DNA of 64,000 nt. It comes from Thalassospira lucentensis. GTDB lineage: Bacteria > Pseudomonadota > Alphaproteobacteria > Rhodospirillales > Thalassospiraceae. The notes beneath the pieces were generated by a model. It was not told where the DNA came from and ran no database searches. It saw only the letters and a list, made by a program, of their open reading frames with translations. The translations under genes were made by a program, and so were the position numbers. The stretch lies in the NCBI RefSeq assembly GCF_001613805.1, contig NZ_LPVY01000007.1:1-64000 (forward strand), written 5' to 3'. Shown in pieces: positions 1 to 64,000 of this stretch. Within the stretch, counting starts at the first letter, position 1; every line of letters starts with the position of its first letter.

Positions 1-2
1 CG

Positions 3-293
3 ATTGCCAGGGCGCTTGAAGGTCAGCTGACCTGCACGATCCATATGGATGGCGGGGATGCGGCGGATGCGCGTTCGTTGCTGCCGATTTTGGAACGCAA
101 GGCGGGGCGTATTCTGGCCAATGGTTTCCCGACCGGGGTCGAGGTTTCCGACACCATGGTGCATGGCGGACCATACCCGGCATCGACAAATTTCGGGGCG
201 ACATCGGTTGGTACCATGTCGATCCGTCGCTTCCTGCGTCCGGTTTGCTATCAGAACATCCCCACCGATGTCCTGCCGGCTGATCTGGCCTGA
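3..293 (+). CDS. Alpha-ketoglutarate semialdehyde dehydrogenase, C-terminal part
   Basis: This is the last ~96 codons of an aldehyde dehydrogenase cut by the left window edge. The residues GFPTGVEVSDTMVHGGPYP, TSVGTMSIRRFLRPVCYQN and the closing LPADLA are typical of the C-terminus of NADP-dependent 2,5-dioxovalerate (alpha-ketoglutarate semialdehyde) dehydrogenases, which end the Weimberg pentose and the oxidative uronate pathways by making 2-oxoglutarate. The catalytic Cys and Rossmann region lie outside. Both catabolic loci in this window (xylose, and KdgD/uronate) need this activity. It lies 59 bp before the RraA-like gene and is probably co-transcribed with it. Confidence 0.85.
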   Translation: MARALEGQLTCTIHMDGGDAADARSLLPILERKAGRILANGFPTGVEVSDTMVHGGPYPASTNFGATSVGTMSIRRFLRPVCYQNIPTDVLPADLA

Positions 294-352
294 TCGCATT
301 TTATTGATTTGCCGGGGTGATCGCGCCCCGGCGCACCTACGGAGTTCATATA

Positions 353-1078
353 ATGAGCGATTATGTCCTTGGCGACGCAACGCGCGAGAAGCTTAAGAAC
401 GTCAGCACGGCCTCGCTTTGCACTGCCCTTTTCAAACGTGGCCTGCGCAATCAGTTTATTCAGGATGTCGGCCCGGTTGCGCCAAAAGGTGAAAACATGG
501 TCGGGCAGGCTTATACCCTGCGTTATATTCCGGCCCGCGAAGACCGCAACCCGATCGAGGTTTTCCGCGATCCAAACCATCCGCAGCGTATTGCGGTTGA
601 ACAATGCCCAACTGGTCACGTTCTGGTGATGGATAGCCGCAAGGACGCGCGCGCTGCGTCTGCCGGATCGATCCTCGTGACCCGCCTGATGAAGCGCGGC
701 GTTGTTGGTATCGTTACCGATGGTGGTTTCCGTGATGCCGAAGGCATTGGCAAACTTGATATCCATGCCTATCACAACCGCCCGTCGGCACCGACTAACC
801 TGACCCTGCACGAGGCTTATGACCTTAACGTCCCGATCGGGTGTGGCGATGCGCCGGTTTTCCCGGGGGATGTTCTGGTTGGGGATAAGGATGGCGTTGT
901 TGTCATTCCGGCCCATCTTGCCGACGAGCTGGCTGAGGAATGCGCAGGCATGGAAAGCTTCGAGGACTTCGTTCTTGAAGAAGTCCTGGCAGGTAAGCCG
1001 ATCATCGGCCTTTATCCGGCGACCAAGGACGAAACCAAAGCCAATTATGAGGCATGGCGCAAAAAAACGGGTCGCTGA
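353..1078 (+). CDS. RraA-like / HMG-CHA aldolase-fold protein
   Basis: 241 aa, starting at the ATG 8 nt after an ACGGAG ribosome-binding site. It belongs to the RraA-like superfamily (RNase E inhibitor-like proteins and divalent-metal 4-hydroxy-4-methyl-2-oxoglutarate / carboxy-hydroxy-oxoadipate aldolases). The signature segment runs from G105 to the FRD motif (R127-D128), where Asp helps hold the metal and Arg the substrate carboxylate. The aldolase branch uses these residues, so an enzyme acting on a 2-keto acid is more likely here than an RNase E regulator. Position directly after the semialdehyde dehydrogenase supports a role in sugar-acid catabolism, but the substrate is unknown. A terminator follows. 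Confidence 0.85.
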   Translation: MSDYVLGDATREKLKNVSTASLCTALFKRGLRNQFIQDVGPVAPKGENMVGQAYTLRYIPAREDRNPIEVFRDPNHPQRIAVEQCPTGHVLVMDSRKDARAASAGSILVTRLMKRGVVGIVTDGGFRDAEGIGKLDIHAYHNRPSAPTNLTLHEAYDLNVPIGCGDAPVFPGDVLVGDKDGVVVIPAHLADELAEECAGMESFEDFVLEEVLAGKPIIGLYPATKDETKANYEAWRKKTGR

Positions 1079-1107
1079 TCCCGTTATGCTTTGCTGAATA
1101 CTGCGTA

Positions 1108-1134
1108 AAGCCGCCCTGTTTCGGGCGGCTTTTT
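1108..1134 (+). terminator. Rho-independent terminator after the RraA-like gene
   Basis: The arms AAGCCGCCC and GGGCGGCTTTT flank a short loop and end in a T-run. It lies between two convergent genes (RraA-like on + and ROK on -) and can serve both strands. Confidence 0.85.
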
Positions 1135-1162
1135 GCATTTCGGGTCTAGCCAAGTGATCCGG

Positions 1163-2407
1163 TCAGTTTGCCGGTGGATTGGCGAACATGCTTTCGTCAT
1201 GGCGCAAAAGGCTTTGGCCGATTGCACCCTGCAATGCCAGATCCTTGTCCCACGGCAAGTGGATGATCTTGGGCCCGTTACGCAGTTCCGGCACCTGTGC
1301 CTCGCGAAGGCCACGTTCGATTTCGGGTTCCATCAGATCATAGGCACGTGCGCCGGAACCGGTAATCAGGATGCGTTCCGGTCCCAGAAGGGCGATCAGA
1401 TTGGCAATGCCATATCCCAGTACCTTTCCGGCGTGGCGGAACAGATCGGCAAGGTCGTCGTGGCCGTCACGCGCCCGTCTGACCAGATCCATCATCTGTT
1501 TTTCACTGGGATGCAGACTGTTGGGATCGGGCAGGTCAATAAGGCCGCTGGCATCACGCAAAATGGCGTAATCCCCGATATAGGCTTCAATACAACCGCG
1601 TCGCCCGCAATTGCAAAGCGGCCCGTCGGGCTGGTATTTCATATGGCCAAATTCGGCGGCCGCGCCAAAATGCCCGTTATAGACCGCCCCGTTCAGGACA
1701 AGCCCCATACCCACGCCATATCCCAGCATGATCACGGCAAAATCGCCATTGCCGCCAAGATCGTTATTCTGGGTAATTGCGGTCGCAATACAGTTGGCAT
1801 CGTTTGACATCTGGACAATCCCGCCAAAGCGTTCGCGTAACGGTTTGGTAATCGCGATGTGACGATTGCGAAGGGCCGGTGACCAGATAATTTCGCCGCT
1901 GTTGCTGTCGGCGACACCCTGTATGGCGATGCCGATCCCGATGGGCGGGTTTGGCGCGATATCGCGGTTATCGGCAATGAACTGATCAATCAGATCGCAA
2001 AGTGTCGTCACCAGCGATGTTTCATCAAGATCGCGGGTATTGATGCTGTGCTGGATGCTGCGTTCAATCTCCCCCTTGAAATTGCCCAACGCGATTTCAA
2101 CAAGATTGATGGTCAGTTTGACACCAATCACACTGGCTGCAGAGGGAACGAGATCAAGCAGAACCTTGGGGCGGCCGCGTGTAGCACTTTGGCCGCCATT
2201 GCCATTCGTGCCGTTTGGTGTGCCCTGGGTTTCCTTGACCAGCCCCTGTGCAATCAGATCGGCGGTCAGCGAGGTAACTGTTGCCGGGCTTAATCCGGTG
2301 GCATTACCAATATCGATCCGTGCGGCCGGGCCATGGATACGCAGAAAGCGCAGAATGGCAATCTGGGACGGTTGGCGCGGAGTATCGTGATCGGTTCGAC
2401 GGCTCAT
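1163..2407 (-). CDS. ROK-family transcriptional regulator (xylose locus)
   Basis: 414 aa, the usual length of ROK repressors of the NagC/Mlc/XylR type. The N-terminal ~60 residues form a winged HTH (ATGLSPATVTSLTADLI). The ROK sugar-binding fold follows, with the zinc-binding motif C-N-C-G-R-R-G-C at residues 265-272 and the glycine-rich GYGIANLIALLGPERILITG region near the C-terminus. It is the last gene downstream of the xylF-xylH-ATPase-xylX series on the same strand, so it most likely senses xylose or a derivative and represses the locus. The effector is not visible from sequence. An AT-rich inverted repeat in the xylF/xylB intergenic region is a candidate operator. Confidence 0.9.
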   Translation of the reverse strand: MSRRTDHDTPRQPSQIAILRFLRIHGPAARIDIGNATGLSPATVTSLTADLIAQGLVKETQGTPNGTNGNGGQSATRGRPKVLLDLVPSAASVIGVKLTINLVEIALGNFKGEIERSIQHSINTRDLDETSLVTTLCDLIDQFIADNRDIAPNPPIGIGIAIQGVADSNSGEIIWSPALRNRHIAITKPLRERFGGIVQMSNDANCIATAITQNNDLGGNGDFAVIMLGYGVGMGLVLNGAVYNGHFGAAAEFGHMKYQPDGPLCNCGRRGCIEAYIGDYAILRDASGLIDLPDPNSLHPSEKQMMDLVRRARDGHDDLADLFRHAGKVLGYGIANLIALLGPERILITGSGARAYDLMEPEIERGLREAQVPELRNGPKIIHLPWDKDLALQGAIGQSLLRHDESMFANPPAN

Positions 2408-2437
2408 GGGCGGGGCCTGTTATTCTGCAAGGCGGGA

Positions 2438-2465
2438 CCGGAACCGGGAGAAAACCCGGTTCCGG
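2438..2465 (-). terminator. Strong hairpin between xylX and the ROK gene
   Basis: An 11-bp perfect stem, CCGGAACCGGG / CCCGGTTCCGG, with a 6-nt loop. It has no good U-tract on the minus strand, so it may be an RNA-stabilising or attenuating hairpin separating xylX from the downstream regulator rather than a full terminator. Confidence 0.6.
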
Positions 2466-2512
2466 ATAAGGGCATGTTTTTTACCGCTTTGGCAAGCTGG
2501 TGATGCACCGGG

Positions 2513-3694
2513 TTAAAGCAATCCGCGCGCGGCCAGATTGGTCATCAACGCCGTGATGCCAAAGGTCCAGGGCGCAATTGCGTCTGACCGGTCGACCTGA
2601 TTGCAAAGTGTGCCAAGGCAAGGGGTCGAAATGGTGACAAGGTCGCCCATTTCATGGGTAAAGCCCTTGCCTTTGCCGCCACGATCATCGGTGGGCGCAA
2701 ACATCGTGCCCAGAAACAGCATGAAGCCATCCGGATATTGATGATGTTTGCCGCATGCCTGTGCGGCGAGGCTTTCGGGTGAGCGACTGATCTGGCTCAT
2801 GGAGGAGCCAGCATCAAGGTGATAGCCATCCTGTCCGTCGACCGCCATTTTAAGATCGGCCTGCTTGACGGTTTCAAGCGTGAAATTACCATCAAAAATG
2901 CGGATGAACGGTCCGATGGCGCAGGAGCCGTTATTGTCCTTTGCCTTGCCCAGAAGCAATGCTGAGCGGCCTTCGATGTCGCGCAGGTTGACATCGTTGC
3001 CAAGGGTCGCACCGATGATTTTGCCCTTTGAGCTGACGGCGAGAACAACTTCGGGTTCCGGGTTGTTCCAGTTTGAAATCGGATGCAGGCCAACATGCGC
3101 GCCATGACCGACGGCGGACATTGGCGGGGATTTGGTAAAGATTTCCGCATCCGGGCCAATGCCGACTTCAAGATATTGCGACCATGCGCCTTTGCCGATC
3201 AGGACTTCCTTGATGTCCGCGGCCTTTTTCGATCCCGGTTCGATCTGTGACAGGTCATCGCCGATGATGCCGGTGATTTCGGTGCGGATCAGGTCGGCCT
3301 TGCTGGCGTCGCCGCGCGCCTGTTCTTCGATCACACGTTCCAGAAGGCTTGCGACAAAGGTGACACCGCTGGCCTTGATCGCCTGAAGGTCATTGGGGCT
3401 GAGCAGATGCAAGGTTTGCGATCCTGCACCGGGCCTGGATGCGGCAACAATGTCATCCAGGGTGCCGACCAGCGGGAAACCCGACGGGTTACGAAGCTGC
3501 GATACCAAGTCCTCGCGTTCGAGAAGCTGGCTGATCGTCGGGGCCAGTTTGCTGATATCGCGAAGGTTTCCCTGATCGACAACGGCCGGGGTCGGGCCGG
3601 AAACGCGTGGATCCCAGACGCGACCAACCAAGATGGCATTGCCATGATCGTCGGGCAGAATATCGCGGGCGGTATTCGGAAAGTCGATAGTCAT
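2513..3694 (-). CDS. xylX: 2-keto-3-deoxy-D-xylonate dehydratase (FAH family)
   Basis: 393 aa. It is recognised by close similarity in length and sequence to Caulobacter XylX, which dehydrates 2-dehydro-3-deoxy-D-pentonate to alpha-ketoglutarate semialdehyde in the Weimberg pathway. Shared blocks include [64 protein letters not shown] and [14 protein letters not shown]. The FAH-fold metal ligands are expected at E213, E215 and D234. The start codon overlaps the stop of the upstream ATPase gene by 4 bp, which indicates translational coupling within the transporter operon. The product acts in the cytosol and feeds the semialdehyde dehydrogenase at the window edge. Confidence 0.93.
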
Positions 3695-4509
3695 TCGGGA
3701 GCCTCTTTGTTCGGGGCGTTGGTGGCACCCGGCCCGGCCAGATGCATAAGATGTTCGGGCATTTTACCCAGAATGATCATGCCCAGAACATCGTCATGGG
3801 TGACATCCTTGGTCGGGACGGTGCCGACCAGCTTGCCGTTCTTCATAACATGCAAACGATCAGACAAATCAAACACATCATGAAGATCGTGACTGATCAA
3901 CAAAATACCGAGCCCGTCACGTTTAAGCTGGGCAATCAGTTCGCCGACCATGCGGGTTTCATGCACGCCAAGTGCCGCGCAGGGTTCATCCATGATCAGG
4001 ACGCGGGCTTCGAACAAAAGCGCGCGCGCAATCGCGACCGATTGGCGTTGCCCGCCCGAAAGGGCCGAAACCGGTGATGTGAATTTATGGAAATTCGGAT
4101 TCAGGCGATGCAGGACTTCGCGGGCCTTGTGTTCCATCGCCGCATCATCCAGAAAGCCTAGCCTGTCGACGATTTCACGACCCAGAAACAGGTTCTGTGC
4201 GGCGTCGAGATTGTCGGCAAGGGCCAGGTTCTGATAGATGGTTTCGATATTGTTGTCACGGGCATCGCGCGCATTTTCAATTTTGGCTTCACGACCATCG
4301 ACGATGATCTGGCCTGTATCGGCCTTATATGCGCCCGAAAGCACCTTGATCAGGGTTGATTTGCCTGCACCATTATGGCCAAGCACGCCAACCACTTCGC
4401 CGGGATAAAGATCGATGGAAACCCCGTCGACCGCCTTGACCCCGCCAAAGCTGATATGAATGTCGCGCATTTCGACCAGCGGGTTTTGACCGGTTTTGAT
4501 ATCGTTCAT
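3691..4509 (-). CDS. Sugar ABC transporter ATP-binding protein, single domain
   Basis: 272 aa with one ATPase domain: Walker [10 protein letters not shown] at 44-52, signature LSGGQRQSV near 150-158, Walker B LIMDEP at 171-176. CUT2-family sugar ATPases such as XylG and RbsA are normally fused tandem domains of ~500 aa, so this is the half-length FrcA-like kind, expected to work as a homodimer. The usual DEPTAALGV is DEPCAALGV here. It lies between xylH and xylX in one minus-strand operon and overlaps xylX by 4 bp. Its role is to power xylose (or related pentose) uptake. Confidence 0.93.
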
Positions 4510-4521
4510 ATCCCTATGCTC

Positions 4522-5787
4522 CTAGCTGGTCGGGTCGCTATAGCGACGGTGGAAATATTTGTCGCTGAACACGGCAAGGACAAGCACAAGGCCGATGACG
4601 ATGCTTTGCAGCGATGTATCAACGCCTAGAAGCGCCATACCGCTTTGCAGGCTTTGCATCACTAGGGCGCCAATCAGCGCACCGTAAATGGTGCCAACAC
4701 CGCCCGCCAGCGACGTGCCGCCAATCACAACCGCAGCAATCACGCGCAATTCGTCAAGCGTGCCAAGATCGTTGCCCGCCGATTGCAGGCGTGCCGATGA
4801 AATCGCCGCACTGATCGCGCACAGGACACCCATCAGGGCAAAGACCGCAACCGTCATGCGTTTGACATTGATCCCGGCCAGTTCGGCTGCTTGTGGGTTG
4901 CCGCCCATGGCAAAGACATAGCGCCCGAACCGGGTGCGTTTGGCAACGATGGTCAGCACGATGGCGACCAGTGCCACAATCAGAAGCGGGATCGGAATGC
5001 CGTGCGAAATCAAAAGGTTTTCCGCCGTTACCGGAATGCCGCGATCCTCAAGAATACGTTCGGCGGCGCGTTCGGGCAGGTGATAGGCATTTAGCGTGAT
5101 GATCGCCACCAGAACCAGCCCGGCCTTGATCAGTGTATTGGTATATTCCGCCCAGATCGGTTTGACCGGGAACTGGAAGGAAAGCCTGCGGCGGCGTTCC
5201 ATGATCGCGGCATAGATGATCGCGACAATCGCAATCGCGGCCACGATCCAGCTCCATGTGGCGCCAATCGTGCCTTCGATCCCGCCGCCAAGCAGCATGA
5301 AATTATGATCGAGCGGGGCAACGGTACGCCCCTGTGTCACCCACCAAGCCGCCCCGCGCCAGACCAGGAGCCCGCCCAGGGTTACGATAAAGGCCGGAAC
5401 GCCAAGATAACCAACGGCAAGCCCCTGAACGCCACCAATTGCAGCCCCGACGACCAAGCCGACAAGCAGGGTGATGATCCAGGTCACCGGATGATTGTAT
5501 TCAAGAAATTGCGGCAGGAAGTCGGTTTGCACCACACCCATGATCATCGCCAGAACCCCCAGCACCGCACCGACCGAAAGATCGATATGGCGGGTGACGA
5601 TAATCAGGACCATCCCGCAGGCCATCACGGCAACAGAGGCGGTCTGGACTGACAGGTTAAAGATGTTTCGCGGGGTGATGAAGCGGCCACCGGAGGCAAC
5701 ATCAAAGCCGATCCAGATAACCAGAAGCACAACGGCGAGCCCCACAAGGCGGCGGTCGACTTCCATCTTGGCAAGTAGTCTTGTCAT
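4522..5787 (-). CDS. xylH: Xylose-type ABC transporter permease
   Basis: 421 aa CUT2-family inner-membrane permease. It has about ten hydrophobic segments, the conserved block IIVTRHIDLSVGAVLG near residues 63-78, and the GGVQGLAVGYLGVPAFIVTLGG region. The hydrophilic insertion around residues 195-215 and the total length fit XylH rather than the shorter RbsC. It is preceded by xylF (with a GC-rich hairpin between) and followed 12 bp later by the single-domain ATPase. It forms the channel of the pentose importer. Confidence 0.92.
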   Translation of the reverse strand: MTRLLAKMEVDRRLVGLAVVLLVIWIGFDVASGGRFITPRNIFNLSVQTASVAVMACGMVLIIVTRHIDLSVGAVLGVLAMIMGVVQTDFLPQFLEYNHPVTWIITLLVGLVVGAAIGGVQGLAVGYLGVPAFIVTLGGLLVWRGAAWWVTQGRTVAPLDHNFMLLGGGIEGTIGATWSWIVAAIAIVAIIYAAIMERRRRLSFQFPVKPIWAEYTNTLIKAGLVLVAIITLNAYHLPERAAERILEDRGIPVTAENLLISHGIPIPLLIVALVAIVLTIVAKRTRFGRYVFAMGGNPQAAELAGINVKRMTVAVFALMGVLCAISAAISSARLQSAGNDLGTLDELRVIAAVVIGGTSLAGGVGTIYGALIGALVMQSLQSGMALLGVDTSLQSIVIGLVLVLAVFSDKYFHRRYSDPTS

Positions 5788-5808
5788 GTAAAATGCTCGT
5801 CAGGCAGC

Positions 5809-5838
5809 GGGGCCGGTCGAAAGGGTGCGGCCGGCCCC
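5809..5838 (-). other. GC-rich stem-loop between xylF and xylH
   Basis: Inverted arms GGGGCCGG and CCGGCCCC surround a 14-nt loop in the 84-bp gap after xylF. Intergenic hairpins after binding-protein genes commonly keep the binding-protein mRNA more abundant than the downstream membrane genes; that role is inferred here. Confidence 0.55.
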
Positions 5839-5871
5839 GGGGTTTAACAAGGTCGGAGGGAGGAAACCTGC

Positions 5872-6903
5872 CTAGTTACAGGCAGCGACCTTGCCGCTTT
5901 CAACCCCTTTGCAGACGACGTCTTTCGATACCCAGCCTGCATCAATCACAAGATCAAGCTTGTTCTGGGTTATCGCCACCGGATCAAGGAAGTAGGATTT
6001 CATGGTGACGCCGTTCGGGCTGTTCCAGTCTTGGGTGCCTTCGACATCACCAAGTTTTGCACCTTTTGCCAGCTCAACCGCGATTTCGGCTGCGCGCTGT
6101 CCCAGAAGGCGGGCATCTTTCCAGACCGAAACCGTCTGAGTGCCAAGAGCAACACGGTTAAGTGCGGCGTGATCCCCATCCTGACCGGAAACCGGGATGC
6201 CCTGCATGCCCTGTGCCGAAAGGGCGGCAACAACACCGCCAGCAGTGCCATCGTTCGAGGCGACAACGGCATCAACCTTGTTATCGGCAGCCGTCAGGAA
6301 CTGTTCCATGTTGCGCTGGGCGATGGCGGGCTGCCAGCTATCGGTATAGGCTTCGCCGACGACCTTGATGTCGCCGCTATCAATTGCGGCCTGAAGGATT
6401 TCAAGCTGGCCTTCATGCAGGATATTGGCGTTCGGGTCGGTCGGTGCGCCCTTGATAAAGACGTAATTGCCTTTCGGCTGTTCGCCAAACACGGCTTCGG
6501 CCTGCAGACGGCCGACTTCCTTGTTGTTGAACGTAATGTAATAGGCGTTCGGGTCTTCGATCAGGCGGTCATAACCAACCACCGGAATGCCTTCATTGAT
6601 CGCCTGCGTAACCGCAGCGCCGATCGATGATGAATCCTGTGCGAGAACGATCAATGCGTCTGCACCACGTGAAATCAGGCTTTCGATATCGGAAAGCTGT
6701 TTGGACGGCGAGCTTTGAGCATCTGCGCTGATATATTCTGCGCCGGCTGCTTCCAGTGCCTTCACAATGGCGGCTTCGTCGGTTTTCCAGCGTTCTTCCT
6801 GGAAGTTCGACCAGCTGACGCCAACGATCAGATCGTCAGCAAAGGCATTGGCGGAAAACAGCACGGCACCGGCCAGTGCGACCGAGGAGAGGAGTTTTTT
6901 CAT
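5872..6903 (-). CDS. xylF: D-xylose periplasmic binding protein
   Basis: 343 aa from the ATG that follows a GGGAAG ribosome-binding site; an upstream in-frame ATG at 6942 would spoil the signal peptide. Residues 1-22 (MKKLLSSVALAGAVLFSANAFA) are a Sec signal peptide. The mature protein shows the XylF pattern: a W-x(3)-ERW-x-KD-like start (NFQEERWKTDEAA), DIESLISRGADALIVLAQDS, GYDRLIEDPNAYYITFNNKEVG, DAVVASNDGTAGGVVAALSAQG and SGQDGDHAALNRVALGTQT. It captures xylose in the periplasm for the XylH/ATPase importer. It is the first gene of the minus-strand operon and is divergent from xylB. Confidence 0.94.
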   Translation of the reverse strand: MKKLLSSVALAGAVLFSANAFADDLIVGVSWSNFQEERWKTDEAAIVKALEAAGAEYISADAQSSPSKQLSDIESLISRGADALIVLAQDSSSIGAAVTQAINEGIPVVGYDRLIEDPNAYYITFNNKEVGRLQAEAVFGEQPKGNYVFIKGAPTDPNANILHEGQLEILQAAIDSGDIKVVGEAYTDSWQPAIAQRNMEQFLTAADNKVDAVVASNDGTAGGVVAALSAQGMQGIPVSGQDGDHAALNRVALGTQTVSVWKDARLLGQRAAEIAVELAKGAKLGDVEGTQDWNSPNGVTMKSYFLDPVAITQNKLDLVIDAGWVSKDVVCKGVESGKVAACN

Positions 6904-6995
6904 CTGTTTCTTCCCTGAATGATATGTGTCTTGCAGTGACATTTATTTTTGTTGTCGAAAAAATGTTGACGCCTTCGATCCGTCCTGTCAAATTT

Positions 6996-7017
6996 TTTTT
7001 AATGAACAAATTAAAAA
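6996..7017. promoter_or_regulatory. Candidate ROK operator in the xylF/xylB intergenic region
   Basis: A perfect 8-bp inverted repeat, TTTTTAAT-6-ATTAAAAA, lies in the 244-bp gap between divergent xylF and xylB. AT-rich palindromes of this size are typical NagC/Mlc-type (ROK) operators, and the locus encodes a ROK protein. The gap also contains AT-rich stretches near 6942-6965 and 7098-7125 that may hold the two promoters. Confidence 0.45.
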
Positions 7018-7147
7018 TCTCGCTTTTCAGGCTCAAACCCATCATTGAACCGCATGTTTAGTTGATTCTATGTGGATTTGAGTTGGTGCAGCGCAGCATT
7101 TAATTTGATATCGAAAAATAAAAGATGAAAACAAGTCAGGGAACGTC

Positions 7148-7909
7148 ATGACAGCGAGTTATCACGACATAGACGGCAAATCGGTTCTTGTAACCGGTGG
7201 TGCGTCGGGCATTGGCGCTTCTATCGTCCGGGCCTTTTGTGCGCAGGGTGCGCGGGTCGGCTTTTTTGATATTGATGATGCGGCGGCGGCAAAACTGTGT
7301 GCCGAAATCGAACGCGATCTGGATGTTCGTCCGTACTACATGTCACTTGATCTGCGCGATCAGGCCCGAATTCCCAAGGCCATTACCGAAATGGCATCGA
7401 AAATCGGAGTGATTGATGTGCTGGTCAATAATGCCGCGCGTGATGATCGCCACAGCCCCGAAGAAACCGGGCCGGATGAATGGCGTGATAAGCTTGATGT
7501 CAATCTGTCACACCAGTTTTTCTGTTCGCGTGCCGTGGCAAAGGGCATGGCCGAGAAGGGCCGGGGCAGCATCATTAATTTCAGTTCGGTAAGTTATTTG
7601 ATGGGGCTGCCCGATCTGGTCGGTTATGAAACGGCCAAAGCCGGTGTGGTTGGCATGACGCGCGCACTGGCGCGTGATTGGGGTGCGGATGGTATCCGGG
7701 TCAATACGGTCATTCCGGGCTGTATCATTACCCAGCGACAGCTTGACCTTTGGATCAGCCCGGAAGATGAAGAGCGCATTCAGTCCGAACAATGCATCAA
7801 GCGTCGACTTGTCGGGGATGATGTTGCACAGATGGTGCTTTTCCTCGCATCTGACGTGTCATCGGCATGTTCGTCACAAAGCTTTATCGTCGACGGCGGA
7901 CTTGTCTGA
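7148..7909 (+). CDS. xylB: D-xylose 1-dehydrogenase (SDR family)
   Basis: 253 aa classical short-chain dehydrogenase: cofactor motif TGGASGIG at 16-23, NNA at 95-97, catalytic N119, a Ser near 147, Y160 and K164. It shares with Caulobacter XylB the distinctive DDRH after NNA, the FCSRAVAKGM region, YETAKAG and an IVDGG-like end. The expected reaction is NAD-dependent oxidation of D-xylose to D-xylonolactone, the first Weimberg step. It is divergent from the xylose importer and 80 bp upstream of the XylD-like dehydratase. Substrate specificity is inferred from homology and context; L-arabinose cannot be excluded. Confidence 0.88.
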   Translation: MTASYHDIDGKSVLVTGGASGIGASIVRAFCAQGARVGFFDIDDAAAAKLCAEIERDLDVRPYYMSLDLRDQARIPKAITEMASKIGVIDVLVNNAARDDRHSPEETGPDEWRDKLDVNLSHQFFCSRAVAKGMAEKGRGSIINFSSVSYLMGLPDLVGYETAKAGVVGMTRALARDWGADGIRVNTVIPGCIITQRQLDLWISPEDEERIQSEQCIKRRLVGDDVAQMVLFLASDVSSACSSQSFIVDGGLV

Positions 7910-7989
7910 TAGTCTGCCCAAAACGAAGTAACGTTACGCCATAATCGCCAGTATTCCGCAGCCCCGATATCCCGCAGTCAGAGACGATC

Positions 7990-10158
7990 ATGCCCCACCA
8001 ATCCCGATCCATCCCCAATGCCATCACCATTGATGAAAAAGCCAATCCCTATCGCGACTGTATTCAGGGGTTGGCCAATCAGCCGATTACGGTTGTCCGT
8101 CTTTTGCGTGATGCGGTGAATGAAAACCCGGTTGTTGCCAGTGACCGGAAATTTGCGGTGCCCGAAATCCGTGATGTGGTCGGGCGGCTGGTGGAAAACC
8201 GGCCACGCATTGCGATTATCGGCGGCGCACCGGATCATCCTGCGCATTTGCTTGATCGGCCACAGGCCTTGATGGCGGCCATTCGTATCTGGGAAATGGG
8301 CGGGGTGCCGTTCCTGTTTCATGTACCGGTAATCTGCGATGGCACGGCGCAAAACAATATCGGCCAAAGTTATTCGCTTGCGTCACGCAACCATACGGCG
8401 GCCGCCGTGAACATTACCTTTGAAGGCCACAGTTATCATGCGGCCTATGTGATTGCCGGGTGCGACAAATCACCCGCCGCCGTTGTGGCCGGTTTGGCGG
8501 CGGCCGATCAGGCGCGGAAATATCGCGGTGATCAGGCCCCGGTTTGGGCGGTATTTGCCCCGTCCCACGTGCTGAAGGGTGGCGAAATTCCCGACGGCAC
8601 CCGTCGATTGCTTGATAAAATTGCTGATGATGCGGATCATGCCGGGCATGATGACCTCGGCGGCGATATTCGTGAAAACATGCGCTATATCCTGCAATGC
8701 ACATCGGATGAAGCCTTTGCCGGGTTGCTGGATCGTGCGCGGTTGCTAGGCATTATCGATGGCAAGATGGAACGCCGGGTTCTTGACGAGCTTGCCGGGG
8801 CGACCTGTGATTCCAAGGGGGGAATTTGCGCCTTTAACGGTACAGGTAATTCATCGCGGACGATGCTGGCAGCCTTTGGCCTGACGCCGCCGGAACTGGA
8901 GTTGCTGACCGATGTGCCGCCCTATGCGGCAGTGGCGGCCGGGATTGATGCGCTGTTTGGGGTGTTTAACAAGCCCGAATATGCGATCAGCAATCTGTTG
9001 AAACGCAACTTTGCCAATTTCGTCCGCATTCACAATGCCACGGGGTCAAGCAGCAACATGCTGCTGCATTTGCCATTCATGATGCGCTATGCCGGGTTTG
9101 ATGTGACGATTGATGATTATCAGGATGTGCGTCTTAAAACGCCGGTGCCGGAAATCTTCGCCCATAGTCTGACCGAAAACCGCGATACCTTTGTTCTGGC
9201 GCAGCAAATGGCCGAAGGCAAAAACCGCGGCATGGAAAGCATCTATCGCATTCTGGCCGATCTTGGTGTGGCGATGGATCTTGATGCGCCGACGGTTCTT
9301 GGCAAGACGTGGGGGGAAAGGATTGCAAATCTTGAAAACCCCGTTGATCTGTCGCTGGGGGATAAATCGGTTATCCGGGCAACACCGGTGCGCAAGCGGT
9401 CCGGTGTTGACGTTCTGACCGGCAGTTTCTTTGATAATTGTGCGGTCAAGACATCTGGTATGAGCGACCATCTGATCGAACATTTCGACGATCACGTTTT
9501 CATCGTGCGTTATTACGAAAACGAGCATGTCTGCAATGCTGATTTTGCGTCGCCCGATCTGGTGACGCGTTTGATTGAAACTGATGGTGTGGACGAAGAC
9601 CTGATTGCTGCCGTGGTCCGGCGCAATGGCGGCAACCGGGTTGATATGGATGCGCCCAAGGACATGCTGGCACAGGGGCATTTGTCCTTTGCCTTTGTCA
9701 TTGGTGGGCAGGGGCCGGAAGCCTACGGCATGCCGGAAATGTTTTCACCGTCCCAGAACCTGCGCCATCATCGCATCCTTGAAGCATCCAGTATGCTGAT
9801 TACCGATGGCCGTTATTCCGGCGTGACCAAGGGGGCCTGCATCGGCCATATGGTCCCGGAAGCATTTTCTGGTGGCGGCATCGGTCATTTGCGCGATGGC
9901 GATGTGCTGCGCCTTGATCTGACGAAAAATACGCTTGACTGGCTGGATCGTGACGCGTTCCTTGCCGGGACCGAAACCGCCGGAAGCCCGATTGATCTGG
10001 CGGATCGTGCACCGTTATTTGCCGAACGGCAAAAACGCATGATCGCCCGTCAATACGATATCGCGGCCAGCAACGTGATGGATCATGTATCGAACGCGGC
10101 ACGCGGAATTGTGCCCGGTGTGGTGGACCGCCGTGCGGTCAATCCGTGGCGAAACTGA
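7990..10158 (+). CDS. Divergent IlvD/Edd-family dehydratase in the xylonate dehydratase position
   Basis: 722 aa, considerably longer than typical XylD/IlvD enzymes (~560-600 aa) and longer than YjhG (~655 aa). The three iron-sulfur cysteines of the family are present: C116 (CDGTAQNN), C158 (GCDKSPAAVV) and C280 (GICAFNGTGNSSRTM). A further Cys occurs at ~272. About 122 residues separate the second and third Cys, some 50 more than usual, so there is an insertion around residues 180-250. The C-terminal half keeps TDGRYSGVTKGACIGHMVPEA. It is probably the sugar-acid (xylonate) dehydratase that follows XylB, acting in the cytosol with a [2Fe-2S] or [4Fe-4S] cluster. The 80-bp gap after xylB holds no terminator. 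Confidence 0.82.
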   Translation: MPHQSRSIPNAITIDEKANPYRDCIQGLANQPITVVRLLRDAVNENPVVASDRKFAVPEIRDVVGRLVENRPRIAIIGGAPDHPAHLLDRPQALMAAIRIWEMGGVPFLFHVPVICDGTAQNNIGQSYSLASRNHTAAAVNITFEGHSYHAAYVIAGCDKSPAAVVAGLAAADQARKYRGDQAPVWAVFAPSHVLKGGEIPDGTRRLLDKIADDADHAGHDDLGGDIRENMRYILQCTSDEAFAGLLDRARLLGIIDGKMERRVLDELAGATCDSKGGICAFNGTGNSSRTMLAAFGLTPPELELLTDVPPYAAVAAGIDALFGVFNKPEYAISNLLKRNFANFVRIHNATGSSSNMLLHLPFMMRYAGFDVTIDDYQDVRLKTPVPEIFAHSLTENRDTFVLAQQMAEGKNRGMESIYRILADLGVAMDLDAPTVLGKTWGERIANLENPVDLSLGDKSVIRATPVRKRSGVDVLTGSFFDNCAVKTSGMSDHLIEHFDDHVFIVRYYENEHVCNADFASPDLVTRLIETDGVDEDLIAAVVRRNGGNRVDMDAPKDMLAQGHLSFAFVIGGQGPEAYGMPEMFSPSQNLRHHRILEASSMLITDGRYSGVTKGACIGHMVPEAFSGGGIGHLRDGDVLRLDLTKNTLDWLDRDAFLAGTETAGSPIDLADRAPLFAERQKRMIARQYDIAASNVMDHVSNAARGIVPGVVDRRAVNPWRN

Positions 10159-10306
10159 TACTCGCCTGACGATCAAATCCAGTGTCATACTTGCGATCCT
10201 GTGCCGCCCGGCTTTCGCCAAGCAGGATCGCGGTTGCGCATAATCCTGCCCCGAAAAGGATCAGGACATGACCTATATGGTGCGAAAGATTTTCAAAACG
10301 CATCAT
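10139..10306 (-). CDS. Small predicted membrane protein
   Basis: 55 aa from an ATG preceded by an AGGGAAACAG ribosome-binding site (a second ATG follows immediately). The sequence has one hydrophobic segment (HVLILFGAGLCATAILLG) and a charged tail. It follows the outer-membrane efflux gene on the same strand by 25 bp and overlaps the 3' end of the dehydratase gene by 20 bp in antisense. No family is recognised. The membrane segment and ribosome-binding site argue for a real small gene in the efflux operon, but it could be chance. Confidence 0.4.
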   Translation of the reverse strand: MMRFENLSHHIGHVLILFGAGLCATAILLGESRAAQDRKYDTGFDRQASISFATD

Positions 10307-10331
10307 CTGTTTCCCTGTTTGGTGGTTGGTA

Positions 10332-11768
10332 TCAGGCGGCTGAAGTATCCGGTGCCGGGCTGGTTTGGGCATTGGCTGGGGTGGCGTCGCCGCCCAGTGC
10401 CTGATAGAGCGTGATCAGATTTGTAATGCGATCAAGCTGGTTGGCCAGAACGGATTCTTCGGCTGTGCGTCTGGTTTCCTGCGCGTCCAGCCAATCCTGC
10501 ATGGCGACTGCCCCTGATCGGAAACGGGTTTCATAAATCCGTTCGGCATTTCGTGCGGCGTCAAGCGCGGCTTCAAGCCGGGCTGCACGACGATCATACT
10601 GTGTGCGGGCCGAAAGAGCGTTTTCAACGTCGCTCATGGCTTCGTAGGCTGTCTGACGGAATTCAGCGACAGCCTGTTCATATTCGGCCTCGGATACCTT
10701 GATGTTGAGCTGCCCCTCGTTCCAGTTCAGGAACGGCAGGGCAAGGCTTGCGCCCAGCGTGCCGATTGGATTTTGCAAGAGGTTGCGCAACTGATCGCTG
10801 CTGGTGCCCAGATCGCCTGTCAGGGTCAGGGTTGGCAGCAAGCTGGTTTTGACCGAATTCAAATCCGAAACGCTTTCCTTCAGGCGCAATTCCGCCGCCC
10901 GAACATCGGGCCGGCGCGACAGCAATTCGGATGGTAATCCAGCGGCCACATCGGGCAGGGCATCTGATGGCAATGTTGCGCGCGGGATTGCAATATCGCC
11001 CGGTGGGCGGTCAAACAGGATCGATAGGGCGTTTTTGGTTTCAGTCAGACTTTGTTCGATCTGGGTATAATCGGCCAACTGGCTTTCAAGGTTCTGGCGG
11101 GCTTCGAACAGTTCCAGCGATGATGTCGAACCGGACGCATACTGAACATCCACCAGATCAAGGGTTTGCTGAGCATAATCGATGCTGGCCTGTGCAATAT
11201 CTAGTCGTTGCTGATAATAGACAGCCTGCCAATAAAGGGTGGCGGTGGTGCCGATCAGCGATAGTGCCGTGCTTTCACGATCTTCAAGGGTCGCCAGTGC
11301 TTCCCAGCGGGCGGCGTCGTAATCATGGCCAAGCTTGCCCCAAAGATCGAGTTCGTAACTGATTCCGGCATTGGTGCCAAAGCTTCGCGTGCTGCCGTTA
11401 TCCTCGTCCAGATCGCGCGAAACCGACGCATCCGCACCACCGGAAAAATCTGGATACAGGTCATCTTCGGCGAGGCCCGCAGTCAGTTGTGCCTTGCGAA
11501 CCTTGATGGTGGCGGCAGCGAGATCGTTATTGCGTTCAAGTGCTCGGGCGATAAGTGCGTCAAGCTGGTCATCGCCGAAATTTTGCCACCAGTCTTGCGT
11601 GGCGGCGATGTCGGATGCGCGGCTGTTGTCCGATGTGGTGGCAGATCCGTTCCAACTGTTTTCCGCCGCAATATCCGGACGGGAATATCGGGTTTCGGTC
11701 AGGCTGCTGCATCCTGCGAGTGCAATCATAGACAGGATGGTCCCGGTTTTTAAAATCCGTGTGATCAT
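10332..11768 (-). CDS. Outer-membrane efflux lipoprotein (NodT/OprM type)
   Basis: 478 aa from the ATG 8 nt after a GGAG site; a TTG at 11786 overlaps the macB stop and is less likely. The N-terminus is a lipoprotein signal with lipobox LAGC (Cys20). The body is the repeated TolC-like structure, with the paired ARLEAALDAARNAERIYETRFRSGAVAMQDWLDAQ and QTLDLVDVQYASGSTSSLELFEA blocks and an RRPDVRAAELRL motif, typical of RND-type outer membrane factors. It is the exit duct of the tripartite MacAB-like pump encoded immediately upstream on the same strand. Confidence 0.92.
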   Translation of the reverse strand: MITRILKTGTILSMIALAGCSSLTETRYSRPDIAAENSWNGSATTSDNSRASDIAATQDWWQNFGDDQLDALIARALERNNDLAAATIKVRKAQLTAGLAEDDLYPDFSGGADASVSRDLDEDNGSTRSFGTNAGISYELDLWGKLGHDYDAARWEALATLEDRESTALSLIGTTATLYWQAVYYQQRLDIAQASIDYAQQTLDLVDVQYASGSTSSLELFEARQNLESQLADYTQIEQSLTETKNALSILFDRPPGDIAIPRATLPSDALPDVAAGLPSELLSRRPDVRAAELRLKESVSDLNSVKTSLLPTLTLTGDLGTSSDQLRNLLQNPIGTLGASLALPFLNWNEGQLNIKVSEAEYEQAVAEFRQTAYEAMSDVENALSARTQYDRRAARLEAALDAARNAERIYETRFRSGAVAMQDWLDAQETRRTAEESVLANQLDRITNLITLYQALGGDATPANAQTSPAPDTSAA

Positions 11769-11782
11769 TTTTGTATTCTCCG

Positions 11783-13765
11783 TCAATCGCGCGACAGGGC
11801 GTCGACCGGATCAAGCCGGGCGGCATTGCGGGCAGGCAGAAAGCCGAATGAAATTCCGATCAATGTGGCGCAGGCAAAAGCCGCGACAATCGAGGTTGTC
11901 GAATAGACCATTGAAAACGAGCTTCCCATCGCATCGAACAGAACCCCGATGCCAAGGGCTGTCAGAACGCCAAGCGCCCCGCCAAGGATACAGACCAGAA
12001 CCGCCTCGATCAGGAATTGTCGAAGAATGTCGCTTTGACGTGCGCCGACCGCCATCCGTACCCCGATTTCACCGGTGCGTTCGGTAACCGACACCAGCAT
12101 GATATTCATCACGCCAATGCCACCAACAATCAGGGAAATCACAGCAATCGACGAAATCAGAAGCGTCATGGTGCTGGTGGTCTTTTCGATGGTTTCACGG
12201 ATGGTGTCGGTATTGATCGTGAAAAAGTCTTTCACGCCGTGTCGCCGGGTCAGAAGGGTTTCGATGTTCTGTTGCGCCAATGCGGTTTGGACTGCGTCAT
12301 CAATACGGACGGTGATGCTGCTTAGGTAATTCTGGCCGAGAATTCGGGTCAGTGCGGTGGTGTAGGGAACCCAGATGTTCAGGCTGTCATTATTGCCAAA
12401 GGTGCTGTCCTTTGGCGCGGTAACACCAATGATGCGTACCGGGACAGTGCCAAGGAAAATCACCTGCCCCAGCGGGTCTTCGCCATTGGGAAACAGCTTT
12501 TCGCGCGTATTGTCGTCAATGACCGCATCCTGGCTGCGTTTGTCGACGGCAAGGCTGTTAAACCAGATGCCATCGGCCATTTCATAGCCGCGCACCCGAT
12601 AATAATCGGTGCCGACACCGGCAACAGTGGCATCCACTTCAATATTGCCATACCGCAGGGTGACGGTGCTTGAAACACGGGGGGTGACGCTGTCGACATA
12701 GTACTGGGTCGACAGCACATCGGCATCGGCCGCAGTCAATGTCCTGATCTGACTGGCATCGCGATCACCAAAATCCTTGCCGCGATTGACATCAATCGTA
12801 TTGGTCGCGATTGAACTGATATCGGCAAGGATGCGATCCTGCGATCCTTGGCCAAGGGCTACGACCGACACCACCGATGCGATCCCGATAATGATGCCCA
12901 GCATCGTCAGAAAGGTCCGCAACCGGTGAGCATTCATTGCCACCAGCGCCATTTTGAATGCCTCGGTAAACCGGTCGATTTCGGCCCGAATGCGTGATGA
13001 CCGATGGGTATGGTTTTCGACCTTTTTACGGGGACCGGATTGTATGAAGGCCTGCGTCTGGCGTTCATCACGGATGATTTCGCCGTCACGGATTTCAATG
13101 ATGCGTTCGGCATGGGCGGCAACATCATGATCATGGGTGACCAGAATGACCGTATGGCCATCGCGATGCAGGTTGCGCAGCAGTTCAAGCGTCTGTGCAC
13201 CGCTTTGGCTATCGAGTGCACCGGTTGGTTCATCGGCCAGAATGACGTCGCCGCCATTCATCAGGGCGCGCGCAATACTGACACGTTGCTGCTGCCCGCC
13301 GGAAAGCTGGCTGGGGCGGTGATGAATGCGGTCGCCAAGCCCGACACGGGTCAAGATATCCATTGCCCGGTCACGCCGTGTTTCGGCATCAAACCCGGCA
13401 TAGATCGACGGGACTTCGACATTGCCAAGCGCGCTTAAATCCGACAGCAGATGATAGCGCTGAAAGATAAAGCCGAAATATTCGCGCCGAAGGGCGGCCA
13501 GTTCATCGGGTTCCAGATTGCCTGTCAGGCGGCCATTAACCCGGTATTCCCCACCAGTCGGTCGATCAAGACAGCCCAGAATATTCATCAGGGTCGATTT
13601 ACCCGACCCGGAAGCGCCAATGATCGCAACCATCTCGCCGCGTTCAATCGTCAGATTGACGCCCTTTAGGACGGCAATGCGATCTTCGCCCGCCGGATAG
13701 TGACGCCACAGATCGCGGATTTCGATCAGCGGGGTTTTGTATGTATTGCTCCCTATCTGGTTCAT
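11783..13765 (-). CDS. MacB-type ABC exporter (ATPase-permease fusion)
   Basis: 660 aa. The N-terminal ATPase has Walker [10 protein letters not shown] at 50-58, signature LSGGQQQRV at 154-162 and [11 protein letters not shown] at 176-186. It is followed by a membrane segment at ~275-300, a ~220-residue periplasmic MacB_PCD domain and a C-terminal FtsX permease domain with three membrane segments ([31 protein letters not shown]-like block). This is the MacB architecture: a mechanotransmitting exporter of macrolides, lipopeptides or siderophores working with an adaptor and an outer-membrane factor, which are the flanking genes. The substrate is unknown. Confidence 0.94.
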
Positions 13766-13767
13766 GA

Positions 13768-14952
13768 TCAGAACATCCCCCCCGGGCCACGACGTATGGA
13801 TTGGCTGGTGGCGACCACACCGCTGGTCGCGCCGATAACAATGTCGTCATTTTCGGAAATGCCACTGATGATCTGCGCGTTGATATTGGTGTTCATGCCG
13901 ACCGTGACCGGCTTTTCAATCGTGTCACCTTTGTCGTTAAGAACCTGAACGGTATATAGCCCGTCCTTGTCCGGACCACTCAGCGCGGCGGACGGAATGA
14001 TCAACGCATTTTCAACTTCGTTTAGTGTTATGGTGACTTCGGCTGTCATCCAGACGCGCAGGCGGTGATCCGGATTGGCGATGTCAAACAGACCATTGTA
14101 ATAAACGGCTTCGTCATCGGTATTGTCGTCGTCATCCTCGATTCCGGTCGGGGCGGGTTCGATGGCGCGAAGGGTGCTTTCATAGCGCGTGTCGGGATCG
14201 CCCAGAATGGTGAAGCTGACCGGTTGGCCTTCACGAACGCGGATGACGTCGGCCTCGGATATTTCGGCCTCGACCGTCATGGTGTCGAGCTGTGCGAGTT
14301 TTATGATGGTCGGCGTGGATTGGGCGGCGTTCACGGTCTGCCCTTCCTTGACTGGCAGGGCAACAACCGTACCATCCATGGGGGCCAGGATTTTGGTATA
14401 TCCCAGATCAATCTCGGCGGTATCAACGGCGATTTTTGCCTGATCGATTTGCGCGTTGAGCGCTGCGATTTCAGCCTTGGTCACATTAAGGGTTGCCTCG
14501 GCACTTTCGAAATCTTCCTGTGGCGAGGCATCAAGCGCACGCATCTTTTTCTGCCGTGCATAATCAAGTTCCGCCTGTTTCAGTTCGGCCTGCTTGGCGG
14601 CAAGCTGTGCCTTGATATTGGCAAGGGCGGCCTCGGCATCGCGCAAATCATTCTGTTGTGTTGATGGATCGATTTCGGCAATCAGATCGCCTTCCTTGAT
14701 TTCATCACCGAGATCGACATGCAGTGCCTTGATCTGCCCGGACACCTGCGCGCCGACACTGACCAGTTTAGAAGCCGTGATGGTGCCACTTGCCAGAACC
14801 GTATCGGCAACCTTGCCGATACGGGGTTTGGTGGTGACATAACCGGTTTTGGCTTCGGACGGGAACAGATAGGCCTGTGCCATCCATCCTGCTGCCAAGA
14901 TGATGATCACGGCGATGACAAGGTTACGTGCGGTTCTGGATGATTTCTTCAT
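13768..14952 (-). CDS. MacA-type periplasmic adaptor (HlyD/RND family)
   Basis: 394 aa, starting at the ATG that gives a short basic N-terminus and one membrane anchor ([21 protein letters not shown]). A longer open frame upstream to 15264 lacks coding character. The order is lipoyl half ([45 protein letters not shown]), a coiled-coil hairpin at ~100-165 rich in Ala, Gln, Lys and Glu, the second lipoyl half ([23 protein letters not shown]), then beta-barrel domains. It links the MacB-like pump to the outer-membrane factor. It is the first gene of the three-gene operon and is 2 bp from macB. Confidence 0.93.
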
Positions 14953-15135
14953 CGGGCTTTCATGTCCTTGGATGAAACGCACCCGACGGCGAAAGGCAAT
15001 TGAGCCATCGGGCATCCCAGACATAGCAACCCCTTTGTCAGAACGGGGTGAGGGGGATGAAAATGATCTGTAAGGAATGTGTAAAGTTCGCCATCCGTGC
15101 CTTTCGTCAGGCGTTTTAAGCGCTAGAATGTCATC

Positions 15136-15150
15136 ATGAACAGGAGTTAA
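15136..15150 (+). other. Five-codon ORF overlapping the response-regulator ribosome-binding site
   Basis: ATG-AAC-AGG-AGT-TAA contains the AGGAG (15142-15146) that also serves the TTG start at 15158. It may be chance, or translation of it could couple to or compete with initiation of the regulator. The 205-bp gap 14953-15157 between macA and the regulator shows no other clear element. Confidence 0.25.
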
Positions 15151-15157
15151 CCCGCAT

Positions 15158-15886
15158 TTGAAAGACCCGGAAACCGTGACCAGAATTCTGCTTGTTGATG
15201 ATGATGTCGAACTCGGCACGATGCTGGGCGAGTATCTTGAAGGTGAGGGGTTCGAGATCGCCAACGCCTATAACGGTAAGGATGGCCTGCGTATGGCGCT
15301 GGATGGCGGGTTTTCCGTTGTGTTGCTTGATATCATGATGCCGGGCATAGGCGGAATTGAAGTACTGCGCGAATTGCGTACCAAAAGCCGGGTGCCGGTG
15401 ATCATGCTGACCGCCAAGGGCGACGATGTCGACCGGGTTGTCGGGCTGGAACTGGGGGCGGATGATTACATACCCAAACCATACTATCCACGCGAGCTGG
15501 TGGCGCGCATTCGCGCGGTTCTGCGCCGGGCCGAACCGGTTGGCGAAAGCCGCCGGGATGCAGGCGGGCCGGACAATGGCGACGAAATCGTTCTTGGCAA
15601 ATTGCGGCTTAATACCGCACGCCGGGTGGCGCAGTTTGATGGTCAAGACATGGAACTGACGGTATCGGAATTCAATCTTCTGGAAGTTCTGATGCGTGCC
15701 AGAGAACGGGCAATGTCAAAAAACGAGCTTTCGATGAAGGTGCTGGGCCGCCCGCGCGAGGTTTATGATCGTTCGATTGATGTCCATATGAGCAACCTTC
15801 GACAGAAGCTTCAATCTGTCAGTAACGATGTTGGCCTGATCGAAACTGTGCGCGGCTTTGGCTATCGTCTGAGGCAGGACATATGA
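15158..15886 (+). CDS. OmpR/CpxR-family response regulator
   Basis: 242 aa with a TTG start 11 nt after AGGAG; GTG at 15176 is an alternative. The receiver domain is complete: acidic pair D14-D16, phospho-acceptor D58 (LLDIMMPG), T85 region (VIMLTAKG) and K107. A C-terminal winged-helix (trans_reg_C) follows from ~145 to 240, ending EVYDRSIDVHMSNLRQKLQ and VRGFGYRL. It overlaps the downstream kinase by 4 bp. It is divergent from the macA-macB efflux operon and is the obvious candidate for controlling it, as CpxR-like systems control envelope-stress pumps. Confidence 0.93.
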   Translation: MKDPETVTRILLVDDDVELGTMLGEYLEGEGFEIANAYNGKDGLRMALDGGFSVVLLDIMMPGIGGIEVLRELRTKSRVPVIMLTAKGDDVDRVVGLELGADDYIPKPYYPRELVARIRAVLRRAEPVGESRRDAGGPDNGDEIVLGKLRLNTARRVAQFDGQDMELTVSEFNLLEVLMRARERAMSKNELSMKVLGRPREVYDRSIDVHMSNLRQKLQSVSNDVGLIETVRGFGYRLRQDI

Positions 15887-17256
15887 GAGGACGGTTATTC
15901 TGGAAAATCCTGATCGGGTTTGCTTTGACCTTCATGGGGATATGGCAGGGCGTGTGGCTTCTTTTTACGTTATATGGTGATCCACCCAAACCCTATCATG
16001 TCGGATATCTGCAGGAAACGGCACGCGGTTATATCGATACTGCTGCAAGAATTATCGAGGCCGAAGGTATTGGTGCGCTTGAGAAGGCGATTGCACACTG
16101 GCCCGACAATGAACGTGTCCGACTAAGTATCGAGCCGGATGCAAACCGCACCGACAGCTCCGTGCGCGGTTCCGTACCTGAAACATTCCCCCCCGTCCGG
16201 TTCGAGGAGATCCGCGAAAACGGGTTTCTGTCACGTGATGCGGTTAGCCCGGTCGGGTTGCTTGTGCATTTGAAGTTTGATGTGACCGATATCGTTGCGT
16301 CTATCCCGGAGCGGGGGCGGTTCAATGTGCCGACCCCGTTGGTGATTGCGGGCGTGCTGGGAGGGTTTGTGTTTAGCGGCGTGCTTGCCTGGTATCTGAC
16401 CCGACCGATCCGCCAGCTTCAGGAAGGGTTCGAGCGACTGTCGACCGGGGATCTGACATGGCGACTGGGCGAAAAGATCGGCCTTAGACGTGACGAGATT
16501 GCTGATCTGGCGCGTGATTTCGATGTGATGGCCGTGCGATTGCAACAATTGATCGAGGCACGCGACCGCCTATTGAACGACGTATCGCATGAACTGCGGT
16601 CCCCGCTGGCGCGGATGCAATTGGCTGTTGGGCTGGCGCGCCAGAAACCGGAACGGATCGAAGGATCACTTGACCGGATTGAAAAGGAAACCATTCGTCT
16701 GGATGAACTGGTTGGTGAACTTCTGACCCTGTCGCGTGCGGAAAGCGGCGCCAGCCAGAACCAGACATGGCTTGATATCGACCATCTGCTGGGCCGTGTT
16801 GTTAGTGATGCCCGGTTTGAGGCCGAGGCGACCGGGATCAAGGTCCAGACAAACCTTGCGATTAAACGCAACTGGCACGGTGAAGTACCGGTGGTGGTCG
16901 GCAACGCCGAACTTCTGCGGCGGGCCTTTGAGAATATAGTGCGTAATGCCCTTCGTCATTCACGCGAAGGTCAACTTGTCCGGATTTCTGCCGAAGCAGA
17001 TGCCAGTCGCAATGTTTTCTGCATCACCATATCCGATCAGGGGCCAGGCATTCCTGCTGAACAGCTTGAAAATATGTTTGAACCATTCATTCGCGGGGAA
17101 CCGGGAATAAACGGCGCCGGTTTCGGACTGGGTTTGTCAATTGCACGGCGTGCGATCAAGGCGCATGGCGGGGAAATTTCCATTCGCAACCGGGATGGCG
17201 GTGGGCTGGATGTTTTAATTACTCTGCCATTTACCTTGCGCGTTGATGACGAATAA
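15883..17256 (+). CDS. Sensor histidine kinase (CpxA/RstB-like)
   Basis: 457 aa: membrane segment at ~8-30, a ~120-residue periplasmic sensor region, second membrane segment at ~150-173, HAMP at ~173-225, then HisKA with phospho-acceptor H236 (NDVSHELRSPLARMQ). The HATPase_c domain has an N-box (FENIVRNALRHS), G1 (DQGPGIPAEQ) and G2 (GAGFGLGLSIARR). ATGA overlap with the response regulator shows coupled translation of the pair. Periplasmic stress signals are likely, given the divergent efflux operon; the ligand is unknown. Confidence 0.93.
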   Translation: MRGRLFWKILIGFALTFMGIWQGVWLLFTLYGDPPKPYHVGYLQETARGYIDTAARIIEAEGIGALEKAIAHWPDNERVRLSIEPDANRTDSSVRGSVPETFPPVRFEEIRENGFLSRDAVSPVGLLVHLKFDVTDIVASIPERGRFNVPTPLVIAGVLGGFVFSGVLAWYLTRPIRQLQEGFERLSTGDLTWRLGEKIGLRRDEIADLARDFDVMAVRLQQLIEARDRLLNDVSHELRSPLARMQLAVGLARQKPERIEGSLDRIEKETIRLDELVGELLTLSRAESGASQNQTWLDIDHLLGRVVSDARFEAEATGIKVQTNLAIKRNWHGEVPVVVGNAELLRRAFENIVRNALRHSREGQLVRISAEADASRNVFCITISDQGPGIPAEQLENMFEPFIRGEPGINGAGFGLGLSIARRAIKAHGGEISIRNRDGGGLDVLITLPFTLRVDDE

Positions 17257-17363
17257 ACAGATTGCTTCCATTTAACCCCTTGCGAAACCGGTACAATCCA
17301 ATACCTCAACAGGGAAACAACCGGCGTCGCCGGAAAAATCGGATATCGACAAGGAGGACCATC

Positions 17364-18059
17364 ATGACCAGCAAGCTGACCGTAACGACGCCAGACGGAA
17401 ATTTCGATGCCTATGTCGCCATGCCTGCCAAGTTACCGGCACCGGTGGTGGTGGTTATTCAGGAAATTTTTGGCGTTAACGCCGTGATGCGGGGCATTGC
17501 CGATGATTATGCCAAGCAGGGATATATTGCGGTTTGTCCCGATCTGTTCTGGCGGATCGAGCCAGGGATCGAAATCACCGACAAGACCGAAGAAGAATGG
17601 ACACAGGCATTTGGCTATTATCAGGCATTTAATGTCGATAAGGGCGTCGAAGATATCGCCGCAACCCTTCAGGCAGCGCGCAAGCTTGATGGCGCAAATG
17701 GCAAAGCCGGGGTTGTCGGTTTCTGCCTTGGCGGGCTTTTGACCTTCCTGTCGGCGACGCGCACCGATGGCGATGCATTTGCGGTCTATTACGGCGGTGG
17801 GATGAACAATTATGTCGGCGAGGCCGGAAAGATCAAACAGCCGGTGATCATTCACCTTGCCGGGAATGATGAGTATATCCCAGCCGATGCGCAGGCGGTT
17901 ATCAAGGACGCGCTTGATGATCATCCGTTGACAGAGCTGCATTTCTATCCAGGTCGTGATCACGCCTTTGCGCGTAAGGGAGGGGCGCATTACGACGAGA
18001 AGGATGCTGAAACCGCCAATTCAAGAACGACCGAGTTTTTCAGCGCCAACCTTGCCTGA
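17364..18059 (+). CDS. Dienelactone hydrolase family protein
   Basis: 231 aa, with the start set by AAGGAGG seven nt upstream. It is an alpha/beta hydrolase with the dienelactone-hydrolase triad C121 (GFCLGG), D169 (HLAGNDEYIP) and H200 (GRDHAF), spaced almost exactly as in characterised carboxymethylenebutenolidases. QEIFGVN at 33-39 carries the helper Glu. The likely activity is lactone or ester hydrolysis, but family members have diverse substrates. It is separated from the two-component system by 107 bp and ended by the duplicated-arm terminator, so it is probably its own transcript. Confidence 0.9.
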   Translation: MTSKLTVTTPDGNFDAYVAMPAKLPAPVVVVIQEIFGVNAVMRGIADDYAKQGYIAVCPDLFWRIEPGIEITDKTEEEWTQAFGYYQAFNVDKGVEDIAATLQAARKLDGANGKAGVVGFCLGGLLTFLSATRTDGDAFAVYYGGGMNNYVGEAGKIKQPVIIHLAGNDEYIPADAQAVIKDALDDHPLTELHFYPGRDHAFARKGGAHYDEKDAETANSRTTEFFSANLA

Positions 18060-18063
18060 CCTT

Positions 18064-18134
18064 ATAAAAGATACCAGAAAGGGCCGCATAAAAGATACCA
18101 GAAAGGGCCGCAAATATGCGGCCCTTTTGTTTTG
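18064..18134 (+). terminator. Terminator with a tandemly duplicated upstream arm
   Basis: A 24-bp unit starting ATAAAAGATACC and ending GGGCCGC occurs twice back to back (18064-18087, 18088-18111) with no mismatch. The second copy provides AAAGGGCCGC (18102-18111), which pairs with GCGGCCCTTT (18118-18127) before a TTTTGTTTT tract. The first copy holds an identical competing arm at 18078-18087. Confidence 0.85.
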
Positions 18135-18215
18135 GGGGTTGCGGATCGTTGCTGGACCGCATGTCAAATTATTTGTATGAGGAATGCAAATAGACCGATC
18201 ATGGGAGGAAACAAA

Positions 18216-19058
18216 ATGAAACTACTGCGTTTCGGCGCTGTTGGTGCGGAAAAACCCGGATTACTGGATCAGGGCGGTGTAATCCGAGATTTGTCGGCGG
18301 TGATCGAGGACTTCAATCCAGACACCATTTCCGATGCCACCTTTGCCAAAATTGCCACCCTTGATTCGGCAGGCCTTCCGGTCGTCTCAGGCAACCCGCG
18401 GATCGGTGCCTGTGTTGCCAAACCGGGCAAGTTTATCTGCATTGGTCTGAACTATTCCGATCACGCGGCCGAAGCAGGCATGCAGGTGCCGCCTGAGCCG
18501 ATCATCTTTTTCAAGGCAACGTCGGCGGTTTGCGGCCCGAATGACGATGTGGAAATTCCACGCGGTTCGCAAAAATCCGACTGGGAAGTCGAACTGGGCA
18601 TCGTGATCGGCAAGGAAGCCAAATATGTGACCGAGGCAGAGGCGCTTGATCATGTGGCAGGTTACTGTGTGGTCAATGATGTGTCCGAACGCGCGTTTCA
18701 GCTTGAACATGCCGGGCAGTGGGTGAAAGGCAAAAGCCACGACACGTTTGGTCCGATCGGCCCGTGGCTGGTGACACGTGACGAGATTGCCGATCCGCAG
18801 AACCTGCGCCTGTGGCTGGAACTGAACGGCGAACGCGTCCAGAATGGCAGTACGGCAACCATGGTTTACGGCGTTGCCCATCTGATCAGCTATCTGTCGA
18901 AATTCATGACCCTGCAGCCGGGCGACATCATCACAACGGGGACTCCGCCCGGTGTTGGCATGGGTATGACACCGCAACGTTTCCTGAAACCCGGCGATGT
19001 CATGGAGCTTGGCGTCGAAGGGCTTGGAAGCCAGCGTCAGAAAACAGTTCAGGTCTGA
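18216..19058 (+). CDS. Fumarylacetoacetate hydrolase family protein (2-keto-acid hydrolase/hydratase type)
   Basis: 280 aa; the start follows GGGAGG. It is the small single-domain FAH type: a ~60-residue N-terminal domain, then the catalytic fold from GKFICIGLNYSDHAAE (71-86). Metal ligands are E124, E126 and D155 (WEVELG, VNDVSER), with a conserved TGTPPGVGMG near the end. Relatives include 2,4-diketo-3-deoxy-L-fuconate hydrolase, acylpyruvases and enzymes often labelled ureidoglycolate lyase. In a window full of deoxy-keto-sugar-acid genes, a sugar-acid hydrolase or dehydratase role is the best guess. It is monocistronic, followed by a terminator. Confidence 0.88.
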   Translation: MKLLRFGAVGAEKPGLLDQGGVIRDLSAVIEDFNPDTISDATFAKIATLDSAGLPVVSGNPRIGACVAKPGKFICIGLNYSDHAAEAGMQVPPEPIIFFKATSAVCGPNDDVEIPRGSQKSDWEVELGIVIGKEAKYVTEAEALDHVAGYCVVNDVSERAFQLEHAGQWVKGKSHDTFGPIGPWLVTRDEIADPQNLRLWLELNGERVQNGSTATMVYGVAHLISYLSKFMTLQPGDIITTGTPPGVGMGMTPQRFLKPGDVMELGVEGLGSQRQKTVQV

Positions 19059-19079
19059 TGAGGCTTGTAAGCAAAATGA

Positions 19080-19112
19080 AAAGCCCCGCAGCGTATGTTG
19101 CGGGGCTTTTTT
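19080..19112 (+). terminator. Terminator between FAH gene and pentulose kinase
   Basis: AAAGCCCCGCA pairs with TGCGGGGCTTT around a short loop, followed by T6. It lies between convergent genes and is suited to both strands. Confidence 0.88.
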
Positions 19113-19118
19113 GATGGA

Positions 19119-20708
19119 TCAGCCTGCGGCCATGGCATCAAGTTCCTGTCGGTGGGCATGAAGCTTGTGGAAAATGGCATAGCGCCTGTCGTGGGCGTCC
19201 TTAGCGGTTTGGTCCGGCGCGTGGATGGTTTCCTTGCCAGCCATACGGCGCGACGCAAGTGCAAGACCGCCTTCGGGATTAAGGGCCGCCGCACCCAGCA
19301 TCGCGGATCCCAGCAGGACCGGTTCGGCACAGTCGGACATCACGACATTGCAGCCGGTGACGTCGGCATAAAGTTTGACCAGAACCGGGCTTGCAGTGTG
19401 TCCGCCGCTTAGATGGATATGTTTGATCTCATAGCCCGTTGCATTCAGCGCATCAATGATATGGCGTGTGCCATAGGCAATGGCGCAGGCGGTTGCCCAG
19501 TAAAGGTCAAGGAAGCTTTCCTCGCTTTGATCAAGGTTGAGGCCGGAAATCACGCCAAGCGCTTCTGAATCGGCGAGTGGTGACCGGTTGCCATGAAAAT
19601 CGGGCAGAACATGTAGGCGCGGCGCAAGATCGGGTGTTTCCATCATCCGGTGCAAAAGTTTTTCGCTGGCAAGCTTGTGAGCATCGCGACCCATAGCATG
19701 CGAAAAAGGATGCATGGCAACAATATGATCAAGCAATGCACCGGTTGCTGATTGGCCGCCCTCGTTAAGCCAAAGACCCGGCGCAATCGCCCCGAAATAG
19801 GGGCCCCATACGCCCTTGATGAAGCGCGGTTCGGACGACAGCGCCATATGGCACGTCGAGGTCCCGGCAATCATGGCGAACCGTTCATCCAGATTGCCAT
19901 CCAGATATTCGCCAAGTGTGCCAAGGGCCCCGGCATGGGCATCAATCAAGCCTGCACCCACGACGCAATCGGAGGTCAAACCAAGTTCGGTCGCACTCTG
20001 TTCGGAGAGATTGCCGATCAGATCGCCAACACCCAATGCCTTGCGGTCAATTCCGGCTTTGCCCGGGAAATCATCGAGACCGATTTGATCAAGAAATGCG
20101 CGATCCCATGGATCATCCTGATGGGCCAGATAGGTCCATTTGCAGGTTATCGTGCAGCAGGACCGCTTGTTGCTGCCGGTTGCGCGGAAAGACAGGAAAT
20201 CAGCAAGGTCGTAAGCTGCACCCATTTTGTCCCAGTTCTGACGGTGGTGGCGCTTTAACCACATCAGTTTGGGCAATTCCATTTCGGGGGACATGGTACC
20301 GCCGATATATTCTAGCACCTTGGCGCCGGTTTTGGTGCATTCTTCGGCTTCGCGGATGGCACGGTGATCCATCCAGACAATAACATCCCAGTTATCGCCG
20401 CCGCCGGGGGTGACACCAAGCGGACGGTTATTGGCATCGCGGATCACGAGCGAACAGGTGGCGTCAAACCCGATGGCTGCGACCTGATTGGCTGCAATGT
20501 TTGATTTTGCCAGCGCATCACGGACCGATTGGCAAACAGATTGCCAGATATTTTCCGAGTCCTGTTCGACGAAGTCGGGTTTTGGCTTGTTCATGGCAAT
20601 CGCATGGGCGGCACTGCCGAGCAGTTTTCCATCCTGGCTAAACACGCCAGCACGTGCGCTTCCGGTGCCAACATCCACACCGATAATGACTTTGTCTGTA
20701 AGGCTCAT
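19119..20708 (-). CDS. FGGY-family pentulose kinase (D-ribulokinase-like)
   Basis: 529 aa from the ATG after GGGAGG. FGGY motifs are: IIGVDVGTGSARAGVF near the start (phosphate 1), the ATPase core GLIDAHAGALGTLGE with catalytic Asp, and SGGHTASPVLVKLYADVTG (adenosine region) near 440. RATGSNKRSCCTITCKWTYL matches the D-ribulokinase/YDR109C-type subfamily rather than XylB-type xylulokinases. It phosphorylates a ketopentose, entering the pentose phosphate pathway and so giving an alternative to the oxidative xylose route. No pentitol dehydrogenase is adjacent. A divergent HAD phosphatase lies 223 bp away. Confidence 0.88.
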   Translation of the reverse strand: MSLTDKVIIGVDVGTGSARAGVFSQDGKLLGSAAHAIAMNKPKPDFVEQDSENIWQSVCQSVRDALAKSNIAANQVAAIGFDATCSLVIRDANNRPLGVTPGGGDNWDVIVWMDHRAIREAEECTKTGAKVLEYIGGTMSPEMELPKLMWLKRHHRQNWDKMGAAYDLADFLSFRATGSNKRSCCTITCKWTYLAHQDDPWDRAFLDQIGLDDFPGKAGIDRKALGVGDLIGNLSEQSATELGLTSDCVVGAGLIDAHAGALGTLGEYLDGNLDERFAMIAGTSTCHMALSSEPRFIKGVWGPYFGAIAPGLWLNEGGQSATGALLDHIVAMHPFSHAMGRDAHKLASEKLLHRMMETPDLAPRLHVLPDFHGNRSPLADSEALGVISGLNLDQSEESFLDLYWATACAIAYGTRHIIDALNATGYEIKHIHLSGGHTASPVLVKLYADVTGCNVVMSDCAEPVLLGSAMLGAAALNPEGGLALASRRMAGKETIHAPDQTAKDAHDRRYAIFHKLHAHRQELDAMAAG

Positions 20709-20931
20709 ATGGTATTCCTCCCGCGGGGCCGGTTGGCGGGAGCCCTGTATTTCATAGGCAAACCCGATCCCGGTTTTATGCATTCTTCGCGCGTGTTGGT
20801 CACCGCGATAAATTCGTGCCGTACGTAATTGAGCAAAAGTGCATCGATTGGTCAAATGTTCATTTTGATTGACGATGACATTCGCGATTGTATAGGCTTT
20901 TGTGATCAAACCCAACGAAGCCAGGTTCAAC

Positions 20932-21666
20932 ATGGCCCCCGGAAATGTCCAAGATAACGCCCGTAACCCGGCGTCGGCTCCGATCATGACCGGCAAGGAC
21001 GTCGTTCTTTTCGATTGTGACGGCGTTTTGGTCGACAGTGAACCTATTTCGCTGGCGACGCTTGTCGATGTGCTTGATCATTATGGTGCACCGCTTGATC
21101 TTGCCGAAGTTGCCGCCCGTTTTACCGGGCGATCAAGTGCGGCACCGATTGAACATATCCGGATCGAAACCGGACGGGATATCACCGCAGAATTCAAACC
21201 GTTCTTTTATGAACGGCTGTTTGCCCGCTATGACGTTGAATTGCAGAAAACAGACGACATCGAGGATGTCTTGACTGCATTGAGCAGCCGCAATATCGCG
21301 TTTTGCATTTCATCAAGCAGTTCGGTGCAGCGCCTTGAGCGCACGATGGCGGTTACCGGCCTTGGTCACTGGTTTGGTACCGACATCTATAGTGCGGATT
21401 TCGTCAAGAACGGCAAACCAGCACCTGATCTGTTTTTATATGCCGCCGATAAAATGGGCTTTCGCCCGGAACAGGCGGTGGTGATTGAGGATTCCGTCGC
21501 CGGGGTCAAGGCCGCGGTGGCCGCAGGCATGACCTGTATTGGTTATGTCGGTGGCGGGCACTATGTGGAAGATCGCAAAATTGCCGCAGCCCGGCTTTAC
21601 GAAGCCGGGGCTGACGTGGTTTTTGACGGCATGCGTGATATCGCAGCCCTGATTAGTCAGGGCTGA
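20932..21666 (+). CDS. HAD-superfamily hydrolase (beta-phosphoglucomutase-like subfamily IA)
   Basis: 244 aa from this ATG, which has a CCAGG before it. A GTG at 20902 and an ATG at 20986 are alternatives, and homology only clearly begins at the third. Motifs are DxD nucleophile DCDGVLVDSE, cap domain at ~50-110, motif II CISSSSS, motif III KNGKPAPD and motif IV VIEDSVAGVKAA. Likely a sugar-phosphate phosphatase or mutase. Divergent from the FGGY kinase, it could act on its phosphopentose or a by-product; that is inference. Confidence 0.85.
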   Translation: MAPGNVQDNARNPASAPIMTGKDVVLFDCDGVLVDSEPISLATLVDVLDHYGAPLDLAEVAARFTGRSSAAPIEHIRIETGRDITAEFKPFFYERLFARYDVELQKTDDIEDVLTALSSRNIAFCISSSSSVQRLERTMAVTGLGHWFGTDIYSADFVKNGKPAPDLFLYAADKMGFRPEQAVVIEDSVAGVKAAVAAGMTCIGYVGGGHYVEDRKIAAARLYEAGADVVFDGMRDIAALISQG

Positions 21667-21672
21667 TTTTAT

Positions 21673-22404
21673 CTAGCGTTGACGCAGCAGGCTTTGATAA
21701 CGGGCCTGACTTTGGCTGAGATGTTCGCGCATTGCCGTGCGGGCGGTTTCGGCATCGCGTGCGGCAATTGCATCAAAGATGCGATGATGTTCGGCCAGAA
21801 TTTTCTGCATGTAGTTTTTCTGGTCTTCGACCTCTGGCGGGCGGCGGCGCAATTGCGCGCGCGGGATGGTTTTATCGCCCAGATGTTCAAGGAACTCGAC
21901 ATAGCGCCGATTGTTTGTCGCATCGGCAATGGCGCGATGGAATTCAAAATCGGCTTTTTCTGTCGGATTACCGCGTTCGAACTGGTCGGTCATTTCCTGC
22001 AGGGCTTCGTAGATTTTCGCCTGCTGTGCCGCCGAACTTCGCGCACAGGCAAGACCTGCGGCCTCGATCTCGACCGCCATGCGCAGTTCAAGAATTTCCA
22101 GAACATCGGAAATCTGCGCGGAATCGACAGCAAAGATTGCGCTACCCAGTTTGCGTGGGCTGGGGGCGAGCACAAACACACCGGCTCCTTGGCGCGGTTC
22201 AAGCAAACCGTCGGCCTTCAGGGCTGCTATAGCCTCGCGCACGACCGTGCGGCTGACGCCGAATTGTTCGGTCAGCACGGGCTCGGTCGGCAGTTTACTG
22301 CCGGGGGTGCGCATGCCGCTTTCAATTTCGTGTCGCAGGCTTGCGATGACCTTTTCGGTCAGGGAAACTTTGCGTGGTGCATTTCGCGCGGCGTTGTTGC
22401 TCAT
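21673..22404 (-). CDS. FadR-type GntR transcriptional regulator 1
   Basis: 243 aa from the ATG at 22404 (a TTG lies 15 nt upstream). The N-terminal GntR winged HTH shows VIASLRHEIESG, GSKLPTEPVLTEQFGVSRTVVREAIAALKADGLLEPRQGAGVFV. A C-terminal FCD domain of alpha-helices follows, with metal/ligand residues in FEFHRAIADATNNRRY and LAEHHRIFDAI. FadR/FCD regulators of this type answer to sugar acids and keto acids (UxuR, ExuR, DgoR). It is divergent from the epimerase-like gene across an intergenic region containing a perfect 10-bp palindrome, and probably controls the uronate locus. Confidence 0.92.
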   Translation of the reverse strand: MSNNAARNAPRKVSLTEKVIASLRHEIESGMRTPGSKLPTEPVLTEQFGVSRTVVREAIAALKADGLLEPRQGAGVFVLAPSPRKLGSAIFAVDSAQISDVLEILELRMAVEIEAAGLACARSSAAQQAKIYEALQEMTDQFERGNPTEKADFEFHRAIADATNNRRYVEFLEHLGDKTIPRAQLRRRPPEVEDQKNYMQKILAEHHRIFDAIAARDAETARTAMREHLSQSQARYQSLLRQR

Positions 22405-22499
22405 TTTCTTGCTCTGCAAATCCGCTATGATCGGAACCAGATGTTAATAATGACAAACTTAACATCCTGAAATAGTCCTACGATGTTGGTGACGGAAAG

Positions 22500-22511
22500 T
22501 CATCATATGAT
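22500..22511. promoter_or_regulatory. Candidate GntR operator (TCATCATATGAT)
   Basis: It contains the perfect palindrome ATCATATGAT (22502-22511) in the 133-bp gap between divergent gntR1 and the epimerase-like gene. Near-identical 12-mers recur upstream of kdgD and the hydratase gene, so it is likely a shared operator. Confidence 0.55.
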
Positions 22512-22537
22512 TTTGATATAGTGACGAGGCGACGATA

Positions 22538-23521
22538 ATGGCCAAAACGGCCGAAGCTGAATATCGCTGGAACTGCGGCCCTTTCAAGGTCGGAATTGTG
22601 CCCCGTGGTGGCGCCATTTCAAGGATCGACTGGGTACGTCCCGACGGCAACGGGGTGATTAACCTTTTGCGCCCGATTGACGACTATGCCCTGACATCGG
22701 GTAATCCGTCGCATCTGGGATGTTTTCCGATGGTGCCGTTTGCCAACCGGCTGGGTTACGCCCAGTTCGAATTTGACGGCAAAACCATCAATGTTCCGGC
22801 CAATCGGGCACCGGATCCGCATGCAATTCATGGATTTGGAATTTCCAGTGTCTGGGATATAGAACGCCCGACAGTTGATACCATCCGCTTCAATCACAAA
22901 CATGACGATCCGCAGACGGGGTTCTGCTATGTCGCCTGGCAACAGATCAAAGTTGCAAACGATACCATTTCCATCGAAATCGGCGTGCGTCATCTGGGAA
23001 AGGGACCGATGCCTTATGGGATCGGCTTGCATCCATGGTTCCCCGGCGGCGAAAGCGCATGGGTGCAGTTTGTTGCGACCGACTGTTTTAGCACGGATGA
23101 GGGAAAATTGCCGACCACGCGCACGGTGATTGATCTTGGGCGTGACTTTGCCGATGGCAAGATGATCCGCCATCACAAGGGGCTGGATGTTCATTATATC
23201 GGCTGGAACAAACAGGCGGAAATGGTCTGGGCAGACCGGCAGTTAAGCCTGCTTCTGGAAGCCAGTGACACTTTGTCGAATCTGCAATTCTATATCCCGG
23301 AAAACGGCCAGACATTCTGTGTCGAGCCGGTGTCGCATGTACCAAACGTCCATAACCGTCCGGAATTCAAGGAATTCGGCGATGTCAGGGTGCTTGGCTA
23401 TAACGATACGCTTTCTGGCGACATGACCCTGACACCAGGCCTTTTGACCGGATCGGATAATGGCCTTGTCGATGGTCACGAGGAACCGGTCGGCAGGCGG
23501 GATTATTCACTGGTTGACTGA
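22538..23521 (+). CDS. Aldose 1-epimerase family protein
   Basis: 327 aa with a galactose-mutarotase-like all-beta fold. HAIHGFG (His near 91) and the later GIGLHPWFPGG give the two catalytic-type histidines, and FCVEPVSHVPN supplies the Glu. It probably interconverts anomers of the incoming sugar or uronate so that the dehydrogenase, which uses one anomer, is supplied; the lactonase and uronate dehydrogenase genes nearby support this. The ribosome-binding site is GAGG, 11 nt upstream. It is followed closely by the second GntR gene. Confidence 0.87.
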   Translation: MAKTAEAEYRWNCGPFKVGIVPRGGAISRIDWVRPDGNGVINLLRPIDDYALTSGNPSHLGCFPMVPFANRLGYAQFEFDGKTINVPANRAPDPHAIHGFGISSVWDIERPTVDTIRFNHKHDDPQTGFCYVAWQQIKVANDTISIEIGVRHLGKGPMPYGIGLHPWFPGGESAWVQFVATDCFSTDEGKLPTTRTVIDLGRDFADGKMIRHHKGLDVHYIGWNKQAEMVWADRQLSLLLEASDTLSNLQFYIPENGQTFCVEPVSHVPNVHNRPEFKEFGDVRVLGYNDTLSGDMTLTPGLLTGSDNGLVDGHEEPVGRRDYSLVD

Positions 23522-23559
23522 TTGCTTCCCCTTTACCCCTTCAGGATTTGCCGATAAAA

Positions 23560-23589
23560 CTTACAAGTAAGAATGACAAGATGACAAGT
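23560..23589. promoter_or_regulatory. Candidate operator with repeated ACAAG boxes
   Basis: The near-palindrome CTTACAAGTAAG (23560-23571) is followed by two more ACAAG units just before the second GntR start codon. Related ACTTGT/ACAAGT and TTACAAGATGTAAG sites occur at 27489-27517 before the TRAP operon, suggesting autoregulation plus transporter control by this GntR. Confidence 0.45.
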
Positions 23590-23591
23590 TG

Positions 23592-24323
23592 ATGGGGATT
23601 GGGGAAATGACCGGTTTGCAGCTTAAAATACAGAAGCGTGAAAAGCTTGCGGATCAGCTTTATGGGCAAATTCTGGAACAGATTGTATCTGGCAATCTGT
23701 CTGAAGGGGCAAAGCTGCCCTCTGAAAATGAAATATGTGCGTCTTTTGGTGTGTCACGGCCCGTGGTACGTGAAGCGCTGCGCAAATTGCAGTCTGACGG
23801 GTTGGTTTATGCCCGACAGGGGGTTGGGTCTTTTGTCAAGAAACGTCCGCCACAAGGGTTGATCGAGTTTGGCGGCATCAATGATGTGGCGGGGTTGCTG
23901 CGCTGTTTTGAGGCCCGTATCGCGATCGAAGCAGCAACCGCACGCATGGCGGCGGAACGTGCCACGCTGCGCCATCATCGCGATATCGAACGGGCGCTTA
24001 AAATGCTTGAACAAGGCATTGCAGCCGGTGACATAGCTGATCAGGCAGATTTTGAATTTCATATGTCAATCGCGCGCGCCAGCGGAAATGATATTTTTGT
24101 CACCATGCTGACGTCGCTGCATGGCGTGATTGCCAAAACCATGAATGTCGCGCTTAACATCACCCGTACCGGATCAGCTGACCGGGTGAAAAAGGTTCTT
24201 TTGGAACATCGCCAGATTTATGATGCGATCCGCGGGCAGGACGGCGAGAGCGCGGAATTGCTGATGCGCTATCATTTGCATCAGGCCCGTCAGCGGGTAA
24301 CCGACCATGCGCGTGATATGTAA
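23592..24323 (+). CDS. FadR-type GntR transcriptional regulator 2
   Basis: 243 aa; start at 23592 or 23607 is uncertain because neither has a well-spaced ribosome-binding site. GntR HTH: QLYGQILEQIVSGNLSEGAKLPSENEICASFGVSRPVVREALRKLQSDGLVYARQG. The FCD effector domain carries FEFHMSIARASGND, LLEHRQIYDAI and RYHLHQARQR, with the three conserved histidines. It is clearly paralogous to the regulator at 21673 but has its own putative site family (ACAAG). Likely effectors are uronate/aldarate intermediates. Confidence 0.92.
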   Translation: MGIGEMTGLQLKIQKREKLADQLYGQILEQIVSGNLSEGAKLPSENEICASFGVSRPVVREALRKLQSDGLVYARQGVGSFVKKRPPQGLIEFGGINDVAGLLRCFEARIAIEAATARMAAERATLRHHRDIERALKMLEQGIAAGDIADQADFEFHMSIARASGNDIFVTMLTSLHGVIAKTMNVALNITRTGSADRVKKVLLEHRQIYDAIRGQDGESAELLMRYHLHQARQRVTDHARDM

Positions 24324-24405
24324 AGTCGCGGCTATCACGCATAGAACATCCTGTAAAGTTTCCTCGCAAATTTGTTGACAAGTGCCCCCGTGCACCTGCA
24401 CACAA

Positions 24406-24415
24406 GTCATATGAC
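24406..24415. promoter_or_regulatory. Palindrome GTCATATGAC before the lactonase gene
   Basis: A perfect 10-bp palindrome sharing the TCATATGA core with the sites near gntR1 and kdgD, 32 bp upstream of the lactonase start. Candidate operator of the same regulon. Confidence 0.45.
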
Positions 24416-24447
24416 GAATTGCGTCGGAAAGAATACAGGAACGGATC

Positions 24448-25350
24448 ATGTCAGGTGATATTTCAGCCGTACAGCAGCCCCGCATTCTGCTGGAAGAACG
24501 GTTTGAACTGGGCGAATGCCCGAACTGGGACAGAGACAACAGCCGCCTTTACTGGGCCGATATCATCGGCCAGAAAATCCATGCACTTGATATCGTAACC
24601 GGGCAGCGCCACAGTTGGTCATTCGAGAGCGAAGTCGGCTGTTTCGGTCTGACCGATCGGGGGCGTCTGGTTGTGGCGCTGAAAAGTGACATTGTCCTGT
24701 TTGATCCGAAAACCGGTGAGCGCGAAAAACTGGCGGCTGTCGACAGCGACAATGACATGAGTCGCACCAATGACGGCAAGATCGGCCCGGACGGGGCGTT
24801 CTGGGTCGGTACCATGGATCAGAACATCGACAAGCAACCGGTAGCATCGCTTTATCGTGTGACCGGTAAAGGGCAGGTCGAACACAAGGCTGGCGGGATC
24901 AAGATTTCCAACGGTCTGGCTTGGTCGCCCGATGGACGGATCATGTATCACTCGGATTCTCGCGGGCCGTGGGTCAATCGCTGGAACTTTGATGCCAAAA
25001 CCGGCGCGATTGGCAATTGCCAGCGTTTCCTTGATCTTGATGACACGGTCGGGCGTCCGGATGGTGCGGCGGTTGACATGGAAGGCTGCTATTGGAGTGC
25101 GGGTGTTTCGGCGGGCAAGCTGAACCGTTTTGCTCCTGATGGCACATTGTTGCTATCTATTGATATGCCGATGCCAAATCCCACCATGCCGTGCTTTGGC
25201 GGGGCGGATATGAAAACGCTTTATGTCACCAGCCATATGGAAAACTACCCGGCGGAAAAGCGTGACGAATTCCCAGATGCGGGCAAACTTGTCATGCTGC
25301 GTGTCGATGTCGCGGGGGTGCCGGTCAACCGGTTCCGCGAAGGCGGATAA
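24448..25350 (+). CDS. SMP-30/gluconolactonase family sugar lactonase
   Basis: 300 aa, a six-bladed beta-propeller with a divalent-metal site. E23 (GECPNWD), the substrate loop SRTNDGKIGPDGAFWVGTM, Asn in KISNGLAWSPDG and Asp in VGRPDGAAVD match the family ligands. Such enzymes hydrolyse aldono- or aldaro-lactones. Downstream of two uronate regulators, and with Udh and KdgD in the same locus, the best candidate substrate is the aldaro-1,4/1,5-lactone made by uronate dehydrogenase; xylonolactone is the alternative. A strong terminator follows. Confidence 0.88.
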   Translation: MSGDISAVQQPRILLEERFELGECPNWDRDNSRLYWADIIGQKIHALDIVTGQRHSWSFESEVGCFGLTDRGRLVVALKSDIVLFDPKTGEREKLAAVDSDNDMSRTNDGKIGPDGAFWVGTMDQNIDKQPVASLYRVTGKGQVEHKAGGIKISNGLAWSPDGRIMYHSDSRGPWVNRWNFDAKTGAIGNCQRFLDLDDTVGRPDGAAVDMEGCYWSAGVSAGKLNRFAPDGTLLLSIDMPMPNPTMPCFGGADMKTLYVTSHMENYPAEKRDEFPDAGKLVMLRVDVAGVPVNRFREGG

Positions 25351-25367
25351 GATATAAGACCTGAATC

Positions 25368-25403
25368 AAAAGGGCCGTGCAGTTTGTTCTGCACGGCCCT
25401 TTT
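25368..25403. terminator. Bidirectional terminator
   Basis: A 15-bp perfect stem (AAAAGGGCCGTGCAG with its complement) with a 6-nt loop, T-rich on the + strand and A/T-flanked on the other, between the convergent lactonase and hydratase genes. Confidence 0.92.
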
Positions 25404-25424
25404 TCTTTTGGTTTTCCGGATGCC

Positions 25425-26189
25425 TTATCCGGTTTTGATGGTTGCGTGTGCTGTGCCGATGCCATCAAAGATTGCCTCGATCCGCCCATGGCTGGTCAGG
25501 GTCGGTACCGCACAGGCCCCGGTGGTGATGACGTCACCCGCCTTTAAATGTGTGCCGCGTTTGGCAAGGAAACCGGCGAGATAAGCCAATCCGCCAAACG
25601 GATCAGGCCATGCGGCGGGATCGCTGTTCTGGGCGAGGATTTTGTCATCCGATCTTGTTTCGACCGGGACATTCAGAAACGCCATGTCTCGCCAGTTGGT
25701 GATTTCCGGGCCTAGCACCAGATAGCCTGTCGAGTTCAGATCGGCCAGTGTTGCAACCGGTCCCTGTCTTTCACGATATCTGCGGTCCGCGATTTCGATT
25801 GCCAGATGCACGCTTTTGATGTGGTCCAGTACCTTATCAATGGTGGCGTTGCCATCGGGCGTGCTGGCCATGACCACGGCAATCTCGGCCTCGATATTTG
25901 GGAAATGAACATCATTTGTGGTGATGGTCGCCCCGTTTTCGATGATCCGGCCATCCAGCAACGGCCCGACCAGCGGCCCTTCAATCCCAAGCCCTGCCTG
26001 TGCAGCGCGTGTCGCGACCGAAAGCTTCCATCCGGTTTGCTTCGCGCCAGTCAGGGCAAGAGTGGCTTGCTGTATCTCGTAGGCAGTATCGAAGTCGACC
26101 GGACTCGCGTCTGCGGGCAGGGGATCTATCAGAATGTTTTGCTTAAACGCATCGGCCAGAATCCGGCTTGCCTTGGTGATGTCGGTCAT
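25425..26189 (-). CDS. 2-keto-4-pentenoate hydratase-like protein (FAH fold)
   Basis: 254 aa. It resembles MhpD/DmpE-type hydratases: ILIDPLPADASPVDFDTAYEIQ, LTGAKQTGWKLSVATRAAQAGLG, FPNIEAEIAVVM (metal ligands E-x-E) and AGDVITTGACAVP near the end. The family hydrates 2-hydroxypenta-2,4-dienoate or decarboxylates oxalocrotonate. Here it is divergent from kdgD and shares the palindromic operators, so it probably handles an unsaturated keto acid from sugar-acid breakdown rather than an aromatic intermediate; no ring-cleavage genes are nearby. It is the third FAH-fold enzyme in the window. Confidence 0.85.
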   Translation of the reverse strand: MTDITKASRILADAFKQNILIDPLPADASPVDFDTAYEIQQATLALTGAKQTGWKLSVATRAAQAGLGIEGPLVGPLLDGRIIENGATITTNDVHFPNIEAEIAVVMASTPDGNATIDKVLDHIKSVHLAIEIADRRYRERQGPVATLADLNSTGYLVLGPEITNWRDMAFLNVPVETRSDDKILAQNSDPAAWPDPFGGLAYLAGFLAKRGTHLKAGDVITTGACAVPTLTSHGRIEAIFDGIGTAHATIKTG

Positions 26190-26253
26190 TTTCCGCGCGC
26201 ATCCTTCTGTTTTTGCGATGTTTTCAGCAGCGTAGCGGCATGAAAATATAAAG

Positions 26254-26432
26254 TCATCATATCAATTGTCGAGAGTCGTGGATTTGCAGTGTCAAACCCG
26301 TTGATATGATGATTTGGTTGAAGGGGCGGTATGGGTCAAATTCTCGGTAAATCGCTGTTTTCTCGCTAGACTAAAGTTTGTGAGTAATATGATTGACACA
26401 ATGATATGATGAATTTATAGAATCATCATAGG
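26254..26432. promoter_or_regulatory. Cluster of four candidate GntR operators between the hydratase gene and kdgD
   Basis: TCATCATATCAA at 26254-26265 and its exact reverse complement TTGATATGATGA at 26301-26312 form a 12-bp perfect inverted repeat. ATGATATGATGA at 26401-26412 and TCATCATA at 26423-26430 repeat the pattern nearer kdgD. The 277-bp divergent intergenic region holds no gene. The sites match the palindrome beside gntR1. Confidence 0.6.
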
Positions 26433-26451
26433 TTATGTCGCCGATTTATGA

Positions 26452-27393
<942 letters not shown>

Positions 27394-27403
27394 GCTTGAC
27401 GAC

Positions 27404-27426
27404 CCCGGCAGGTGGCATCTGCCGGG
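27404..27426 (+). terminator. Hairpin after kdgD
   Basis: CCCGGCAG / CTGCCGGG with a 7-nt loop and no proper U-tract. Partial terminator or mRNA-end hairpin. Confidence 0.5.
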
Positions 27427-27488
27427 ATTACCTCTGTGACGCCGCAAAAGTAAATGGCGCGCAAAATTCGGCTGTCAGAAAAACCATT

Positions 27489-27517
27489 ACTTGTTGTTAC
27501 AAGTTACAAGATGTAAG
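27489..27517. promoter_or_regulatory. Candidate operator before the TRAP operon
   Basis: The inverted repeat ACTTGT-4-ACAAGT (27489-27504) adjoins the imperfect palindrome TTACAAGATGTAAG. The motif matches the ACAAG boxes before gntR2 and lies about 80-108 bp upstream of the TRAP binding-protein gene. Confidence 0.5.
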
Positions 27518-27596
27518 CTTTTCTGACAACAACTGGTCCCATCAGGGAAAACAAGACTTTAACGTTGAATGACATAAAGTCACGGGAGGAATATCA

Positions 27597-28589
27597 ATGA
27601 ACAAGTTTATGAAGACCACCACACTGACACTTGCCGCAGCGGCAATGTCGGTCGCCTTTGTCGCCGGTGCGCAAGCACGCGAATGGCGCGGCTGGAACAT
27701 CCATCCGGCAGACTATCCGGTTTCGACCGGGATGGAAGAATTTGCCCGTCTGATCAATGAAAAATCCGGTGGCGACCTTGAAGCCAAGGTTTATCACGGC
27801 GGCGTTCTGGGCGATCAGCCCGATGCCATTCAACAGGTTCGCCTTGGTGGTCTGGACTGGGCTGTTTTCAACCTCGGCCCGCTCGGTGAAGTTGCGCCTG
27901 AAGCAAACGTTGTTTCGCTGCCTTTCATCTTCAAAAACGTCGATGCCATGCATGAAGTCATGGACGGTCCGGCAGGTCAGCAGATTGCAGACGGCCTTGC
28001 CGAAGCAGGTCTTCAGGCTCTTGGCTGGTATGATTCCGGTGCACGATCCTTCTATAACACCAAGCATCCGATCAACACGCCCGAAGATCTCAAAGGTCTT
28101 AAATTCCGCGTGATGAGCAACGATTTGTATGTGCAGATGGTTGCAGCCCTTGGCGGCAACGCAACCCCGATGCCGTATGGCGAAGTTTATCAGTCGTTGA
28201 AAACCGGTGTTATTGATGGCGCGGAAAACAACTATCCGTCCTATGACAGCTCCGGCCATTTTGAAGCTGCCAAATACTATTCGGTGACCCAGCATCTGAT
28301 CCTTCCGGAATGCCTGTGCGTCAACAAGGCGCTTTATGATGGCCTGTCAGATGACGAGAAAAAAATCCTTCAGGAAGCTGCGGATGAGTCGGTGAAGGTT
28401 CAGCGCGCTGCCTGGGCAGAACGTGCAGAAAAGTCCAAAGAGAAAGTTGTTGCAGCCGGTATCGAAGTGAACGAAGTCGCCGACAAGGCAGCGTTCCAGG
28501 ATGCGATGCAGCCTGTATATGACAACTTCATCAAAGCCAATCCGGATCTGGCCGATCTGGTCAAGGCAATTCAGGACGCCCAGAAATAA
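27597..28589 (+). CDS. TRAP transporter substrate-binding protein (DctP family)
   Basis: 330 aa preceded by GGGAGG. Signal peptide to ~residue 27 (ending GAQA). The mature DctP fold shows GWNIHPADYPVSTGMEEFARLINEKSGG, the carboxylate-binding Arg in LKGLKFRVMSNDLY, and GEVYQSLKTGVIDGAENNYPSY. TRAP binding proteins capture organic acids; with uronate dehydrogenase encoded in the same operon, D-galacturonate or D-glucuronate is the likely ligand. A perfect 12-bp-stem hairpin separates it from the membrane genes. Confidence 0.93.
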   Translation: MNKFMKTTTLTLAAAAMSVAFVAGAQAREWRGWNIHPADYPVSTGMEEFARLINEKSGGDLEAKVYHGGVLGDQPDAIQQVRLGGLDWAVFNLGPLGEVAPEANVVSLPFIFKNVDAMHEVMDGPAGQQIADGLAEAGLQALGWYDSGARSFYNTKHPINTPEDLKGLKFRVMSNDLYVQMVAALGGNATPMPYGEVYQSLKTGVIDGAENNYPSYDSSGHFEAAKYYSVTQHLILPECLCVNKALYDGLSDDEKKILQEAADESVKVQRAAWAERAEKSKEKVVAAGIEVNEVADKAAFQDAMQPVYDNFIKANPDLADLVKAIQDAQK

Positions 28590-28603
28590 TTGATCAAGCC
28601 ATA

Positions 28604-28632
28604 GAAGGGCGGCGACATTTTCGCCGCCCTTC
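28604..28632 (+). terminator. Strong hairpin between TRAP binding-protein and DctQ genes
   Basis: GAAGGGCGGCGA / TCGCCGCCCTTC, a perfect 12-bp stem with a 5-nt loop and a short T-run. It probably lets part of transcription stop so that the periplasmic protein outnumbers the permease. Confidence 0.82.
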
Positions 28633-28676
28633 TTTACGCTTGTATCCGGTCTTTTTGTTAATCCATTTCTGGCGGC

Positions 28677-29228
28677 GTGCGAATGCTTTCACAACTCACC
28701 GGGATGCTTGACCGTTTGGGTGGCGGACTAGCCAAAATCCTTAATCTGATCGGCGGAATTGCGCTGGTAGCGTTGATCCCCAGTTTTGCCTGGCTGGTTT
28801 TCGGGCGTTATGTCCTTAACGAAACCCCGACCTGGGTCGAACAGATTTCCCTGATCCTGATTGTTCTGATTACTTTTCCGGTTGCTGCGGCCTGTATCCG
28901 AGACAACAGCCATCTTTCGGTATCGTTTTTCCGCGATGCATTACCGCCCAAGGCCGCGGCTGTTTTGGCGTTGATCAGTTATGCGGCCATGGTGGTATTC
29001 GGTTTTTACATGTTGGTCGGCGCCTACGATCTGGTTGTTTTCAACTGGGCCAAAAGCATGCCGATCATCCACGTTCCCGACGGATTGCGATCCATTCCGA
29101 TGCTGGTCTGTGGCGGGGGCATCGTATTTTACAGCCTCGTGCATATCCTTAAAATCATCACGGGCTGGAAAACCATCGCGCATAGCCGGTTTTACAGCGA
29201 CGAATTGCTTGATAAGGACACTGAATAA
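28677..29228 (+). CDS. TRAP transporter small permease (DctQ family)
   Basis: 183 aa if GTG is used (ATG two codons later is equally possible). Four membrane segments at roughly 20-42, 58-78, 95-118 and 140-160; FGRYVLNETPTWVEQISL is the typical DctQ segment after the first helix. It forms the small subunit with the adjoining DctM; the stop TAA directly abuts the next ATG, so the two are coupled. Confidence 0.92.
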   Translation: MRMLSQLTGMLDRLGGGLAKILNLIGGIALVALIPSFAWLVFGRYVLNETPTWVEQISLILIVLITFPVAAACIRDNSHLSVSFFRDALPPKAAAVLALISYAAMVVFGFYMLVGAYDLVVFNWAKSMPIIHVPDGLRSIPMLVCGGGIVFYSLVHILKIITGWKTIAHSRFYSDELLDKDTE

Positions 29229-30518
29229 ATGGGCATGACCATTCTTTTGGGCCTGTTTGCCGTTGGTATTGTCATTGGCATGCCCGTTGCCCTTGCACTT
29301 GGTATTGCGGCCCTTGCGACCTTTTTCTTCGAGGGTCTGCCAACCCTGATCGCGTTTCAGCGTATCGGTTCGGGCATCAGTGCCTTTTCGCTTCTGGCCA
29401 TTCCGTTCTTTATCTTTGCCGGCGAACTGATGCTTCATGGCGGGATTGCCAACCGGCTGGTGCAGTTTGCAACCGCATTGGTCGGCAGCCGCCGCGGCGG
29501 ACTTGGCATTGTGAACGTGTTTTCATCGATGCTGTTTGGTGGCATTTCCGGATCGGCCGTAGCCGATACATCGGCACTCGGCTCGATCCTGATCCCGGTG
29601 ATGAAAAAGGAAGGCTACCGTGCCGATTATGCGGTCAACGTTACGGTGACCTCGTCGATCGCGGGTATCATGATCCCGCCAAGCCATAACATGATCCTGT
29701 ATGCGGTTGCGGCCGGTGGCGGGATTTCAATTTCCAAACTGTTCATGGCTGGACTGGTGCCGGGCATCATCATGTGTCTGCTGCTTGGCCTTGCGACATG
29801 GCTTGTGGCGATAAAGCATGGCTATCCGGCTGTACCGTTTCCGGGATGGCGGGTTGTCGGGGTTACGGCCATTCGAGCCATTCCGGGCTTTTTCACGGCC
29901 GTGATTATCGTCGGCGGTGTGTTGAGCGGTGTGTTCACAGTGACTGAATCCGGTGCCATCGGTGTGGCCTATGCGTTGATCATTACCGGGCTTGTCTATC
30001 GCGAACTGAACTGGGTCGGATTTGTTGCGGCGGTCAAACAATCGGCGAAGACTACGGCCCTTGTCATGCTGCTGGTCGGATGTGCATCGGCCTATGGTTA
30101 CATGCTGGCGTTTTATCAGGTACCCGATGCATTGGCGCATGCGATTACATCCGTCACCGATAACCCGATCATGGTTCTGTTGCTGATCAATGTCATGCTG
30201 CTGATTGCCGGCATGATCATGGATATGGCCGCATTGATCCTGATCTGTACGCCGATCTTCCTGCCGCTGGCGACCCAATTCGGTATGGACCCGATCCAGT
30301 TCGGTATGGTGCTGATGATGAATTTGGGGCTTGGCCTTTGTACGCCACCGGTCGGCTCCTGCCTGTTTGTCGGTTGCGCGATTGGCGGGGTGAAGATCGA
30401 GAAGGCCGTCATGACGATCTGGCCGTTCTATCTGGCGATCCTGACGGCGCTTATGCTGACAACCTATGTACCGGCGATTTCCCTGACTCTGCCTAACCTT
30501 GTGTTTGGCGGGGGCTGA
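29229..30518 (+). CDS. TRAP transporter large permease (DctM family)
   Basis: 429 aa, about 12 membrane segments, the ion-coupled transport subunit. Family blocks: IPFFIFAGELMLHGGIANRLV, GGISGSAVADTSALGSILIPVM, VTSSIAGIMIPPSHNMILYAVAAGG and GMVLMMNLGLGLCTPPVGSCLFVGCAIG. It lies between DctQ and uronate dehydrogenase in one operon, so its cargo is probably a hexuronate. It drives uptake with a sodium or proton gradient as in other TRAP systems. Confidence 0.94.
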   Translation: MGMTILLGLFAVGIVIGMPVALALGIAALATFFFEGLPTLIAFQRIGSGISAFSLLAIPFFIFAGELMLHGGIANRLVQFATALVGSRRGGLGIVNVFSSMLFGGISGSAVADTSALGSILIPVMKKEGYRADYAVNVTVTSSIAGIMIPPSHNMILYAVAAGGGISISKLFMAGLVPGIIMCLLLGLATWLVAIKHGYPAVPFPGWRVVGVTAIRAIPGFFTAVIIVGGVLSGVFTVTESGAIGVAYALIITGLVYRELNWVGFVAAVKQSAKTTALVMLLVGCASAYGYMLAFYQVPDALAHAITSVTDNPIMVLLLINVMLLIAGMIMDMAALILICTPIFLPLATQFGMDPIQFGMVLMMNLGLGLCTPPVGSCLFVGCAIGGVKIEKAVMTIWPFYLAILTALMLTTYVPAISLTLPNLVFGGG

Positions 30519-30551
30519 TTGCGGACCAAGATGACTTCAAAGAGGAAGACG

Positions 30552-31346
30552 ATGAAACGTTTGCTGATTACCGGTGCTGCCGGCAACCTTGGAAAAATCC
30601 TGCGCGAGGGGCTTAAAGGCTATGCCGATGTCCTGCGCCTTTCGGATATCGCACCGATGGACCCGGCCGGTCCGGGCGAGGAAGTCGTGCCGTGCGATCT
30701 TTCGGATCGGGCGGCTGTGCATGAACTGACCAAGGATTGCGACGGGATCATTCATCTGGGCGGAATTTCGATTGAGGCCGCATTTGATGACCTGCTGCAG
30801 GCCAATTTCCTTGGCACCTATAACCTTTATGAAGGTGCACGCAAAAATGGCAAGCCGCGCATCCTGTTTGCCAGCTCGAACCACGCCATCGGGTTCCACA
30901 AGCGCACGACCAAGCTTGATGACAAATCCGAACTGCGCCCCGACAGCCTTTATGGTGTCACCAAATGCTATGGCGAGGCATTGGCAAGCTATTACTACGA
31001 CAAGTTCGATGTCGAAACCGTCTCGCTTCGCATCGGGTCGTGCTTTGAAAAGCCGCGAGATCGCCGGATGTTGTCGACATGGATGAGCCCGCGCGATTTT
31101 ATTTCCCTGATGAAGGCGGTATTTGATGCGCCGATGACTGGCCATCTAGTGATGTATGGTGTGTCGAACAACCGCACGAAATGGTGGAGCAACGACCACG
31201 CCGACCTGATCGGCTGGCAGCCGCAGGACAGTTCCGATATCTTCCGCGAAGAAATCGAGGCAGCCTTCCCGGCTGAGGATCGCCATGATCCGGCTGTGAT
31301 CTATCAGGGCGGTGGTTTTGCCGCCAAGGGTCACTTCGAAGACTGA
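30552..31346 (+). CDS. udh: Uronate dehydrogenase
   Basis: 264 aa extended SDR from the ATG after AGAGGAAG. It is closely similar in length and sequence to Agrobacterium Udh: TGAAGNLGK at 8-16, CDGIIHLGGISIE, FASSNHAIGFH, catalytic Y134/K138 in LYGVTKCYGE, SLRIGSC and MLSTWMSPRDF. It oxidises D-galacturonate or D-glucuronate with NAD to the aldaro-lactone, which the SMP-30 lactonase could open. It is the last gene of the TRAP operon, followed by a terminator. Confidence 0.93.
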   Translation: MKRLLITGAAGNLGKILREGLKGYADVLRLSDIAPMDPAGPGEEVVPCDLSDRAAVHELTKDCDGIIHLGGISIEAAFDDLLQANFLGTYNLYEGARKNGKPRILFASSNHAIGFHKRTTKLDDKSELRPDSLYGVTKCYGEALASYYYDKFDVETVSLRIGSCFEKPRDRRMLSTWMSPRDFISLMKAVFDAPMTGHLVMYGVSNNRTKWWSNDHADLIGWQPQDSSDIFREEIEAAFPAEDRHDPAVIYQGGGFAAKGHFED

Positions 31347-31369
31347 TCCTTGATTTTTGTTACGCATAT

Positions 31370-31400
31370 AAAGGGCCGCATAAGCGGCCCTTTGTTGTTT
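31370..31400 (+). terminator. Terminator after udh
   Basis: AAAGGGCCGC / GCGGCCCTTT with an ATAA loop and a T-rich tail. Confidence 0.9.
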
Positions 31401-31469
31401 TTGGTGAAAAAACGCTGCTGCATTTCGTCTATGAGATAATGACCAGTTACTTTCGGCATGAGGAAATTG

Positions 31470-31853
31470 ATGTTCAGATCAAGCTCGTTGACGGATGATA
31501 TTATACTGTTCGAGATGGTTGACGCGCAAAGTTCTGCCGATGGGGAGAGCTATATCAGGGCTCTTTACGCACTATCGGCCCGAACGGAACCGGTGATATT
31601 GATCATGCTTTTTACCGGGCATGTCGAGCAGGATCACGAAACCCGCAAACAGGCGGCGCTTTGGTTCAGGCAGAACCGAGACCGGTTGCCGTGCTTCGCC
31701 AAGGGACTGATACAGGTGGAGCCGGATCACGAACATGACCATGCCGAAGAGGTCGAGAACAGCAACTTTGCAAGAATGCTGCCCTTTCCCCTTAAACATG
31801 CGCATAGCTTTGACGAGGCCTATGCACTGGCGAAGAACTGGCCGAAGACCTAG
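31470..31853 (+). CDS. Hypothetical protein with a His/Asp-rich segment
   Basis: 127 aa from the ATG preceded by GAGGAAA; an ATG at 31458 is possible but has no site. I do not recognise a family. It appears to be a small alpha/beta protein: a hydrophobic strand PVILIMLFTGHV, a basic helix RKQAALWFRQNRDRL, an acidic histidine segment EPDHEHDHAEE at ~90-100 that could bind metal, and a final helix SFDEAYALAKNW. Its stop codon overlaps the stop of the convergent siderophore permease gene within CTAG, so the two genes share a 3' end. Confidence 0.65.
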   Translation: MFRSSSLTDDIILFEMVDAQSSADGESYIRALYALSARTEPVILIMLFTGHVEQDHETRKQAALWFRQNRDRLPCFAKGLIQVEPDHEHDHAEEVENSNFARMLPFPLKHAHSFDEAYALAKNWPKT

Positions 31854-33859
31854 CGTTTGCGGATTGCCAGAAACAGGAAATACGCCGTTCCGATCAGGGC
31901 GGCGATCAGGCCGGTTGGTAATTGCTGGGGATAGAGCATATTTCTGGCCATCCATTCGGCAACCATCATCACATTCGCCCCGATCAGAACTGCGCCCAGC
32001 AAATGCCCCCCCGCAAGCCGGTAACCGGCAATCCGTGCGAGATGCGGGGCCATCAGCCCGACGAAGCTGAGTGGTCCGACAAGCAGCGTTGCACTGGCGG
32101 CAAGGATGGCGGCAAGCAGCATGATGAAGAACTGGAAACCTGAAATGCCAAGGCCAAGCGAGGTGGCCTGATCATTGCCAAATGACGCCAGCTCAAGCGG
32201 GCGGCGCACCGCAATCACCACAACCAGCAAGGCTGCGGTGACCCCCGCGACGATCAGGACTTCGTCCATGCGGGTGAAATAGGTTGTGCCCGCCAGCCAC
32301 GAAATCAGCATTGATGTTTGCGTGCCACTGCGGGTCAGCGCAATACGAACAATCGCGCCCAAAATGGCAGTTAAGGCCAGGCCGTTTAGCAACAGGTAAT
32401 GCGGGGCGTGGGTGAATTTCCGGCATAGCAGTAGCAGGACGAACAGCGAAATGATCCCGCCGGCAGCACCAACAAACATCAGTTCGGCACGTTGTCCGAA
32501 GCCAAAGAAAACAAGGGCGATGATCATCGCGAGTGCGGTGGCAGAACTGACGCCGGTGATTTCCGGGCTGGCCAATGGGTTGCGCCCGACGCGCTGAATT
32601 AACGTGCCTGAAACCGCGAGAGCCGCGCCGCAAATGATTGCGGCAAAGGTCCGTTCGGAACGCTGGAGGACGATGTCATGGAAGCTTTCACCACCAGTCA
32701 GAAATACGAAATCATGACCGTTAAACGACACGAACAAGGATAGGCCCAAACCTGTAACCAGCCCTAATACCAGCAGGAGGCTCAGCAGATTTTTCGACAC
32801 AATGTGCTGATCTGGATGATGGTCCTCGCTTTGTTGGCCGGGCATAATCCGGGCCTTGCGCAGGATCAGTATGATAAATGGCGCGCCGATCAAGGCAGTG
32901 GCTGCACCGGTTGGAACGATGTCGCCATCAAGCCCGTTCATCTGCCGGACAATAAAGTCGATACACAATAGTGCAAAGCCGCCGGTCAACAGCGAATAGA
33001 TCATCAGATCGCGCGAACGTGTCAGACCGGCAATACGCAGGGCGGCAGGGACGGCCAGACCGATAAAACCGATCAACCCGGCAGCCGAAATGACCGATGC
33101 GGTAATGAAAACGGCAAAGCCCAGGATCAACAGCCGCAAGATGGTGACGCGAGCACCAAGCGAGCTTGCGGTGTCGTCGCCAAGGGCAAGAAGATCAAGC
33201 GGGCGCGAGAGAAGCAGAACAACAGCAACACCGACCAGCAGGCGGGGCAAAACAAACTGCGTTGAGTCCCAGCCGTTTTGCGCGAGGTCACCCGCCCCCC
33301 ACATGAATACCGATTGCAGATACTGTTCGTTAAACAGCAGAAAAATCTGCGTACCCGATTGCAGCATCAGATTGATGATCATCCCGGCCAGTATCAGCCA
33401 AAGCGTCGCATTGGCGCGCCGCGATGCAATCAGGTAAACCGCGCCAAGGGCGATCATGCCACCGGCAAGGGCCGCGGCTTCCTTGAACGGGGCGAGTGCT
33501 GCCGGGGCCAGAAGCAGGAAAACCGTCAGGGCAAATTCAACACCTGCACCGACACCAAGGGTCGTCGGAGATGCGAGCGGATTACGTAATACCGTCTGGA
33601 TCGCTGCCCCGGCGAGGGTCAAACCGGCACCACAGATAAAGGCCATTGTGATCCGGGGCAGGGTGCTGAAATGAAACAGGATCTGATCGAAATCAGTTTC
33701 GTCGGGATGAAACAGTACATTCATCCCGGCTCCCTTTTGAAGGAACGGCCAAAGATCATTGATCAGGATTGCAACCGAACAGATTGCAAGTGCAAGGCAT
33801 AGGAGCGCCGGGCCGCGATAGAAAAACCGGCTCATGTCACGGCTCGTTTCGCCGCTCAT
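31850..33859 (-). CDS. Iron-siderophore ABC permease, fused double subunit (FhuB type)
   Basis: 669 aa, two FecCD permease modules in one chain (about 20 membrane segments). The module repeat is visible: TMAFICGAGLTLAGAAIQTVLRNPLASPTTLGV in the N-half and TFAAIICGAALAVSGTLIQRVGRNPLASPEITGV in the C-half, with FIGLAVPAALRI and FVGLMAPHLARI near their ends. This fused form is characteristic of FhuB, importing Fe(III)-hydroxamates. It is the last gene of the ATPase-binding protein-binding protein-permease operon and overlaps the preceding binding-protein gene by 4 bp. Confidence 0.93.
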   Translation of the reverse strand: MSGETSRDMSRFFYRGPALLCLALAICSVAILINDLWPFLQKGAGMNVLFHPDETDFDQILFHFSTLPRITMAFICGAGLTLAGAAIQTVLRNPLASPTTLGVGAGVEFALTVFLLLAPAALAPFKEAAALAGGMIALGAVYLIASRRANATLWLILAGMIINLMLQSGTQIFLLFNEQYLQSVFMWGAGDLAQNGWDSTQFVLPRLLVGVAVVLLLSRPLDLLALGDDTASSLGARVTILRLLILGFAVFITASVISAAGLIGFIGLAVPAALRIAGLTRSRDLMIYSLLTGGFALLCIDFIVRQMNGLDGDIVPTGAATALIGAPFIILILRKARIMPGQQSEDHHPDQHIVSKNLLSLLLVLGLVTGLGLSLFVSFNGHDFVFLTGGESFHDIVLQRSERTFAAIICGAALAVSGTLIQRVGRNPLASPEITGVSSATALAMIIALVFFGFGQRAELMFVGAAGGIISLFVLLLLCRKFTHAPHYLLLNGLALTAILGAIVRIALTRSGTQTSMLISWLAGTTYFTRMDEVLIVAGVTAALLVVVIAVRRPLELASFGNDQATSLGLGISGFQFFIMLLAAILAASATLLVGPLSFVGLMAPHLARIAGYRLAGGHLLGAVLIGANVMMVAEWMARNMLYPQQLPTGLIAALIGTAYFLFLAIRKR

Positions 33860-34788
33860 TTAACCGGGCCACTTTCCATGCTTTCGGCAAGAAGCCGGGC
33901 AAAGCGCAGGGCGGATGGCATGCCGCCATATGCCCAGACGACAGGCAGTTCGTAAACCCGGTCGTTGCGAACGAAATCAAGGATTTTCCACACCGGCGAT
34001 GCCCAGACCTTTTCGCGGATCACATCGGGTACCGGGTTCAGGTACACCAGCGTATCCTGTGCACGCGGGCCAAGGATTTCGATGCCCCCCTTGGCAAAGC
34101 CCCAATTGTTGACCGGCCCCTGATAGGCTAGTGGTAGATCCATTTTTGCCAGTACGGTGCCGGGCAGGGACGATTTGCCATAAAGCCCGATATGGCTTTC
34201 GGATACGAACTGGGTGATTGCAAGGGCGCGGCCCGGCGGCATGGCAGCCCGGATGCGAGCACCATATTCGGCGAATTTGTCATCGGCATCGGCAAGCCAT
34301 GCGGCGGCTTCTGCCTCGCGCCCGGTGGCTTTGGCGAGTGTATCGAAAAGTTTACGGGCTTCGGGCAGGACATCACGGTTGTTGTTATAGATCGACAGAA
34401 CGATGGTTGGGGCGATGGCATTGAAATTGTCATATGCCATTTCAAGATCCTTGCTGATCACGATCAGGTCGGGCTTGGCATCGCGCAGGGCCTCAATATT
34501 GGGGGCCGCGCGCTGGCCGATGTCGGTGAAGTTTTCGGGAAGGTCAGGTTTGGCAACCCAATCGAGATAGTCATCGGGATCGGCAATCGCGACCGGATCA
34601 AGCCCAAGAGCAATGACCGTTTCGGTCGTGGCCCAGTTCGTTACCGCAACGCGTTTTGCCGGTGCGTCAAGGGTCAGTGTGCCGTGTTCATGCTCAATCG
34701 TGACAGGTTCAGCGGTTGCCATTTTGGGTACAAGAGGTGCGGTCAAACCGGCGATCACGGACAGCCAAAGAAACAGGTATCTGGTCAT
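33856..34788 (-). CDS. Iron-siderophore binding protein (FhuD-like) A
   Basis: 310 aa with a Sec signal peptide to about residue 26 (ending MATA). Class III periplasmic_binding_2 fold: KRVAVTNWATTETVIALGLDPVAIADPDDY, APNIEALRDAKPDLIVIS, and a C-lobe VYELPVVWAYGGMPSALRFARLL. Hydrophobic and Trp/Tyr-rich pocket residues fit hydroxamate siderophores. It is a paralogue of the next gene upstream, sharing the NWG-F and GPVNNWGF/GPVNGWGF segments. Confidence 0.9.
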   Translation of the reverse strand: MTRYLFLWLSVIAGLTAPLVPKMATAEPVTIEHEHGTLTLDAPAKRVAVTNWATTETVIALGLDPVAIADPDDYLDWVAKPDLPENFTDIGQRAAPNIEALRDAKPDLIVISKDLEMAYDNFNAIAPTIVLSIYNNNRDVLPEARKLFDTLAKATGREAEAAAWLADADDKFAEYGARIRAAMPPGRALAITQFVSESHIGLYGKSSLPGTVLAKMDLPLAYQGPVNNWGFAKGGIEILGPRAQDTLVYLNPVPDVIREKVWASPVWKILDFVRNDRVYELPVVWAYGGMPSALRFARLLAESMESGPVK

Positions 34789-34794
34789 ATCGAT

Positions 34795-35736
34795 TTACGA
34801 TCCGTGTGCGTCGGTGATGGCGTCGGCAAGCTGTTCGGCAAAACGTACTGCCGACAAAAGCCCACCGAATGTCCAGCTTGTCGGGACTTCATAAACGGTA
34901 TTTTGCCGGTTGAACGGTAATGCTTTCCAGACCGGGGAGCCAAACAGTTTGGTTTTGACAGCCGCGGGTGTCGGTTCGATATAGGCGAAGTGGGCAGGGC
35001 CAAGTTTGGCCAGGTCACCAATTTCGCCGTTGCTGAACCCCCAGCCATTGACCGGGCCGGTCCAGGTATTGGCAAAACCCATCCGCGCCAGCGTCGATCC
35101 GAAAAGCGATGTGGTACCGTGAATGCGGAAATGGGCATCGTCGAGGATGCGCACGACCGCGAATTTCGCATCGTCGCCAACCGCCTTGCGGATGTGATCG
35201 GCGGCGGTAGCAATACGTTGATTGGCAGATGCGATGATTTCTTCGGCTTTGTCACTGCGCCCGGTCAGTTGGCCGACATTGCGCATCAGGTCTTCGGCCC
35301 TGTTGAGAGCAGGCTGGTCGGTGTTATAGATCGAATAGACCATGGTCGGCGCGAAGGCCGAAAGTTTGTCATAGGCCATGGCGACGTCGCTGCTTATCAG
35401 GATGACTTCGGGGCGGCTGTCGCGCAGGGCTTCAAAATTCGGGGCCATGCGGGTGCCAAGATCGACAAACTCGGCGGGCAATGCCGGTTCGACCACCCAT
35501 TCGCGATATCCGTCAGCCTCGGGTATGGCGACCGGGTCAATGCCAAGGGCCAAAACCGTTTCGGTCAGTGACCAGTTCGATACGGCAATCCGGTTCGGTG
35601 GGGTCGCAAAATTCACCGTTCCCATTTCGTGGGTATAGGTTTCAGCCAGCGCGATTGACGGGGCGATGGTCGGGGCAAGGATGCCGGTAGCAATCACGCA
35701 GGAACAGGCGATTGAAGCGATTAGGCGGTTTCGCAT
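34795..35736 (-). CDS. Iron-siderophore binding protein (FhuD-like) B
   Basis: 313 aa from the ATG beginning MRNRLIAS, which gives a signal peptide ending SIALA; an earlier ATG at 35766 would overlap the ATPase gene. The fold and motifs parallel protein A: NRIAVSNWSLTETVLALGIDPVAIPEADGY, APNFEALRDSRPEVILIS, GPVNGWGFSNGEIG, VYEVPTSWTFGGLLSAVRFAEQL. Two binding proteins for one permease suggest two ligand ranges. Confidence 0.9.
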   Translation of the reverse strand: MRNRLIASIACSCVIATGILAPTIAPSIALAETYTHEMGTVNFATPPNRIAVSNWSLTETVLALGIDPVAIPEADGYREWVVEPALPAEFVDLGTRMAPNFEALRDSRPEVILISSDVAMAYDKLSAFAPTMVYSIYNTDQPALNRAEDLMRNVGQLTGRSDKAEEIIASANQRIATAADHIRKAVGDDAKFAVVRILDDAHFRIHGTTSLFGSTLARMGFANTWTGPVNGWGFSNGEIGDLAKLGPAHFAYIEPTPAAVKTKLFGSPVWKALPFNRQNTVYEVPTSWTFGGLLSAVRFAEQLADAITDAHGS

Positions 35737-35746
35737 GGTCAGGACC

Positions 35747-36523
35747 CTAAGCAATGTAGCTGACATAATGAGCGGATTCCGGCAGGCGGATCACCCCGAT
35801 TTCGGTTTGGAAAATATCGCGAAGCGTATCGGCCTGCATGAAATCGCTCGCTGTTCCCTGCCAGCAGGTGCGACCGCCACGAAGGGCGAGGATATGATCA
35901 GCAAAGCGCCCCACCATGTCGATATCATGCAGAACCGCAATCACGGTCAGACCGATTTCTGATTTAAGATTGGCGACAAGTTGCAAGATGTCGCGTTGAT
36001 GTCCGACATCAAGGGCAGATGTCGGTTCATCAAGCAGCAGAACCGGTGCATCCTGGGCAAGCAGCATGGCAAGCCAGACGCGTTGGCGTTCCCCGCCCGA
36101 AAGGCTTGCGACAAAGCGGTCGGCAAAATCGGTAACGTGGGTCATTTCCATGGCGCGTTCGATTTTTTCGTGATCGTCCGACCGATAGCGGCCAAAGGCC
36201 CCGCGCCAAGGGTAGCGGCCAAAGGAGACCAGTTCGCGCACGCTGAGATGGGCAGGCACAATCGGGCTTTGCGGCAGATAGGCGACCTTGCGGGCGAAAT
36301 CACGCGTGCTGTGCGTATCAAGGATTTGTGTATCAAGTGTGATCTGGCCGGATGCAGGTTTGTTTTTCCGCGCCAGCAATTTCAAAAGCGTGCTTTTACC
36401 CGATCCGTTATGTCCAACAATCGCGCTGAATTCGCCGGTCGGGAAGGACACCGAAATATCGCCCAGCAGCGTTTTCGGGTTCTTGCCTTCGCTTTGGAAG
36501 GAGACATTTTTCAGATCGAACAT
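35747..36523 (-). CDS. Iron-siderophore ABC ATPase (FhuC-like)
   Basis: 258 aa from the start MFDLKNVSF, chosen by domain alignment because no good ribosome-binding site is seen; an in-frame ATG lies at 36574. Walker A GHNGSGKST at 37-45, LSGGERQRV at 141-149, Walker B VLLLDEP at 161-167, and a Q-loop at YLPQSPIVP. The first gene of the importer operon, downstream of a possible iron-responsive box. Confidence 0.93.
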   Translation of the reverse strand: MFDLKNVSFQSEGKNPKTLLGDISVSFPTGEFSAIVGHNGSGKSTLLKLLARKNKPASGQITLDTQILDTHSTRDFARKVAYLPQSPIVPAHLSVRELVSFGRYPWRGAFGRYRSDDHEKIERAMEMTHVTDFADRFVASLSGGERQRVWLAMLLAQDAPVLLLDEPTSALDVGHQRDILQLVANLKSEIGLTVIAVLHDIDMVGRFADHILALRGGRTCWQGTASDFMQADTLRDIFQTEIGVIRLPESAHYVSYIA

Positions 36524-36624
36524 TGGGCGGAAACTCGCAAGAATTCGGTGCCGTTGCAAAATCGCGGATCGCATCCGGCAAAGCAGGCTGCATGAATATG
36601 AAAATGCCTATCAATAACCTGATA

Positions 36625-36653
36625 AAAATGCAACCGAGTTGCGATTGCATTTT
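36625..36653. promoter_or_regulatory. Candidate iron-responsive box
   Basis: The 9-bp perfect arms AAAATGCAA (36625-36633) and TTGCATTTT (36645-36653) are separated by 11 bp that include GTTGCG, so an overlapping TGCAAC/GTTGCG pair also exists. This resembles Fur-type sites of alphaproteobacteria (TGCAA-x-TTGCA). It is ~100 bp upstream of fhuC in a 298-bp gap shared with the divergent lactonase; nothing else is evident there. Confidence 0.5.
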
Positions 36654-36821
36654 GTGGCAAAAGTAAATCATCATACAAAATGACTTTTCAGATTTGGCCT
36701 TTCGCGATAGCAATAGACATAATGGTTTCCCTGCACCGGATCGCGGTCGAACGGTCGTCCGGTCTGCATTAAAGGGAAGGGTCAAAACGGGGGAAACCCG
36801 CCAAAATATCAGGGAGATATC

Positions 36822-37712
36822 ATGTCCAAAGTCAAAACGGTCCTACCGAATTTGCGCTGTACGCTGGGCGAGGGACCGCATTGGGATGCCGGGGATGGCG
36901 TTCTTTACTGGGTGGATATTGTTGATAAAACCGCATTCGCATTGCGCCCGCGTGATGGCGGTTCGCGAAGCTGGACGTTTGATCAGCCGGTATCGGCAAT
37001 TGTGCCGCGCACAGGCGGCGGACTTTTGGTGGCACTGGCCGACGGGTTGGCATTTCTGGATGCCGAAAGCGGGCAGACGACGCCGTTTGTTGCCCCAGAT
37101 GCAGATCACCCCGGCAATCGGTCGAACGAGGCGCGTGTCGATCCGGCAGGACGATTCTGGCACGGGACCATGCAAAACAATATCGGTCCGAATGGCGAAG
37201 ACTTGCCGGTGACGGTATCGACAGGAACGTTGAACCGTGTCGCACCGGACGGCGACATCAAACGCTTTGTTGCCGATATCGGGATTTCGAACACGTTGCT
37301 GTGGTCTTCTGATGGCGCAAAGATGTTCTTTGGCGATACGATCAGGAACACGCTGGATGTTTATGATTACGACATGGCAACCGGCACGCCGTCCAACCCC
37401 AAGCCGTTCTTTGGCCCGCATGAGCGGGGCAACATGGACGGATCGGCGATGGATGAGGATGGCTATATCTGGAATGCGCGCTGGGGCGGCAGTTGCCTGA
37501 TCCGGTTTGCGCCTGATGGCTCGGTCGATCGTATCGTCGAACTTCCGGTGACGCAGCCGACGAGTTGTGTGTTTGGCGGGCCGGACCTTAAAACACTTTA
37601 TATCACGTCGGCATCCGTCGGGCTTGCCGGTAATGGTAACGAGCTTGAAGGCGCGTTGCTGTCGATTGAAACCGATGTGGCGGGGCAGGGCTGTACCCGG
37701 TTCGCCGGTTAG
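36822..37712 (+). CDS. SMP-30/gluconolactonase family lactonase (XylC-like)
   Basis: 296 aa with AGGGAG before the ATG. Beta-propeller lactonase residues: E17 in TLGEGPHWD, NRSNEARVDPAGRFWHGTM (substrate Arg/Asn), Asn in GISNTLLWSSDG and Asp in GNMDGSAMDEDG. Compared with the lactonase at 24448 it is closer to the Caulobacter XylC style and could supply the xylonolactonase missing from the xylose cluster at 1-10158. It sits alone between the siderophore importer and a lipoprotein gene. Confidence 0.87.
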   Translation: MSKVKTVLPNLRCTLGEGPHWDAGDGVLYWVDIVDKTAFALRPRDGGSRSWTFDQPVSAIVPRTGGGLLVALADGLAFLDAESGQTTPFVAPDADHPGNRSNEARVDPAGRFWHGTMQNNIGPNGEDLPVTVSTGTLNRVAPDGDIKRFVADIGISNTLLWSSDGAKMFFGDTIRNTLDVYDYDMATGTPSNPKPFFGPHERGNMDGSAMDEDGYIWNARWGGSCLIRFAPDGSVDRIVELPVTQPTSCVFGGPDLKTLYITSASVGLAGNGNELEGALLSIETDVAGQGCTRFAG

Positions 37713-37730
37713 GCGGGTATCGAGTTGAGG

Positions 37731-37752
37731 GGCTGCAGGCCGTTTTGCAGCC
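37731..37752 (+). terminator. Hairpin after the lactonase gene
   Basis: GGCTGCA / TGCAGCC with an 8-nt loop; no good T-tract, so weak evidence for termination. Confidence 0.45.
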
Positions 37753-37889
37753 TGCCGTTGCCTTGATGAAATAACATAACTTTAATCAGTAATTTTGCCG
37801 ATTTTTGGCCTTGGTTTTCTTGTTGTTTGCGGTCACGATTGCGAACGGGGGACTACACCCAATAATAACTTGAGCAAACTGAGGCCAGA

Positions 37890-39455
37890 ATGAAACTCTC
37901 TTCATGGATTTGGGGAAGGTTGCAGTCGGTATTGATGATCGGGCTTCTGGTCCTGGTCACGGGCTGTGCCGGACTGCAATCCAATCAGGACCGGGTAACC
38001 GGCACCGTCGTTTTCCGCGAAAGAATTGCCCTGGCACCAAACAGTGCAAATCTTGTCGTGCGACTTCTTGACGTATCAAAGGCTGATGCGCCTTCGACCG
38101 AAATTGCATCCATAACCCATCCGGCGACCAATCCGCCAATGGTGTTTATCCTGCCTTATGACGCCAAACAGATTGATCCACGCCATCGTTACGTGATCGA
38201 GGCAAAGATTGTAACCAAGAATGGCGATCTTCTGTTTCGCAATGATCAGGCATATCCCGTGCTGACCAATGATGCGCCCGATGATGTCGAAGTGATGGTC
38301 AAACGCGCAGGGCCGGGATCAGCCGCCGCCGCGCGCAATGGCGGCAGTTCGGATGTTGAACGCGATGTTGCCGCGATCGAGGCACGTCTGCCCGATCTGC
38401 GGATGATCCCGGGCAGTTATAGTGCCGGGGACAGCAAGGCGACATTCAAGGCCTATGTTACTACCGATGGGCAGCCTGTCTATGTGGAGGAACATCGCGA
38501 TCTTGGGGATTATGGCAAGTCGGATGTCAAATTCTATTATCGCAATGGCAAACTTCTGCGATTTGTTGAAGATGCCAATCGCACAAATTTTGGCGGAGCA
38601 AGTGACGGTGATGCGCTGAACTTTACGCTTAATCTTGATTTTGCCATGGGCCGATTTGCCGGGGGATCGAAAACCGTCAATGGCGTACCTGGCACCCCGG
38701 ACGAGCACGAAGTCAGCGGGGCGATGGCGCAAAGCAAGGTCGCATTAAGCCGGATCGAGGCCGCCCTTGGTGAAGCTGCAATGGCACCGGTTACCGGGCG
38801 CCAGACTTTTGTCTGCGAGGATAAAAGCCGGTTCTATGCCACTTTCGAGGGGCGCAAGGGAGAGGCGGTTATTGAATTTCTTGGCCGTGAGCCGCTTGTC
38901 CTGAACATCAAGCGGACCGGTTCCGGGTATGAATATGCCAACGAGATATATTCAATTCGTGGCAAGGGGCAGGAAGCGATCTGGACCGGGCCGAGTGGTT
39001 CGACCAAATGTGCGGTTTCTGCCGAAATTACCGGGCTTGCACTTGCCCCCGGCGATTTCCCGGTCGTCGATATCACGGAGCTTGAAAAACCGGAAAATCC
39101 GGAATGGACTCGCTTCATCAACGAACTGATGCCAGCAATCAATTCCTGCCTTGCGGTATCAAGCGGTGATCTGACGTCGGTTCTGAAAGCCTGGCCGTTG
39201 AACCATGGCATGGTCGGCGTTCGCACGATCAACAGCAATGGCGGGCGCTATGACTGCCTTGCGCCGACCGACGGGCTTGGCGAAGTTCATACCGAACTGG
39301 TCGAGGCCAACACCAACCGCCTGCCCGGGGAGGGCAATGTACGCTTCACCCCGGCAAGCGGGGCCTATCCCGGTGGGGAATGCTTCAGCCACCAGCGGCT
39401 TGAACATAACGGCATCTTTATCGGCTGGCTGTCGCGTAACAACTGCACGAGCTGA
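37890..39455 (+). CDS. Multidomain envelope lipoprotein: YbaY-like + unknown + MliC-like + unknown
   Basis: 521 aa with a lipoprotein signal (lipobox VTGC, Cys26). Four parts are visible. (1) Residues 34-140 resemble the YbaY/YscW-type lipoprotein domain: GTVVFRERIALAPNSANLVVRLLDVS, then PFVF-like MVFILPYDAKQIDPRHRYVIEAKI. (2) Residues ~155-295 are an unrecognised beta-rich segment (GSYSAGDSKATFKAYVTTDG). (3) Residues ~303-376 resemble the MliC lysozyme-inhibitor domain, with C309 and C374 placed for the usual disulfide and YEYANEIYSIRGKGQEAIW. (4) Residues 395-521 are unrecognised, with C420, C456, C498 and C519. MliC proteins protect peptidoglycan from host lysozyme; the joint architecture is unusual. 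Monocistronic, closed by a terminator. Confidence 0.85.
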   Translation: MKLSSWIWGRLQSVLMIGLLVLVTGCAGLQSNQDRVTGTVVFRERIALAPNSANLVVRLLDVSKADAPSTEIASITHPATNPPMVFILPYDAKQIDPRHRYVIEAKIVTKNGDLLFRNDQAYPVLTNDAPDDVEVMVKRAGPGSAAAARNGGSSDVERDVAAIEARLPDLRMIPGSYSAGDSKATFKAYVTTDGQPVYVEEHRDLGDYGKSDVKFYYRNGKLLRFVEDANRTNFGGASDGDALNFTLNLDFAMGRFAGGSKTVNGVPGTPDEHEVSGAMAQSKVALSRIEAALGEAAMAPVTGRQTFVCEDKSRFYATFEGRKGEAVIEFLGREPLVLNIKRTGSGYEYANEIYSIRGKGQEAIWTGPSGSTKCAVSAEITGLALAPGDFPVVDITELEKPENPEWTRFINELMPAINSCLAVSSGDLTSVLKAWPLNHGMVGVRTINSNGGRYDCLAPTDGLGEVHTELVEANTNRLPGEGNVRFTPASGAYPGGECFSHQRLEHNGIFIGWLSRNNCTS

Positions 39456-39476
39456 TGGCCGAAAGTCCCTAACAGA

Positions 39477-39509
39477 AAAGCCCCGCAGCACTGGCTGCGG
39501 GGCTTTTTT
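39477..39509. terminator. Terminator after the lipoprotein gene
   Basis: AAAAGCCCCGCAGC / GCTGCGGGGCTTTTTT with a 4-nt loop, between the convergent lipoprotein and acetyltransferase genes. Confidence 0.93.
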
Positions 39510-39543
39510 CATCAGATCACGGTCGTTTAATCAATGTGCCAAC

Positions 39544-40050
39544 TCAATGTGTCATCTGGCCGGTTGCCCGAAGGATGCCCGTGGAACCCGAAAGGGCATC
39601 ACCATTGCCAAGATTGATGCCAAGGAACCGGTGGCGATCAAAATAGCCGGGCATCAAAAGCCCGTTGGCAGGAGCCGCATGGAAGCCGAAGCGCGCGTAA
39701 TAATCCGGATCGCCGACCAGCAGAACCGACTTGTGCCCGGTTGACTGTGCGGCATTCAGTGCCGCATACATCAAACCCGCACCAACGCCCGAGCCGCTGT
39801 AGGCCTTTTCAACCGCAAGTGGCCCCAGCAACAGCGAAGACCCGCTGTCACCGGCTTTGACATTCCACAACCGAACCGTACCGATCATGTGTTTGCCGTC
39901 GTGGGCGACAAACGCCAGACCGTCAGCCGGAAGGCGGCCACAGCGCAGCAATTCAGACGATTTCTGAAAGCGCGCCGGACCCATGACGCGATCAAGCAGC
40001 TTTTCACGTTCGACGTGCGAAAGGCTGTTTTCGCGATCAATTACGATCAT
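39544..40050 (-). CDS. GNAT-family N-acetyltransferase
   Basis: 168 aa. Acetyl-CoA motif A is recognisable in LGPLAVEKAYSGSGVGAGLMYAAL, followed by VLLVGDPDYYARFGFHAA, a YhbS-like arrangement. It lies 11 bp after the decarboxylase gene on the same strand and is almost certainly co-transcribed. Acetylation of the diamine product (putrescine or cadaverine) is an attractive idea from context, but YhbS-like proteins have other acceptors too. Confidence 0.87.
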   Translation of the reverse strand: MIVIDRENSLSHVEREKLLDRVMGPARFQKSSELLRCGRLPADGLAFVAHDGKHMIGTVRLWNVKAGDSGSSLLLGPLAVEKAYSGSGVGAGLMYAALNAAQSTGHKSVLLVGDPDYYARFGFHAAPANGLLMPGYFDRHRFLGINLGNGDALSGSTGILRATGQMTH

Positions 40051-40061
40051 CGATGCGATCC

Positions 40062-41195
40062 CTAGATCACATAGGCGGTCAGCGGTGCGAAACCGTTGAA
40101 CGCCACCGAGGCATAAGTGGTGGTATAGGCACCGGTTGCTTCGATCAGAACCTCGTCACCGATGGTCAGCGCAATCGGCAGATCATAGGGTTTCTTTTCG
40201 TAAAGCACGTCGGCCGAATCACAGGTCGGACCGGCAAGAACGCACGGTGCAACATCGCCGCCGTCATGGATCGTGGTGATCGGATAACGGATTGCTTCGT
40301 CCATGGTTTCGGCAAGGCCGCCGAATTTACCGATATCGAGGTAAACCCAACGTACCGGATCATCGGCATGTTTACGCGAAATCAGAACGACTTCGGCTTT
40401 GATCACACCGGCATCACCAACCATGCCACGGCCCGGTTCGATGATGGTTTCGGGCATGTGGTTGCCGAAATGTGTGTGAAGCGCGTCGATGATTGCGGCA
40501 CCGTATGCTTCGGTTGCCGGAACGTCGCGCAGATAACGGGTCGGGAAACCGCCACCCATATTGACCATGCGAAGGACAATGCCCTTTTCGGCAAGGGTGC
40601 GGAAAATCGACGAGGCTTCTGCAAGGGCTGTGTTCCAGGCATCAAGATTGCATTGCTGCGATCCGACATGGAAGGAAACGCCGTATGCGTCCAGACCCAT
40701 GTGATGGGCATGCTGAAGAACTTCAAGTGCCATGCTCGGCGCGCAACCGAATTTGCGCGACAGCGGCCATTCGGCACCTTCGCCATCGGTCAGGATGCGG
40801 CAGAATACACGCGAAGCCGGGGCGACACGGGCAATCTTTTCGACTTCTTCTACGCAATCAACGGCGAACAGGCGAACACCCAGCGCATAGGCACGCGCAA
40901 TGTCGCGTTCCTTTTTGATGGTGTTGCCAAACGAAATACGCTCCGGGCTTGCACCTGCGGCCATCGCCATTTCGATTTCAGGCACGGATGCAGTGTCGAA
41001 GTTGCTGCCAAGATCGGCAAGCAGGCTGAGCACTTCCGGTGCCGGGTTTGCCTTGACCGCATAGAAAACACGGGAATCCGGCAGGGCACGGGTGAAGGTT
41101 TCGTAGTTGCGCTGAACTACGTCAAGGTCGACAACCAGGCACGGACCTTCCGGTCGGTTCTGGGCGAGAAAATCGATAATACGCTGAGTTGCCAT
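40062..41195 (-). CDS. Ornithine/lysine decarboxylase, alanine-racemase-fold type
   Basis: 377 aa from the ATG after GGGAGAA. PLP lysine K48 in FYAVKANP, the glycine loop NMGGGFPTRY, PGRGMVGDAG for phosphate binding and the inter-subunit catalytic Cys in AGPTCDSADVL. Alphaproteobacterial group IV enzymes of this length decarboxylate ornithine and often lysine, making putrescine or cadaverine. A ~350-nt structured leader precedes it, as for alphaproteobacterial speF genes, so polyamine-dependent control at RNA level is likely. Confidence 0.92.
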   Translation of the reverse strand: MATQRIIDFLAQNRPEGPCLVVDLDVVQRNYETFTRALPDSRVFYAVKANPAPEVLSLLADLGSNFDTASVPEIEMAMAAGASPERISFGNTIKKERDIARAYALGVRLFAVDCVEEVEKIARVAPASRVFCRILTDGEGAEWPLSRKFGCAPSMALEVLQHAHHMGLDAYGVSFHVGSQQCNLDAWNTALAEASSIFRTLAEKGIVLRMVNMGGGFPTRYLRDVPATEAYGAAIIDALHTHFGNHMPETIIEPGRGMVGDAGVIKAEVVLISRKHADDPVRWVYLDIGKFGGLAETMDEAIRYPITTIHDGGDVAPCVLAGPTCDSADVLYEKKPYDLPIALTIGDEVLIEATGAYTTTYASVAFNGFAPLTAYVI

Positions 41196-41216
41196 TGGGG
41201 CGTTCTCCCATTCCAC

Positions 41217-41570
41217 GATATGGCAGCTTGCGGTACCTGATGCGTTTAGGCGCGGTGGAGGCGCAGTAACGCGGACTACCGACAGGCTGATAAGCTCCGG
41301 TGCCTACCGGAACTTGCGAAACTTTTTGCCTCGCTATGGATGGGAGTTTCCCGTCCGCACGTAGGGCAATGATGGTGTGCCTCTTCAGTGTCGGTGGTAT
41401 TTGGACAACCACCTGAGACCAAAAAAGCCCTACACCGTCGTTGCTTTAAGTAAGTCCTACGGGTTCCATCTAGCAGGACCACCACAGGCACGTGCGACTT
41501 TGGGCAAGTCGCGATGTACGCCTGTTGAACCTCGCGTGCAAGTGAAATTTTATGGCGTTTTGTCATGAGA
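41217..41570 (-). ncRNA. Probable speF-type leader RNA of the ornithine decarboxylase gene
   Basis: The 599-bp region 41196-41794 has no convincing gene. Its decarboxylase-proximal part is rich in hairpins on the minus strand: TCCGGT-4-ACCGGA (near 41297-41312), GGTGGT with ACCACC (near 41390-41415), and GGACGGGAAACTCCCATCC (near 41340-41360). The alphaproteobacterial speF element is a large conserved structured RNA upstream of ornithine decarboxylase genes; position, size and gene fit. I cannot confirm the covariance model. A 96-codon open frame (41276-41566, minus) overlaps it. Beyond 41570 I see nothing definite up to the anion permease. Confidence 0.55.
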
Positions 41571-41794
41571 CAACCGCAGAAACGTCGAACAATTCATGTT
41601 GCTTCGCACAAAATGGCGCGAATGGCCGGTTTTTGGATTGGCAAGAACGCGATTTATCGGATTTCAACATGGGGCATTGCAATTTGTGCATATCCCGCAG
41701 AGTGTCCGAGATGAGATTGACCGCGTCCGATTACCAGAGTAGCGATAAATAACAGGCGGCTATTGCGCGCCGAATTTAAACAGGATGGCACAGA

Positions 41795-43021
41795 TTGGAT
41801 TGGCTGGTTGTTGCCGTATTTGTCGGGGTCTATATCGGCATGGCGCTGGGGCGTTGGCCGGGGCTTGCGATCAATCGCACGGGGATTGCGCTTATCGGGG
41901 CGCTTGTGCTGCTGCTAAGCGGGGCGGTTGACGGGAATGCGGCACTCGCATCGGTCGATTTCGCGACACTTTCGGTTTTGCTGACATTGATGGTGTTGTC
42001 ATCGCAATATGCTGCCAGCGGTTTCTTTGACTGGATCGGCAACCGGATCACCCATCTTGATTTGACCCCGAGCGGGCTTCTGGCTGGGGTAATTGCAATT
42101 TGCGGCGGCCTGTCGGCGGTGATGACCAACGATGTTGTCGTCTGGGCGGTGACGCCAATCCTGATACAGGGCGTGATGGCGCGCCGTCTTGATCCGCGTC
42201 CCTATGTGATTGCCGTGGCGTGTGCTGCCAATGCGGGATCGGCCGCGACCCTGATCGGTAATCCGCAGAACCTTATGATTGCCGAATTCGGGCAGCTTGA
42301 TTTTACCGCCTTTCTTCTGGCGTGTGGTGTGCCTGCCCTGATCGGACTTTTGATTGTGTATGGCGTGATCGCCTATGGTCCGATGACGCGGGCCGCGTTT
42401 GATCCGGTGTCAGATGGCTCCGCACTGGACGAAGGCGGTCCGATCAAGCTTGACCGACCGATGCTGGTCAAGGCGGTGGCAGCGACAATTGCGGTAATTA
42501 CGATCTTTATCTTTGTCGAGGACCGCGCCCTTTGGTCATTGCTGATTGTGGCTGTGCTGTTGCTTAGCCGAAGGCTTGGTACTGATCAGGTGCTGGGCCG
42601 GGTCGACTGGCATTTACTGGCCCTGTTTTGTGGGTTGTTCATTGTTACCGGGGCAATGGCCGGGGATGACGCGATTGCTACCTTTTTCCGCGATGCGCTT
42701 TCAGGGCTTCGGATTGATAACCCGGCGGTGCTGGCCACCCTTTCGCTTGCGGGAAGTAACACGATTGGCAATGTGCCGCTGGTGATGATGTTGCTGTCTC
42801 TTGGCCCGGAATGGACGCCGGAACTGTTGCACGGGCTTGCAGTTTTCAGCACATTGTCAGGCAACTTTTTAATTGTCGGTTCGGTCGCCAATATCATTGC
42901 GGTCGAACAGGCCCGCGCCGCCGGTATTACCGTCGGCTTTGGCGATTACGCCCGGATCGGCATCCCGGTTACCGTGATCAGCCTTGCGTTTGCGTGGGGC
43001 TGGATCATGATGTTTGTTTGA
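41795..43021 (+). CDS. SLC13/ArsB-NhaD-type anion permease
   Basis: 408 aa starting at TTG, 9 nt after AGGA; the nearby ATG at 41785 is out of frame. About 11 membrane segments. Inverted-repeat signature loops of the ion-transporter superfamily: CGGLSAVMTNDVVVWAVTP and NAGSAATLIGNPQNLMIAEFG in the first half, LAGSNTIGNVPLVMMLLSLG and SGNFLIVGSVANIIAVEQA in the second. Substrate could be a carboxylate, sulfate or other anion. The following DUF3830 gene is 8 bp away. Confidence 0.88.
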   Translation: MDWLVVAVFVGVYIGMALGRWPGLAINRTGIALIGALVLLLSGAVDGNAALASVDFATLSVLLTLMVLSSQYAASGFFDWIGNRITHLDLTPSGLLAGVIAICGGLSAVMTNDVVVWAVTPILIQGVMARRLDPRPYVIAVACAANAGSAATLIGNPQNLMIAEFGQLDFTAFLLACGVPALIGLLIVYGVIAYGPMTRAAFDPVSDGSALDEGGPIKLDRPMLVKAVAATIAVITIFIFVEDRALWSLLIVAVLLLSRRLGTDQVLGRVDWHLLALFCGLFIVTGAMAGDDAIATFFRDALSGLRIDNPAVLATLSLAGSNTIGNVPLVMMLLSLGPEWTPELLHGLAVFSTLSGNFLIVGSVANIIAVEQARAAGITVGFGDYARIGIPVTVISLAFAWGWIMMFV

Positions 43022-43029
43022 ATGGATTT

Positions 43030-43446
43030 ATGATGACCAAGATTAAAATCACCGCAGGCCCGTTCACCTTTGATGGTGTGCTTGAAGTCGACAAGGCGCC
43101 GCAAACCTGCAAGGCATTCATGGATCGCATGCCGTTTGAAAGCAAAGCCGTGCATGTCCGCTGGAGCGGCGAGGGTGTATGGATGCCGCTTGGCGATTAT
43201 CAGTTCGGCGTTGGTTATGAAAACCATACCAGTTTCCCGGCACCGGGCCAGATTATTCTGTATCCCGGCGGCATCAGCGAAACCGAAATCCTGTTGGCCT
43301 ATGGCGGCGTTCATTTCGCATCGAAGGTCGGGCAGCTTGCCGGCAACCATTTCATCACGGTTACCAGCAATCTTGAAGACCTTGAGAAGCTCGGCAAGAT
43401 GACGCTTTGGGAAGGTGCCCAGCCGATCCGGTTTGAGATGGCGTAA
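43030..43446 (+). CDS. DUF3830 family protein (cyclophilin-like fold)
   Basis: 138 aa starting at one of two adjacent ATGs. Features of DUF3830: ITAGPFTFDGVLEVDKAPQTCKAFMDRMPFESKAVHVRWSGEGVWMPLGD, YENHTSFPAPGQIILYPGG, SETEILLAYGG and a final FASKVGQLAGNHFITVTSNLEDL. No enzymatic function is established for the family. It directly follows the anion permease and may act on the same compound; that is inference. Confidence 0.8.
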   Translation: MMTKIKITAGPFTFDGVLEVDKAPQTCKAFMDRMPFESKAVHVRWSGEGVWMPLGDYQFGVGYENHTSFPAPGQIILYPGGISETEILLAYGGVHFASKVGQLAGNHFITVTSNLEDLEKLGKMTLWEGAQPIRFEMA

Positions 43447-43538
43447 TAATATTCAGGGTGTGAAGCGGCACACTCGCTTATGAGGCCAGCCTGATCTAGA
43501 ACACTTTTTATCTTTGGGACAGGCAGGCGAGTGCGGAC

Positions 43539-44132
43539 GTGTTTGAAACAATCAATCTTTGGATTCAGGATCACCAGCAACTGGTCTATAGCCTGATCTT
43601 TACCTATTGCGTGAGCAAGGCCAGCATCCTGCCGGTTTTTGTCGGCATCTTTGTCGTGTCCGAAAGTCTTCTGATCGGGCCATCCATGATCGCGATGATT
43701 TCCGGCGCATTTGTCGGGGACATGGTGAGGTTCTGGCTGGGACGAAAATATGGCGATGCGATTGTCAGAAAGCTGCCAGAGTCATTTTCAAAGTGGCTGG
43801 GCAAAACCATGCGCCTGTTTGAGCATTATGGCGTCGCCTATATCATGCTGTGTCGCTATCCCAACACCATCCGCTCTATCAGTGTGTTCCCGGTCGGAAT
43901 GAGCTCAATGTCGTTTATGCGGTTTCTGCCGCTGAGTATCGCATCGATCTTGATTTGGATCGGGTCGTTCTTTGCACTTGGATATGTCTTGGGCGAGGGG
44001 ATGTCGGAACTGCTGGAACGCAATCTGACGCTGCTTAGTCCGATCCTGCTGATTGTGTTTCTCGGGCTTGGCTGGTTTGGTCTGCGTCGGATCGACAAGC
44101 TGGAGCAGCAGGCCGAAAAGGCCATCATGTAG
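43539..44132 (+). CDS. DedA-family membrane protein
   Basis: 197 aa with a GTG start. Motifs of the DedA/VTT superfamily: GAFVGDMVRFWLGRKYGD and, at the second helical hairpin, CRYPNTIRSISVFPVGMSSMSFMRFL, in which the customary G-R-F-x-P is C-R-Y-P. Three C-terminal membrane segments. DedA proteins are half-transporters for polyprenyl phosphate or lipids. It is converging on the U32 gene; they share a bidirectional terminator. Confidence 0.87.
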   Translation: MFETINLWIQDHQQLVYSLIFTYCVSKASILPVFVGIFVVSESLLIGPSMIAMISGAFVGDMVRFWLGRKYGDAIVRKLPESFSKWLGKTMRLFEHYGVAYIMLCRYPNTIRSISVFPVGMSSMSFMRFLPLSIASILIWIGSFFALGYVLGEGMSELLERNLTLLSPILLIVFLGLGWFGLRRIDKLEQQAEKAIM

Positions 44133-44142
44133 CCCAAAAGAA

Positions 44143-44168
44143 AACGGCAGCCACATTGGGCTGCCGTT
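44143..44168. terminator. Bidirectional terminator between dedA-like and U32 genes
   Basis: AACGGCAGCC / GGCTGCCGTT, 10-bp stem and 6-nt loop; on the minus strand it is followed by TTCTTTT. Confidence 0.88.
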
Positions 44169-44192
44169 CCTGTATCCGGGCGTTGTGAATGC

Positions 44193-45842
44193 CTATTCAG
44201 CGGCAATCGTCTTGCCGTCTTTTTCCAGCATTTCGCCCTGTTTGCGTTTGGCAAGGATTTCGCGGGCTTTGGCATAGCTTTCATCGTGCCAGAAGATCAG
44301 GCAGCCGTTACAACCACGGCCGCAGCATCCTTTGGTGCCGACGCGAGGTGTGCGGAAAGAGCGTTCTTTCTGGCGGTCATCAAGGGCGGTCTGAAGCGCT
44401 TCGCGTTTGGCGTCATAGCGTTCTTCGTTGCCTTTGCCCATTTCGATCTTGTGGCCTTCCTGATCAAGTTTCAGGCGTTGCCATTCGTCTTCGGACAGGG
44501 CCTTCTCCTTACGCACGATGGTCATCGGCAGGATTTCACGCTTAAGGAATTCGGGGTCTTCCTGTTCAAACAGTGAAAACGGAAGGCGGATGCGCGGATG
44601 GGTATTGGCATGAACCGCTTCGCCGACCTTGCCGGTGGCAGCATCAATGAATTCATACATGCGGATGAAAATGGTCTGGCGTGAACGCGGTGGGACGATT
44701 TCAATGACGTCACCGGGCAGCATGCGGTTTTTGACCGACATAATGAAGGCATCGTCTTCGACTTCCTCGATCATCCCGGCAAATTCCCAATCGGACACAT
44801 TGGTATTGCTGTCATAGCCATGTGCATAATTGGTCAGGCGGCCATCATGGAACGCCAGCGTATAGCCACGGTTCGGGATGGTCGCCAGTTCCTTCATATA
44901 TTCTTCGGCAGACCAGTTTTCAGGGTCTTTGTACCAGTCATCAATCGCCATGCGATAGGCACGTGCCACCAACCCTGCATAATAGGGGCTTTTGCCGCGG
45001 CCTTCGACCTTGAGGCTGTCGACACCGATTTTCAGGTAATCTTCAAGCTTCGGCATGATGCAAAGATCGCGCGAATTCAGGATGTAGGAACCGCGTTCGT
45101 CTTCCTGAATTTCCATCAGTTCACCCGGACGCATGTCTTCTTCAAGGAAGAAGTCAAACATTTCGAGGTTTTCCTCGGTCAGTTTGAGTTCCTTGACCGT
45201 GCCGTCCTTGAGCTTCATGTGGACTTTGTATTTCCAGCGGCACGAATTGGCGCATGCGCCCTGATTGGCGCCGCGTTCGGCCATGAAGTTCGACAGCAGG
45301 CAACGCCCGGAATAGGTCATGCACATCGAGCCATGCACGAAGGCCTCGATCTTGATGTCCTGGCATTTGGCGCGGATTTCAGTCAGTTCCTCGTAGGAAA
45401 CCTCACGGCCCAGAACGACCAGTTTGGCACCGATACTTTGCCAGAATTTGACCGACTGCCATGAACAGACATTAGCCTGTGTCGAAACATGCAGGTCAAG
45501 TTCCGGGGCATGTTCACGGACAAACATGAAAACACCGGGATCGGCAACGATCAGCCCGTCCGGGCGGACCTTGCGCACGGTGTCGACATATTCTGGCAGC
45601 TTGTCGATATCCTTGTTATGCGAAAACAGGTTCAGCGTCAGATAAACGCGAACGCCATGTTCATGGGCAAATTCGATCCCTTCGACCACATCTTCAAGCG
45701 ACATCTGGCTTTTGACCCGAAGCGACAGGTCCGGCGTGCCCATATAAACCGCGTCAGCCCCATAAAGGACGGCGACTTTCAGTTTTTCGAGCGAGCCGGC
45801 GGGCATCAGCAATTCGGAACGACGCGATTGATTACTCATCAC
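44193..45842 (-). CDS. U32 family protein, tRNA 5-hydroxyuridine modification type (TrhP/YegQ-like)
   Basis: 549 aa. N-terminal TIM-barrel-like core: ELLMPAGSLEKLKVAVLYGADAVY, HVSTQANVCSWQSVKFW, EAFVHGSMCMTYSGRCLLSNFMAERGANQGACANSCRW, with the four family cysteines that probably bind an iron-sulfur cluster. A C-terminal beta domain is followed by an extra cysteine cluster GCCGRGCNGC near residue 505. U32 proteins of this class make the prephenate-dependent ho5U34 modification of tRNA; peptidase is a historical label. Start could be either of two adjacent ATGs. The extra cluster lengthens it relative to YegQ (~453 aa). Confidence 0.9.
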   Translation of the reverse strand: MMSNQSRRSELLMPAGSLEKLKVAVLYGADAVYMGTPDLSLRVKSQMSLEDVVEGIEFAHEHGVRVYLTLNLFSHNKDIDKLPEYVDTVRKVRPDGLIVADPGVFMFVREHAPELDLHVSTQANVCSWQSVKFWQSIGAKLVVLGREVSYEELTEIRAKCQDIKIEAFVHGSMCMTYSGRCLLSNFMAERGANQGACANSCRWKYKVHMKLKDGTVKELKLTEENLEMFDFFLEEDMRPGELMEIQEDERGSYILNSRDLCIMPKLEDYLKIGVDSLKVEGRGKSPYYAGLVARAYRMAIDDWYKDPENWSAEEYMKELATIPNRGYTLAFHDGRLTNYAHGYDSNTNVSDWEFAGMIEEVEDDAFIMSVKNRMLPGDVIEIVPPRSRQTIFIRMYEFIDAATGKVGEAVHANTHPRIRLPFSLFEQEDPEFLKREILPMTIVRKEKALSEDEWQRLKLDQEGHKIEMGKGNEERYDAKREALQTALDDRQKERSFRTPRVGTKGCCGRGCNGCLIFWHDESYAKAREILAKRKQGEMLEKDGKTIAAE

Positions 45843-46033
45843 TTGCGGGTCTTTTCTTTTGGGTACGGGAATCTCTCTGTCCGTCGGAATTCAATGATCC
45901 GGCGGTGAATTTGCGCGTGTCATATCACAATCGCACAACGCTTGCCGATCAAAATCGCACATTTCACCGTAATTGCAAAGCAGACCCGATGACCGGCAGC
46001 CATGAATGGCTTGCATAAGGGATGTGAAATTAT

Positions 46034-46081
46034 ATGACTTGTGGTCATTTGTGAATTTAATATATATTACTTACTATATAT
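46034..46081. promoter_or_regulatory. Candidate MarR operators
   Basis: ATGAC-5-GTCAT (46034-46048) and an AT-rich imperfect palindrome around 46061-46081 lie 30-77 bp upstream of the marR start. MarR repressors usually bind such palindromes in their own promoter. The 268-bp gap to the U32 gene has no gene. Confidence 0.4.
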
Positions 46082-46110
46082 CAACCAATCTAATTTGACA
46101 GAGGCACCCA

Positions 46111-46605
46111 TTGGCGTCTTTTAGCGATCCAAAACAGAATATCGGCTTCCTGATGAAGGACGTGACCCGCCTGATGCGGCGTAATTTCATGCGTCATGCT
46201 GGTGATTTCGGCCTGACGCAGGCGCAGATGCAGGCCATGGCCTATGTCGCGCGCAAGGAAGGCATCCGGCAGGTCGCCTTGGCAGAAATGCTCGAAATCC
46301 AGCCCATCACGACGGCGCGTCTGATCGACAAGCTGGTCGAGGAAGGGCTGGTTGAACGCCGTCCGGACCCCGATGATCGTCGTGCGGTGCAGCTTTATGT
46401 AACCGCAAAGGCAACCGAGTTGCTGGAACGGATCATGGTTGTTGCGGCATCTGCCCGCGAAGAGGCGATGATCGGTATCACGCCGGAAATGCAGGAAATG
46501 CTGATTTCCGTTCTTGGAAAGATGCATGAAAACCTGATGGTGGCCGAACCGCGACAGAAAACGCCCGAAAGCGCCCCCACCAAAACGAAAAAGTCAAAAG
46601 ACTGA
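46111..46605 (+). CDS. MarR-family regulator of the EmrAB-type pump
   Basis: 164 aa with a TTG start 6 nt after GAGG. Winged HTH: GLTQAQMQAMAYVARKEGIRQVALAEMLEIQPITTARLIDKLVEEGLVERRPDPDDRRAVQLYVT, including the DDRR wing. A Lys/Pro-rich tail (QKTPESAPTKTKKSKD) extends beyond the typical ~145 aa. It is followed 16 bp later by the adaptor gene, so it almost certainly autoregulates the efflux operon in response to a small aromatic or xenobiotic ligand. Confidence 0.93.
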   Translation: MASFSDPKQNIGFLMKDVTRLMRRNFMRHAGDFGLTQAQMQAMAYVARKEGIRQVALAEMLEIQPITTARLIDKLVEEGLVERRPDPDDRRAVQLYVTAKATELLERIMVVAASAREEAMIGITPEMQEMLISVLGKMHENLMVAEPRQKTPESAPTKTKKSKD

Positions 46606-46621
46606 AGCAAGGCCCTGTATC

Positions 46622-47767
46622 ATGACCGAGAAAAATGAAAATGCTGGCGCATCTGCTGGTAACGAACAGAATGTTGCCAAACGCAAGAAGCACTGGTTGC
46701 GTCCCGTATTGCTTCTGGCCGGACCACTTGCGGTGATTGTCGGCGGGGCATACTGGTATTATTCCGGCGGGCGGTTTGTCGGCACGGAAAACGCCTATAT
46801 CCATGCCGATATGGTTGCGATCAGTCCGCAGATTGACGGACCGATCAGCGAAATCCTGATCCATGAAAACCAGCGGGTGGAAAAGGGAGACGTCTTGTTT
46901 CGCATTGATCCGCGCCCCTATCAGATTGCAGTTGAACGTGCACATGCCAACCTTGCCGCCACTGCGCAGGAGATTGAGGCGCTGAAGCAAAGCTATGAAG
47001 AGCTTCAGGGCAGTCTTGAACTGGCGAAGATCAATCTGGATTTTGCCAAAAAGAAATATGACCGGCAGGCGGCATTGCGCAAAAGCAATGTCGCGTCGCA
47101 GGCATCCTTTGACGAAGCCCAAAATGCGCTTTTGGCAGCAAAGCAGCGCATCGTCCTTGATCAGCGGGCGATGAAAACCACATTGGCGAAGCTCGGCGGA
47201 AATTACGACACACCGATTACGGATTTGCCGCAATATCAGCAGGCCAAATACGCGCTTGATCAGGCCGAACTTGATCTTGCCCATACCGAAATTACCGCCC
47301 CGTTCCGCGGTGTGATCAGCAACAAACCCGAAGAAGGTGCCTATGCCAAGGCAGGGCAGGCGATGGCGAGCCTTGTTTCGAGCGATGCCGTATGGATTGA
47401 TGCCAATTTCAAGGAAGTTGATCTGACTTATCTTGAACCGGGACAGGAAGCCGAGATTTCGGTCGATGCCTATCCGGGCAAGGTCTGGCACGGTGTGGTT
47501 CATTCGGTTGCCCCGGCTACCGGTGCAGAATTTTCGGTGATTCCAGCCCAGAATGCGACGGGCAACTGGGTGAAGGTCGTGCAACGGGTCCCGGTGCGGA
47601 TCGCCGTTGACATTGAAAATGGCGGTCCTGAATTGCGGGCTGGCATGAGCACCGAGGTCGAGGTGGATACCCATCACAAACGCGAACTGCCGGCCTTTGC
47701 CGCCGCCGCACTTGGCTGGATCGGGATCAATCAGGCCGAAGCTGGTACCGAAGGGGCCGTGCAATGA
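46622..47767 (+). CDS. EmrA-type membrane fusion protein
   Basis: 381 aa: cytoplasmic N-terminus, membrane anchor at ~24-46 (PVLLLAGPLAVIVGGAYWYY), HlyD biotinyl-lipoyl domain (GTENAYIHADMVAISPQIDGPISEILIHENQRVEKGDVLFRIDPRPY), a long coiled-coil hairpin at ~100-200 and a beta-barrel domain (TEITAPFRGVISNKPEEGAYAKAGQAM). It links the MFS pump encoded next to an outer-membrane duct located elsewhere. Stop and start overlap by 4 bp with emrB. Confidence 0.93.
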   Translation: MTEKNENAGASAGNEQNVAKRKKHWLRPVLLLAGPLAVIVGGAYWYYSGGRFVGTENAYIHADMVAISPQIDGPISEILIHENQRVEKGDVLFRIDPRPYQIAVERAHANLAATAQEIEALKQSYEELQGSLELAKINLDFAKKKYDRQAALRKSNVASQASFDEAQNALLAAKQRIVLDQRAMKTTLAKLGGNYDTPITDLPQYQQAKYALDQAELDLAHTEITAPFRGVISNKPEEGAYAKAGQAMASLVSSDAVWIDANFKEVDLTYLEPGQEAEISVDAYPGKVWHGVVHSVAPATGAEFSVIPAQNATGNWVKVVQRVPVRIAVDIENGGPELRAGMSTEVEVDTHHKRELPAFAAAALGWIGINQAEAGTEGAVQ

Positions 47768-49317
47768 ATGCAGCCGCCACGGCGGCCAGCGAGACCACGC
47801 CGCTTGAACGCGGTCTGACCACCGTTTCGATCATGCTTGCGACGATCATGCAGGCACTTGATACCACTATTGCAAACGTTGCCCTGCCGCATATGCAGGG
47901 TAGTATGGCCGCCACCCAGGATCAGATTTCCTGGGTGCTGACATCCTATATCGTTGCCGCCGCGATCATGACGCCACCGACGGGCTTTCTGGCGTCACGG
48001 TTTGGTCGCAAGAAGTTGTTTCTGGTGTCTGTCACCGGTTTTACCATTGCCTCCATGTTGTGCGGGGCGGCTGTTTCCCTGCCGGAAATGGTTGTGTTTC
48101 GCTTGTTGCAAGGTGCGTTTGGTGCCGGGTTGGTTCCGCTGTCGCAGGCAGTTTTGCTTGATACATACCCCAAAGAAAAGCATGGCTCGGCCATGGCGAT
48201 GTGGGGCATGGGTGTGATGCTAGGCCCGATCCTTGGACCGACACTGGGCGGGTATTTGACCGAGTATTACAATTGGCGCTGGGTGTTTTACATCAATCTG
48301 CCCGTTGGTCTTTTGGCCCTTGGCGGGATCATGGCCTTTGTGCCCGAAACCGATAAACGAAAAGGGCTTTCATTTGACTGGTTCGGCTTTGCGTTGCTGA
48401 GCCTTTCGATTGGCGCGTTGCAGATGATGCTTGATCGCGGGGAAAGCCAGAATTGGTTTTCGTCGTCGGAAATCCTGATTGAAACGGCCTTGGCGGCGGT
48501 GTGCCTTTATATGTTTATCGTGCATATGTTTACGGCCAGAAATCCGTTTCTGGAGCCGGGGCTGTTTGCGGACCGGAACTTTGTTATCGGGTTGTTCTTT
48601 ATCTTTATCGTCGGTGTGGTGTTGCTTGCGACATTGGCATTATTGCCGCCGTTCTTGCAAAATCTGATGGGATATCCAGTGGTGACGGCAGGGATGCTGC
48701 TTGCGCCGCGCGGGGTTGGCACGATGATCGCCATGATGCTTGTCGGGCGGTTGATCGGCAAAATCGATATCCGGCTTCTGATCCTGTTTGGCCTGTTCAT
48801 GACAGCCTTGTCACTTTACCAGATGATGGGCTTTACGACCGAGGTCAGCGAATTCACGATCATCCGCACCGGGATCATTCAGGGGATCGGGCTCGGCTTT
48901 ATTTTCGTGCCGCTCAGCACGATTACCTTTGCCACCCTTGATCCGCATTATCGGACCGAGGGTACGGCGATGTTCAGCCTGATGCGCAATATCGGATCAA
49001 GCATCGGCATTTCAGTGATGACCACGATGCTGACGCAGAATACCCAAGTGATGCATGCAAGCCTTGCCGCGACCCTGACGCCATTCCGGATGGCGCTGCA
49101 AAGCCCGTGGCTGCCCGAAACTTGGGACTGGCAGAGTGCGACCGGTGCAGTCACCCTTAATCAGGTTGTGACAGCACAGGCCAATACGGTTGCCTATCTG
49201 AATGATTTTCAGGCGATGATGTGGATCGTGATTGCAGTGGTGCCCTTGCTGCTTTTGATGCAGGGGCCAAAGCGCAAGGCACCGTCTCGTGACGAGCATA
49301 TGGAAGTTATGGAATAG
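47764..49317 (+). CDS. EmrB-type DHA2 multidrug MFS exporter
   Basis: 517 aa, 14 membrane segments. MFS motifs: LDTTIANVALPHMQGSM (motif D1), GFLASRFGRKKLFL (motif A), LLQGAFGAGLVPLSQAVLLD, and MWGMGVMLGPILGPTLGGYLTEYYNWRWVFYINLPVG (motif C and the DHA2 WRW/NxPxG block). It exports hydrophobic toxicants with the EmrA partner. It is translationally coupled to emrA and closed by a strong terminator. Confidence 0.95.
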   Translation: MNAAATAASETTPLERGLTTVSIMLATIMQALDTTIANVALPHMQGSMAATQDQISWVLTSYIVAAAIMTPPTGFLASRFGRKKLFLVSVTGFTIASMLCGAAVSLPEMVVFRLLQGAFGAGLVPLSQAVLLDTYPKEKHGSAMAMWGMGVMLGPILGPTLGGYLTEYYNWRWVFYINLPVGLLALGGIMAFVPETDKRKGLSFDWFGFALLSLSIGALQMMLDRGESQNWFSSSEILIETALAAVCLYMFIVHMFTARNPFLEPGLFADRNFVIGLFFIFIVGVVLLATLALLPPFLQNLMGYPVVTAGMLLAPRGVGTMIAMMLVGRLIGKIDIRLLILFGLFMTALSLYQMMGFTTEVSEFTIIRTGIIQGIGLGFIFVPLSTITFATLDPHYRTEGTAMFSLMRNIGSSIGISVMTTMLTQNTQVMHASLAATLTPFRMALQSPWLPETWDWQSATGAVTLNQVVTAQANTVAYLNDFQAMMWIVIAVVPLLLLMQGPKRKAPSRDEHMEVME

Positions 49318-49325
49318 GCCAAATC

Positions 49326-49356
49326 AAGCCCCCTGCGCGAAAGGCAGGGGGCTTTT
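49326..49356. terminator. Terminator between emrB and the AGCS symporter gene
   Basis: AAGCCCCCTGC / GCAGGGGGCTT with a 7-nt loop and a T-run, located between convergent genes. Confidence 0.92.
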
Positions 49357-49370
49357 GGTTTGATCGTGGG

Positions 49371-50918
49371 TCAGGCTTCTGCTTCGGCAGCAGCGGATTT
49401 GTCGACTTTGCGGATTTCGCCACGGTCGATTTTGGCCCAGTATTGGTCCACTTCGCCGCGTACGACCGACATCAGCAGATAAAGGCCAATGACGTTCGGA
49501 ATGGCCATGGCAAAGATCATGGAATCCGAGAAGTCAATCACGGGACCGAGGCTCATGCTTGCCCCCACGATGACACACAGGCAGAAGAACAGCTTGAAGA
49601 TGATCTCCTTGCCTTTGCCTTCTCCCACAAGATAGGTCCAGGCTTTCAGGCCGTAATAGGACCATGACAGCATGGTTGAAAAGGCAAACAGGACCACGGC
49701 AAGTGCCAGTACCAGAGGAAACCATGTAAAGGCTGATGCAAATGCCGCCGATGTCAGTTCAACACCGGTCAGGCCGGAATTGAGTTCGCCGCTGATGGTA
49801 ATGACAAGGGCGGTCATGGTGCAGATCACAACAGTATCGATAAACGGTTCAAGCAGGGCGACATAACCCTCTGTCACCGGTTCCTTGGTGCGAACTGCCG
49901 AATGGGCGATGGCAGCTGAACCAATACCGGCCTCGTTGGAAAAGGCTGCACGTTTGAAGCCCTGGATCAAGGCCCCGACAACGCCACCGGCCACACCGGC
50001 CCCGGTAAAGGCCCCAACGAAAATGTCGCTAAACGCCTGACCGACCATGCCGATATTGCTGATGATAATAACCAGCCCGGCGGTGACATAAATGACAGCC
50101 ATGAAAGGCACGATTTTTTCGGTGACCTTGGCAATCGATTTGATGCCGCCAATGATGACCGAGCCAACGATGACGGCCATGATCAGGCCGAATAGCCAGC
50201 CGCTTCCGGCAAGGAAGCTGTTTTCACCACCGGTAACATTGACGACCTGCTGGAAGGCCTGATTGGCCTGAAACATATTGCCGCCGCCAACGGCACCACC
50301 GATGCAGCAGATCGAAAAGAGGATGGCGAGCGCCTTGCCCAGTCCGGGTTTGCCTTTTTCAGCCAAGCCTTTGGACAGATAATACATAGGCCCGCCCGAT
50401 ACGCGACCATCGGGATATTCATTGCGATATTTGACCCCTAATGTGCATTCGGTGAATTTCGACGCCATGCCCATCAAACCGGCAAGAATCATCCAGAATG
50501 TCGCCCCCGGTCCGCCGATGGAAACCGCGACGGCAACACCGGCAATATTGCCAAGGCCAACGGTACCTGACAGGGCCGTTGCCAATGCCTGAAAATGCGA
50601 AACTTCGCCCGCGTCATCGGGATGTGAATAATCACCTTTCACCAATGCAATCGCATGGCCGAATTTGCGGAATTGCACGAAGCCGAAATAAAGCGTGAAA
50701 ATAGCGGCGGCAATCACAAGCCAGCCGACGATCAGCGGGAAATCATTCCCCGCGATGGGGACGGAATAGAAAATTGTACCGGCAATGACATTTGAGATCG
50801 GCGCAACGGTTTCGTTGATGCGCTGGTCAAGCGACCCTTCCTGCGCCATCGCCATGAAGGGAAGAATAGTCGCCGTTATGCCGGCGGCCCACGCCGGGAC
50901 TCTGTACTGGCAAGACAT
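49371..50918 (-). CDS. Sodium:alanine/glycine symporter (AGCS family)
   Basis: 515 aa. An N-terminal segment ending PFMAMA looks like a cleavable signal or first helix; about ten more membrane helices follow. AGCS blocks: [72 protein letters not shown], and [54 protein letters not shown]. It imports alanine, glycine or similar amino acids with sodium, a sign of marine habit. It is followed upstream on the same strand by a UspA gene. Confidence 0.94.
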
Positions 50919-50972
50919 GAGAACTCTCCGATTTTGATTGTTTTATGTTTTTGACTGCAAACCCGGTGGTGT

Positions 50973-51419
50973 TCAGGGCACTACGGTAACGGGCACGGGA
51001 CTGGCCTGAACCAGTGTCAGGGCAAGGCTGCCCAGTAATCGCGCGCCAAGGGCTGTGCCGCCCTTTCGACCAAGGACGATCTGTGTGGCTTTCTTTTCCT
51101 TGGCGATCTGGCAGATCAGTTCGCCGGAATGGCCGTATCTGACCTCGTAGGTCATTGGGATATTGCGGTCGGTAAAAACACGAAGTGCCGGGGCAAGGGT
51201 GGCCTCGGCACGGGAAAGTTCTTCGGTTCGGCGTTGATGGCGTTCTTCAAGTTCCTGGGCCGACAGAAAGCTGTATGGCGACCATTCCAGAACATAGATG
51301 ACATGTACCGGGCATCCTTCGGCGGCGGCCCGGTTGGCGGTAAATTGAACCGCGCGGTATGCTGCCTCTGTCCCGTCATAGCCAATCAGGATCGGCTTCA
51401 CGGATGGTGTCTGTGACAT
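50973..51419 (-). CDS. Universal stress protein (UspA family)
   Basis: 148 aa from the ATG beginning MSQTPSVKP. UspA fold with ATP-binding signature G-x2-G-x9-G-S (GRKGGTALGARLLGSLA) and the N-terminal ILIGYDGTEAAYRAVQFT with the conserved Asp. It probably binds ATP and assists survival under stress. It may be expressed with the symporter gene 54 bp downstream. Confidence 0.9.
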   Translation of the reverse strand: MSQTPSVKPILIGYDGTEAAYRAVQFTANRAAAEGCPVHVIYVLEWSPYSFLSAQELEERHQRRTEELSRAEATLAPALRVFTDRNIPMTYEVRYGHSGELICQIAKEKKATQIVLGRKGGTALGARLLGSLALTLVQASPVPVTVVP

Positions 51420-51666
51420 GGTGAAGTCCCTTTTTGCGATAGTTGTTCGTTGTCGGTTTTCCACTCCCGTTACGCCGGACTTGATCCGGTCTTGCCGACA
51501 TCCGCTGGTCGCTGACGCCTGTGCGACCCGGGCCAGCGGTTTGCTGCCGTTGGTTAATGATACGACTTTATGACAGGTTGTTTTTCCTAAAGTTGATTTG
51601 ATCGATGGGTAATTTCACTTATTATTTTAGTTATAATAGGAAATTTAATTACATTAGAGGTGCCAA

Positions 51667-52122
51667 ATGGGTGTTTTGGACAAGATTGATCTGGCGGTTC
51701 TGCGCGAAGTTGCTGTGAATGGCCGGATTACGGTTACGGATCTGGCGCATCGCGTCGGACTATCGAAAACACCCTGTGCCCTGCGTCTGCGACGGCTGGA
51801 AGAAAGTGAACACATCCTTGGTTATCGGGCGATCCTTCATCCGGAAAAAATGGGGGCCAGCCATATTGCGTTTGTTCAGGTGATCCTGACCGATACCAAG
51901 ACCGAGGCGCTTAATGCATTCAACAAGGCCGTGCGGGACGTGCCTGAAATAGAGCAATGCCACATGATCGCGGGGGCGTTTGATTACCTGATCAAGGTGC
52001 GCAGCCGCGATATTGGTGATTATCGCCGCGTGCTGGGCGAGAAGATTTCTGAACTGCCATATGTGTCGCACACATCGACCTTTGTTGTGATGGAAGCAGT
52101 CAAGGACAGCTATTCGTTATAG
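51667..52122 (+). CDS. Lrp/AsnC-family transcriptional regulator
   Basis: 151 aa. N-terminal HTH (VLREVAVNGRITVTDLAHRVGLSKTPCALRLRRLEESEHILGYRAIL) followed by a RAM (AsnC ligand) domain with IAFVQVILTDTKTEALNAFNKAV and ECHMIAGAFDYLIKV-like EQCHMIAGAFDYLIKVRSRDIGDYRRVL. The C-terminal TFVVMEAVKD is typical of PutR/BkdR-like members that sense amino acids. Neighbouring targets could be the AGCS symporter or preT; the divergent 247-bp gap to uspA is the likely control region. Confidence 0.92.
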   Translation: MGVLDKIDLAVLREVAVNGRITVTDLAHRVGLSKTPCALRLRRLEESEHILGYRAILHPEKMGASHIAFVQVILTDTKTEALNAFNKAVRDVPEIEQCHMIAGAFDYLIKVRSRDIGDYRRVLGEKISELPYVSHTSTFVVMEAVKDSYSL

Positions 52123-52198
52123 CCTTCTGGCGACGAAAGCGCAAAAGCGACAGAAATGCAGGATAAAACTGCAAGTTTAATAACCTGTATTTTTAATC

Positions 52199-52214
52199 TT
52201 GACCAAATGATCAG
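52199..52214. promoter_or_regulatory. RutR-like box upstream of preT
   Basis: TTGACCAAATGATCAG differs at two of the defined positions from the RutR consensus TTGACCA-2-TGGTCAA. A second box lies before the tetR gene at 58155. It is 307 bp upstream of the preT start. Confidence 0.55.
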
Positions 52215-52249
52215 GATTGGACATGCTGTATCTGTCAGAGAGAGGCATC

Positions 52250-52510
52250 TGTACGCGCTATCAAACGGGAATAACCCGAACTTCATAAAAGCGCGGCAGA
52301 TCAAATACTGGGAAACAGTTCGGCGGTAAGCCGGACGGATACGCCAAGAATGTCATTGATAGAAGACCCAGAGTTGGTCGGGCCCGCCCGTTCACATGCG
52401 CCATAAATCCATCCGAAGCCCTTTGCGGCTTCCAGCGCGGCTGGTCTTTTGAGGATGCCATTCTTGTTTTGTCTCTCGCTGACGCCAGGAGAGGACGCCT
52501 TTTTGGCAGG
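52250..52510. repeat. Possible dispersed intergenic element before preT
   Basis: The 398-bp gap 52123-52520 holds no recognised gene. This part is open on the minus strand in two frames (66 and 79 codons), yet neither peptide has a recognised fold or ribosome-binding site, and base use differs from neighbours. The pattern would suit a repeated intergenic element or a decayed gene, but only a genome comparison could tell. Confidence 0.25.
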
Positions 52511-52520
52511 GAGACAAAAC
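52466..52520 (+). promoter_or_regulatory. Inverted repeat overlapping the preT ribosome-binding site
   Basis: GTTTTGTCTC (52466-52475) and GAGACAAAAC (52511-52520) are perfect 10-bp complements. The right arm ends directly at the preT ATG and includes part of its AGGGAGA ribosome-binding site. An inner GCCA/TGGC pair (52484-52487, 52504-52507) allows an extended hairpin that would hide the initiation site. Confidence 0.6.
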
Positions 52521-53876
52521 ATGACCATCTTGCAGGGCAAGCAAGTTTCGAAATCAGGTGCGATCCATGGTGTTGGCCATAACGACGCTGATGACGGCTT
52601 TTCCGATCTGCATCCGCCTTATTCCACCTTGCAGGCCATGGCCGAAAGCAATCGCTGCCTGTATTGCTATGATGCGCCGTGCGTTACAGCATGCCCGACA
52701 TCAATCGATATTCCGGGCTTCATCCGCAAAATCAGCACCGGAAACCCGGACGGGGCGGCCAAAACCATCCTGTCGGCCAATATCATGGGTGGCACCTGTG
52801 CACGTGCCTGCCCGACGGAAGTACTGTGCGAACAGGCCTGCGTGCGTAATGTGTCCGAAGATGTCGCGGTTGAAATCGGCAGTCTGCAGCGTTTTGCGGT
52901 TGATCACCTGATGGCGCGCGATGAATTGCCCCATCCGTTCAAACGGGCCCCCCTGACCGGTAAACAGATTGCGGTGGTCGGTGCCGGTCCGGCGGGGCTT
53001 TCATGCGCGCATCGCGCGGCGATGCTGGGCCATGATGTGACGGTGTTTGAGGCCAAGGCAAAGCCGGGCGGGCTTAATGAATATGGTCTTGCGGCGTACA
53101 AAATGACCAATGATTTCGCCCAGCGCGAGGTTGAATTCCTTTTGGGCATTGGCGGCATCCGGATCGAGTATGGCAAGGCGCTTGGCCGTGACATCCGTCT
53201 TGGGGCTTTGCGTGACGGATATGATGCGGTGTTTGTTGGGGTCGGGCTTGGCGCGACCAACGAACTTGGCCTGCCGGGAGAGGCATTTGATGGTGTCGAT
53301 GACGCGATTGCCTTTATCGAGCAACTTCGCCAGACCGAACCGAAATCCGACATGCCGGTTGGCAATAATGTGATCGTGATCGGCGGTGGCAACACTGCAG
53401 TTGATGCCGCCATTCAGGCCAAACGCCTTGGTGCCGACGAAGTCACATTGGTCTATCGCCGTGGGGCCGAACATATGTCGGCGACCGAATATGAACAGGA
53501 ACTGGCCAAGATCAATGGCGTGGTTGTGCGCCACTGGGCCAAGCCGATTGCGATCAAGGCCAATGGTAAACTGATCGGAATGGAGTTCGAGAAAACGGAA
53601 CTTCGGGACGGTAAGCTTGTCGGTACCGGCGAGAAATTTGAAATCCGTGCCGATCAGATCCTGAAGGCCATCGGGCAGAAAATCAAAACAGATGACCTTG
53701 CCGGAATGGAAATTGCCGGGGGCAAGATCGTGGTCGATGAAAATTACCAGACAACCGCCTCTGGCATCTTTGCCGGTGGGGATTGCATCAAAAGTGGCGA
53801 GGACCTGACAGTCCAGTCGGTCGAAGACGGCAAACAGGCCGCAATTGCCATCGATGCGTTCCTTAAAACCGCATAA
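52521..53876 (+). CDS. preT: NAD-dependent dihydropyrimidine dehydrogenase subunit PreT
   Basis: 451 aa from the ATG after AGGGAGA. An N-terminal GltD-like Fe-S domain has cysteines at 46, 49, 54, 58 (CLYCYDAPCVTAC) and 93, 97, 103, 107 (CARACPTEVLCEQAC). It is followed by FAD-binding GAGPAGLS at 154-161 and NAD(H)-binding GGGNTAVDAA near 298. The product passes electrons from NADH to PreA, reducing uracil and thymine to the dihydro forms in the first step of reductive pyrimidine catabolism. preA starts 20 bp downstream. Confidence 0.93.
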   Translation: MTILQGKQVSKSGAIHGVGHNDADDGFSDLHPPYSTLQAMAESNRCLYCYDAPCVTACPTSIDIPGFIRKISTGNPDGAAKTILSANIMGGTCARACPTEVLCEQACVRNVSEDVAVEIGSLQRFAVDHLMARDELPHPFKRAPLTGKQIAVVGAGPAGLSCAHRAAMLGHDVTVFEAKAKPGGLNEYGLAAYKMTNDFAQREVEFLLGIGGIRIEYGKALGRDIRLGALRDGYDAVFVGVGLGATNELGLPGEAFDGVDDAIAFIEQLRQTEPKSDMPVGNNVIVIGGGNTAVDAAIQAKRLGADEVTLVYRRGAEHMSATEYEQELAKINGVVVRHWAKPIAIKANGKLIGMEFEKTELRDGKLVGTGEKFEIRADQILKAIGQKIKTDDLAGMEIAGGKIVVDENYQTTASGIFAGGDCIKSGEDLTVQSVEDGKQAAIAIDAFLKTA

Positions 53877-53896
53877 GCCAGAAAGGGAGAGAGAAA

Positions 53897-55174
53897 ATGG
53901 CTGATCTAAGCTGCAAAATTGCCGGGATTGATTCACTCAACCCGTTCTGGCTGGCCTCCGCACCGCCGACCGACAAGAAATACAACGTTGTTCGCGCATT
54001 TCAGGCCGGATGGGGCGGGGTTGTCTGGAAGACGCTGGGGATTGATCCGCCAGTGGTTAACGTATCGTCGCGCTATGGCGCGCATCATGACCAGAACCGT
54101 CGTTTGCTTGGTATCAACAATATCGAACTGATTTCCGACCGGCCGCTTTCGGTCAATCTTCAGGAAATCCGCGAATGTCGTAAAGAATATCCCGACCATG
54201 TGATCATCGGATCGATGATGGCCCCGATTGAAGAACGGGCATGGAAGGATTTGGCACAACAGATCGCCGAAAGCGGCGTGCACGGGATAGAACTTAACCT
54301 TGGCTGCCCGCACGGCATGTGCGAGCGCGGCATGGGATCGGCCATCGGGCAGGTGCCTGAAATGGTCGAACAGGTCACCCGCTGGGTCAAGGATGCGGTC
54401 GATATTCCGGTCTTTACGAAGCTGACGCCAAACATCACCAATATCCTGTGGTCGGCAGAGGCCGCACTTAAAGGTGGGGCGGATGCCGTGTCGCTTATTA
54501 ACACCGTTAACTCGATCATTTCGGTCGATCTTGACAGCATGGTTCCCGAACCGATTGTTGATGGCAAGGGTACGCATGGCGGTTATTGCGGATCGGCGGT
54601 AAAGCCGATTGCGCTTAACATGGTGGCCGAAATTGCCCGCACGCCGGAAACCCGCGATCTGCATATTTCCGGCATCGGCGGGATTACCACATGGAAAGAC
54701 GCCGTTGAATTCATGGCGTTGGGGTCAAACGCGGTGCAGGTCTGCACGGCTGCAATGATTTATGGTTTCCGCGTTGTCGATGATCTGATCGATGGCATGA
54801 GCCAGTGGATGGATGACAAGGGGTACACCAGTGTCGAACAGTTCACGCGTGCGGCCGTGCCGCAGGTCGCGAACTGGAACGAGCTTAACATGAATTTCGA
54901 TACCAAGGCGGTGATCAACCCGGACAATTGTATCGAATGTGGCCGTTGCCACATCGCTTGCGAGGATACATCGCATCAGGCGATTGCGATGAATGTCAAG
55001 GAAGACGGGCACCGTGAGTTTGTTGTCATCGACGAGGAATGTGTTGGTTGCAACCTTTGCTATCACATTTGTCCGGTGCCTGATTGCATCACCATGGAAC
55101 CGGTCAAAACCGACAAGCCTTACATGACCTGGCCGGAACATCCGTTAAACCCGATGCGGCAGGCTGCCGAGTAA
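53897..55174 (+). CDS. preA: NAD-dependent dihydropyrimidine dehydrogenase subunit PreA
   Basis: 425 aa. An FMN-binding TIM barrel as in dihydroorotate dehydrogenase (NPFWLASAPPTDK, LNLGCPHGMCERGMGSAIGQ with active-site Cys, GGITTWKDAVEFMALGSNAVQVCTA). The C-terminus adds two [4Fe-4S] motifs: CIECGRCHIAC and CVGCNLCYHICPVPDC. It completes the PreTA enzyme that makes dihydrouracil and dihydrothymine. It lies in an operon with preT and the carbamoylase gene 34 bp downstream. Confidence 0.95.
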   Translation: MADLSCKIAGIDSLNPFWLASAPPTDKKYNVVRAFQAGWGGVVWKTLGIDPPVVNVSSRYGAHHDQNRRLLGINNIELISDRPLSVNLQEIRECRKEYPDHVIIGSMMAPIEERAWKDLAQQIAESGVHGIELNLGCPHGMCERGMGSAIGQVPEMVEQVTRWVKDAVDIPVFTKLTPNITNILWSAEAALKGGADAVSLINTVNSIISVDLDSMVPEPIVDGKGTHGGYCGSAVKPIALNMVAEIARTPETRDLHISGIGGITTWKDAVEFMALGSNAVQVCTAAMIYGFRVVDDLIDGMSQWMDDKGYTSVEQFTRAAVPQVANWNELNMNFDTKAVINPDNCIECGRCHIACEDTSHQAIAMNVKEDGHREFVVIDEECVGCNLCYHICPVPDCITMEPVKTDKPYMTWPEHPLNPMRQAAE

Positions 55175-55208
55175 TCCCAAGCCGGAAGACAGACAAAAGG
55201 ATATCTAA

Positions 55209-56486
55209 ATGACCGTTCAACCAAGTGTGCGCAATCTGTCGATCAATGGCGACCGGCTTTGGGACAGCCTGATGGAAATGGCAAAGATCGGCAAAACCGC
55301 CAAGGATGGCGTTTGTCGATTGGCGCTGACCGATCTGGATCGTGAGAGCCGAGACTTGTTCATCAAATGGTGCAAGGCCGAGGGTTGCACGATCCGCATC
55401 GACAAGATGGGAAATATCTTTGCACGCCGTGAAGGGCGCAATCCCGATCTGCCACCGGTGGTGATGGGAAGCCATCTGGACAGCCAGCCGACAGGGGGAA
55501 AATATGATGGTGTTTATGGTGTGCTTTCGGGGCTTGAAGTAATCCGGGCTCTGAACGAAGCCAAATACGAAACCGAAGCACCACTTGAAGTCGTTTGCTG
55601 GACCAACGAAGAAGGGTCGCGCTTTGCCCCGGCGATGGTCGCATCGGGCGTGTTTGCCAAGGTTTTCGACCTTGAATACGGTCATTCGCGCGCTGATGTC
55701 GATGGCAAGACGATGGGCGAGGAATTGAAACGCATCGGCTATCTTGGTGATGACGAAGCCACGATTGATGCCCATCCGATGGGCGCGTATTTCGAGGCCC
55801 ATATCGAACAGGGCCCGATCCTTGAAGATGAAGGCAAGGATATCGGCATTGTCACCGATGCACAGGGGCAGCGCTGGTACGAAATCAAGTTCACCGGTGT
55901 TGAGGCCCATGCCGGCCCGACGCCGATGAAAACCCGCAAGGATGCATTGTTGGGTGCGTCGCGTGTGGTTGATCTGGTCAACAGGATCGGTCTGGATCGA
56001 TCCCCACTGGCCTGTGCCACGGTTGGCATGATGCAAATCCATCCGAACTCACGCAATGTTATCCCGGGTGAGGTGTTCTTTACCGTTGATTTCCGCCATC
56101 CAGATGACGCGGTTCTGGCCGATATGGACAAAGCTCTGCGCGATGGTGTTGATAAAATTGCATCCGAAATCGGCCTTAAAACCGAGTTTGAGCAGATTTT
56201 CTATTACGCGCCGGTTCCGTTTGACAAAACCTGCGTCGACGCGGTTCGCAATGCGGTTGAAATCGGTGGATATTCCGCGCGCGAGATTGTGTCGGGTGCG
56301 GGGCATGATGCCTGCTATCTGGCGCAGGTGACCCCGACCGCGATGATCTTTATCCCGTGTGTCGATGGTATTTCCCATAACGAGATTGAGGAAGTTCACA
56401 AGCACTGGTCAGATGCGGGAGGGCAGGTTTTGCTGCATGCCGTTCTGGCCAAGGCCGACGAGACGGTCATGACACAATCGGTTTAG
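55209..56486 (+). CDS. M20-family carbamoylase (N-carbamoyl-beta-alanine / allantoate amidohydrolase type)
   Basis: 425 aa. Zinc-binding residues of the M20 hydantoinase/carbamoylase branch: GSHLDSQPTGGKYDGVYGV (His and Asp), NEEGSRFAP (Glu pair), HIEQGPILED (His) and a late SGAGHDACYLA (His). It hydrolyses an N-carbamoyl group, probably N-carbamoyl-beta-alanine to beta-alanine, ammonia and CO2, in the pyrimidine pathway of preTA. A nitrilase-type enzyme with the same expected reaction is coded at 60060. Convergent terminator downstream. Confidence 0.9.
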   Translation: MTVQPSVRNLSINGDRLWDSLMEMAKIGKTAKDGVCRLALTDLDRESRDLFIKWCKAEGCTIRIDKMGNIFARREGRNPDLPPVVMGSHLDSQPTGGKYDGVYGVLSGLEVIRALNEAKYETEAPLEVVCWTNEEGSRFAPAMVASGVFAKVFDLEYGHSRADVDGKTMGEELKRIGYLGDDEATIDAHPMGAYFEAHIEQGPILEDEGKDIGIVTDAQGQRWYEIKFTGVEAHAGPTPMKTRKDALLGASRVVDLVNRIGLDRSPLACATVGMMQIHPNSRNVIPGEVFFTVDFRHPDDAVLADMDKALRDGVDKIASEIGLKTEFEQIFYYAPVPFDKTCVDAVRNAVEIGGYSAREIVSGAGHDACYLAQVTPTAMIFIPCVDGISHNEIEEVHKHWSDAGGQVLLHAVLAKADETVMTQSV

Positions 56487-56523
56487 ACTGATATCAACTA
56501 CCTCCCATGAATACTCCAGACTG

Positions 56524-56548
56524 GACCGGCCTCTGTGCCGGTCTTTTT
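56524..56548. terminator. Bidirectional terminator
   Basis: GACCGGC / GCCGGTC with a 6-nt loop and T5 on the + strand, between the convergent carbamoylase and binding-protein genes. Confidence 0.88.
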
Positions 56549-56549
56549 G

Positions 56550-57365
56550 TCAGTTGCTGTTAGATTTGGGCAGGTGAAAGGCAACCCATTCGGAAAGCTG
56601 CCCGCTGTCGTTCAGTTCAGTGATCAAGTTGTTGATCCGGGCGACATGCCGCACGCACGGGCTGCTGCGCGAAAACATGAATTGAACTTCGTTCACGGCC
56701 AGTGGTGGTTCAATGGCAATAACCTGTTGGTCGATGCCGTCAATCGCGACATTGGCCATGCCGTCATATCGCCCGAGCAATACATAATCGACCCGCCCGT
56801 TCAACAGGATATCGAATATGCGGTTGCCAGTTGGTGAATAAATCATGTCGAGCCTATCGGCGGCAAACCGGTCAATGAAATCGCCGTAGCTTCCGCCTTG
56901 GGGGCGCGCACCGCTGTGACCGATGAGGCTGTCGATGCTGTGAACTGAAAATTGCCGGTCAACATGCTGAAAGACCATCACATCATCGGATGCATAAGGA
57001 AGTGAATAAATGAAAGTCATTGCGCGTTCGGCCGTGTAATAGGCACCCGCCATCACATCGATTTCACCGGCTTCGAGCATCTGGATCGACCGGTTCCAAG
57101 GGACTTCAAGATGCACTTTCAGGCTGATATTATTTTCCTGTGTGTATCGACGCAGGATATCAATCGAAATACCTTGCGCGTGGCCGTTACTGCCTAAGTA
57201 AGAGATCGGTTCCCATCCTGCGGCACCGCCAACAACAATCTGTTTGCAGGTATCAGATGCGGCATGGGCATGATTGATGATTGCGGACAGGACAATGCAA
57301 GGCAGGACAAGCATAGGCATGACGCCCAATTGGATCGCGTACAAGAATACGCGTTGAAAATACAT
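56550..57365 (-). CDS. Family 3 periplasmic solute-binding protein
   Basis: 271 aa with an N-terminal signal ending ~residue 36 (NHAHA). SBP_bac_3 fold: GWEPISYLGSNGHAQGISIDILRRY, LEVPWNRSIQMLEAGEIDVMAGAYYTAERA, DIVLLNGRVDYVLLGR-like segment, and a C-terminal helix ELNDSGQLSEWVAFH. It has cysteines at the mature N-terminus and in SSPCVRH that may pair. No transporter genes adjoin it, so it may be an orphan binding protein or a sensory one. Confidence 0.82.
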   Translation of the reverse strand: MYFQRVFLYAIQLGVMPMLVLPCIVLSAIINHAHAASDTCKQIVVGGAAGWEPISYLGSNGHAQGISIDILRRYTQENNISLKVHLEVPWNRSIQMLEAGEIDVMAGAYYTAERAMTFIYSLPYASDDVMVFQHVDRQFSVHSIDSLIGHSGARPQGGSYGDFIDRFAADRLDMIYSPTGNRIFDILLNGRVDYVLLGRYDGMANVAIDGIDQQVIAIEPPLAVNEVQFMFSRSSPCVRHVARINNLITELNDSGQLSEWVAFHLPKSNSN

Positions 57366-57483
57366 GCTTATCCCCCCTGAAAACCGATCAGTGTTTGTCG
57401 ATTTCAGATTTGGAAGCAGAGTATCTTTTACAACTATTCGTTAGTGTGGGGACGGGCAGGCAGCTTTGTTGCGCCGGTTGCCT

Positions 57484-58125
57484 TTAAGACAGGCCAACAC
57501 CCTTTAGAATGATGCGCACGACATTTTCCTTGGCCTCTGCGAATTGGGTATCCGACAGCGGTTGATTGTTGTTAAAGATTTCAATCTGGCGGGCAAAGTC
57601 GGCGTAATGCTGGGTAGTGGCAAAGATCATATACATCAGCGAGTAGGGCTCAACCTTGTCCATTTTCCCCTCGGTGATCCAACGATTGATCACCACTACA
57701 CGGCTATCAAGCCAGTTTTTGACAGTGGTTGAAATGTAATCGGATGAAAATTTTGCCCCACGGATGATTTCATGAGCCCAGACGCGTGAACCATGCGGGC
57801 GGGCACGCGACAAATCCATTTTGGCTTCAATATAGCCGCGCAGGATTTCGGCCGGGTCGGAACTATTTTCAAATGTCATTGCTGCTTCAAGCCAATGATC
57901 GCAAATGTCTTCCATGATACGGCGATAAAGGGCTTCTTTGGTGCTGAAATAGTAATGCACATTGGCCTTGGGTACATTGGCAATTTCGGCGATCCGCGCG
58001 GTGGTTGCTCCCTTGAAGCCGTAATCGGCAAAAACCAGTTCGGCAGCGGCGAGAATTTGCTCTTCGTTTTCCTGACGAATGGCGGCCTTGTGTGCACCGT
58101 TCAGTCCGGATTTGATTGCAGTCAT
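57484..58125 (-). CDS. TetR-family regulator, RutR-like
   Basis: 213 aa from the ATG after GGGGAA. N-terminal TetR HTH (ILAAAELVFADYGFKGATTARIAEIANVPKANVHYYFSTKEALYRRIM) and a C-terminal domain like RutR/YcdC (GSRVWAHEIIRGAKFSSDY, the YSLMYMIFATTQHYADFARQIE segment). RutR senses uracil and thymine and controls pyrimidine degradation and synthesis. Placement among preTA, carbamoylase and transaminase genes, plus a RutR-like box in its own promoter, make the same role very probable here. Confidence 0.9.
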   Translation of the reverse strand: MTAIKSGLNGAHKAAIRQENEEQILAAAELVFADYGFKGATTARIAEIANVPKANVHYYFSTKEALYRRIMEDICDHWLEAAMTFENSSDPAEILRGYIEAKMDLSRARPHGSRVWAHEIIRGAKFSSDYISTTVKNWLDSRVVVINRWITEGKMDKVEPYSLMYMIFATTQHYADFARQIEIFNNNQPLSDTQFAEAKENVVRIILKGVGLS

Positions 58126-58154
58126 CGACGTTCCCCGAAATTGCGTCATTTATC

Positions 58155-58170
58155 TTGACCGTTTGGTCAG
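58155..58170. promoter_or_regulatory. RutR-like box before the TetR gene
   Basis: TTGACCGTTTGGTCAG: perfect dyad GACC-4-GGTC with flanking TT/AG, matching RutR consensus TTGACCA-2-TGGTCAA at nearly every defined position. It lies 30 bp upstream of the tetR start, a typical autoregulatory place, and could also act on the divergent transaminase transcript. Confidence 0.7.
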
Positions 58171-58369
58171 GTTAAAATAATCTCTACTTTAGATACTAAA
58201 AAGCAAGCTTAAAATACGCGCCGAACCAACCGGGTATGTCCAAAATTTTGAACAACACCGGTGAAAGATAAACAGAAATTCGGTGCCGTAAACAAAAATC
58301 AGGGTCGCTGAAATGGCATTTGGCAGTCGAAAATTCGAAACCAGTTCCCGGTGACTTTAAAGCGCTAGT

Positions 58370-58468
58370 GCATGGGAGATTCCCGTGCTAACGATTTTTT
58401 CTGCACCCTTATCAGGTGTAGTCCAGACTGCCCTATGTGCGACATATCGCTCAGTCGGGGCGGTCTGG
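58370..58468 (+). ncRNA. Structured leader upstream of the transaminase gene (unclassified)
   Basis: The 423-bp gap 58126-58548 contains no gene. In it: hairpin 1, GCATGGGA-3-TCCCGTGC (58370-58388), followed by a six-T tract (58394-58399); hairpin 2, CCAGACTGCCC (58423-58433) with GGGCGGTCTGG (58458-58468), an 11-bp stem with one G-U. Hairpin 2 encloses a third, TATGT-3-ACATA (58434-58446). The transaminase ATG is 80 nt farther on. Could be a terminator followed by a regulatory leader. No known riboswitch class is recognised. Confidence 0.5.
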
Positions 58469-58548
58469 CTATTTAATAAAGTCGGACATTGATTTGGCCC
58501 GCCAAAACGATGTCAGGGAAGCACAAGAAAGGTACGGGAGACCTTTTT

Positions 58549-59880
58549 ATGACAGCCACCACGAAAATCAGCCGACCGAACGATCTTTCGGCATTCTGGA
58601 TGCCGTTTACGGCGAACCGCCAGTTCAAGCAGGCCCCACGCATGCTTGTCAGCGCGGAAGGCATGTATTACCAGACCGATGACAACCGCCAGATTCTGGA
58701 CGGTACTGCAGGGCTTTGGTGCTGCAACGCTGGTCACAAGCGCCCCAAGATCGTCGAGGCGGTCAAGGCACAGATGGACGAACTGGATTATGCCCCGGCA
58801 TTCCAGATGGGGCATCCCAAGGCGTTCGAGCTTGCCAGCCGTCTGGCGCAGCTTATGCCGGGCGATCTGAACCATGTTTTTTATACCAATTCCGGATCTG
58901 AATCGGTTGAAACCGCGCTTAAGATCGCGATTGCCTATCACCGGGCACGAGGGGACGGGCAGCGGACCCGATTGATCGGTCGTGAGCGCGGCTATCACGG
59001 TGTCAATTTCGGCGGTATTTCGGTCGGTGGTATTTCGGGCAACCGAAAGACCTTTGGACAGATGCTGGGCGGGGTTGACCATATCCGTCATACCTATCTG
59101 CCTGATGAAAACGGTGTTACCCGCGGCATGCCGGAACACGGTGCGTTTCTGGCCGATGATCTGGAACGCATTTGCGCGCTGCATGATCCGTCAACTATCG
59201 CGGCCGTTATTGTTGAGCCGGTTGCAGGGTCGACCGGTGTTCTGATCCCGCCAAAGGGCTATCTGGAACGCCTGCGCGAGATATGCACCAAGCATGGCAT
59301 TCTTCTGATCTTTGATGAAGTCATTACCGGTTTCGGTCGCCTTGGCGCCCCGTTTGCGGTGGATTATTTTGGTGTTCAGCCGGACATGGTAACGACGGCA
59401 AAGGGGCTTACCAACGGCACGATCCCCATGGGGGCGGTTTTCGCCACTGACGACATCCATGACACGTTCATGACCGGTCCGGAAAACATGATCGAGCTGT
59501 TCCATGGCTACACCTATTCGGGCAACCCGGTTGCCTGTGCGGCGGGCCTCGCGACGCTTGAAACCTATGAGGAAGAAGGCCTTTACACCAAGGGGCAGGA
59601 ACTTGGCCAATATTGGGAAGATGCGGTTCACAGTCTGATTGATCTGCCGAAGGTCAAGGATATCCGCAACCTTGGCCTGATCGGTGCGATCGAACTTGAA
59701 AGCATCGAAGGCTTCCCGACCAAGCGGGCCTTTAGTGCATTCCTCAAGGCGTTCGAGAAGGGCATCCTGATCCGCACCACGGGCGATATCATTGCGCTTT
59801 CACCGCCGCTGATCATTGAAAAATCTCATATCGATCAGCTGTTTGGCACGCTGCGCGAAGTGTTGAAGGAAATTGACTAA
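58549..59880 (+). CDS. Omega-amino-acid:pyruvate aminotransferase (beta-alanine transaminase)
   Basis: 443 aa, with GGGAG before the ATG. Class III PLP aminotransferase: FWMPFTANRQFKQAPRML at the start (typical of beta-alanine:pyruvate transaminases), YTNSGSESVETALKIA, ERGYHGVNFGGISVGGISGN, LIFDEVITGFGRLG with the ring-stacking Asp, and Schiff-base K285 in TTAKGLTNGTIPMGAV. It converts beta-alanine (or 3-aminoisobutyrate) to malonate (or methylmalonate) semialdehyde, following the ureidopropionase step. Structured leader upstream. Confidence 0.92.
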   Translation: MTATTKISRPNDLSAFWMPFTANRQFKQAPRMLVSAEGMYYQTDDNRQILDGTAGLWCCNAGHKRPKIVEAVKAQMDELDYAPAFQMGHPKAFELASRLAQLMPGDLNHVFYTNSGSESVETALKIAIAYHRARGDGQRTRLIGRERGYHGVNFGGISVGGISGNRKTFGQMLGGVDHIRHTYLPDENGVTRGMPEHGAFLADDLERICALHDPSTIAAVIVEPVAGSTGVLIPPKGYLERLREICTKHGILLIFDEVITGFGRLGAPFAVDYFGVQPDMVTTAKGLTNGTIPMGAVFATDDIHDTFMTGPENMIELFHGYTYSGNPVACAAGLATLETYEEEGLYTKGQELGQYWEDAVHSLIDLPKVKDIRNLGLIGAIELESIEGFPTKRAFSAFLKAFEKGILIRTTGDIIALSPPLIIEKSHIDQLFGTLREVLKEID

Positions 59881-60059
59881 GGACTGATTCCAGCTCTGCC
59901 CCATTGCGGGCAAGGTAGGCGAAAGCTGTTGGGAAACGTTACGTTTCACGATTTTCCGGTTTGCGTCCCATCATGGGAATTGGGGGCGCAGACTGGACCA
60001 AGCCACAAGATCGGCGAAAGCCGGCACATGGCACATATCAGATCAAGGAGGTATCTCGG

Positions 60060-60926
60060 ATGTCTATGCTGAGAGGCGGACTGATTCAGATGAGCCTTAA
60101 GGGTTCAACCGAACAGTCGCCGGACGAAATTCGTCAGGCCATGATCGACGCGCATCTGCCCTATATCGAAGAGGCAGGGCGGCAGGGCGTGCAGGTTTTG
60201 TGTTTTCAGGAAGTGTTTACGCAGCCCTATTTCTGCCCCAGCCAGGACAGGAAATGGTATGACGCGGCCGAAGAAATCCCGAACGGCCCGACCACGCAAC
60301 TGATGTGTGAACTGGCCAAGAAACACAAGATGGTCATCGTCGTTCCGATCTACGAGCAGGAAATTACCGGTGTGTATTACAACGCCGCCGCCGTGATTGA
60401 TGCCGACGGGACCTATCTCGGCAAATATCGCAAAACCCATATCCCGCAGGTTGCCGGTTTCTGGGAAAAGTTTTTCTTTAAACCGGGTGTTTCGGACTGG
60501 CCGGTGTTTGATACCCAGTATTGCAAGCTTGGCGTTTATATCTGCTATGACCGGCATTTCCCCGAAGGCTGGCGTGCACTGGCGCTTAATGGCGCTGAAT
60601 ATATCGTCAATCCGTCAGCAACGGTGGCTGGGCTTTCGGAACATCTGTGGAAGCTGGAACAACCTGCATCGGCGGTTGCCAACGGATGTTATATCGGGGC
60701 AATCAATCGTGTTGGCCGCGAAATGCCTTGGGATATCGGTGAGTTTTACGGCCAAAGCTATTTCGTCAATCCGCGCGGCGTGATCGAGAAGGAAGCATCG
60801 CGCGATCAGGACGAACTGATCGTGCATGACATGGATATGTCCATGGTGCGTGAAGTCCGGAACACATGGCAGTTTTTCCGGGACCGTCGGCCTTCGACTT
60901 ATACCCGCCTGACCGACGGCAACTGA
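60060..60926 (+). CDS. Beta-ureidopropionase, nitrilase superfamily
   Basis: 288 aa, start fixed by AAGGAGG nine nt upstream. Catalytic triad E51 (FQEVFTQPYF), K125 (KYRKTHIP) and C162 (YICYDRHFPEGWR). ARHFP/DRHFPEG, FYGQSYFVNPRG and the closing REVRNTWQFFRDRRP match bacterial N-carbamoyl-beta-alanine amidohydrolases. It hydrolyses N-carbamoyl-beta-alanine to beta-alanine. The 179-bp gap before it holds GNRA-type mini-hairpins (for example CGGCGAAAGCCG at about 60014-60025) of unknown meaning. Confidence 0.9.
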   Translation: MSMLRGGLIQMSLKGSTEQSPDEIRQAMIDAHLPYIEEAGRQGVQVLCFQEVFTQPYFCPSQDRKWYDAAEEIPNGPTTQLMCELAKKHKMVIVVPIYEQEITGVYYNAAAVIDADGTYLGKYRKTHIPQVAGFWEKFFFKPGVSDWPVFDTQYCKLGVYICYDRHFPEGWRALALNGAEYIVNPSATVAGLSEHLWKLEQPASAVANGCYIGAINRVGREMPWDIGEFYGQSYFVNPRGVIEKEASRDQDELIVHDMDMSMVREVRNTWQFFRDRRPSTYTRLTDGN

Positions 60927-60932
60927 GATTTT

Positions 60933-60969
60933 AACGGCGAACGGAGCATGAGCCCCGCTCGCCGTTTTG
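60933..60969 (+). terminator. Terminator after the ureidopropionase gene
   Basis: AACGGCGA (60933-60940) pairs perfectly with TCGCCGTT (60959-60966), inner GC pairs extend the stem, and a short T-run follows. Confidence 0.8.
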
Positions 60970-61030
60970 CTTTGACCGACATTTTATATTCCGGCGCCAA
61001 ATGACCGGGCAAAAGACAAGTCGGCAAGGT

Positions 61031-61048
61031 TCAGGGCAACGACCCTGA
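61031..61048 (+). other. Hairpin before the ABC operon
   Basis: TCAGGG-6-CCCTGA ends 38 nt upstream of the ATPase start and is followed by a GGGAGG that looks like a displaced ribosome-binding site. It may affect translation of the importer; no leader ORF is evident in the 160-bp gap. Confidence 0.35.
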
Positions 61049-61086
61049 GGGAGGCTTTAGAGAGACATTCGATCAGGGGATACCCC

Positions 61087-61914
61087 ATGACGTTAAAAGC
61101 AGTCGTCAATAATGTGGCGCAAATGCCCGCATCCGCCGACGCAGTTGTTGATATTCAAAAACTGTCGTTGACCTTTCAAACCGCTGACGGGCCGGTCTAT
61201 GCCCTGTCCGACGTTGATCTGACGATTGAACGTGGTGATTTCGTTTCCTTTATCGGCCCGTCGGGCTGTGGCAAAACCACGCTCTTACGCGTGATTGCCG
61301 ATCTGGAGAAAGCCACGGGTGGTGATATTTCGATTAACGGTGTTTCGCCGCAGGAAGCGCGTGAAAACCGTGCCTATGGCTATGTGTTTCAGGCCCCGGC
61401 ATTGCTGCCATGGCGTTCGATTGAACGCAATGTGACCCTGCCGCTGGAAATTATGGAAATCCCCCGCGAAGAACGGATCAAACGGGGGCACGAGGCACTA
61501 AAACTTGTCGAACTGAACGGGTTTGAAAAGAAATTCCCGTGGCAGCTCTCGGGCGGGATGCAGCAACGTGCATCGATTGCGCGCGCGCTAAGCTTTGATG
61601 CCGATCTGCTTCTGATGGATGAGCCGTTCGGGGCGTTAGATGAAATTGTCCGCGATCATTTGAATGAACAGCTTCTGAAACTATGGGCCCGGACCAACAA
61701 GACGGTTGCCTTTGTCACCCATTCGATCCCCGAGGCAGTTTACCTGTCGACCAAGATCGTTGTGATGTCGCCAAGGCCGGGCCGGATCATTGATGTGATC
61801 AAAACCGATTTTCCGAAGGATCGCGGTCTTGATATCCGCGAAACACCAGAATTCTTGGAAGTAGCCCATCGTGTGCGTGAAGGGCTGCGGGCAGGGCATA
61901 GCTATGACGAGTAA
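61087..61914 (+). CDS. ABC transporter ATP-binding protein (SsuB/TauB/ThiZ-like)
   Basis: 275 aa: Walker A GPSGCGKTT at 57-65, Q-loop YVFQAPALLPWRSIERNV, signature LSGGMQQRASIARAL, Walker B LLLMDEPFGALDE, H-switch FVTHS. The PALLPWR and PEAVYLS sequences belong to the nitrate/sulfonate/HMP-type importer group. In pyrimidine-catabolic loci, such importers with NMT1/THI5-like binding proteins carry pyrimidines or related compounds; a binding protein is not in the window. It overlaps the next gene by 11 bp. Confidence 0.93.
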   Translation: MTLKAVVNNVAQMPASADAVVDIQKLSLTFQTADGPVYALSDVDLTIERGDFVSFIGPSGCGKTTLLRVIADLEKATGGDISINGVSPQEARENRAYGYVFQAPALLPWRSIERNVTLPLEIMEIPREERIKRGHEALKLVELNGFEKKFPWQLSGGMQQRASIARALSFDADLLLMDEPFGALDEIVRDHLNEQLLKLWARTNKTVAFVTHSIPEAVYLSTKIVVMSPRPGRIIDVIKTDFPKDRGLDIRETPEFLEVAHRVREGLRAGHSYDE

Positions 61915-62833
61915 TGCCGCAACGATGAATGGTGCGATGGGTGGTGCGTCGCTTTGGTCGCGTTTGATGTCCGGGCAGGCTGGCCCGGTGACGGTGGTTC
62001 TGATTGCGCTGTTTGTCATCTGGTATGTCGGGGCGGTGTTCATGAACGCGCCGACCCAGATTGATCGCTATAACCGCGCCGGCGAAACCTGGACAACGAC
62101 GCGCTTGATCGAAGATACGATGGCACAGGAACGGCCGATCCTTCCTGCCCCCCATCAGGTCGCGCAGGAAATGTATAAAACCATTTTTGCGACTTCGATC
62201 ACGTCCAAACGGTCGCTGGTTTACCACACATGGGTGACGCTTTCATCGACCCTGCTGGGGTTTGTGATCGGTACAGCACTTGGCATTTTGCTGGCGGTCG
62301 GGATCGTTCATGTGGTGACACTTGAAAAAAGCCTGATGCCGTGGGTGATTTCATCCCAGACCATTCCGATTCTTGCCATTGCCCCGATGATCGTCGTTGT
62401 GCTCGGCGCGATTGGACTTAAGGGACTGGTGCCAAAGGCAATCATTTCGACCTATCTGTGTTTCTTCCCGGTGACGATCAGCATGGTCAAGGGCCTGCGT
62501 TCGCCGCAGGTGATCCAGCTTGATCTGATGCGCACCTATAACGCATCGAAATGGCAGACTTTCTGGTCGCTTCGCCTGCCATCGGCGATGCCTTATCTGT
62601 TTGCGAGTCTGAAGGTTGCGATTGCGATCAGTCTGGTGGGGGCAATTGTCGGTGAATTGCCTACGGGGGCGCAGGCTGGGTTGGGCGCGCGTCTTCTGGC
62701 CGGGTCGTATTACGGCCAAACCATACAGATCTGGTCGGCATTGCTGACCGCGGCCTTTGTTGCCGCGATCATGGTGGTGATGGTTGGATGGTGTGAACGC
62801 CGTGTACTTGCCAGAATGGGAGTACGCGGATGA
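61904..62833 (+). CDS. ABC transporter permease (SsuC/ThiX-like) 1
   Basis: 309 aa from the ATG overlapping the ATPase 3' end. Membrane segments begin at ~28; the BPD_transp_1 core has five or six helices, with EAA-type loop YNASKWQTFWSLRLPSAMPYLFASLKVA. It is one half of a heterodimeric channel with the following gene, whose start overlaps its stop by 4 bp. Confidence 0.9.
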   Translation: MTSNAATMNGAMGGASLWSRLMSGQAGPVTVVLIALFVIWYVGAVFMNAPTQIDRYNRAGETWTTTRLIEDTMAQERPILPAPHQVAQEMYKTIFATSITSKRSLVYHTWVTLSSTLLGFVIGTALGILLAVGIVHVVTLEKSLMPWVISSQTIPILAIAPMIVVVLGAIGLKGLVPKAIISTYLCFFPVTISMVKGLRSPQVIQLDLMRTYNASKWQTFWSLRLPSAMPYLFASLKVAIAISLVGAIVGELPTGAQAGLGARLLAGSYYGQTIQIWSALLTAAFVAAIMVVMVGWCERRVLARMGVRG

Positions 62834-63987
62834 CCAATATCAAACTCGATAAATTCTGTCTGGTTGCTGCGATTGCTGCCCTTTTGGCTTTGATCTTTCC
62901 GTTAACCGGGATTGATCCCGACAGCGGCAAACAGATCGCCTTTGTCAGCGACATTCCCGGAATTGCCGTTGCAATGGCGCTGTGTGTGATCACTGGTGCT
63001 GCCTTTACCTGGCTTGGTGTTGGTCGCATTCAGTATGCGGCAATCATCCTGGCGGTGGCGGTATTTGGCTGCTGGCAGGCGATTGGGGCGCTTTATGGTC
63101 AAGGGGCTGCCGGACATGCAGGAACCGGGTTCTGGCTGTTCATCCTGTCGCTTTGGGCGTTTGTCTGGCGGGGGATTGATGTGGTTGCGCGTTATCGCAG
63201 CCTTGAAATGGCGAAACAGCAATCAGCCAATATTCTGGTGCCGATCGCGTTTGGCGTCTGGTTGCTGTTCCTTTGGGAAGTGATCGTGGCTGGCTTTGGC
63301 GTGCCGCAGGTTTTATTGCCTGCGCCAAGTGCCATCGGGCTTCGTTTCATCAGTTCGACCGACATTCTGGCTGCCGATTTCCATCAGACCTTCATCAAGG
63401 CCGTGATCAGCGGCTATGTGATTGGCTGCGGCAGTGCCTTTATCGTTGCGATTGCAGTCGACCGGGTGCCGTTCCTGAAACGGGGGCTTTTACCGCTGGG
63501 CAATATGGTGTCGGCGTTACCGATCATCGGTGTGGCGCCGATCATGGTGATGTGGTTCGGGTTTGACTGGCAGTCGAAGGCGGCGGTGATTGTGATCATG
63601 ACCTTCTTCCCGATGCTGGTGAATACCGTGACTGGATTGAATGCGGCAGGTGCGCTTGAGAAGGACCTGATGGCAACTTATGCGTCGGGTTACTGGTCAA
63701 CCCTGTTCCGGTTGCGGTTGCCAGCAGCGATGCCGTTTGTCTTTAACGCACTTAAAATCAATTCCACGCTGGCACTGATTGGCGCCATCGTTGCCGAATT
63801 TTTCGGTACCCCGATCGTTGGCATGGGTTTCCGTATCTCGACCGAAGTCGGGCGGATGAATGTCGATATGGTCTGGGCGGAAATTGCATTGGCGGCCCTG
63901 GCGGGGACCGCCTTTTACGGAGCTGTGGCCTACGTCGAAAGAAAGGCGACGTCATGGCATCCGTCATTTCGGGTACGTCGCCATTAA
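62830..63987 (+). CDS. ABC transporter permease (SsuC/ThiX-like) 2
   Basis: 385 aa, longer than its partner because of an N-terminal ~110-residue extension with about four extra membrane segments (FCLVAAIAALLALIFPL, VAMALCVITGAAFTWLG, AAIILAVAVFGCWQAIG, FWLFILSLWAFVWRG). The C-terminal permease core has the EAA loop YASGYWSTLFRLRLPAAMPFVFNALKI. It completes the importer; 13 bp remain to the window end, so binding-protein and dihydropyrimidinase genes may follow. Confidence 0.9.
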   Translation: MTNIKLDKFCLVAAIAALLALIFPLTGIDPDSGKQIAFVSDIPGIAVAMALCVITGAAFTWLGVGRIQYAAIILAVAVFGCWQAIGALYGQGAAGHAGTGFWLFILSLWAFVWRGIDVVARYRSLEMAKQQSANILVPIAFGVWLLFLWEVIVAGFGVPQVLLPAPSAIGLRFISSTDILAADFHQTFIKAVISGYVIGCGSAFIVAIAVDRVPFLKRGLLPLGNMVSALPIIGVAPIMVMWFGFDWQSKAAVIVIMTFFPMLVNTVTGLNAAGALEKDLMATYASGYWSTLFRLRLPAAMPFVFNALKINSTLALIGAIVAEFFGTPIVGMGFRISTEVGRMNVDMVWAEIALAALAGTAFYGAVAYVERKATSWHPSFRVRRH

Positions 63988-64000
63988 AGGCATCAAAAGA

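Follow-up and report, generated by a model that had tools for sequence, protein, structure and literature searches.

A distinct long subfamily of IlvD/EDD dehydratases encoded beside D-xylose genes in Thalassospira

RESULTS AND DISCUSSION

The dehydratase gene and its surroundings

The window, a 64,000-nucleotide stretch of Thalassospira lucentensis DNA, encodes an IlvD/EDD-superfamily protein within a group of genes related to D-xylose uptake and oxidation. The protein matched the Pfam domains PF00920 (106.9 bits, cut-off 27) and PF24877 (95.7 bits, cut-off 27.7), and its best sequence match in the PDB was 6ovt (97 bits). The sequence-only reading had described it as oversized at 722 aa, and the open reading frame was confirmed at that length, the 17 reference dehydratases running from 552 to 655 aa. 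The genes of this region are as follows.

1163..2407, minus strand: ROK-family regulator (profile matches)
2513..3694, minus strand: XylX-like FAA-hydrolase-family protein, likely a 2-keto-3-deoxypentonate dehydratase
3691..4509, minus strand: sugar ABC ATP-binding protein (profile matches)
4522..5787, minus strand: sugar ABC permease (profile matches)
5872..6942, minus strand: XylF, D-xylose ABC substrate-binding protein (TIGR02634, 430.7 bits, above the cut-off of 389.55)
7148..7909, plus strand: XylB-like D-xylose 1-dehydrogenase (SDR), 80 bases upstream of the dehydratase (NF053674, 308.2 bits, below the cut-off of 400)
7990..10158, plus strand: IlvD/EDD-superfamily dehydratase of a distinct long subfamily, 722 aa, open reading frame with ATG start

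The role suggested for the XylX-like protein is based on its matches to the FAA-family structure 9kkt (418 bits) and to the 2-keto-3-deoxy-D-arabinonate dehydratase 2q18 (74 bits). At the left edge of the window, positions 1-293 probably hold the last part of an aldehyde dehydrogenase gene, the start of which closes contig C24 of the same genome (locus L063, 14236-14503). The end of that contig carries, ahead of this gene start, a dehydratase paralogue (L003) and a DHDPS gene. In another genome of the genus (L065), a PRK08245-family gene, an aldehyde dehydrogenase, a DHDPS-family protein, and a dehydratase lie beyond the ROK gene, and the first 40 residues of this dehydratase are those of L003. 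The gene order in L065 and the content of the C24 end together suggest that the left end of the window probably continues C24. On the other side, directly downstream of the dehydratase gene (10332-17256), are a MacAB-like exporter with an outer-membrane channel and two further genes; this block seems to be absent from the L065 genome, where its place is taken by a gene whose initial residues resemble those of the window gene at 17364.

Cluster cysteines and catalytic residues

The protein has cysteines at positions 24, 116, 158, 237, 273, 280, 484, 515, and 617, among which C116, C158, and C280 had been named as the family cysteines, with about 122 residues, some 50 more than in XylD/IlvD, between the second and the third. 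Both observations held. The three motifs were kept in all 54 family open reading frame copies (45 different strings; the copies include genes retrieved more than once and alternative starts of one gene), with a first spacing of 42 and a second spacing of 122 in 47 copies and 123 in 7. In our 35-row alignment, the second spacing was 122–123 in 18 of 18 family rows versus 67–73 in 17 of 17 references, making the family longer by 49–56 residues at this place. Since the spacing is kept across all family copies, it is attributable neither to chance nor to a frame error. The positions of the predicted active-site residues are listed below.

8335..8337, plus strand: C116 codon, Cys-Asp-Gly motif, predicted Fe-S ligand
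8461..8469, plus strand: C158-D159-K160 codons, one predicted Fe-S ligand followed by two predicted Mg ligands, with Lys carbamylation assumed by analogy
8827..8829, plus strand: C280 codon, predicted third Fe-S ligand
9736..9738, plus strand: E583 codon, predicted Mg ligand
9817..9819, plus strand: S610 codon, predicted catalytic base, equivalent to Ser490 of CcXyDHT

The first of these cysteines is not of the XylD type. The cysteine corresponding to Cys60 of CcXyDHT is missing, with A85 at the aligned place in both alignments, and no cysteine occurs between residues 24 and 116. The Cys-Asp-Gly motif is assigned to 6-phosphogluconate dehydratases in the accessible text of PMC5770437, and the distance of 42 residues from C116 to C158 is the same in E. 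coli Edd (112-154), with 43 in YjhG. A cysteine at the C116 place is also found in YjhG/YagF and in two of the six IlvD references, and among the eight references of alignment A2 this column contains Asp in two IlvD rows and Gly or Asp in the pentonate rows. The motif, in combination with the Edd-like spacing, indicates that C116, C158, and C280 are the right cluster cysteines, of the Cys-Asp-Gly type. The notion that C116 is a non-family cysteine, the XylD-type one being missing, was considered and rejected on the Cys-Asp-Gly passage and the spacing of 42.

C158, D159, K160, C280, T285, E583, and S610 were identical in the 21 A2 rows compared (13 from the family, 8 references), and so was D117 except for Glu in the two pentonate reference rows. 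In total, 254 of the 722 positions were invariant in the 13 family rows. The predicted catalytic residues are thus intact, and the protein is probably catalytic. Two PROSITE motifs quoted in the accessible text of PMC5770437 were not exactly matched: the passage CDKSPAAVVAG departs from C-D-K-x(2)-P-[GA]-x(3)-[GA] by a proline one place early, and the second motif is mismatched at its first position only (Met), a motif that, according to the same text, CcXyDHT itself does not fully match. These mismatches and the long stem of the subfamily in our trees could suggest a non-catalytic or regulatory relative, which is nevertheless extremely unlikely given the invariance of all predicted catalytic residues in the 13 family rows and the metabolic character of most operon settings. 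Five further cysteines (C24, C237, C273, C515, and C617) were invariant in 13 of 13 family rows, and C237 sits inside the first insert described below.

Two inserts and the structure model

Alignment with the references located two stretches of additional residues.

8593..8760, plus strand: insert 1, residues about 202-257, extra helices at the lid position
9520..9684, plus strand: insert 2, within residues about 511-565, C-terminal domain

Within insert 1, 19 of 56 positions were invariant in the 13 family rows, which is about the average of the protein and suggests that this insert is under constraint. The second insert is an addition to what had been observed from the sequence alone; K487 and G575 are separated by 85–89 residues in the family versus 43–58 in the references, and only 4 of 55 positions (511-565) were invariant in the same 13 rows.

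An AlphaFold model built from 20 rows was used, with a mean pLDDT of 70.9 and a pTM of 0.76 (middling confidence), after an earlier model (17 rows, mean pLDDT of 53.1) had been discarded. In the model, insert 1 forms helices at 202-217, 221-237, and 240-252, which lie between the strand following the Cys-Asp-Lys helix and the third cysteine. The pLDDT was below 50 at 117-129, 234-241, 272-287, and 575-582, among others, and these low values make the model no basis for cluster geometry. The overall fold was that of the superfamily: 25 of 25 PDB matches found by Foldseek at E ≤ 0.001 were IlvD/EDD proteins, and the VIA comparison gave Z scores of 18.0–28.9 for 17 IlvD/EDD entries with the next at 9.6, IlvD/EDD alone exceeding a Z score of 10. 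A viral structure library returned nothing at E ≤ 0.001.

In CcXyDHT, part of the active site is covered by a helix-loop-helix (residues 168-194). So6PGDHT has this element flipped and about 30 Å away, and an open mutant of RlArDHT shows it shifted by 7 Å (all in the accessible text of PMC5770437). Insert 1 is located at this very stretch, so the element that it makes larger is one with known variability and mobility. The possibility that the extra residues are a common family loop had been left open from the sequence; the residues themselves occur in 0 of 17 references, and their place in the model is nonetheless that of the variable lid of the family. Insert 1 is thus an enlarged family element and not a new domain. 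By analogy, it may act as a larger lid over the active site, and the extra helices probably govern substrate access.

Placement within the IlvD/EDD superfamily

Eight NCBIfam models matched the 722-aa protein, all with scores far under their cut-offs.

PRK00911: 181.5 of 644 bits
ilvD TIGR00110: 160.8 of 618.15 bits
YjhG/YagF TIGR03432: 120.2 of 808.15 bits
PRK06131: 114.1 of 539 bits
PRK13017: 102.7 of 684 bits
PRK12448: 91.9 of 710 bits
L-arabinonate dehydratase model: 89.7 of 882 bits
Edd TIGR01196: 86.2 of 708.25 bits

In the 35-row tree, the 18 family rows occupied one side of a single branch (100/100) with a stem of 3.31 changes per column, separate from the pentonate-type, IlvD, Edd, and YjhG rows. 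The family joined YjhG/YagF (99/99), with IlvD, the pentonate type, and Edd on the opposite side. A second tree of 29 rows and 528 well-filled columns, which omitted fam_L009, fam_L060, fam_L049, fam_L055, fam_L058, and ilvD_Natrinema, produced the same grouping with a stem of 2.32 (YjhG, 99/98), accompanied by a long-branch warning. Constraining the family to the pentonate type (five rows) was rejected by the AU test (p 0.009); holding it together with IlvD or with Edd gave p values of 0.013 and 0.063, respectively. These results support the proposal of a separate subfamily made from the sequence, and the 722-aa protein belongs to a distinct subfamily of the IlvD/EDD superfamily.

The nearest clade in both trees, the YjhG/YagF D-xylonate dehydratases (TIGR03432), raises the question of whether the protein is simply a fast-evolving member of that family, in which case the functions would agree. 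Besides the sister position, obtained with only two YjhG-type rows, both groups share the Cys-Asp-Gly motif and an additional cysteine seven residues before the third ligand. In contrast, YjhG/YagF are 655 aa long and lack the lid insert, with a second-to-third cysteine spacing of 71; the identity in A2 is 23% to YjhG and 25% to YagF, and the TIGR03432 score is far from its cut-off. The two stems are long (2.32–3.31 and 1.39–1.85 changes per column), and for the second tree the program warned that these branches meet. Membership in the YjhG/YagF family is therefore rather improbable.

The sugar-acid dehydratases (SADHT) CcXyDHT (5oyn) and RlArDHT (5j84) resemble the 722-aa protein in the likely reaction, the positions of the Mg ligands and Ser base, and the fold, whereas they differ in having the first cysteine elsewhere, Glu (the Glu92-type Mg ligand) in place of D117, a spacing of 73, and a C-terminal His, and the AU test rejected a shared clade. 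The C-terminal histidine of SADHT reaches the active site of the partner subunit, as described in the accessible text of PMC11316719. Our protein ends in WRN, and His is likewise not the last residue in any of the 12 A2 family rows whose C-terminus is complete. The pentonate-type paralogue L003 of the same genome also has no C-terminal His, which indicates that the histidine rule of SADHT is not absolute. Edd (2gp4) shares the spacing of 42 from Cys-Asp-Gly to Cys-Asp-Lys and a lid unlike that of SADHT, and differs in its second-to-third spacing of 67 and the lack of an insert. IlvD (6ovt, 5ze4) provided the best structural and sequence matches, yet it has no insert, and the window genome has a separate ilvD (L001, 1176 bits, cut-off 710). 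The accessible text of PMC9314677 divides the superfamily into SADHT, BCADHT, PADHT, [4Fe-4S] DHADs, and 6PGDHT, and our search of open-access papers found no study of the long subfamily.

Distribution of the subfamily

The subfamily was present in 29 of 29 genomes searched of the family Thalassospiraceae, all of one genus, and copies with 99% identity occurred in named Thalassospira records. At the order level, 44 of 317 genomes contained it, including 15 outside the genus, in seven further genera, one of them a fragment (G604). The class sample (2 of 385 genomes) and the phylum sample (4 of 398) yielded copies within the genus alone. The contig-level genome search, which reaches close relatives alone, returned 22 loci. 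Of the 16 outside-genus matches in the order-level search, 15 were fetched and the G604 fragment was left out. A MAG labeled Accumulibacter carried a 56% relative at a contig end, beside a divergent GntP-type permease. Among 548 plasmid records, one (Thalassospira marina) matched at 80–90% identity and all others were below 60%, the next among the 40 matches listed being at 27.2%. Viral contigs gave no match to the 722-aa protein, YjhG, or L002, and no member of the subfamily was among the listed matches to Edd (1 locus), IlvD (4), or a mixed alignment (5).

Gene neighborhoods and proposed function

The genes for the XylB-like protein, the ABC transporter, and the ROK regulator adjoin the dehydratase in 21 of 21 Thalassospira-type loci (20 from named Thalassospira and one from a Rhodospirillales MAG), and the XylX-like gene adjoins it in 18, being missing in L019, L020, and L022. 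The xylonate-dehydratase position next to xylB, pointed out from the window sequence, is thus a conserved context, and its constancy makes the D-xylonate dehydratase of the Weimberg pathway the best reading. We estimate a probability of about 0.6 that the protein belongs to a distinct IlvD/EDD subfamily, dehydrates sugar acids with the aid of Fe-S and Mg2+, and, in Thalassospira, most likely performs this step.

By analogy with CcXyDHT and RlArDHT, we infer that D117, D159, carbamylated K160, and E583 would hold Mg2+, which would bind the carboxylate end of the substrate, while an Fe-S cluster on C116, C158, and C280, which may be of the [4Fe-4S] or the [2Fe-2S] type, would act as a Lewis acid toward the C3 hydroxyl. 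Removal of the C2 proton by S610 would then produce an enol leading to 2-keto-3-deoxyxylonate, which would be converted to 2-oxoglutarate via the FAA-family neighbor, with the adjoining arabinonate-type locus supplying the aldehyde dehydrogenase. Several findings weigh against the xylonate reading. The window genome has two canonical pentonate-type paralogues, either of which could take xylonate; one is in the adjoining locus, where L003 is an L-arabinonate dehydratase according to NF009559 (1103.7 bits, cut-off 882). Moreover, the XylB-like protein falls below its curated cut-off, and three of the 21 loci have no XylX-like gene beside the dehydratase.

Outside the genus, the setting is different. 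The xylose genes as a set were found in 0 of 15 outside-genus loci, nor were they present in L026. Instead, DgoD adjoins the dehydratase in nine of the 15 (L044-L052; in L044, DgoD scored 655.5 bits with a cut-off of 311), DgoA and DgoK are present in seven of these nine, and TRAP genes in eight, the ninth contig being 4.2 kb. The dgoD and dehydratase genes overlap by seven bases in L044, L045, L048, L049, and L050, according to the codon-usage gene caller on which all start sites and overlaps in relatives rest, as simple calling gave doubtful long open reading frames at high GC. A DgoD-II has been predicted in the accessible text of PMC5507952. In L053, a gene for a nickel-pincer isomerase of group 22 (7035-8318; NF052515, 492 bits) lies 24 bases upstream of the dehydratase; as some LarA relatives epimerize D-gluconate at C2 (accessible text of PMC11770544), this isomerase might feed the dehydratase. 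All three of L056-L058 have an MFS transporter, two have Edd, and dehydrogenase or FGGY-kinase genes also occur, as judged by cluster membership with few copies scanned. Among the scanned neighbors in L054 and L055, no sugar-acid genes were directly beside the dehydratase. Sugar-acid catabolism is thus indicated by 13 of the 15 outside-genus loci, with L053 included by inference. The two loci L054 and L055 are dehydratase copies in one 73%-complete genome (G657) with several neighbors in common, which may be a mixed assembly.

The galactonate operons make a different substrate range plausible. They also raise the less probable, though not negligible, alternative that the protein is a hexonate dehydratase, acting on D-galactonate or a stereoisomer giving the same 2-keto-3-deoxy product. 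In that case the enzyme would predate its xylose setting, and the Thalassospira xylose pathway would have borrowed it or would share it. The adjacency of DgoD in all nine loci, together with the accompanying genes and overlaps, is consistent with this alternative, as is the window genome itself, where a DgoK-DgoA pair (L101, 8485-10109, G000:C13) has no neighboring dehydratase and the DgoD model finds no match. However, the DgoD of those operons is by family already a galactonate dehydratase, which would leave a second such enzyme redundant, and the Thalassospira gene is accompanied in 21 of 21 loci by xylose genes and not by DgoK-DgoA. We retain D-xylonate as the favored substrate in Thalassospira and regard a broader range, or one directed at other hexonates, as a serious rival.

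A broader interpretation, which we offer tentatively and at less than even odds, is that these proteins form an unrecognized class beside SADHT, BCADHT, PADHT, [4Fe-4S] DHAD, and 6PGDHT, in which the cluster is bound at a Cys-Asp-Gly site and a larger helical lid stands in for the C-terminal histidine plug. Within a single bacterial order, the substrate would have shifted between hexonates, as in the dgo operons, and D-xylonate, as in Thalassospira, and a single Thalassospira enzyme may work in the xylose pathway as well as in a galactonate branch that otherwise has no dehydratase (DgoK-DgoA without DgoD). The superfamily is known; the long-subfamily variant is new, real, and conserved. According to the accessible texts of PMC9795676 and PMC11316719, oxidative pentose pathways are rate-limited at the sugar-acid dehydratase step, and a branch with a different lid and cluster site provides a new starting point for enzyme work as well as a test of what sets substrate range. 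As its relatives elsewhere sit in galactonate operons, the protein may represent a new kind of sugar-acid catalyst. One annotation should also be corrected: the Thalassospira marina copy is labeled a dihydroxy-acid dehydratase, which it very probably is not.

The uronate locus of the window

The sequence-only reading had further suggested that the dehydratase might serve an aldarate step missing from the uronate locus of the window. The premise was partly right. The window genome, when searched, contained no GarD/UxaA-type (GD_AH_C) protein and no DgoD-type match, and its two MR_MLE_C proteins are an N-acetyl-D-Glu racemase (DgcA) and enolase rather than sugar-acid dehydratases; an aldarate dehydratase of these known families therefore seems to be absent from the genome. 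This absence and the presence of KdgD about 16 kb downstream (TIGR03249, 426 bits, cut-off 373.95) would be compatible with a glucarate or galactarate dehydratase. We nevertheless consider such a role very unlikely, as nothing was found linking the dehydratase gene to aldarates, the annotated neighbors in the loci of relatives point to aldonates, and the two other IlvD/EDD enzymes of the genome (L002 and L003) are equally free to fill it. The uronate-type locus with KdgD spans 26467-31346 of the window, and an epimerase/dehydratase-family protein encoded in the window could be a uronate dehydrogenase.
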